Part shown: positions 1 through 24,591 of the stretch, one piece after another | Layout of the letters: each line of letters opens with the position of its first letter | Position numbering within the stretch: position 1 is the first letter of the stretch | DNA from: a virus | DNA length: 24,591 nt | Reading direction: 5' to 3' (one strand) | IMG/VR virus record: IMGVR_UViG_3300042312_000547 | Coordinates: 1 to 24,591 of that record | Notes under the pieces: model-generated | Told to the model about the DNA's origin: nothing | The model's input: only the letters and a program-made list of their open reading frames with translations | The model's database searches: none | Program-made: the position numbers and the translations under genes

Positions 1-1824
1 ACTTTAAATTCAACTTTAGATGTAGATGGTGCTACAACTCTTAATAGTACCTTAGATGTTGATGGTACATCAGTATTTCAAAATACTGTTGAATTAAATT
101 CATCCTTAATTGATATCAATAATAGTACGGCAACTGGAAAATTTGATTATCGTCTTTCTTCTGTGGGGACAGGAGTTTCTTGGAGACCACCGGGAGTTCA
201 GACACAAAATGCTATTTGGGTTACGATGGATGGAAATGACTCAAATACTGGATACTTAGAGGGTGATGCAAAGAGAACAGTTGGGGCCGCGGCATCAATC
301 GCTCAGGAAGGAGATACAATTTTTGTTCGTTCTGGTGTTTATTATGAAAACAACCCCATCGGTCTTCGTACAGATGTTTCAGTTTCTGGGCAAGATTTAA
401 GATTGGTGACGATTGTTCCGACCAATGTAACCAAAGATGTATTTCATGTGAGAAGAGGATGTTTAATTGAAAACTTGAACTTTGCAGGTTCTAATATTTC
501 TGTTGCTCACACTGGATGTGGCGCTGTTGCGTTTCCACCTATAAATCCTTCAGATTATGCAGTTTCTGGGTTTATTGCAGCAGGACCAACAAATGAAGGT
601 CCTACTGGAAGGTGGAGAAGTCCATATATTCGTAACTGTACTAACTTTATGTCTAATAGTACGGGCATGAAGATTGACGGAAATCACGCAACTGTTAATG
701 ACCCAATTAATAATATTGGTAATGACCTTAAATGTATGGTATGTGATTCTTTTACTCAGTATAATGAAAATGGAATCGGGGTTTCTATCACAAATAATGG
801 GTATGCTCAATTAGTTTCTATTTTTACAATTAACTGTGATATTGCAATTTATGCTGCGAGTGGAGGTTCTTGTGACTTAACAAACTCCAATTCTTCTTTT
901 GGTAATTTTGGATTAGTTGCTGTCGGATTAGGTTCAACCGAATTTACAGGAATTGTAAGTACTTATCCACCCACGAGAACTCAACCAGGAGTAGATGCTG
1001 GAAGTGATACTGTTACTTTTGCTAATGTAAAAGACGTTTTTAATAATGTAAGAAGACCTTATGACGGGCAGGCACTTTTCTTTAAAATTAATTTAGATAA
1101 TTATCCAGACGCTCAAGGATCTGGAATATTGCAACAACCAATGGTTCAGGTGCAGTCAATTACTGTCACGAATGGTGGATCTGGATTTAGTGCGGCATCT
1201 CCACCGACAGTTATTATTCGTGATGTTAACGACCAAACTCAACAACCAAAAGGTCCTCAAGGAATTATCGCAGAAGTAAGTCCAACAATTGATGAAATAA
1301 CGGGATCTATTGTCTCAATTGATGTTGTTAATAGTGGAAGAAATTATTTACCCACACAAAATTTAGAAGTCTTTATTGATGGTGGGGATTTGGTGGGAGC
1401 AGCAGCAACAATTGTTACAGAACCAATATACTATACTGTTGATACCGCAACTCAAACGACTTCAGTTACTGGAATTACTACAATTACATTTAATCAATTT
1501 ATTCCTTATGAGTTGTTTGGTGGAGAAGAAATTTCTCTAAAACGAATTAGTCGTATCTTGACAAGTTCACACTCATTTGAATATATTGGTACTGGTGTCA
1601 ATATAAATACATCAACACCTTTTCGAGGTGCTGTTCCAATCAAAGAAAATGAAATTGTTGCTTTAGATGGAGCTCAAATCCCATTTACAAGTACAGATCA
1701 AAAGGGAAATTTTGATATCGGTCAAGGGTTCCAAATTAATCAACCTAGTGCAACAATTAGAGGAAGAGATTTTAGTAAAGCAATACAGGCAGAAGTTACC
1801 CCATTAATACTTGCGTTGAGATAA
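1..1824 (+). CDS. Beta-helical tail-fibre/structural protein, C-terminal part (partial)
   Basis: Reading frame 1 is open from the first base, so the true start lies outside the window and the GTG at 163 is internal; at least 607 residues are present. The first ~40 residues repeat a T-L-N-S-T-L-D-V-D-G pattern typical of trimeric phage-fibre beta repeats. A hinge ending G-V-S-W-R-P-P (near 172-192) then leads into a pectate-lyase-like beta-helix domain. Its segments (for example TNSNSSFG near 880-905) match the 1815-aa fibre at 11904. Later parts contain two T-N-G-G-S-G-F / N-S-G-R-N-Y type strands, again shared with that fibre. The gene ends 3 bases before the next ATG, so the two are probably co-transcribed. 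No signal peptide or membrane segment is visible. The likely role is part of the virion's host-contact apparatus; the exact position in the tail is unknown. Structural class is fairly sure, specific function is not. Confidence 0.8.
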   Translation, partial: TLNSTLDVDGATTLNSTLDVDGTSVFQNTVELNSSLIDINNSTATGKFDYRLSSVGTGVSWRPPGVQTQNAIWVTMDGNDSNTGYLEGDAKRTVGAAASIAQEGDTIFVRSGVYYENNPIGLRTDVSVSGQDLRLVTIVPTNVTKDVFHVRRGCLIENLNFAGSNISVAHTGCGAVAFPPINPSDYAVSGFIAAGPTNEGPTGRWRSPYIRNCTNFMSNSTGMKIDGNHATVNDPINNIGNDLKCMVCDSFTQYNENGIGVSITNNGYAQLVSIFTINCDIAIYAASGGSCDLTNSNSSFGNFGLVAVGLGSTEFTGIVSTYPPTRTQPGVDAGSDTVTFANVKDVFNNVRRPYDGQALFFKINLDNYPDAQGSGILQQPMVQVQSITVTNGGSGFSAASPPTVIIRDVNDQTQQPKGPQGIIAEVSPTIDEITGSIVSIDVVNSGRNYLPTQNLEVFIDGGDLVGAAATIVTEPIYYTVDTATQTTSVTGITTITFNQFIPYELFGGEEISLKRISRILTSSHSFEYIGTGVNINTSTPFRGAVPIKENEIVALDGAQIPFTSTDQKGNFDIGQGFQINQPSATIRGRDFSKAIQAEVTPLILALR

Positions 1825-1827
1825 GAT

Positions 1828-2496
1828 ATGGCAGTCGCTCCACTTAATAAATTTCTTACAATTGCAGTTCCAGTAGCACCGGGAGAACAGACTGTATATA
1901 CAACTCCTGTGGGAGTTTCTGCGATTGTTCTTTACGCGCAGGTGGCAAACGTTGGTGTAAATACCTACCCAACGATAACGTTTACACATCGTAGAAAAAG
2001 TACATCAGCAAGAACTTCAGGGAATGCAAGAAATATAAGAGTTATTAAAGAAGCAGAAATTCCACCAAATGACTCTTTAATTATTATTGATGGTAGACTA
2101 GTTTTAGAGAGAACTGCTACAATTACAGATTCAATAATAATTGAAGGAGTCCAAAGTGGAATTGTAACTGTTGCTAATTGTCAATATGATAATATCAGTG
2201 GAGTTACGACGGTAACTACAGGAGTCGCTCATGGATTCATCGCTGGTGATCAGGTCACGATGAGTGGATTAGCATTTACATGTAGTGGATCATTTGGACT
2301 CACAACTTCTATATTCCCATCTCCACAACAATCATTTACAATTGATTCAATTATTGGAAGTGTTGGAACATCAAAAACATTCGTAACTAATTCTGGTGTT
2401 GTTGTTGGAATTGCTCATACATATGTGGAAGGTGGATTGGTTGCACCTCTTCAAATGGAGTTTATTTGTAGTATTCTTGAAAATAGTGTTGGATAA
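1828..2496 (+). CDS. Putative virion structural protein (222 aa)
   Basis: The ATG is three bases after the preceding stop, and the stop is two bases before the next ATG, so the gene sits between two fibre genes and is probably co-expressed with them. The N-terminal ~110 residues (starting MAVAPLNKFLTIAV) look like an all-beta domain with alternating hydrophobic residues. The C-terminal half contains a module T-T-V-T-T-G-V-A-H-G-F-I-A-G-D-Q-V. A similar T-x-T-T-x-x-H-G-L-x-x-G module occurs several times in the 1815-aa fibre at 11904, which supports a tail or fibre-associated role. No enzymatic motif, signal peptide or transmembrane segment is seen. It could be a fibre-attachment or baseplate-peripheral protein; I do not recognise a named family. 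Confidence 0.75.
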   Translation: MAVAPLNKFLTIAVPVAPGEQTVYTTPVGVSAIVLYAQVANVGVNTYPTITFTHRRKSTSARTSGNARNIRVIKEAEIPPNDSLIIIDGRLVLERTATITDSIIIEGVQSGIVTVANCQYDNISGVTTVTTGVAHGFIAGDQVTMSGLAFTCSGSFGLTTSIFPSPQQSFTIDSIIGSVGTSKTFVTNSGVVVGIAHTYVEGGLVAPLQMEFICSILENSVG

Positions 2497-2498
2497 TT

Positions 2499-5400
2499 AT
2501 GCCAAGATTTTTATCGGGTCGTTCTAAAAAAACTCCACAATCTAAATTACCTGAAGATAGATATAGATATTTGTCTGTTGGTGATGCAGAGCCAAATTTA
2601 GGAGATCCTGTCTCTCCTGGAGAAACTCCACCTTCTGGGCAACAGTATCAAATTGTTTCTGTTGAGGGAAATCCCGGTGAAAGATATTGGGTTCCAATTG
2701 GTGGAGGTATAATTCCTGGATCTCTCAGTATTTTTGATGAAGATATTCTTGTAGGGGGTCCAAGTAGTACAACACAACTTAATTTTGTAGGTGCTGCAAT
2801 TAGTGCTTCTGGTACTGGAGGAGCACTACCTGGAATTGCTGTTACCATTACTGTATTTGCTCCAGGAAATACTGGAGAAATTATATTTAATAATGCTGAT
2901 GAATTTTCAACCTCTACAAAATTAACATTTGATACTGCAACAGGACTACTAAGTGCTGGAGATAAACTTAATGTCGGTGCTGGTGGAACTGTAATTACAA
3001 CAACAGGAGTAGGTTCTGTTGGAATTGGAACAGTAAATCCAACTCAAGAACTCGATTTGAACGGTGATTTAAGATTAAGAGGAACAATTTATGATTACTT
3101 TAATCAACCGGGAACTACAAATCAAATTTTTGTAAAAAATAATAGTGGTGGAATTACTTGGGTAAATCAAGAAACCATACAGGCAGGAGCTGGTGGAACA
3201 ATTGGACAAGTTCAATATCATGGTGGTACTGGATTAGTTGAAGGCGCAAGTAATTTTTATTTTGATTACACTAATAATAGAATTGGAATTGGAAGTACAC
3301 AACCAACGGTATTATTAGACGTTTTAGGGATTTCAAAATTTACTGGACAAACTGAAATCAATCTTCTTAGAGTTACTGGAGTTACGACTACCTCAACTCT
3401 TGCTGTATCTGGAACATCAACAACTCGTAATCTTTTAGTTACTGGTGTCACAACACTCGGTCTTTTAACTGGCACTAGTGCTTTTTTCACTGGTATTGTG
3501 ACTGCCGCAAAATTTATTGGTGCTATTGATGTAACAAATTTATATGTAAGTGGAGTTTCAACATTTAAAGGAAAAGTTAATGTTGATAATGATTTAGGAG
3601 TCACTGGACTAACTACAACTGAAAATCTACAAGTATATCAATCAACAACTTTAAACAGAATAAATGCATCAGGAGTTTCAACATTTAGTTCTCAAGTTAA
3701 TATTAACAACTTAAATGTTACTGGTGTAGGAACCTTTGATAATATTAAACTTGATGCAAATACTGTCAGTACAGTATCTGGAAATTTAATCCTAGATTCA
3801 ACTGCTGGTACAACACAAATTAATGATGCGGTATTTGTAAATGATACAACTCAATCTAATAATAAAGATACTGGTTCAATTGTCACTCAAGGAGGAGTTG
3901 GAATTGAATTAAATTTAAATGTTGGTGGGACTTCTAATTTCACAGGAATTTCTACTTTTGTTGGACAGATTGAATTAGATTCATCTTTAAAGGATGTTTA
4001 TAATAATGTAGGAACTGCTGGGTCTGTTCTAATTTCAACTGGTGCTGGAGTTTCTTGGACGCCCCCATTTGCTGCTGGTGTTCAAGGTATTCAAGGTCGT
4101 CAAGGAATTCAAGGTACACAGGGTACACAGGGTACACAGGGTACTCAAGGTATTCAAGGTCGTCAGGGTATTCAAGGAACTCAAGGAACTCAAGGTCAAC
4201 AGGGTACTCAAGGGCAACAAGGTACTCAGGGAATTCAGGGTACTCAGGGTCAACAGGGTATTCAAGGAATCTCTGGAACTATTGGTGCTCAAGGTATTCA
4301 AGGTAGACAGGGTATTCAAGGCACTCAAGGTCAACAGGGTACTCAAGGTCAACAGGGTACTCAAGGTCAACAGGGTACTCAAGGTCAACAGGGTACTCAG
4401 GGAACTCAAGGTATTCAAGGAATCTCTGGGACTATTGGTGCTCAAGGTATTCAAGGTCGTCAAGGAATTCAAGGTACACAGGGTACACAGGGTACACAGG
4501 GTACTCAAGGTCAACAGGGTACTCAAGGTCAACAGGGTACTCAGGGTCAACAGGGTGTTCAAGGAATCTCTGGAACTGGTAATCAAGGACTTCAAGGTAC
4601 TCAAGGTCAACAAGGCACTCAAGGTCAACAAGGTACTCAAGGAATCTCTGGAACTGGTAATCAAGGACTTCAAGGTACTCAAGGTCAACAAGGTACTCAA
4701 GGTCAACAAGGTATTCAAGGAATTTCTGGGACTGTTGGTGGTGCAGGTGCTCAAGGTATTCAGGGAATTAAGGGAGAACAAGGCGTTCAAGGAATCTCTG
4801 GAACTGGTAATCAAGGACTTCAAGGTACTCAAGGTACTCAAGGTATTCAAGGTATTCAAGGAATTGCAGGTGTTGTAGAAGCAGCTACACCATCTACAAT
4901 TACTCGCACCAGATTTACTGCAACTTCAGGGCAAACTACTTTTAATGTTACATATACTCCCAATTATATTCAAGTATATCTAAATGGTTCTCATTTGGAT
5001 ACAACCGAATATACCGCAACTAATGGGACTACAGTAGTTCTTTCTACTGGAGCAAGTCTAAATGATATTATAGAAGTGGTTGTCTATGATCTTGGAAATT
5101 ATGTTGCAGGTCTTCAAGGTACTCAAGGTATTCAGGGTACTTCAAGTGGAATTACTGGCATTACCATTCAAGAAGAGGGTTCTACTGTAGGAACTGAACT
5201 TGGAATTACAACCGTTAATTTTGTCGGTACATCAGTCACCGCAACGAGTCCATCTGCAGGAACCGCAAATATTACAGTTACCGCAGCATCAAATATTACT
5301 GTAACTCAAACTGGATATGGTTGTGCAAATCCAATTTCAGTCACAAATGGTAGTAATATTGGCATTGGATCAACCAGTAATGCTTATGGTAGAAGGTTTA

Positions 5401-5975
5401 TTCAAACTGCAGAACCAACGGGAGTGTGTGATGGTGACATTTGGTATGATACTAGTGGTGGTACTACTGGTGGTAATACTCCGGCAGGAACTGTCATTTA
5501 CTATGCTGCCTCTGCTGCCCCTACGGGATACTTAAAGGCAAATGGTGCCTCATTATCCACAACAACTTATGCCACATTATTTGCGGCAATTGGTTATACT
5601 TTTGGGGGAAGTGGAGCATCTTTCAATCTTCCGGACTTAAGAAACAAATTCGCAGTTGGTTCTGAAAGTCTTTATGCTTTAGCAGCGACCGGTGGCAGTG
5701 CTGATGCCACTTTGGTTTCTCACAGTCATACTGGAACCACAGGTAATGATAGTCCAGATCATAGTCACCAAGTAACAATTGAATATGACCAATCTGGTGG
5801 TAGTGGATTTCCAAAACCATTACCTGGTGGTAATAGATATCCTTCAAGTACTATTACTACTAGTGGTGCATCAATTAGGCACCAACACAATTTTACAACA
5901 TCTGCAGAAGGTGCATCAGCAACCAATGCAAATCTTCCACCATACTTAGCACTTCTTCCCTGTATTAAATACTAA
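2499..5975 (+). CDS. Tail fibre with Gly-X-Gln collagen-like stalk and tail-collar/HxH tip
   Basis: A 1158-residue protein in several parts. Residues ~1-520 hold an N-terminal region and beta repeats of the G-V-S-T-F / N-L-x-V-T-G-V type. A hinge at ~505-525 (GAGVSWTPP) resembles the hinge of the upstream fibre. Residues ~528-790 form a collagen-like stalk of Gly-X-Gln triplets with almost no proline. A beta domain follows, then a short second patch of G-T-Q-G-I-Q-G. The C-terminal ~170 residues look like a phage tail-collar domain (A-P-T-G-Y-L, then FNLPDLRNKFAVG). The tip has three H-x-H pairs (SHSH, DHSH, RHQH) like the metal-binding tips of T4-type short and long fibres. The role is inferred as a trimeric receptor-binding fibre. 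It lies 2 bases after the previous gene. Long DNA repeats in the stalk make length variation between relatives likely. Confidence 0.9.
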   Translation: MPRFLSGRSKKTPQSKLPEDRYRYLSVGDAEPNLGDPVSPGETPPSGQQYQIVSVEGNPGERYWVPIGGGIIPGSLSIFDEDILVGGPSSTTQLNFVGAAISASGTGGALPGIAVTITVFAPGNTGEIIFNNADEFSTSTKLTFDTATGLLSAGDKLNVGAGGTVITTTGVGSVGIGTVNPTQELDLNGDLRLRGTIYDYFNQPGTTNQIFVKNNSGGITWVNQETIQAGAGGTIGQVQYHGGTGLVEGASNFYFDYTNNRIGIGSTQPTVLLDVLGISKFTGQTEINLLRVTGVTTTSTLAVSGTSTTRNLLVTGVTTLGLLTGTSAFFTGIVTAAKFIGAIDVTNLYVSGVSTFKGKVNVDNDLGVTGLTTTENLQVYQSTTLNRINASGVSTFSSQVNINNLNVTGVGTFDNIKLDANTVSTVSGNLILDSTAGTTQINDAVFVNDTTQSNNKDTGSIVTQGGVGIELNLNVGGTSNFTGISTFVGQIELDSSLKDVYNNVGTAGSVLISTGAGVSWTPPFAAGVQGIQGRQGIQGTQGTQGTQGTQGIQGRQGIQGTQGTQGQQGTQGQQGTQGIQGTQGQQGIQGISGTIGAQGIQGRQGIQGTQGQQGTQGQQGTQGQQGTQGQQGTQGTQGIQGISGTIGAQGIQGRQGIQGTQGTQGTQGTQGQQGTQGQQGTQGQQGVQGISGTGNQGLQGTQGQQGTQGQQGTQGISGTGNQGLQGTQGQQGTQGQQGIQGISGTVGGAGAQGIQGIKGEQGVQGISGTGNQGLQGTQGTQGIQGIQGIAGVVEAATPSTITRTRFTATSGQTTFNVTYTPNYIQVYLNGSHLDTTEYTATNGTTVVLSTGASLNDIIEVVVYDLGNYVAGLQGTQGIQGTSSGITGITIQEEGSTVGTELGITTVNFVGTSVTATSPSAGTANITVTAASNITVTQTGYGCANPISVTNGSNIGIGSTSNAYGRRFIQTAEPTGVCDGDIWYDTSGGTTGGNTPAGTVIYYAASAAPTGYLKANGASLSTTTYATLFAAIGYTFGGSGASFNLPDLRNKFAVGSESLYALAATGGSADATLVSHSHTGTTGNDSPDHSHQVTIEYDQSGGSGFPKPLPGGNRYPSSTITTSGASIRHQHNFTTSAEGASATNANLPPYLALLPCIKY
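4080..4870 (+). repeat. Tandem Gly-X-Gln coding repeats (collagen-like stalk)
   Basis: About 790 bp of 9-base-period coding repeat (variants of caaggtact and cagggtact) inside the fibre gene. The glycine period is interrupted three times by S-G-T-G-N-Q-G (near 4570, 4650 and 4800), which drops one residue from the triplet register. Long exact copies exist: 4082-4151 is identical to 4442-4511 (70 bp, 360 bp apart). A block beginning aaggaatctctgg recurs at 4561, 4639 and 4789. Confidence 0.95.
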
Positions 5976-5983
5976 TAAAGACT

Positions 5984-6406
5984 ATGAAAATCTATCATTA
6001 CCATCCTGATTATAAGTATTTTTATTGCGAATGCGAAGCAGACCCATCTCCATTAGAACCCGGAGTATTCTTAATTCCCGCTCACGCAACCGATATCGAA
6101 CCACCAACTTGTGAGTCAAATCAAATACAAATCTTTAATGAAACTTCTTGGGATATTATTGAGGACAAAAGAGGTACTTATTATTCCACTGAAACACGAG
6201 AAGTCATAGAAAATGATAATCCACTCGAAGCACCAGAGAACTCTACTAAAGAAGTTCCACCAGAAGTTACAGAAGGTTATAAATTAACTTGGAATGATGG
6301 TTGGGTACTAGAGGAACTTCCTCCACCTCCAGTATTAACTCCATTAGAGAAATTACAACAATCTGGGTTAACCGTTGAAGAACTTAAAGGACTGCTTGGA
6401 TTATGA
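5984..6406 (+). CDS. Probable tail-fibre assembly protein (140 aa)
   Basis: The N-terminal 80 residues follow the layout of many phage fibre-assembly or fibre-associated proteins. There is an opening YHYHPD-type strand, then E-P-G-V-F-L-I-P-A-H-A-T-D-I-E-P-P, then F-N-E-T-S-W-D-I-I-E-D-K-R-G-T-Y-Y-S. The rest is acidic and proline-rich and ends in a short helix (LEKLQQSGLTVEELKGLLGL). The gene starts nine bases after the collagen-like fibre gene, the usual position for a chaperone dedicated to that fibre. No membrane or secretion signal. Role as a fibre-assembly chaperone is inferred from the motif order and position; it might instead be a small virion protein. Confidence 0.7.
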   Translation: MKIYHYHPDYKYFYCECEADPSPLEPGVFLIPAHATDIEPPTCESNQIQIFNETSWDIIEDKRGTYYSTETREVIENDNPLEAPENSTKEVPPEVTEGYKLTWNDGWVLEELPPPPVLTPLEKLQQSGLTVEELKGLLGL

Positions 6407-6439
6407 CTAAATATGAAAAGAAGATAGTATTATAATATT

Positions 6440-6904
6440 ATGCCTACTTATATTAGAGATGCTGGTGCTTGGTTGTCAGTATCTGGTGATTCCGGTATAC
6501 CATCAGGAACCTTGATGTTGTTTCAACAGACAGCAGCACCAACTGGATGGACCAAACAAACAACTCACGACAATAAAGCACTAAGAGTTGTTAGTGGGTC
6601 TGCAAGTTCTGGTGGTACTACTGCATTTACAAGTGTTTTTACTTCCAGAACTCCTACTGGTGACGTTAACAATCATACTTTGACTATTGATCAGATTCCG
6701 AGCCATACTCACACAACTTTTGGACGATATATGAGTATCGATGGGGGAACTAACATTAATAGTTTTGGTGGAGCTGGAGTCTATCCTTATAGAAATGACA
6801 TTAATGCAACTGGTGGCAGCCAACCCCACAATCACGGATTTACTGGAACCGCAATGGACTTTGCGGTTCAATATGTTGACTTAATTATTGCTTCTAAGAA
6901 TTAA
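6440..6904 (+). CDS. Small collar-type tail-fibre tip protein (154 aa)
   Basis: The protein resembles an isolated C-terminal tip of a phage fibre. Near residue 20 it has P-S-G-T-L-M-L-F-Q-Q-T-A-A-P-T-G-W-T-K, then a conserved ALRVVSG stretch. H-x-H pairs follow at SHTH (near residue 92) and HNH in QPHNHGF (near 134), then a hydrophobic C-terminus, VQYVDLIIASKN. The H-x-H spacing fits a metal-coordinating trimeric tip as in T4-type fibres. The A-P-T-G motif is shared with the end of the 1158-aa fibre, so the two tips may be related. A short A+T-rich gap with tataat at 6431 precedes the ATG, but there is no clear -35 element. Confidence 0.8.
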   Translation: MPTYIRDAGAWLSVSGDSGIPSGTLMLFQQTAAPTGWTKQTTHDNKALRVVSGSASSGGTTAFTSVFTSRTPTGDVNNHTLTIDQIPSHTHTTFGRYMSIDGGTNINSFGGAGVYPYRNDINATGGSQPHNHGFTGTAMDFAVQYVDLIIASKN

Positions 6905-6916
6905 TTCTGCTATAAT
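6888..6916 (+). promoter_or_regulatory. Possible extended -10 promoter (ttgctt-17-tgcTATAAT)
   Basis: A perfect TATAAT (6911-6916) is preceded by tgc, giving an extended -10. The -35 candidate ttgctt lies 17 bases upstream and is weak. The next ATG is 13 bases downstream of the -10. Confidence 0.5.
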
Positions 6917-6929
6917 ATAATTTTTAACT

Positions 6930-7268
6930 ATGGCAAAAATGAAACCTGGGGATTTCTGCCCCCTTATTAAAAAAGACTGTATAGGACTTAAATGTTCTTG
7001 GTATACTCAAATGCGAGGAACCAATCCAAATACTGGAGAACCAGTTGATGAATGGGGTTGTGCCGTTACTTGGATGCCTATTATGGCAGTAGAGATTGCT
7101 CAAAAATCCAATCAAACTGGAGCAGCAGTTGAATCATTCCGCAATGAAGTGGTGAAAGCAAATCAACAAAATCAACAACTTTATATAAATGGATTGCAGC
7201 AGGGAATAGTGGCAGCACAAATCACTCCTCTACCATCACCAATGAATGTTTTAGAAGAGGGTAAATAA
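6930..7268 (+). CDS. Conserved-looking four-cysteine protein of unknown function (112 aa)
   Basis: The first 45 residues carry four cysteines (C10, C17, C22, C44) within F-C-P-L-I-K-K-D-C-I-G-L-K-C-S-W-Y and E-W-G-C-A-V-T-W. This spacing could bind a metal or an Fe-S cluster. The middle is alpha-helical and Gln/Asn-rich (VVKANQQNQQLYINGLQQG) and may be a coiled coil; the tail is short and unstructured. No secretion or membrane signal. It lies between two fibre-like genes but has its own sigma-70-like promoter candidate, so it might be expressed separately. I do not recognise a named family; metal binding is inferred only from cysteine spacing. Confidence 0.7.
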   Translation: MAKMKPGDFCPLIKKDCIGLKCSWYTQMRGTNPNTGEPVDEWGCAVTWMPIMAVEIAQKSNQTGAAVESFRNEVVKANQQNQQLYINGLQQGIVAAQITPLPSPMNVLEEGK

Positions 7269-7271
7269 ATA
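7264..7271 (+). promoter_or_regulatory. T4-type late promoter box AATAAATA
   Basis: Matches the T4-like late box NATAAATA. It overlaps the stop codon of the preceding gene (taa at 7266-7268) and lies 24 bases before the next ATG. Confidence 0.65.
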
Positions 7272-7295
7272 TAAAAAATAAAGATCTAAACTGAA

Positions 7296-7577
7296 ATGGG
7301 AAAAACTAGAAGTACTGGTAATTTTGTTTCTGATGATATTGCATTTGCCGATATAACTAATGATAGATTGGGAATTAAAAAAACTAATCCATCATCTACT
7401 TTGGATGTAAATGGAACTATTACTGCCAGTGATGTTCCATTTTTTAGAACTGGTCCAACAATTGCAGCAGATTATACAATTACCTCATCTTATAATGAAA
7501 TGAGTGTTGGACCAATCACAATAAATAGTGGAGTCACTGTGACTATAGGTTCGGGTGGTAATTGGATTATTATTTGA
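7296..7577 (+). CDS. Short fibre-like structural protein (93 aa)
   Basis: The short protein contains a single copy of the repeat R-L-G-I-K-K-T-N-P-S-S-T-L-D-V-N-G-T-I-T, the same kind of G-I-G-T-x-N-P-x-x-x-L-x-V unit found repeatedly in the 532-aa fibre at 20477. A beta-strand-rich C-terminus ends GSGGNWIII. It is probably a small fibre or a fibre-fragment module that trimerises. A late promoter box lies 24 bases upstream, and the next gene starts 8 bases after the stop. It may be a degraded remnant of a longer fibre, but the frame is intact. Confidence 0.7.
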   Translation: MGKTRSTGNFVSDDIAFADITNDRLGIKKTNPSSTLDVNGTITASDVPFFRTGPTIAADYTITSSYNEMSVGPITINSGVTVTIGSGGNWIII

Positions 7578-7585
7578 GATAAAAT

Positions 7586-8128
7586 ATGAGTACTTTAAAA
7601 ACTAATACAATTCAGACAGTTGCGGGGAAGACAATACTTGGTAGTACTGGAAGTATTCTTCAAGTTGTATATGGAGAGGATACGTCACAATTTGATGTGA
7701 CTGTTCTCAGATCTTATCAAGTATATTATAGTTTAAATGTTACTGCAATTGCCAATAATAGTAGATATGTTTTAGATGGATTTTTTACTGGATGGTCTGG
7801 AGTATCGTTAGGTGGTGACTTTAGGTATGGTAGATCAAGTATTGGATATTCTGTAACAATTTCAGGATCAACTACAAGAATACTTGGTGTAGATGGAATA
7901 AATGGAGATTCTTGGGCACAAACCAGTGGGGCTATTGATAGTTTTGGAAGGGTAATAGTGGGGCAAGCACTACATAGTAGACCTGTAGTTTATACTTCAA
8001 CATCTCCGGCAGGAACTTTACTAACATTCAATCTTCTTGCTGCGTCTTATGAGGTTGTACCATTAAGACTTACTACTTCAGGATTTGGACAAAAATCTGG
8101 ATTTACTATAATGGAGGTGTCAGCATGA
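7586..8128 (+). CDS. Small tail-fibre-type protein A (180 aa)
   Basis: The N-terminus MSTLKTNTIQTVAGKTIL is nearly repeated in the gene at 8487 (MSTLRTDTITTVAGKPLV), so the two are paralogues that share an attachment segment. Residues ~30-180 are different in the two and look all-beta, as expected for an exchangeable receptor-contact head. The last four bases (ATGA) overlap the start of the next gene, a putative assembly protein, suggesting translational coupling. No signal peptide. The role is inferred as a small side fibre or decoration protein. Confidence 0.75.
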   Translation: MSTLKTNTIQTVAGKTILGSTGSILQVVYGEDTSQFDVTVLRSYQVYYSLNVTAIANNSRYVLDGFFTGWSGVSLGGDFRYGRSSIGYSVTISGSTTRILGVDGINGDSWAQTSGAIDSFGRVIVGQALHSRPVVYTSTSPAGTLLTFNLLAASYEVVPLRLTTSGFGQKSGFTIMEVSA

Positions 8129-8490
8129 TTGAGTTGGATATTCTTAAAAAGTTTAGTACTGATATTTCATCTGCAGTTTTATCCTTAAGACCTAATGCAC
8201 AATTTTTAGTACGAGGAAATTGTTATGAAGGTATAGAATGGTTAGAAAAACCAGTATGGGAAGGTGGTCAAAAGAAACCCACAAAAGAAGAGGTAGACAC
8301 AGAAATAATAAGACTTCAAAGAGAGTGGGACAATACCGAATATCAACGCCTCAGAGCAGCAGAATATCCAGATTTTAAAGATTATCTTGATGGTATTGCG
8401 AAAAATGACCAAGAACAAATACAGACATATATAAATGCGTGTCTTGCCGTGAAAGCAAAGTATCCTAAACCTGAGATAACAGAAGAATGA
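8125..8490 (+). CDS. Putative fibre-assembly protein A (121 aa)
   Basis: The C-terminal half shows K-P-T-K-E-E-V-D-T-E-I, then E-Y-Q-R-L-R-A-A-E-Y-P-D-F-K-D-Y-L-D, ending in K-A-K-Y-P-K-P. This order (P-T-x-E-E, helix, YQRxRAxxYP, D-x-L-D, KYPKP) recurs in the gene at 9014 and resembles small phage tail-fibre assembly proteins. The middle (WDNTEYQRLRAAEY) is predicted helical and may be a coiled coil. The gene overlaps both neighbours by ATGA, and both neighbours are fibre-type genes. Function as the dedicated chaperone of the upstream fibre is inferred from the repeated gene order. Confidence 0.65.
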   Translation: MIELDILKKFSTDISSAVLSLRPNAQFLVRGNCYEGIEWLEKPVWEGGQKKPTKEEVDTEIIRLQREWDNTEYQRLRAAEYPDFKDYLDGIAKNDQEQIQTYINACLAVKAKYPKPEITEE

Positions 8491-9017
8491 GTACTTTAAG
8501 AACTGATACAATCACAACGGTTGCCGGAAAACCATTAGTAAATAATACTGGAAATGTAATTAATGTATATCAAACTGTTGATACAACTCAAGATTTTTTT
8601 CAAGATGGTTTAGTTGATAGTGATCTAACTGGATTATCAATTACATTAACTCCAACTAGTACGAATAGTAAATTTATTTTAGTTGCCAATATTGTGACAA
8701 CTACAAATTTTGTTTTGGGATTTGGATTTAAAAGAAATGGAACAAGAATTGGAAAGGCAACCGCAAATATTAATGCTGGACTTGCTGCTGGAGGAACTAA
8801 TTTTACTTATATTTATTATGAGGGTAGTAGTTATGGTGTACAAATGGCAAAAACCATTATGGATTATGATTTGCCAAATACTGTCAGTAATGTAACTTAT
8901 ACTCCTTTTTTCAGAAACACTTGGGATAGTACCAATTATGGGACTTACTATAATAATAGATCTAATAATGATATGGGATCAACAAGTTCTTTTATAATTT
9001 ATGAGGTAGTAGGATGA
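8487..9017 (+). CDS. Small tail-fibre-type protein B (176 aa)
   Basis: Shares the N-terminal attachment-like segment with fibre A (start at 7586) but differs in the remaining ~150 residues. These are glycine/asparagine-rich and beta-like, with a run YNNRSNNDMGSTSSFIIYEV near the end. Fibre A ends FTIMEVSA, so the final I-x-E-V pattern is also shared. The ATGA overlap at both ends couples it to the assembly-type genes before and after. Probably an alternative or additional small fibre head; the receptor is unknown. Confidence 0.75.
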   Translation: MSTLRTDTITTVAGKPLVNNTGNVINVYQTVDTTQDFFQDGLVDSDLTGLSITLTPTSTNSKFILVANIVTTTNFVLGFGFKRNGTRIGKATANINAGLAAGGTNFTYIYYEGSSYGVQMAKTIMDYDLPNTVSNVTYTPFFRNTWDSTNYGTYYNNRSNNDMGSTSSFIIYEVVG

Positions 9018-9328
9018 AATCAAATTTTTTGATAGAGGCAATTAATTCTCTTGTTCCAAACTGTTATTTTTCTATTTCCAATTTAGATTATGATACATTA
9101 GTTTGGTCTAATGAAAACGAATTTCCCCCACCAACAAAAGAAGAACTCCAAGCAGAAATAGAAAGACTTCAAGCAGAATATGAATACAATCAGTATCAAA
9201 GAGATCGTGCCGTTGCTTATCCTTCAATTCAAGACCAACTAGATATTTTATATCATCAAGGTTATGATGGTTGGAAAACAGTAATTGACGAAGTGAAAAA
9301 TAAATATCCAAAACCAGAAAACTTATGA
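9014..9328 (+). CDS. Putative fibre-assembly protein B (104 aa)
   Basis: A paralogue of the gene at 8125. It has P-P-P-T-K-E-E-L-Q-A-E-I-E-R-L-Q-A-E-Y, a probable coiled coil, then Y-Q-R-D-R-A-V-A-Y-P-S-I-Q-D-Q-L-D-I-L-Y and an end in K-N-K-Y-P-K-P. The YPSIxDQLDxLYHQG segment is a familiar signature of small phage tail-assembly-type proteins. It is coupled by ATGA at both ends to fibre genes B and C. Role as chaperone is inferred from motif and position. Confidence 0.7.
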   Translation: MKSNFLIEAINSLVPNCYFSISNLDYDTLVWSNENEFPPPTKEELQAEIERLQAEYEYNQYQRDRAVAYPSIQDQLDILYHQGYDGWKTVIDEVKNKYPKPENL

Positions 9329-9849
9329 GTATCTTAAATGTAGGTGAAGTTCAAGCAAACTTCATTAAAAGTACTACCGGAAATACTGCTCTTGCCATAG
9401 ATTCTAGTGGCAGGGTGAGTCTTCCTAATCAACCATTTGTTTTCGTAACTCAATCTTCTGACACATCTTTTACTTCCGGTCAAAAATTTCCTTATAATTC
9501 AGTAGTTGATTCTCGTGGATTAACTTGGAATACTTCAAATAATAACTTTACTGTACCCATAACAGGAGTATATACTTTTTCTATGGTTGCTAGATTGCAG
9601 ATAACAAATGCAGGATACATGTATTTTAAGATTATAGTCAATAATGCAGACATTTATAATAATCTTAATTTGGTTTATTTACAAAACCCATATGGGGTAA
9701 TTAGTAATGGGTTCCAAACTTGCAATGCAACAGTATCAGTTAAACTTACTCAAAATGATACAGTACATGTTAGTTTAAGCCATAATGGAACATCACCAGC
9801 TTCCACTCTTGCTTCTCAATCTTTTATGTCAATAATTTTTAATGGATAA
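9325..9849 (+). CDS. Small tail-fibre-type protein C (174 aa)
   Basis: The N-terminus (MSILNVGEVQANFIKSTTGN, then ALAIDSSGRVSLP) is a variant of the attachment segment of fibres A and B. The C-terminal ~130 residues look like a C1q/TNF-type jelly roll: W-N-T-S-N-N-N-F-T-V-P-I-T-G-V-Y-T-F-S, then a Y-M-Y-F-K-I-I-V-N strand and a terminal SFMSIIFNG. C1q-like heads are known on phage and bacterial surface proteins as ligand-binding trimers; the assignment here is by eye. It begins in an ATGA overlap with assembly protein B. The stop codon lies inside a late promoter box for the next gene. Confidence 0.75.
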   Translation: MSILNVGEVQANFIKSTTGNTALAIDSSGRVSLPNQPFVFVTQSSDTSFTSGQKFPYNSVVDSRGLTWNTSNNNFTVPITGVYTFSMVARLQITNAGYMYFKIIVNNADIYNNLNLVYLQNPYGVISNGFQTCNATVSVKLTQNDTVHVSLSHNGTSPASTLASQSFMSIIFNG

Positions 9850-9852
9850 ATA
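9845..9852 (+). promoter_or_regulatory. T4-type late promoter box GATAAATA
   Basis: A match to NATAAATA that contains the upstream gene's stop codon (9847-9849) and lies 24 bases before the next ATG. Confidence 0.65.
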
Positions 9853-9876
9853 TTCAAAAATAATTTACATATAGTT

Positions 9877-10146
9877 ATGGACCATATAATTACACTTACA
9901 GAAGCACAAGAAAAAGCACTCGCTTATGTTTCTTATGATACACAAGAATGGATTGAAAATGCAGTATATAATAGATGCAGAATTGCGATTGATGAAATAG
10001 TCGCACTAGAGGTAGAAAGAATTACCTCACAAGGCGGAGAACTTTCAGGAACAAAAGAGGACATAGTTCTTGCCGCACCCATCAAGTCGGCAAAGGAGCG
10101 TCAAGACGAATTTGATTCCCAAGACCCCTTGACACCACCCCCCTGA
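9877..10146 (+). CDS. Hypothetical protein closing the small-fibre cluster (89 aa)
   Basis: The sequence opens M-D-H-I-I-T-L-T-E-A-Q-E-K-A-L-A-Y-V and continues D-T-Q-E-W-I-E-N-A-V-Y-N-R-C-R-I-A-I-D-E-I-V. It is predicted mainly alpha-helical with an acidic, proline-terminated tail (LTPPP). Genes of this look are common next to phage fibre genes, but I do not recognise a function. It has a late promoter box 24 bases upstream. The -35 of a sigma-70 promoter lies inside its final codons, which may explain the proline run there. Confidence 0.7.
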   Translation: MDHIITLTEAQEKALAYVSYDTQEWIENAVYNRCRIAIDEIVALEVERITSQGGELSGTKEDIVLAAPIKSAKERQDEFDSQDPLTPPP

Positions 10147-10157
10147 TGCCCTATAAT
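10129..10157 (+). promoter_or_regulatory. Consensus sigma-70 promoter TTGACA-17-TATAAT
   Basis: A perfect -35 (ttgaca, 10129-10134), a 17-base spacer and a perfect -10 (tataat, 10152-10157). The -35 lies in the last codons of the preceding gene. Transcription should start near 10164, upstream of the ATG at 10184. It could serve the two small genes and the first tRNAs, using the host RNA polymerase early in infection. Confidence 0.85.
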
Positions 10158-10183
10158 ACCTAGGTAATCAAACGAAACGCCTG

Positions 10184-10369
10184 ATGCCTGCCGAAGAAGT
10201 TCTGACCCGCTGTGTTGTTGATACGCTTGCCCGTAAGTTCTACCTGTATTCTAATGAGGGTGGAGAGCGTGTTGTGGAATGTGAGAGTGTGGACCAGTTT
10301 ATGAATGTGCTGGAAGTGGTTCGTGCTCAGGTAAGTGATGATTGCCTTGCGTATTCTGATCCCCTTTGA
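10184..10369 (+). CDS. Small hypothetical protein (61 aa)
   Basis: Directly downstream of a consensus sigma-70 promoter and ending 3 bases before the next small gene, which argues for a genuine early two-gene unit. The protein is acidic and has a T-R-C-V-V-D-T-L-A-R-K-F-Y-L-Y-S strand region and a helical V-D-Q-F-M-N-V-L-E-V-V-R segment. Codon use is more G+C-rich than the fibre genes. No domain is recognised. It does not resemble a known toxin partner for the antitoxin-like gene downstream. Confidence 0.65.
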   Translation: MPAEEVLTRCVVDTLARKFYLYSNEGGERVVECESVDQFMNVLEVVRAQVSDDCLAYSDPL

Positions 10370-10372
10370 CAA

Positions 10373-10543
10373 ATGGAAGTTTTTACTGTGGAACAATTTC
10401 AAGAACAATTTGACGAACTCCTTGAAAGAGTCGAAAATGGTGAGCACATAGGAATTGTCGGTGAAGATGGAAAAGCGGCAGTGATGGTTCCTGCCGACGA
10501 CGAGATTATACGAATACACACCGATCACGAAGAAGGTTGTTGA
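10373..10543 (+). CDS. Phd/YefM-type antitoxin-like protein (56 aa)
   Basis: A short gene of 56 codons. The sequence pattern V-F-T-V-E-Q-F-Q-E-Q-F-D-E-L-L-E-R-V-E-N-G, then I-G-I-V-G-E-D-G-K-A-A-V-M-V-P follows the N-terminal beta-helix-helix-beta-hairpin layout of Phd/YefM antitoxins (DNA-binding dimers that repress their own operon). The usual C-terminal toxin-wrapping tail is very short (about 15 residues, acidic). No Doc/YoeB-type toxin gene is adjacent. It might be a solitary regulator or a host toxin antagonist. The family call is by eye. Confidence 0.6.
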   Translation: MEVFTVEQFQEQFDELLERVENGEHIGIVGEDGKAAVMVPADDEIIRIHTDHEEGC

Positions 10544-10549
10544 GTTTTT

Positions 10550-10621
10550 GGGAGTATAGCTTAATGGTTAGAGCGGGCTCCTTATAAGGGCTTAGTCTGG
10601 GTTCAACTCCCAGTATTCCCA
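10550..10621 (+). tRNA. trnI: tRNA-Ile(UAU)
   Basis: A full cloverleaf can be folded. Acceptor gggagta pairs with tattccc (one G-T). The D arm is gctt/gagc with a GG-containing loop. The anticodon stem ggctc/gggct encloses loop cttataa, anticodon TAT. The T arm is ctggg-ttcaact-cccag, and the discriminator is A. CCA is not encoded. UAU would read AUA directly, a codon that most bacteria read with lysidine-modified CAU tRNA. It lies 6 bases after the antitoxin-like gene. Confidence 0.85.
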
Positions 10622-10623
10622 TC

Positions 10624-10696
10624 GCTCCTTTAGCTCTCTGGAGAAAGCTCCGAACTCATAATTCGGCTAAGGTCGGTTCGATCCCGACAAGGAGCA
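10624..10696 (+). tRNA. tRNA with CAU anticodon (elongator Met, or Ile2)
   Basis: Acceptor gctcctt pairs perfectly with aaggagc. The anticodon stem ccgaa/ttcgg encloses loop ctcataa, anticodon CAT. The T arm is gtcgg-ttcgatc-ccgac, and the discriminator is A. G1-C72 is paired, so it is not an initiator tRNA. The D stem has a C-A mismatch at its inner end. The sequence cannot tell Met from lysidine-type Ile. It begins 2 bases after tRNA-Ile and CCA is not encoded. Confidence 0.85.
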
Positions 10697-10697
10697 C

Positions 10698-10726
10698 TTG
10701 ACCTTTATGACTTTCTGAGTTATAAT
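10698..10726 (+). promoter_or_regulatory. Sigma-70 promoter TTGACC-17-TATAAT for tRNA-Leu
   Basis: The -35 ttgacc (10698-10703) and a perfect -10 tataat (10721-10726) are separated by 17 bases. The -10 ends 12 bases before the first base of the tRNA-Leu. This indicates separate host-polymerase transcription of the split tRNA. Confidence 0.8.
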
Positions 10727-10738
10727 GGTCTCATACAA

Positions 10739-11019
10739 GCGAGTATGGTGGAATCGGTAGACACACCAGACTTAGAAAATTGAGCCTCATTTGGGAAACC
10801 TTATGAGTGTAATTCCTCAAATTCGGTGAAACCTGTAAAATGGCAATACCGAGCCAAGCATCGTAAGATGAAGGTGTAGAGACTAGACGGGGAACACCTA
10901 AACCGAAAGGTATGGTGAAGGTATAGTCCAGACCACAAACCGAAAGGGTAGTGAAAACTATAGTGGTATGAAAATCTGTTGAGCGTATGCTCGTGCCAGT
11001 TCGACCCTGGCTACTCGCA
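10739..11019 (+). tRNA. trnL: tRNA-Leu(UAA) split by a group I intron
   Basis: Exon 1 (10739-10773) and exon 2 (10971-11019) together make an 84-nt class II tRNA. Acceptor gcgagta pairs with tactcgc, discriminator A. The leucine-type D arm (gtggaatcggtagacac) is identical to that of E. coli tRNA-Leu(UAA). Anticodon stem ccaga/tctgt has a C-U mismatch at the outer pair. The loop ctt + aaaa gives UAA. The long variable arm is gagc-gtat-gctc, and the T arm is gccag-ttcgacc-ctggc. The intron interrupts the anticodon between U34 and A35, the site of the cyanobacterial and plastid trnL intron. CCA is not encoded. The tRNA would read UUA and, by wobble, UUG. Confidence 0.92.
10774..10970 (+). ncRNA. 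Group I self-splicing intron (cyanobacterial trnL type, IC3-like), 197 nt
   Basis: The intron starts after exon U and ends in G (10970), as group I rules require. Exon end ctt pairs with the internal guide gag (10782-10784), with U-G at the splice site. P2 is ctcat/atgag (10786-10790, 10803-10807). P4 is tcggt/accga (10823-10827, 10848-10852). P7 is gacta/tagtc (10881-10885, 10924-10928). P8 is cacc/ggtg (10895-10898, 10914-10917) and encloses an acc-gaaa-ggt hairpin. P9 is accac/gtggt (10932-10936, 10963-10967) and holds a tagt-gaaa-acta hairpin. The catalytic core lacks any ORF. It resembles the Anabaena trnL intron in core sequence but is shorter, mainly by smaller peripheral loops. Confidence 0.92.
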
Positions 11020-11040
11020 CTTAAAATAACGGAAAAGGTA

Positions 11041-11048
11041 TATAAATA
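11041..11048 (+). promoter_or_regulatory. Perfect T4-type late promoter box TATAAATA
   Basis: An exact copy of the T4 late box, 22 bases before the HNH gene. It is the only late box here not fused to an upstream stop codon, because a tRNA precedes it. Confidence 0.75.
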
Positions 11049-11070
11049 ACTATACATTTAGACTACTGTT

Positions 11071-11532
11071 ATGGCAAAAGCAAAAAATTATACTGATGAG
11101 CAATTTATTGAAGCGGTAAAATTATCAACAAGTTTTAGACAAGTATTAAACAGACTTGGATTAAAAGAAGCAGGTGGTAATTATGAATGTGCCAAGGAAA
11201 GAGTTAAAACATTAAGTTTAACTATAGACCATTTTCACGGACAAGCTTGGAATAAAGGTCAAAAGCTTCCGCCAAAAAGACCTATTGATTACTATCTACA
11301 AGAGAATAGAAGAGTCACCTCAAATAGTTTAAGAAAAAGACTAATAACAGAAGGTCTTAAAGAACATAAGTGTGAGTGCTGTGGTATAACCGAATGGAAT
11401 GGAAAACCCGCACCTATAGAGTTAGACCACATAAACGGCAATCATCACGATAATCGTTTAGAGAATCTTCGTATCCTGTGCCCCAACTGTCATGCACAGA
11501 CTGATACTTATAGGGGTAAAAATAAAAAATAA
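11071..11532 (+). CDS. HNH endonuclease, probably free-standing homing type (153 aa)
   Basis: The C-terminal half holds a zinc-supported HNH nuclease motif. C101-E-C-C104 and C137-P-N-C140 bracket the E-L-D-H-I-N-G-N-H-H-D-N-R core (D119, H120, N128) and the final N-L-R-I-L-C-P-N-C-H-A-Q-T. The N-terminal ~60 residues (YTDEQFIEAVKLSTSFRQVL) look like a helix-turn-helix DNA-binding region. The expected reaction is DNA cleavage at a specific target. It lies 51 bases after the intron-bearing tRNA-Leu and has its own late promoter box, so it is a candidate to spread the intron in trans. Alternatively it is an unrelated free-standing endonuclease. Stop codon lies in a late box. Confidence 0.9.
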   Translation: MAKAKNYTDEQFIEAVKLSTSFRQVLNRLGLKEAGGNYECAKERVKTLSLTIDHFHGQAWNKGQKLPPKRPIDYYLQENRRVTSNSLRKRLITEGLKEHKCECCGITEWNGKPAPIELDHINGNHHDNRLENLRILCPNCHAQTDTYRGKNKK

Positions 11533-11535
11533 ATA
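11528..11535 (+). promoter_or_regulatory. T4-type late promoter box AATAAATA
   Basis: Contains the HNH stop codon (11530-11532) and lies 21 bases before the next ATG. Confidence 0.65.
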
Positions 11536-11556
11536 TAAGATATCAACAATAACCAA

Positions 11557-11868
11557 ATGTCTTATAAGTACAAAATCACTCACGCATACTGCTGGTACAA
11601 TAATGGTAGTATGATTGTGAAAATGTACTTCATCAACGAGATTCCCTTTACCTTTGATGAGCTCCCAGAAGGGCACTTATACGACCAAGAACTCTGTAAA
11701 ACAGCAGATAAATACAGGACATTTGAACCAGAAGATTTATATAAGAACTCTTTCTATCTTATAGACGAGGAGGCACATCCTTGCCTGTTTATGATGGACC
11801 TAGAAAACCCAGAGGATATGCCCCCAGATATGGAATATCTTTTTGATGAGGAAGATTTGACTTCATAA
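11557..11868 (+). CDS. Acidic hypothetical protein (103 aa)
   Basis: A strongly acidic protein with an N-terminal beta-like half (YKYKITHAYCWYNNGSMIVKMYF) and an Asp/Glu/Pro-rich C-terminus (MDLENPEDMPPDMEYLFDEEDL). It resembles no family I can name. It sits between the HNH gene and the 1815-aa fibre. Late boxes precede and overlap its start region and its stop, so it is probably expressed late. Its acidic surface would suit a DNA-mimic or a virion-associated role, but there is no direct evidence. Confidence 0.65.
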   Translation: MSYKYKITHAYCWYNNGSMIVKMYFINEIPFTFDELPEGHLYDQELCKTADKYRTFEPEDLYKNSFYLIDEEAHPCLFMMDLENPEDMPPDMEYLFDEEDLTS

Positions 11869-11871
11869 ATA
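11864..11871 (+). promoter_or_regulatory. T4-type late promoter box CATAAATA
   Basis: Overlaps the preceding stop codon (11866-11868) and lies 32 bases before the ATG of the 1815-aa fibre. Confidence 0.65.
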
Positions 11872-11903
11872 AAGCATAGAAATAATTTAGAAGTCGTAAT
11901 ACA

Positions 11904-14900
11904 ATGCCTCTGAATAAGTTAGACAATTTCATTAAGAATACTGAAGGTCGTATTCTTTATGTAAATCCAAACGACCTTGATTCCACAGACAGTATTGAAA
12001 ATCAAGGTAATTCACTTGCTCGCCCTTTTAAAACAATTCAGAGAGCACTTTTAGAAGCAGCAAGATTTTCGTATGTAAGGGGAAGCAACAACGATTTAAC
12101 TGAAAAAACTACGATTCTTCTATTTCCAGGAGAACATGTAGTTGATAACCGTCCTGGTTGGGCAATTTATAATAATGGAGGAGCAAAAGCAGTTAGTCGT
12201 GCAGGATCAGAATCCGTAGCATCAACTGTATTTTCACTTGGACTAGATTCCAACTTTGATTTAAATCAGGAAGACAATATTCTCTACAAGTTTAACAGTT
12301 TTTATGGTGGTGTTGTAGTACCTAGAGGAACTTCTATTGTTGGTCTTGACTTAAGAAAGACTAAGATTCGTCCAAAGTATGTTCCTAACCCAACTGATTC
12401 TGTAGTTGATAAGGCAGCAATTTTTAGAATCACCGGTGCCTGTTATTTCTGGCAGTTCTCACTTTTTGATGGAGATTCCAGTGGATTAGTTTATACAAAT
12501 CCGGACAATTTTGGAGAAGTTTATCAGTCAACACCAAATTTCTCTCACCATAAACTTACTTGCTTTGAGTTTTGTGATGGTGTAAATCGAGTTGGAAATT
12601 ATGGTCTGACTGATCTTGATATGTATTATAGCAAGGTCTCAAATGCTTATAATACTTATCGTGATATTGATCAAAAGTTCCCATCTAATTCTGATGGATT
12701 TGCGAAGAGAAATCCTGAATGGGAAATTGTTGGAGCTTTTGCATCTGACCCAATTGAAATCAGCACAATTGTTTCTGGAAATGGTTTTGTAGCTACCTCG
12801 GTTGTTACAGTAACAACCGCTACGGAACATGGATTAAATGTTGGAACACCAATTAAGATTAAAGATGTGGGTGCATCGAGTGAGCCATTTGCAGATAAGT
12901 ATAATCTTTCAACAACAGTTCAGACCGTAACAAGTCCTACAACTTTCACATATCTTCTTCCCGCACTAGAGTCATATCCAACAATCGATCCAAGTCCTAC
13001 TTCTTCTGGATCAACAGTTACTGTAGAGACTGATACAGTTTCTGGTGCTTCTCCTTATATCTTCAACTGCTCTCTACGTTCAGTATGGGGTATGAATGGA
13101 CTTCATGCTGATGGAAGTAAGGCATCAGGATTTAGAAGTACAGTTGTCGCTCAGTTTACTGCTGTATCTCTACAAAAAGATGACCGTGCATTTGCAAAAT
13201 ATGATAAGTCATCGAGATCATATCAAGTCGTACCTTATACTTCAGTTTATGGATCGACTCTTCCTCAGGGTGCTTCTCAAACAGACTCGGCAAAAGTTTA
13301 CCATCTAGATTCTGAAGCAATCTATCGTCAAGGATGGGAGACTTCTCACATTAAAGTCACGAATGATGCTTTTATTCAGATTGTTTCTGTGTTTGCGATT
13401 GGATTTAATAAGCACTTTGACGCAGAAAGTGGTGGTGATGCATCAATTACAAACTCTAACTCAAACTTTGGTCAGATCTCACTAAACTCTTCTGGATTTA
13501 AAAAGGAAGCATTTGAAAAAGATAACAAAGCATTTATTACATCAATTATTCCACCGAGAGCAGTTGATGAAACAGAAGAACAAATTGATTGGGTTTCAAT
13601 CGACGTTGGATTGACAACATCAGTATCTATTGCTGAAGGAACCACCAAACATCTATATCTTTATGGTTATAATACAATTGACAATCCACCATCTGCAATC
13701 ACTCAAGGATACAGAATTGGTGCAAGACTGGATGATAAATTGCATTTTGTGGGTGCAGGAGTTACATACTCTGCGACTATCTACATGTGTAATAATGAAA
13801 TTAGTGAGACTGGATTTACCGCTGCCTCAGGAACTACAAGTTCTGTTAAGTTATATACTGCCACAACATCACCTTCAAGTGGACTTACAACATCATTTGT
13901 AATTGGATCAAACAATCTCTTAACTGGTGAGAAAGTTAAAATTATAAGTGACGTTGGAGATCTTCCAGAAAATATTGATGCTCATGAAACTTATTACGTG
14001 ATTAATGCTGGAGACAATAATACTATTAGACTTGCATCTTCTTTTGGTAACTCTCTTACAAATCAGGCAATTACTGTTTCGGGAGGAACAAATCTTAGCA
14101 TTTTAAGTCGGGTTTCTGATAAAAATGCTGGAGAACTTGGTTCACCCATTCAATTCGATCCCGCTAATAGTAACTGGTTTATTCATGTAAATTCTAGTAA
14201 TGAAATTTATAATGCACTTCTTGCTGGCGGAACTGCAACATATGGCGAAACAACCGACGTTACTTTCGTCAAAAGAATCTCCGATGAAAGAAGTTTGGAT
14301 GAGAAACTCTATAAGTTTAGAGTCGTAGTACCAAAAGAACTTTCAAATGCTAAAGATCCAGAAGTTGGATTTATTATTCAGGAAAGTAGCAGTACTGGAT
14401 TTGTAAATGATACTGATGCTACAAGAACTAGTATTGGGAGAACTGATTATAATTACAATAAGAATACAAGATTTATTTCAACCTGTTCAGTAAGTTCCGG
14501 TACAATTACCGCAATTGCTGAAAAACCTCATAATCTGGAAGTTGGTGATATCATAATTGTCAATAATGTGAAGAGTAATAATAATACTGTTGGTACTGCA
14601 AATTCTGGATATAACGGAAGATTTTCAGTTACTGGAGTTACAAATGCAAATACATTCCAGTATTCTACAACAGATACAGATGGAAGAGTTAGGAATCCAG
14701 GAACATTCTCAAGTAATACATCTGACAGAACAACAAGTCTTCCACGTTTTGAGAAGAATGATTGGCTTGGTAATTTGTTTGTTTATAGAAATGAGGTTAT
14801 TTCTCCGTACATTGAAAATAAGCAGGATGGAATCTATCATCTCTATGTTTTAAACTCAAACAATCAAGTTCAAGAACAATTTACAAATCTCAAGTTCGGA

Positions 14901-17351
14901 CAAGTTCCAGCAGATCTTTATCCTCAATTAGATAGAGACAACGCAAGTTCAAATCCACCAGCAGCAAAAACATATGCAAAACGTGCTCCACTTGGCGGAG
15001 TCATAACAAACGATCTTAAGAAGAGTATTACTAGAGAAACTGCAGATTTAACACTCAAAGAAGTTGGAGTCGGTCTGACAATTTCTTTAGTTTCATCTTC
15101 ACCGAGTTCTGCTACAATTACTTTCCCAAGATTTCATGGTTTCTCTGGAATTGTAACTGGGTCGCTAACACAAGGAGCTGGTTATAATCCAGGAACATAT
15201 CAGAATGTCAAACTCTTAACTGGAGGTTCGTCAGGATCTTGGAACGGAGCGACTGCAAGAGTTGTCGTTGATGGTAGTGGTGCTGTCTCATTATCTGAAA
15301 TTGTATCTCCAGGATCTGGATATTCTGCCGATGGATTGTACTTTGATGAAAGCATAATTGGTGCTGGAAACGGAGTTGCGAGATATACAATCACAGCAGC
15401 AGGAATTTCTACAAATATTGGTGATGTAGTTCAATTTACGGGAGCAGGAACTACATCTGATGCTTATCACCGCATTACTTCGGTTCCCTCATCTACAACT
15501 ATTTCAATTGCCAGAACCACTGGAGATCCAACAATCACAAACGCTCAATATGCTTTTGTGATTGGACCTTCAATTCAAATCACTACATCAAATTACACTG
15601 CATCAACTAAGACTACAACCTTTGTAACAACTACAGCGCACGGTCTTGTTTCTGGAAATAGATTCCGTGTAACTGATTCGAGTAATAATAATCTTGGAGA
15701 TTATCTTGTAAGCGATGTAGTAAGTGTAACTTCATTCACTGCGATTACGAATCAATCCCTTTCTGCTGCTAATGGATGGATTCTGAAGCATGGTATGTCT
15801 TCAAATGAGGGTGTTTCTGACCGCACATCTGAAAATATTGGAACAAGACAAGTTACTTTTTATGATGGTGAAAGATTTAGACTTACATCTGCTTTAACTT
15901 CCGGAACTACTCTTAACTTTGCCACTTATACTGGTATTGGAACTGCACAAAGATTGCCACTTGGTTCTTATATCCAGATAGGTAATGAGATAATGAGAGT
16001 TGCTAGCATCAGTGATGGATCTTCGGCAACAATTATTCGTGGTATATTCGGAACAGTTCAAGAAAATCATGCGATAAATTCTCTGATTCGTAAAATTAAT
16101 CCACTTGCAGTTGAATTTCGCAGACCTTCAATTGTTCGTGCTTCGGGGCACACCTTTGAATATCTTGGATATGGTCCAGGAAACTACTCAACTGGTCTTC
16201 CTCAAGTTCAGGTTAAGACACTTTCTGAAGAAGAGCAATTCTTCTCACAAGCACAAGAAAGATCTTGTGGAGTTGTAGTTTATACTGGTATGAATAATAA
16301 TGGTGATTTCTTTAATGGAAACACTAAAACAGTTGCGGCAAGTGGAGAAGTTGTTTCTTATGATATTCCAACTCCAACTGTAACTGGTGAGAGTGGTGGT
16401 AAGTTGAGTGTGGTATTTGACGAAGTTTCAATTAAAGAAAGACTTGTAGTTGAGGGTGGTGTTTCTGGAACTATTCTATCTCAGTTTGATGGTCCGGTAA
16501 CTTTCAATCAAGATGTAAGAATTAAAGCTCTTACAACTATTAGTAAAGTTACAAAAATTACAGATCCTACCGAATCAAATTCAACAACATCTGGTTCTTT
16601 AATCGTATCAGGTGGAGTCGGAATTGGTAAGAATCTAAATGTTAGTGGAAACTTAAATGTTGATGGATCTGTAGATTTTGGTTCTACTTTAAATGTAACT
16701 GGAGAAGCAACTTTTAATGGAGGTGTTATCTTAACTAGTAACTTAAGATTTGATGATAGTGACCATTTATATTTTGGAAATGGTAGTGACTTAGACATTT
16801 ATCATGATGGTTCTAATAGTTATATTGATGATCGTGGAACAGGTGCTTTAAATATACGTGGAAACGCTGCTGTCAATATTCAGAAATATACAGGTGAAAG
16901 TATGATTATTGCCACTGCCGATGGTGCAGTACAACTTTATTATGATAATTCTAATAAACTAGAAACAACAAACGATAATACTTATGGGGGATCTGGTGGA
17001 GTTATAGTAACTGGAGATCTTATAGCGACTAATGATGTTGTTGCGTTCGCTTCTGATGAAAGACTTAAAGAAAATATTCAATTACTTGAAAACGCTCTAG
17101 ATAAAGTAATGAATATTTCTGGATTTACTTATAATTTTAACGAAGTTGGACGTTCACTTGGATTTGATTCATCCATAACTCACGTTGGAGTATCTGCTCA
17201 ACAAGTTCAAAAAGTTCTTCCCGAAGCTGTTGTTCCTTGTCCAGCAAGTGATGAATATTTAACTGTAAAATATGATAAAATAGTACCACTTCTAATTGAA
17301 GCGATTAAAGAACTTAAAGCAGAAATTGAAGAATTAAAAAAATTAAAATAA
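11904..17351 (+). CDS. Giant beta-helical tail fibre with C-terminal S74 intramolecular chaperone (1815 aa)
   Basis: Residues ~1-560 look like a pectate-lyase-type beta-helix domain related to the partial fibre at 1-1824 (shared ITNSNSNFG near residue 512). Residues ~560-1550 alternate all-beta modules, several with a T-x-T-T-x-x-H-G-L-x-x-G unit and G-S-G-Y strands. Residues ~1550-1700 are fibre repeats (SGGVGIGKNLNVSGNLNVDG; DLDIYHDGSNSYIDD). The C-terminal ~99 residues form an S74-type chaperone domain, starting at F-A-S-D-E-R-L-K-E-N-I (Ser1717 with the dyad partner lysine nearby). It ends in a leucine-rich coiled coil, IEAIKELKAEIEELKKLK. In known S74 proteins the domain drives trimerisation and is then cleaved off in cis. 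This is the largest gene of the window and probably a long side fibre. Confidence 0.9.
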   Translation: MPLNKLDNFIKNTEGRILYVNPNDLDSTDSIENQGNSLARPFKTIQRALLEAARFSYVRGSNNDLTEKTTILLFPGEHVVDNRPGWAIYNNGGAKAVSRAGSESVASTVFSLGLDSNFDLNQEDNILYKFNSFYGGVVVPRGTSIVGLDLRKTKIRPKYVPNPTDSVVDKAAIFRITGACYFWQFSLFDGDSSGLVYTNPDNFGEVYQSTPNFSHHKLTCFEFCDGVNRVGNYGLTDLDMYYSKVSNAYNTYRDIDQKFPSNSDGFAKRNPEWEIVGAFASDPIEISTIVSGNGFVATSVVTVTTATEHGLNVGTPIKIKDVGASSEPFADKYNLSTTVQTVTSPTTFTYLLPALESYPTIDPSPTSSGSTVTVETDTVSGASPYIFNCSLRSVWGMNGLHADGSKASGFRSTVVAQFTAVSLQKDDRAFAKYDKSSRSYQVVPYTSVYGSTLPQGASQTDSAKVYHLDSEAIYRQGWETSHIKVTNDAFIQIVSVFAIGFNKHFDAESGGDASITNSNSNFGQISLNSSGFKKEAFEKDNKAFITSIIPPRAVDETEEQIDWVSIDVGLTTSVSIAEGTTKHLYLYGYNTIDNPPSAITQGYRIGARLDDKLHFVGAGVTYSATIYMCNNEISETGFTAASGTTSSVKLYTATTSPSSGLTTSFVIGSNNLLTGEKVKIISDVGDLPENIDAHETYYVINAGDNNTIRLASSFGNSLTNQAITVSGGTNLSILSRVSDKNAGELGSPIQFDPANSNWFIHVNSSNEIYNALLAGGTATYGETTDVTFVKRISDERSLDEKLYKFRVVVPKELSNAKDPEVGFIIQESSSTGFVNDTDATRTSIGRTDYNYNKNTRFISTCSVSSGTITAIAEKPHNLEVGDIIIVNNVKSNNNTVGTANSGYNGRFSVTGVTNANTFQYSTTDTDGRVRNPGTFSSNTSDRTTSLPRFEKNDWLGNLFVYRNEVISPYIENKQDGIYHLYVLNSNNQVQEQFTNLKFGQVPADLYPQLDRDNASSNPPAAKTYAKRAPLGGVITNDLKKSITRETADLTLKEVGVGLTISLVSSSPSSATITFPRFHGFSGIVTGSLTQGAGYNPGTYQNVKLLTGGSSGSWNGATARVVVDGSGAVSLSEIVSPGSGYSADGLYFDESIIGAGNGVARYTITAAGISTNIGDVVQFTGAGTTSDAYHRITSVPSSTTISIARTTGDPTITNAQYAFVIGPSIQITTSNYTASTKTTTFVTTTAHGLVSGNRFRVTDSSNNNLGDYLVSDVVSVTSFTAITNQSLSAANGWILKHGMSSNEGVSDRTSENIGTRQVTFYDGERFRLTSALTSGTTLNFATYTGIGTAQRLPLGSYIQIGNEIMRVASISDGSSATIIRGIFGTVQENHAINSLIRKINPLAVEFRRPSIVRASGHTFEYLGYGPGNYSTGLPQVQVKTLSEEEQFFSQAQERSCGVVVYTGMNNNGDFFNGNTKTVAASGEVVSYDIPTPTVTGESGGKLSVVFDEVSIKERLVVEGGVSGTILSQFDGPVTFNQDVRIKALTTISKVTKITDPTESNSTTSGSLIVSGGVGIGKNLNVSGNLNVDGSVDFGSTLNVTGEATFNGGVILTSNLRFDDSDHLYFGNGSDLDIYHDGSNSYIDDRGTGALNIRGNAAVNIQKYTGESMIIATADGAVQLYYDNSNKLETTNDNTYGGSGGVIVTGDLIATNDVVAFASDERLKENIQLLENALDKVMNISGFTYNFNEVGRSLGFDSSITHVGVSAQQVQKVLPEAVVPCPASDEYLTVKYDKIVPLLIEAIKELKAEIEELKKLK

Positions 17352-17358
17352 CTAAAGT

Positions 17359-18072
17359 ATGAAATTTGAATATCTTAATATTTTTCCAACTACAATTTAT
17401 GTTGGGGAAATTGAAAATCATTTAAAATACAAGAAAATGTTTTATGATAAAATATATGAAAAATTCGAGTATGATCAAATAAATGAAAAAACCAAATCAG
17501 TATATACTACAAGTGAAAATGTAGGTAATCCATTTATCCATTTGGAACCCGATCTAGATCCTCTTTTTGGGGAAATATGTGGTCATGTTAAAAATTATTT
17601 ACAAAATGTTTTATTAACTAAAGATATATTTGACATTGTTATCATGAAAACTTGGTTATCTAGATCACAGGGTTCTAATCAAGAAATTCCTTGGCATATA
17701 CATTCACCAAGTCATTTTTCTTTCATATATTATTTGAATGTACCAAAAGATTCTCATATGATTCAATTTTCAAATGATAATACTCCAAATGCTGTTTTTT
17801 CTGGATTATTCAATGATGATTGTGAAGATGAAGAATTAAATATGGTAAAAGAATATAATGATTTAAATTGTGAAATTTTCTATATGCATCCCAATGAAGG
17901 AAACATGATACTATTTCCCAGTAAACTTTCCCATTCAACGAAATCGATTTCTGATAATTTTAATGGTGAGCGATTGGGAATTTCTGGCGATATTATATTA
18001 GTCTTAAAAGAAGAGTATCTTTCTTATTCTCATGGTTATATGCATGAAAAATATTGGAAAAAATATAAATAG
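17359..18072 (+). CDS. 2-oxoglutarate/Fe(II) oxygenase-like protein (237 aa)
   Basis: The sequence P-W-H-I-H-S-P-S-H-F-S-F-I-Y-Y-L-N-V-P holds the first metal ligands (H113, H115, an HxH variant of HxD). The C-terminal N-E-G-N-M-I-L-F-P-S-K-L-S-H-S-T contains the distal histidine (H192). R205 in N-G-E-R-L-G-I-S-G-D would bind the 2-oxoglutarate carboxylate. This is the layout of the small phage and cyanobacterial 2OG-Fe(II) oxygenases with an HxH triad. The expected activity is hydroxylation of an unknown protein or small-molecule substrate. It starts 7 bases after the giant fibre and is followed by the glycine-rich adhesin-like gene, suggesting that a virion protein is the substrate. No membrane or secretion signal. 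Confidence 0.8.
   Translation: MKFEYLNIFPTTIYVGEIENHLKYKKMFYDKIYEKFEYDQINEKTKSVYTTSENVGNPFIHLEPDLDPLFGEICGHVKNYLQNVLLTKDIFDIVIMKTWLSRSQGSNQEIPWHIHSPSHFSFIYYLNVPKDSHMIQFSNDNTPNAVFSGLFNDDCEDEELNMVKEYNDLNCEIFYMHPNEGNMILFPSKLSHSTKSISDNFNGERLGISGDIILVLKEEYLSYSHGYMHEKYWKKYK
18064..18071 (+). promoter_or_regulatory. T4-type late promoter box TATAAATA
   Basis: An exact box overlapping the TAG stop of the oxygenase gene (18070-18072), only 10 bases before the next ATG. The resulting leader would be very short. Confidence 0.6.
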
Positions 18073-18081
18073 AATAAAAAA

Positions 18082-19107
18082 ATGCCTACGCCTTCATCAG
18101 GACCAATAAGATTTACAGATATTCGTAATGAATTTGGACCTAATAGTATTTTTAATATTCAAGGACTTGGTGCATATAGAATAAATCAAACCGTAGGTTC
18201 TCTTAATAATTTACCTTTAGATGTTGGTATTCCACAATCAGGACCTATCGGATTTAGCAGTTTTTACAATAAGCGTCTTAATGTTGTCGTTGATTATGCA
18301 TCAATTCCAGCTGGAACCGTAAGATTAAACGCAAGATCTACATATGATTTAAATACGTCTAACATTGTTGTAATTGGTGGATTTAAAGGAAGACCATCTA
18401 ATCCACAAAATATTAGATTACTTATCAATTTAAATACTTTTATTGGATCTGCTCCAGGAGCTATCACTAATTGTGCTATAAGAACTGGAGATTGGAGAGA
18501 TAATAATTCAAATGCTTTAACAACAGTAAAGTTTGAGATAGGAACTTTGGGGCAGGTATATGGTGCTGGTGGTGATGGAGGGAACGGTGTTAATTCTGGA
18601 GCCAGGGCTGGGTCTGGATCAAATGGAACTAGTGCAATAGGAATTGATTATCCTACTGAAATTGTAAATTATGGATATATTCAGTGTGGAGCTGGTGGAG
18701 GTGGAGCTGGAGCATATAGGCGTAGAAATGTTAGAGTTGGTAAAAAAAGAGCTGTTGACTCACTTTCTACTGGTGGTGGAGGAGGTGGAGGAGCTGGGTA
18801 TCCATTTTCAAGAGGTGGAATTGCTCTCCAAAATGCTTTTGGGAGAGGAACAAATGGTTCAAATGGATCTTCGGGAAGTTATCGAGTAGCAGGTGCTCGT
18901 GGATTGGGTGGAAATGAGGCAGGAGCCGGCGGCGCCGGTGGTCAAATTGGCAACGGAGATATCGGAGGATCCACTGCCAACCAAGCAGGTGGTTTAGGAG
19001 GATCTCTTGGATATTCAATTGCAATTGCTCCAGGAGGAACTGGCACATCACTCTCTAATTTTGGTGTAGTAATTGGTTCTATTGTTGGCAATACTACCCC
19101 AACATAA
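18082..19107 (+). CDS. Glycine-rich adhesin-like tail protein (341 aa)
   Basis: Residues ~1-60 (starting MPTPSSGPIRFTDIRNEFG) form a repeat-like attachment segment: two S-G-P-I-x-F units (near residues 6 and 53). Residues ~60-155 are beta-like. Residues ~157-315 contain many polyglycine runs (GAGGDGGNG, GAGGGGAGA, GGGGGGGAGYPF, GAGGAGGQIGNG). Such runs, separated by variable loops, recall the polyglycine-II core of gp38-type adhesins that tip T-even long fibres. Homology is not claimed. The adhesin idea is supported by its place amid fibre genes and between two oxygenase genes. A late box lies 10 bases upstream, and the stop is inside another. Confidence 0.75.
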   Translation: MPTPSSGPIRFTDIRNEFGPNSIFNIQGLGAYRINQTVGSLNNLPLDVGIPQSGPIGFSSFYNKRLNVVVDYASIPAGTVRLNARSTYDLNTSNIVVIGGFKGRPSNPQNIRLLINLNTFIGSAPGAITNCAIRTGDWRDNNSNALTTVKFEIGTLGQVYGAGGDGGNGVNSGARAGSGSNGTSAIGIDYPTEIVNYGYIQCGAGGGGAGAYRRRNVRVGKKRAVDSLSTGGGGGGGAGYPFSRGGIALQNAFGRGTNGSNGSSGSYRVAGARGLGGNEAGAGGAGGQIGNGDIGGSTANQAGGLGGSLGYSIAIAPGGTGTSLSNFGVVIGSIVGNTTPT

Positions 19108-19110
19108 ATA
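19103..19110 (+). promoter_or_regulatory. T4-type late promoter box CATAAATA
   Basis: Contains the adhesin stop codon (19105-19107); the next ATG is 11 bases downstream. Confidence 0.6.
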
Positions 19111-19121
19111 AATAACAAAAA

Positions 19122-19466
19122 ATGAATTTTATTTGTAAAATTGTAGATTATAAACCAGAAGAAAACTTAGTGATTGTTAGGTTCTGCCGTCAAAATGCAC
19201 CAAAATCTATTGATAAGTATCCATCGTATGCAGTTAGTTGTGATAAATTAGACTTTAGTGAATATGAATTTTTTGTTCATAGTCTTATAATGTGTGGTAA
19301 AGATATAATTATAAAACAACTCGAAGAAGAAAAATCTTTAGAATCTAATTCAAACACAGAAAAAACTTATTCTACTAATATTTTTGATAATTTAGATAAA
19401 ATTTTATCAATGGATTACAAAGAAATTATATTCGATAATCAAAATATGAAAAAACTGGAGTTGTAA
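19122..19466 (+). CDS. Hypothetical protein (114 aa)
   Basis: The N-terminal half (MNFICKIVDYKPEENLVIVRF, then YPSYAVSCDKLDFSEYEFFVHSL) looks like a small beta-barrel or OB-like fold. The C-terminal half is charged and Asn/Glu-rich with helix-forming residues. The stop is one base before the next ATG. Low G+C matches the surrounding tail genes. I do not recognise the family. Its position between an adhesin-like gene and a second oxygenase suggests a tail-associated or accessory role only by context. Confidence 0.6.
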   Translation: MNFICKIVDYKPEENLVIVRFCRQNAPKSIDKYPSYAVSCDKLDFSEYEFFVHSLIMCGKDIIIKQLEEEKSLESNSNTEKTYSTNIFDNLDKILSMDYKEIIFDNQNMKKLEL

Positions 19467-19467
19467 T

Positions 19468-19962
19468 ATGAGTAGTCCTAAGTGTAAAAGATTTCACAGA
19501 GAATGTGATGAATTTAGTATATGTGTAAATATTGGTGAACAGGGGTATGTATTAGCAGAACATTATAATGAAAGATTTACTTCTTTTTATTATTTGATAT
19601 ATGGATCTGGAAAATTTGGAAGATTATTTGATTCGAATTACTTAAATCTATGTGAAAAAAAAATTATTGATGTTCAAGATTATTTTTATGATGAAGTTAT
19701 TTTTCATGCTTTAGAAGATTTTCATTTAATCGGATTTAATACTTATGATAAAAATGTAAAATGGAAATCTAGATTAATTAATTTAGATGAAAAAAAATTA
19801 ATTGTATCCGACACAAAATCTTTTTTAATATGTTTTAATGGAAATCCAGTAGTGAATGATAAAAAATTTAAAAGATATGATTATTCTAAACTTAATCCAA
19901 ATAAAAATTATGAAATTAATTTGAGTGATAATGATGTTTTGGCTTTATTTACTAAAGTTTAA
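19468..19962 (+). CDS. Hypothetical protein, possibly cupin-like (164 aa)
   Basis: The sequence is mostly beta-prone (E-H-Y-N-E-R-F-T-S-F-Y-Y-L-I-Y-G-S-G-K-F-G-R-L, then F-H-A-L-E-D-F-H-L-I-G-F-N-T-Y). Its glycine-turn pattern and histidines could fit a double-stranded beta-helix (cupin) fold. No complete metal-binding triad is convincing. It begins one base after the preceding stop and ends 6 bases before the second oxygenase gene, so the three small genes probably form one unit. Very A+T-rich codon use. Function unknown. Confidence 0.55.
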   Translation: MSSPKCKRFHRECDEFSICVNIGEQGYVLAEHYNERFTSFYYLIYGSGKFGRLFDSNYLNLCEKKIIDVQDYFYDEVIFHALEDFHLIGFNTYDKNVKWKSRLINLDEKKLIVSDTKSFLICFNGNPVVNDKKFKRYDYSKLNPNKNYEINLSDNDVLALFTKV

Positions 19963-19968
19963 TTTGGT

Positions 19969-20454
19969 ATGATTACAAAAGACGATTTAAAATATCTTTA
20001 TGAATGGGTTAAAAATAAAAATTTTTATTTGAAAAAGGAACCAAGTTCTTTAGGAGTACCTACAAAACCTCTTTTATTTTGTCCTTTGAAATTAAGTATC
20101 ATATCTCCTGTAATTAGAAGGTCTCTTTTGGATGAAAAAGTATATGAAATTTTATCTAATCCAGAAATTTTATTTTGTGGTTATTTAGTTTTTCAAAATA
20201 ATACTGAACATGGTCCTCATAAAGATTTAAACATATACATTGAAGAGTATAAACGAATTCAGATTCCTTTAAAAACTCCAAATCAAGATTTATGCTATAT
20301 GATGTGGAAAGGAGAAAAAGTTTTGTGGGTGGAAGGAAAACCCCAAGTCTTTGAGGTAATGGATTATGTTCATGAAGCCTATAATTATTCAGAAGAGGAT
20401 ATGAAATTTCTGTTCCTTGATGTTAAGAAAGATACTGAGATATATCTCAAATAA
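19969..20454 (+). CDS. Aspartyl/asparaginyl beta-hydroxylase-like 2OG oxygenase (161 aa)
   Basis: The order H-G-P-H84-K-D86 (metal-binding HxD), R-I-Q-I-P-L (R96), W-V-E-G-K-P-Q-V-F-E-V (turn), then D-Y-V-H135-E-A-Y-N-Y-S and F-L-F-L-D-V matches the Asp/Asn beta-hydroxylase-type cupin. There, HxD and the distal His hold iron, and the H-x-x-x-N-x-S segment lies in the active-site strand. It is about 160 aa, a minimal domain. The usual arginine after the N-x-S turn is replaced by lysine (K146), so activity is unproven. It is a different subfamily from the oxygenase at 17359. The expected substrate class is an Asp or Asn side chain of a protein, perhaps a tail protein nearby. Confidence 0.75.
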   Translation: MITKDDLKYLYEWVKNKNFYLKKEPSSLGVPTKPLLFCPLKLSIISPVIRRSLLDEKVYEILSNPEILFCGYLVFQNNTEHGPHKDLNIYIEEYKRIQIPLKTPNQDLCYMMWKGEKVLWVEGKPQVFEVMDYVHEAYNYSEEDMKFLFLDVKKDTEIYLK

Positions 20455-20457
20455 ATA
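20450..20457 (+). promoter_or_regulatory. T4-type late promoter box AATAAATA
   Basis: Overlaps the stop of the oxygenase gene (20452-20454), 19 bases before the ATG of the next fibre. Confidence 0.65.
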
Positions 20458-20476
20458 ACTAAAAATCGTATGTAAA

Positions 20477-22075
20477 ATGGCGAATATAAGAAAGTCATTT
20501 AATCTTAGAAATGGCGTCCAAGTTGATGATGATAATTTCATTGTAAATCAAAATGGTCTAGTTGGTATAGGAACGAGTATTCCTCAAGCTTTTTTAGATG
20601 TTAGAAGCGTACAAGATACTGATGCTGTAAAAATTGTTGGGCATACAACGGTAACTACTTTTTATTCTGGAATAGCAACTGTAGGAATTTTATCGATAAC
20701 TCAATCTTTAAAAGTTTCTGGACCAGCATATGCCTCAACATTTTATGGTAGTGCTGCAGGTTTAACCAGTATATACGCAATCGCTGTTGATGGATGGTAT
20801 GTAGATAGTGGAAATTCTTCTATTTCAACAATATTTAAAGTTGGTATAGGCACCACAAATCCACAATATTCTCTTCAAATTGGAGATCCTGACTCTACTG
20901 AGGGTATTTCTTTTAATGCAATAACAGGAGACATTGTATCAACTGGTGGAATTGCTGCCACAAGTTTCTCTGGAGATTTAGATGCTGGATATTTAACAGG
21001 AACTATTTCAAATGATAGACTTCCTGTTCTCGAGAATTCAAAAATTCCAAATAACTTCCAAGTTACTGGAATTATTACAGCGTTAGGTACATTTAAAGGT
21101 AATTTAGTTGGAATTGCTACAACAGCGATAGATCTAATTCCCAATGCTAGAGTGAGTATAGATCACATTGCTTCGAATACTTCAGACATTGGAGTTTCAA
21201 CAGTTTCTACGAGACTTAGATCTGCAGCAATTGGTGTAGGAACAAATTCTCCATATTCTGCTATTCATGTTGTAGGGTCATCTAGTACAAGTTTACATGT
21301 TACTGCCGCAACTGAATCTACAATTACACTAGGTAGAAGTTTAAGTCCAACAGGGAATACTGGAGGTCTTAAATTTGGAAATACCTCTGGATCATATCTT
21401 TATAGCACTACAAAAACACTAGATATTGTTAACTATGATACTGGAAATTTAAATTATTATCTTCATTATGGTGCTTCTGGCATAGGAACTGGCAATTTTA
21501 ACTGGATTTATGCCCCAGATTCATCAAATCCTTTGATGACTTTAACATATGGTGGAAGACTTGGTATTGGAATTACAAATCCATCAAATACTTTAGAAGT
21601 TATTGGTAGTTTTAGAGCTACAAACAATTCTACTTTTGGTGGAAACATAACTCTCACCACTGGAAATTTAATTCTTAGTAGCGGATCAATAAATGGAAAT
21701 GTAACTGGCAATGTAACTGGTAATTTAACTGGAAATGTCAATGCACTTACTGGAATATCAACTTTCAATGACCTTGAATCATCATTAACAAATACTGGGC
21801 AGTTATTAATTGGAACTAATTCTTCAAACTACTTAATTCAAACTTCAACTGGTAACGATACATTTTTTGTATCTGGTGATGGTTCAGTTGGAATTGGAAC
21901 TACACAGAGTATTGACGCAAGTTTAATTTTTAGTGTTGTTGGTGAATCTGGATTTATGGGAGATTTAAATGTTGGAGAGAATCAATCTCAGGGATTAGTT
22001 CTTACATCTCCAAATGGAACTAGGTATAGATTAATTGTTAGTAACGCCGGAATTTTAACCACAACTGCAGCATAA
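20477..22075 (+). CDS. Tail-fibre protein with GIGTxNP repeats (532 aa)
   Basis: Multiple fibre repeats of the form V-G-I-G-T-x-x-P-x-x-x-L-x-V occur at residues ~28-42, ~122-137, ~360-375 and ~470-480, each followed by beta strands. A G-N-V-T-G-N-V-T-G-N-L-T-G-N-V run near residue 410 is a short tandem repeat. The C-terminus ends in RYRLIVSNAGILTTTAA, often seen at the end of cyanophage fibres. It contains no S74 domain. A late box lies upstream and the intrinsic terminator downstream, so it is the last gene of the late tail block. It probably trimerises as a side fibre. Confidence 0.85.
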   Translation: MANIRKSFNLRNGVQVDDDNFIVNQNGLVGIGTSIPQAFLDVRSVQDTDAVKIVGHTTVTTFYSGIATVGILSITQSLKVSGPAYASTFYGSAAGLTSIYAIAVDGWYVDSGNSSISTIFKVGIGTTNPQYSLQIGDPDSTEGISFNAITGDIVSTGGIAATSFSGDLDAGYLTGTISNDRLPVLENSKIPNNFQVTGIITALGTFKGNLVGIATTAIDLIPNARVSIDHIASNTSDIGVSTVSTRLRSAAIGVGTNSPYSAIHVVGSSSTSLHVTAATESTITLGRSLSPTGNTGGLKFGNTSGSYLYSTTKTLDIVNYDTGNLNYYLHYGASGIGTGNFNWIYAPDSSNPLMTLTYGGRLGIGITNPSNTLEVIGSFRATNNSTFGGNITLTTGNLILSSGSINGNVTGNVTGNLTGNVNALTGISTFNDLESSLTNTGQLLIGTNSSNYLIQTSTGNDTFFVSGDGSVGIGTTQSIDASLIFSVVGESGFMGDLNVGENQSQGLVLTSPNGTRYRLIVSNAGILTTTAA

Positions 22076-22101
22076 GTCCTAACCACTTTTCAAACTGTCA
22101 C

Positions 22102-22126
22102 AAGGGGGTTCCAGGACCCCCTTTTT
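22102..22126 (+). terminator. Strong intrinsic terminator
   Basis: An 8-bp stem aagggggt/accccctt around a 6-base loop (tccagg), followed by a run of T. It lies 26 bases after the 532-aa fibre stop and marks the end of the late tail block. Confidence 0.9.
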
Positions 22127-22128
22127 GC

Positions 22129-22137
22129 TGTTATAAT
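22129..22137 (+). promoter_or_regulatory. Extended -10 promoter tgtTATAAT for the helicase
   Basis: A perfect -10 with the tgn extension, starting two bases after the terminator's T run. The matching -35 would fall in the terminator loop and is poor (ttccag). A start near 22144 would leave only about 6 bases before the ATG at 22150. Confidence 0.6.
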
Positions 22138-22149
22138 ATTCCTATCGTT

Positions 22150-23427
22150 ATGAGACAGATGACTCAACTCCGTCCTCACCAACAGACTGCTCTGGACTCT
22201 CTCCAGCAGCACAGCAAAGGTATTGTAGTGTTCCCCACTGGCGGCGGCAAGACCAACGTGGGTATCTTTGACGCTATGGAGCAATTCAAGTCTGATGCTC
22301 CTAAGACCGTTGTGGTGGTCTCTCCTCGCATTCTGCTTGCCGAGCAGTTGTCTTCTGAATATCTTGAGTTTATCACTAACGCTGCTGTTCTTCACGTTCA
22401 TAGTGGTGAGACGCACCACTTCAGCAGCACCAATCCTGATGTAATTCACAACTGGTCGCGTCGTGCCTACAAGCATCAACTGATTTTCACGACTTATAAT
22501 TCTCTTCAGCGTCTTCAGCAGGCAGACATTCAGGTAGATACCATTTACTTCGATGAGGCACACAACTCTGTTCGTCGTGACTTCTTCCCTGCCGTAGAGC
22601 ACTTTGCTGGTGAGGCAGAACGCTGCTATTTCTTCACCGCAACTCCTAAGTATTCTGCTACGGTCTCCAAACCTGGTATGAATGATACTGAGGTTTACGG
22701 TAGCATCATCGCTAAGGTTCCTGCTCCTCAACTGGTGCAGAATGGTTATATCATTCCTCCTAAGGTAATTTGCAAGCAGATGCGACTTTCGGTCAAGGGT
22801 GAGGACATTGCCCAACGGGACTGTGAGTATCTACTTGACCTTATCCTTAATCCCAAGCAGGTTACTGTAACTGAGGGTCTGATTGATTACTCAAACTCTG
22901 TGGATAAAATCCTGATCTGTGCCAAGACTACCAAGAATATTATTCAACTTCTGTCTGAAACTGACTTTGCCGAACAACTGGCAGAAGAAGGTTATTCCGT
23001 GATGCACATTACTGCCAAGCACGGTGCCTTTATTGACGGTCAGAAAGTCAACCGTGAGGTGTTCTTTGACACTCTGAATGAGTGGGGTAAGGATGCCGAC
23101 AAGAAGTTTGTGGTTCTTCACCATAGCATTCTGGCAGAAGGCATTAACATCTCTGCTCTGGAAGCGGTTGTGTTCATGCGTTCTATGGACATCGTGGGCA
23201 TCGGTCAAACGGTCGGTCGGACGCTGCGTCTGCACCCCGCAGATGCCGCTGGAATCCGCTCTGGTGCCCTTCAGGCGGGTGCTCTAGAGTCCTACACCAA
23301 ATCCTATGGTCTGGTGGTCTGCCCGACCTTTGACAAGGCATCTACGAGCACCGCACAGAAGGTCCAGAACGTGGTGGATATCATCTTCCAGCAGGGCGAC
23401 GTTGCCGTCAGCATTGTCAGGCGCTGA
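22150..23427 (+). CDS. DEAH-box superfamily II helicase (425 aa)
   Basis: Motifs appear in order: motif I F-P-T-G-G-G-K-T (29-35), D-E-A-H (135-138), F-T-A-T-P (162-166, motif III) and motif VI Q-T-V-G-R-T-L-R (353-360). N-terminal L-R-P-H-Q-Q-T-A-L is the start of a helicase domain of the UvsW/RecG/type III restriction class. The expected activity is ATP-dependent unwinding or branch migration. Its size and context fit phage recombination or replication helicases, but it is not assigned to uvsW. A second in-frame ATG is at 22159. Codon use is clearly more G+C-rich than the fibre genes. An extended -10 promoter precedes it. Confidence 0.9.
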   Translation: MRQMTQLRPHQQTALDSLQQHSKGIVVFPTGGGKTNVGIFDAMEQFKSDAPKTVVVVSPRILLAEQLSSEYLEFITNAAVLHVHSGETHHFSSTNPDVIHNWSRRAYKHQLIFTTYNSLQRLQQADIQVDTIYFDEAHNSVRRDFFPAVEHFAGEAERCYFFTATPKYSATVSKPGMNDTEVYGSIIAKVPAPQLVQNGYIIPPKVICKQMRLSVKGEDIAQRDCEYLLDLILNPKQVTVTEGLIDYSNSVDKILICAKTTKNIIQLLSETDFAEQLAEEGYSVMHITAKHGAFIDGQKVNREVFFDTLNEWGKDADKKFVVLHHSILAEGINISALEAVVFMRSMDIVGIGQTVGRTLRLHPADAAGIRSGALQAGALESYTKSYGLVVCPTFDKASTSTAQKVQNVVDIIFQQGDVAVSIVRR

Positions 23428-23442
23428 CCTTTCTGCTATAAT
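23414..23442 (+). promoter_or_regulatory. Sigma-70 promoter TTGTCA-17-tgcTATAAT
   Basis: The -35 ttgtca (23414-23419), a 17-base spacer and an extended -10 tgctataat ending at 23442. It lies across the end of the helicase gene and would start transcription near 23449, upstream of the ATG at 23468. Confidence 0.8.
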
Positions 23443-23467
23443 ACATTCATTCAACCAACAACTCCTA

Positions 23468-23614
23468 ATGAAATACGAAGTTATCTTTGTCGCTGGCAAT
23501 CATCGCCTGAGCGAACAGGTCTATGCCAACAGTCCCCGTGAGGCACAGGACGTTGTGAAAGCACGAAATCCGAATGCCCGTATTGTAAACGTAACTGTTC
23601 CCCACAACCGATGA
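23468..23614 (+). CDS. Small hypothetical protein (48 aa)
   Basis: The ATG at 23468 follows a consensus promoter by about 20 bases, so it is preferred over an upstream in-frame start inside the helicase. The protein (MKYEVIFVAGNHRLSEQVYA, then SPREAQDVVKARNPNARIV) has an alpha-beta pattern. Its last 4 bases overlap the next gene's ATG (ATGA). No family recognised. Codon use is G+C-rich like the helicase. Confidence 0.65.
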   Translation: MKYEVIFVAGNHRLSEQVYANSPREAQDVVKARNPNARIVNVTVPHNR

Positions 23615-23859
23615 ATCTCCCAATAATTCCCAATCGTGGAAAACTGGATCCCGTACACGGAAATCCAGACGGTTATGTAACTAAAGATGGTAAGTGGGCT
23701 GCTGTTCCTTGTGGAAGTCAATTTGTAATTATCTGTGAGGGAAAGCAGGTCTACACTACTAAAACTTATGACCTTGCTAAGGAGTACATTACCAAAAAAC
23801 TCAAACAGACTCCACGTAAACAAAAGTCCGCTTCTTCACTTGAGGGGCATTTTTCGTGA
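23611..23859 (+). CDS. Small hypothetical protein (82 aa)
   Basis: Coupled by ATGA to the 48-aa gene and by a TGATG overlap to the next. Residues ~1-50 form beta strands (GYVTKDGKWAAVPCGSQFVI). Residues ~50-75 are a basic helix (LAKEYITKKLKQTPRKQKS), which could bind nucleic acid. No domain is recognised; an early role is suggested by the promoter upstream of the operon. Confidence 0.65.
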   Translation: MNLPIIPNRGKLDPVHGNPDGYVTKDGKWAAVPCGSQFVIICEGKQVYTTKTYDLAKEYITKKLKQTPRKQKSASSLEGHFS

Positions 23860-24062
23860 TGAAAGTCTTTCAGCAGACTTGTGACAAACCTTATGACCGC
23901 CATACCTATGAAATTGTCCTGAAAAACGGAAAAACAACTTCTTTTAAATACTGGGATGAGGTCCAGGTGTATTGGTATCAAAATTGTCAGATTCCAGATT
24001 TTTTAGATGTTATAATCGTCAAAGACAAAAAAAGTAAAAAGATCTCTGGATTTGGGGCATAA
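23859..24062 (+). CDS. Small hypothetical protein (67 aa)
   Basis: Start chosen at ATG 23859 (TGATG overlap with the previous stop, with gagggg about 11 bases upstream) rather than a GTG at 23856. The protein (MKVFQQTCDKPYDRHTYEIV) has an aromatic-rich core Y-W-D-E-V-Q-V-Y-W-Y-Q and a lysine-rich end. Unknown function. The stop lies inside a late promoter box. Confidence 0.65.
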   Translation: MKVFQQTCDKPYDRHTYEIVLKNGKTTSFKYWDEVQVYWYQNCQIPDFLDVIIVKDKKSKKISGFGA

Positions 24063-24065
24063 ATA
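24058..24065 (+). promoter_or_regulatory. T4-type late promoter box CATAAATA
   Basis: Contains the stop codon at 24060-24062 and lies 30 bases before the next likely ATG (24096). Confidence 0.6.
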
Positions 24066-24095
24066 CTCCTACTTGTCCCATTCAAGTTGAAAACA

Positions 24096-24269
24096 ATGAA
24101 CGAACCAAATGAATCTGAAAAATGGGACAGGGCAGTTTCTCTTTTTACCGAAAGTGTCCTGAAACCAGATAGTGAACTCAGACAACACGCGCACGAACAA
24201 AAGTGTTTTCACGAACTTATGTATGTTCGTGAAATTATATTAGAACACTTAAAAACTCTGAGAAAATGA
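24096..24269 (+). CDS. Small hypothetical protein (57 aa)
   Basis: The ATG at 24096 is used rather than the TTG at 24087. The protein is acidic at the start (MNEPNESEKWDRAV) and helical throughout, with histidines and a cysteine in the middle. Its stop overlaps the next ATG (ATGA). No family recognised. Confidence 0.6.
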   Translation: MNEPNESEKWDRAVSLFTESVLKPDSELRQHAHEQKCFHELMYVREIILEHLKTLRK

Positions 24270-24520
24270 CACCATTTAACTCCGTTCTACTCATCATAGT
24301 TGGTGTAGTAGGTTATATGATGATCATTGATGAAAATATCGCAACATATTTGACTTTGGTCTTCAAGATTATGAAAGTCAATACTGAAAGATTTTTTTGG
24401 ATGGTAAAGTATCATCCCAATAATTTTATCACCACTTGGATTCAAAATCGTAAGTATGACCAAATTGCAAGAGAACTTGAAAAAGAATTTCAAACCCAAG
24501 TGGAACGTTCAAGAGATTGA
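24266..24520 (+). CDS. Small single-pass membrane protein (84 aa)
   Basis: Residues ~5-35 are hydrophobic (F-N-S-V-L-L-I-I-V-G-V-V-G-Y-M-M-I-I, followed by an amphipathic stretch), a likely N-terminal transmembrane helix. The C-terminal ~30 residues are charged and helical (KYDQIARELEKEFQTQVERS). The topology resembles small phage inner-membrane proteins, but no known function is visible. Starts in an ATGA overlap. Confidence 0.65.
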   Translation: MTPFNSVLLIIVGVVGYMMIIDENIATYLTLVFKIMKVNTERFFWMVKYHPNNFITTWIQNRKYDQIARELEKEFQTQVERSRD

Positions 24521-24591
24521 TGATGTCACTATAGCAAGATTAATCAGTGAATTAGAAGGTGCCTATTACCTTCTGAATGTGATTGATGAAG
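24456..24591 (+). CDS. Hypothetical protein, N-terminal part (partial)
   Basis: An ATG at 24456 opens a frame to the window end, overlapping the membrane-protein gene by 65 bases in another frame. The visible part begins MTKLQENLKKNFKPKWNVQE and continues with a helix (ARLISELEGAYYLLNVIDE). It is probably real because it stays open and the sequence is protein-like, but such a large overlap is unusual. A start beyond the membrane gene is not available in this frame. Confidence 0.5.
   Translation, partial: MTKLQENLKKNFKPKWNVQEIDDVTIARLISELEGAYYLLNVIDE

Follow-up and report, generated by a model that had tools for sequence, protein, structure and literature searches.

The window, which is the whole 24,591 nucleotide stretch that was analysed (IMG/VR record IMGVR_UViG_3300042312_000547), comes from a marine virus whose hosts are probably cyanobacteria. 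The region described here is probably an operon for decorating the adhesin of a T4-like marine phage, most likely a cyanophage, and its features are as follows.

11904..17351, + strand: tail fibre, 1815 aa, with a C-terminal Peptidase_S74 chaperone (phrog_529, 1419.9 bits; PF13884, 2.8e-17)
17359..18072, + strand: OxyA, a PF13759 2OG-Fe(II) oxygenase, 237 aa (Pfam, PHROGs)
18082..19107, + strand: glycine-rich gp38-like tail adhesin, 341 aa (composition, phrog_11439)
18742..18759, + strand: adhesin loop with K221, K222 and D226, a candidate modification site (conservation)
19122..19466, + strand: p114, a small protein of 114 aa (conserved with the adhesin cassette)
19468..19962, + strand: cup164, a bicupin-fold protein, 164 aa (AF2, Foldseek)
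19969..20454, + strand: OxyB, a PF05118 Asp/Asn-hydroxylase-like oxygenase, 161 aa (Pfam, PHROGs, Foldseek)
20477..22075, + strand: tail protein (phrog_3269, 7.1e-56), which flanks the cassette in most relatives
22102..22123, + strand: intrinsic-terminator-like hairpin with a 9 bp stem and T tail, which closes the unit

The S74 tail fibre was taken as the first gene of the transcription unit. From this gene to the phrog_3269 tail protein the intergenic gaps are 7, 9, 14, 1, 6 and 22 bases, and the hairpin at 22102 is the sole terminator-like site on the + strand in 17200-22300. The late-promoter pattern TATAAATA was not enriched in the window.

Proteins encoded in the cassette

The first-pass annotation had proposed, from the letters of the DNA, an HxH-type oxygenase at 17359 and an Asp/Asn beta-hydroxylase-like one at 19969, with an adhesin-like gene and two further genes (p114 and cup164) between them, and this layout was upheld. 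OxyA matches Pfam PF13759 (E 2.7e-13; 50.6 bits against a curated cut-off of 27) and phrog_81, '2OG-Fe(II) oxygenase' (4.6e-29). Both the HxH...H metal site and the distal Arg of PF13759 are present, as H113-x-H115, H192 and R205 are invariant across eight orthologues and are also kept in the mixed alignment A2. OxyA falls in the broad group of cyanophage 2OG-Fe(II) oxygenases (phrog_81, PF13759/PF13640). Relatives in cultured cyano- and pelagiphages are 22-31% identical and mostly lie by mazG, phoH, tRNA or baseplate genes, whereas the orthologues recovered in this analysis have the adhesin as a neighbour. No cellular relative was detected in one pattern-based scan of the genome contigs collection.

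The adhesin is 30% Gly past residue 140 and matches the tail fibre family phrog_11439 (5e-9). Its similarity to Pfam GP38 (PF05268; E 0.028, 14.7 bits) is below the cut-off of 25, so that it is not a Pfam GP38 member, but judged by its anatomy it would work like a gp38 adhesin. As in the poly-glycine II adhesins of T2/S16/PP01-like phages, it is a short protein of the tail tip in which variable loops separate long poly-Gly runs, and its gene is near that of the tail fibre. The loops of PP01 gp38, borne on a poly-glycine II core, touch the receptor, and the same is presumed for S16 (PMC12892980). It differs from these adhesins in having its own N-terminal domain, which is common to uncultured marine phages (alignment A3), in one loop that keeps a Lys and an Asp, and in its link to oxygenases.

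OxyB passes the curated cut-off of PF05118 (E 8e-9; 36 bits against 22.6) and matches phrog_25655 (5.7e-44). The top Foldseek matches to its AF2 model (pLDDT 94.6) are L-proline cis-4-hydroxylase and human AspH (E 9e-7 for AspH; TM 0.65-0.76 on query), and by E-value the closest fold is a free-proline hydroxylase. Residues H84-x-D86, R96, H135 and K41 are invariant across 41 relatives, and the His-x-(Asp/Gly)...His motif and an R688-like Arg are held in common with AspH and the proline hydroxylase. Human AspH has HxG where OxyB has HxD, its H690 is mostly Gln in the OxyB family, and OxyB differs further by the invariant K41 and by having no TPR domain. The second enzyme had also been described as carrying Lys where Arg is usual. 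This Lys, K146, is real in OxyB, but it occurs in just 2/41 relatives and is not a conserved active-site feature, which rules it out as a substitute 2OG anchor. Columns 144-146, which can be aligned with the AspH arginine, contain D/P, M and E/M/I (column 145 is Met in 38/41) and hold no conserved basic residue. The Arg that binds the 2OG C5-carboxylate, R735 in AspH, therefore has no conserved equivalent in this family, and the R735W form of human AspH is inactive with 2OG (PMC12816917). At this position OxyB is similar to AspH variants that accept branched-chain 2-oxoacids. OxyB is a member of the PF05118 fold family for which 2OG use and Asp/Asn specificity should not be assumed.

Of the two genes between the adhesin and OxyB, p114 is conserved among 11 aligned relatives and gave no match in the PDB; it may act as a chaperone or adaptor. 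The AF2 model of cup164 (pLDDT 94.1) matches cupins such as HutD in Foldseek (TM 0.64), and no conserved metal-binding His was found in its alignment.

Conservation of the gene block

When OxyA, OxyB, the adhesin and cup164 were each used as a single-sequence query against IMG/VR there were no matches, whereas alignment-based scans were productive, except for cup164. Scanning with OxyA only recovered 77 orthologues, or 43 after dereplication at 90% identity, and most of these 43 loci retain the block: the adhesin is present within 5 kb in 36/43, p114 in 32/43, cup164 in 34/43 and an additional 2OG oxygenase in 37/43. Two of the seven loci in which no adhesin was detected (L028 and L128) still carry p114 and cup164. 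An independent scan with the adhesin returned, as its direct neighbours, oxygenases of PF13759 and of more than one PF13640 group, at times on the opposite strand. Cassettes of relatives hold up to eight oxygenases, and some also encode a methyltransferase (PF13489, 3.9e-11) or a sulfotransferase (PF00685 at 1.1e-4, just at the cut-off; PF03567 at 2.6e-7); DUF3431 genes occur together with oxygenases as well.

The grouping exceeds chance. On eight long contigs, non-OxyA oxygenases reach 0.089/kb at distances of up to 10 kb from the adhesin, against 0.019/kb in the remainder, a 4.6-fold enrichment (p=6e-5). Enrichment is weak when just the short adhesin contigs are considered (within-contig permutation p=0.13, 0.05 and 0.07), and the argument is therefore based on the OxyA scan, on the long contigs and on the co-variation of the loop described below.

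Oxygenases apart from the adhesin, which by the first-pass criterion would count against hydroxylation of tail proteins, were found for OxyB and for the distant OxyA relatives of cultured phages, but not for most OxyA orthologues. The 'D/B-b-hydroxylase DiO' of the Prochlorococcus phages P-HM1, P-HM2 and MED4-213 belongs to phrog_25655 like OxyB, is 42-46% identical to it and has the same motifs, but its gene lies among hypotheticals between glycine dehydrogenase and hli/psbA rather than in an adhesin cassette. Including these three phages, 30 distinct OxyB relatives are outside any detected adhesin cassette; OxyB alone is thus not adhesin-specific. DiO and OxyB are on separate branches of the tree, on which a single change separates the cassette from the non-cassette forms.

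The Lys/Asp loop of the adhesin

In adhesins from OxyA-positive loci, K222 is conserved in 45/46 and D226 in 40/46, in a loop of the poly-glycine domain that is otherwise variable. Over the tree of the adhesin N-terminus the Lys motif tracks p114/cup164 (59/2/2/11; Fisher 1.4e-9, a value uncorrected for relatedness and obtained for a motif picked after inspection). Cassette-bearing and cassette-free branches intermingle on this tree, and the OxyA label needs nine changes, at least four of them forced. The motif is present without OxyA in L004, L057, L059 and L063, and so tracks p114/cup164 better than it does OxyA. Automatic picking of the loop was wrong for L139 and L103, both of which have the motif by another parse. 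The overall D/N/P/K content of the Gly-rich domain showed no difference between OxyA-positive and OxyA-negative forms. An objection to modification at this site is that the conserved loop Lys may itself be the residue that binds.

Proposed decoration of the adhesin and alternative readings

Oxygenase genes and the gene for a probable host-recognising tail-tip protein lie in one operon that is shared by many uncultured relatives, and this organisation points to chemical decoration, by the virus itself, of the protein with which it binds its receptor. On balance we favour an operon with which marine cyanophages decorate their tail adhesin, the cassette enzymes acting on it. The tailoring proteins share a unit with the tail fibre and the gp38-like adhesin, and all would probably be co-expressed late in infection. 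The cassette proteins would act on the new adhesin, which would form a poly-glycine domain with projecting variable loops, before or during tail assembly. The 2OG oxygenases (OxyA and OxyB here) would add oxygen to loop side chains, for which Lys222 and Asp226 are the best candidates, with p114 and cup164 as putative adaptors or helpers, and further decoration by a sulfotransferase or methyltransferase may take place in some relatives. The outcome would be an altered receptor-binding surface. What the sequences show is which families the enzymes belong to, that the operon is conserved and that the loop Lys varies together with the cassette; the adhesin as substrate, the chemistry and its effect on binding, as well as any modification and the pairing of enzyme with residue, are inferred. 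The earlier suggestion of tail-protein hydroxylation by the phage itself is much strengthened by these observations, by the number of oxygenases by the adhesin and by the tailoring enzymes, which together stop short of proof. Weighing against it are the occurrence of the loop motif in adhesins that lack OxyA, the OxyB relatives outside adhesin cassettes, the missing R735 equivalent of OxyB and the weak enrichment on short contigs. A more specific version can be put forward tentatively, namely that marine cyanophages carry a dedicated, exchangeable cassette that hydroxylates the conserved Lys/Asp site in the receptor-binding loop of their own adhesin, followed by sulfation or methylation in some lineages, and that sequence and post-translational chemistry jointly determine which host is recognised.

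Oxygenases of the 2OG type are abundant in cyanophages, and the cited literature ascribes them to nitrogen metabolism (PMC3037559) or DNA repair (PMC9146016), or leaves their role open; no tail role is proposed there. If decoration holds for a subset of them, these enzymes gain a testable role at the tail adhesin, phage host recognition gains a chemical layer with a named site, and there would be one reason why receptor-binding predictions made from sequence only could go wrong in this abundant group of viruses of the sea.

Tail-fibre regions are recombination hot spots that gather cargo, and the oxygenases could be auxiliary metabolic genes, with host metabolites, 2OG pools or nitrogen signalling as their targets, that sit beside tail genes only through frequent recombination. 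This is rather unlikely: such enzymes are many and scattered in cyanophages, the metabolic and repair roles cited above have been put forward for them, and the OxyB relatives of cultured phages have the neighbours described above, but in most of the 43 loci the genes around OxyA are the same, the two OxyB groups are split by one change, and an adhesin loop residue co-varies with the cassette.

It is less probable again that the product of the cassette is a small molecule or an altered host surface glycan, with the adhesin binding the surface so modified, or that the genes are grouped through a common site of action at the cell surface. In favour of this, the combination of oxygenases with sulfotransferase, methyltransferase and DUF3431 genes does resemble glycan or natural-product tailoring, and the fold closest to OxyB by E-value is that of a free-proline hydroxylase. 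However, the annotated cassettes with 2OG oxygenases had no recognisable gene for a carrier protein, a synthetase or sugar-nucleotide synthesis, and it would take a separate reason to explain why the loop Lys co-varies.

Least probable is that the Lys loop is held by p114 and cup164, as chaperones or structural partners, while the oxygenases target another virion protein, such as the large fibre with the S74 domain or the collagen-like one at 2499-5975, a reading consistent with the association of the motif with p114/cup164 rather than OxyA, with the cup164 alignment and with the G-x-Q/T collagen-like repeats in the window. The collagen-like fibre was set aside as a substrate because these repeats are almost without Pro or Lys to hydroxylate, and the oxygenases directly adjoin the adhesin more often than the fibre.

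Gene block in the window and its conservation in uncultured relatives

The first-pass annotation placed two 2OG oxygenases around an adhesin-like gene and two further genes; the positions were right, and both enzymes (OxyA and OxyB) score above the Pfam curated cut-offs. The 24.6 kb virus record carries tail-fibre genes, and the block lies within a packed, co-directional unit that runs from the S74 tail fibre to the tail protein, in which neighbouring genes are 1 to 22 bases apart.

Features of the packed unit, all on the same strand
11904-17351, S74 tail fibre, upstream end of the unit
17359-18072, OxyA (PF13759)
18082-19107, glycine-rich adhesin-like gene, between OxyA and OxyB
19122-19466, p114 (114 aa), between the adhesin and cup164
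19468-19962, cup164 (164 aa), between p114 and OxyB
19969-20454, OxyB (PF05118)
20477-22075, tail protein, downstream end of the unit
22102-22123, terminator-like hairpin, the sole one found on this strand within 17200-22300

Elsewhere in the window, a tail fibre (2499-5975) has a long G-x-Q/T collagen-like repeat (GTQGTQGIQG...) with almost no Pro or Lys. Two related proteins of 104-121 aa (phrog_9114) are interleaved with three short tail-fibre-like ones (7586, 8487, 9325) at 7586-9849, as if a fibre-tip/partner pair had been duplicated in tandem.

Scans of IMG/VR with OxyB and, separately, with the adhesin N-terminus converged on the same loci. A third, independent scan, using OxyA orthologues only, found 77 (43 after dereplication at 90%), and bears out conservation of the block, as an adhesin lies within 5 kb in 36 of the 43, with p114 in 32, cup164 in 34 and another 2OG oxygenase in 37. 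No adhesin was detected at the other 7/43; two of these, L028 and L128, retain p114 and cup164, and L028 begins inside the cassette. A frequent order is fibre, tail protein, adhesin, PF13640 oxygenase, OxyA, p114, cup164, more oxygenases, OxyB and helicase, with rearrangements; in the window, as in some two dozen retrieved loci, OxyA lies upstream of the adhesin. Pfam-confirmed members of PF13640, PF13759 and PF05118 share one operon, joined in some by a methyltransferase, and several loci have 6-8 oxygenases, a count including oxyC17, an HxD...H family identified by motif rather than Pfam. Other cassettes contain sulfotransferases (L055:4794-5549, L060:4349-5176, L106:13976-14686, L145:12703-13419). 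One long cyanophage contig has a DUF3431 gene (PF11913, 2.3e-13) within its adhesin cassette (L085:12681-13292), and at L046:7441-9006 the adhesin is seemingly split at a low-complexity stretch into a 366-aa frame followed by a poly-Gly 135-aa frame.

Across eight long contigs (1.09 Mb), 14 non-OxyA oxygenases occur within 10 kb of the adhesin versus 18 elsewhere (0.089 versus 0.019 per kb, p=6e-5). The cassette-bearing group is mainly cyanophage, as a photosystem reaction-centre gene is present in 6/8 of these contigs. No such gene was seen in the window itself, and its host is, judging by these relatives, presumably a cyanobacterium.

Co-variation of the adhesin loop

The C-terminal domain of the adhesin has poly-Gly runs with loops between them, as in gp38, where loops on a poly-glycine II core touch the receptor (PMC12892980). 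Among 46 OxyA-positive adhesins, one such loop has Lys in 45/46 and Asp four residues later in 40/46 (K222 and D226 in the window), the only charged positions so conserved across the whole Gly-rich domain; the rest of the loop is variable (DPDKNTRD, SDPNKSKTD, TDKRRDRR, VGKKRAVD and others). In a tree built from the first 150 residues, which exclude the loop, OxyA-positive and OxyA-negative adhesins are intermixed, with 9 changes, at least 4 of them forced by well-supported branches. Across this tree the Lys motif and p114/cup164 occur together in 59 cases and are both absent in 11, with 2 and 2 exceptions; one of these is L053, where the contig is truncated, and another is L091, a second copy of the adhesin. 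Fisher's test gives 1.4e-9, which overstates the association given the shared ancestry of the sequences and a motif picked after inspection; with any Lys in the loop as the criterion the value is 6e-5. The loop Lys tracks p114/cup164 more closely than OxyA, since the motif accompanies p114/cup164 at four loci that lack OxyA.

Active sites and partner genes

OxyA H113-x-H115...H192 and R205 are invariant in 8 orthologues, and OxyB H84-x-D86...H135 and R96 are retained in 41/41 relatives. The predicted OxyB structure (pLDDT 94.6) resembles L-proline cis-4-hydroxylase and human Asp/Asn beta-hydroxylase (AspH). The 'Lys where Arg is usual' previously noted in OxyB is present in the window (Lys146), but is not conserved, occurring in only 2/41 relatives. 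No conserved basic residue is found in OxyB columns 144-146 of the 41 relatives, where alignment to AspH is ambiguous by 1-2 columns; an equivalent of AspH R735 is missing from the whole OxyB/DiO family, in which Lys41 is invariant. As human AspH R735W has no activity with 2OG and accepts branched-chain 2-oxoacids (PMC12816917), OxyB may, by analogy, use a different anchor for 2OG, e.g. Lys41, or, like the R735 variants, a different 2-oxoacid.

The predicted structure of cup164 (pLDDT 94.1) is a bicupin resembling HutD, BacB or pirin, and its alignment has no conserved metal-binding His; for p114, neither Pfam nor the PDB sequences gave a match. Both are putative helpers.

Proposed adhesin decoration versus metabolic cargo

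Most likely the cassette decorates the adhesin, either before the tail is assembled or in the course of assembly, and the best candidate site would be the Lys/Asp loop. The enzyme families, the conserved operon and the co-varying loop are observed; substrate, chemistry and host-binding effect are presumptive. The main alternative is that metabolic genes accumulate as cargo at a hot spot in the tail locus, the view favoured for phage oxygenases generally in published interpretations (PMC3037559, PMC9146016), but this leaves both the loop co-variation and the constant neighbours of OxyA unexplained. The literature search, with thin coverage of subscription papers and preprints, found no phage 2OG oxygenases tied to tail adhesins. 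Phage-encoded modification of virion proteins, e.g. glycosylation, is known elsewhere, so adhesin decoration would be a variant of this; only unusual chemistry would make it a category of its own.

By the refuting condition set in the first-pass annotation, cultured phages weigh against its suggestion of tail-protein hydroxylation, insofar as their OxyB and distant OxyA relatives lie apart from the adhesin gene; uncultured IMG/VR relatives give a different picture. The family of OxyB has members in the Prochlorococcus phages P-HM1 and P-HM2, annotated as 'D/B-b-hydroxylase DiO', and in MED4-213, where the gene is listed as hypothetical (42-46% identity); in these phages, unlike in the window, it is flanked by nrdB/glycine dehydrogenase and hli/psbA with no adjoining adhesin. 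One branch (97/84) separates cassette from non-cassette OxyB, and since the forms split there, the genome place of OxyB is inherited, not random; on the cassette side, the window OxyB sits at the end of a long branch. Adhesin relatives among phage records are limited to two single-cell marine viruses. Cultured OxyA relatives are distant (22-31% identity over the alignment) and adjoin mazG, phoH, tRNA or baseplate genes, being near tail genes in two pelagiphages. Pelagiphages HTVC023P (L008) and Mosig (L011) carry arrays of 3-4 2OG oxygenases near tail genes, and some neighbouring 'endonuclease V' genes look like mislabelled oxygenases, L011:4697-5209 matching an oxygenase profile.
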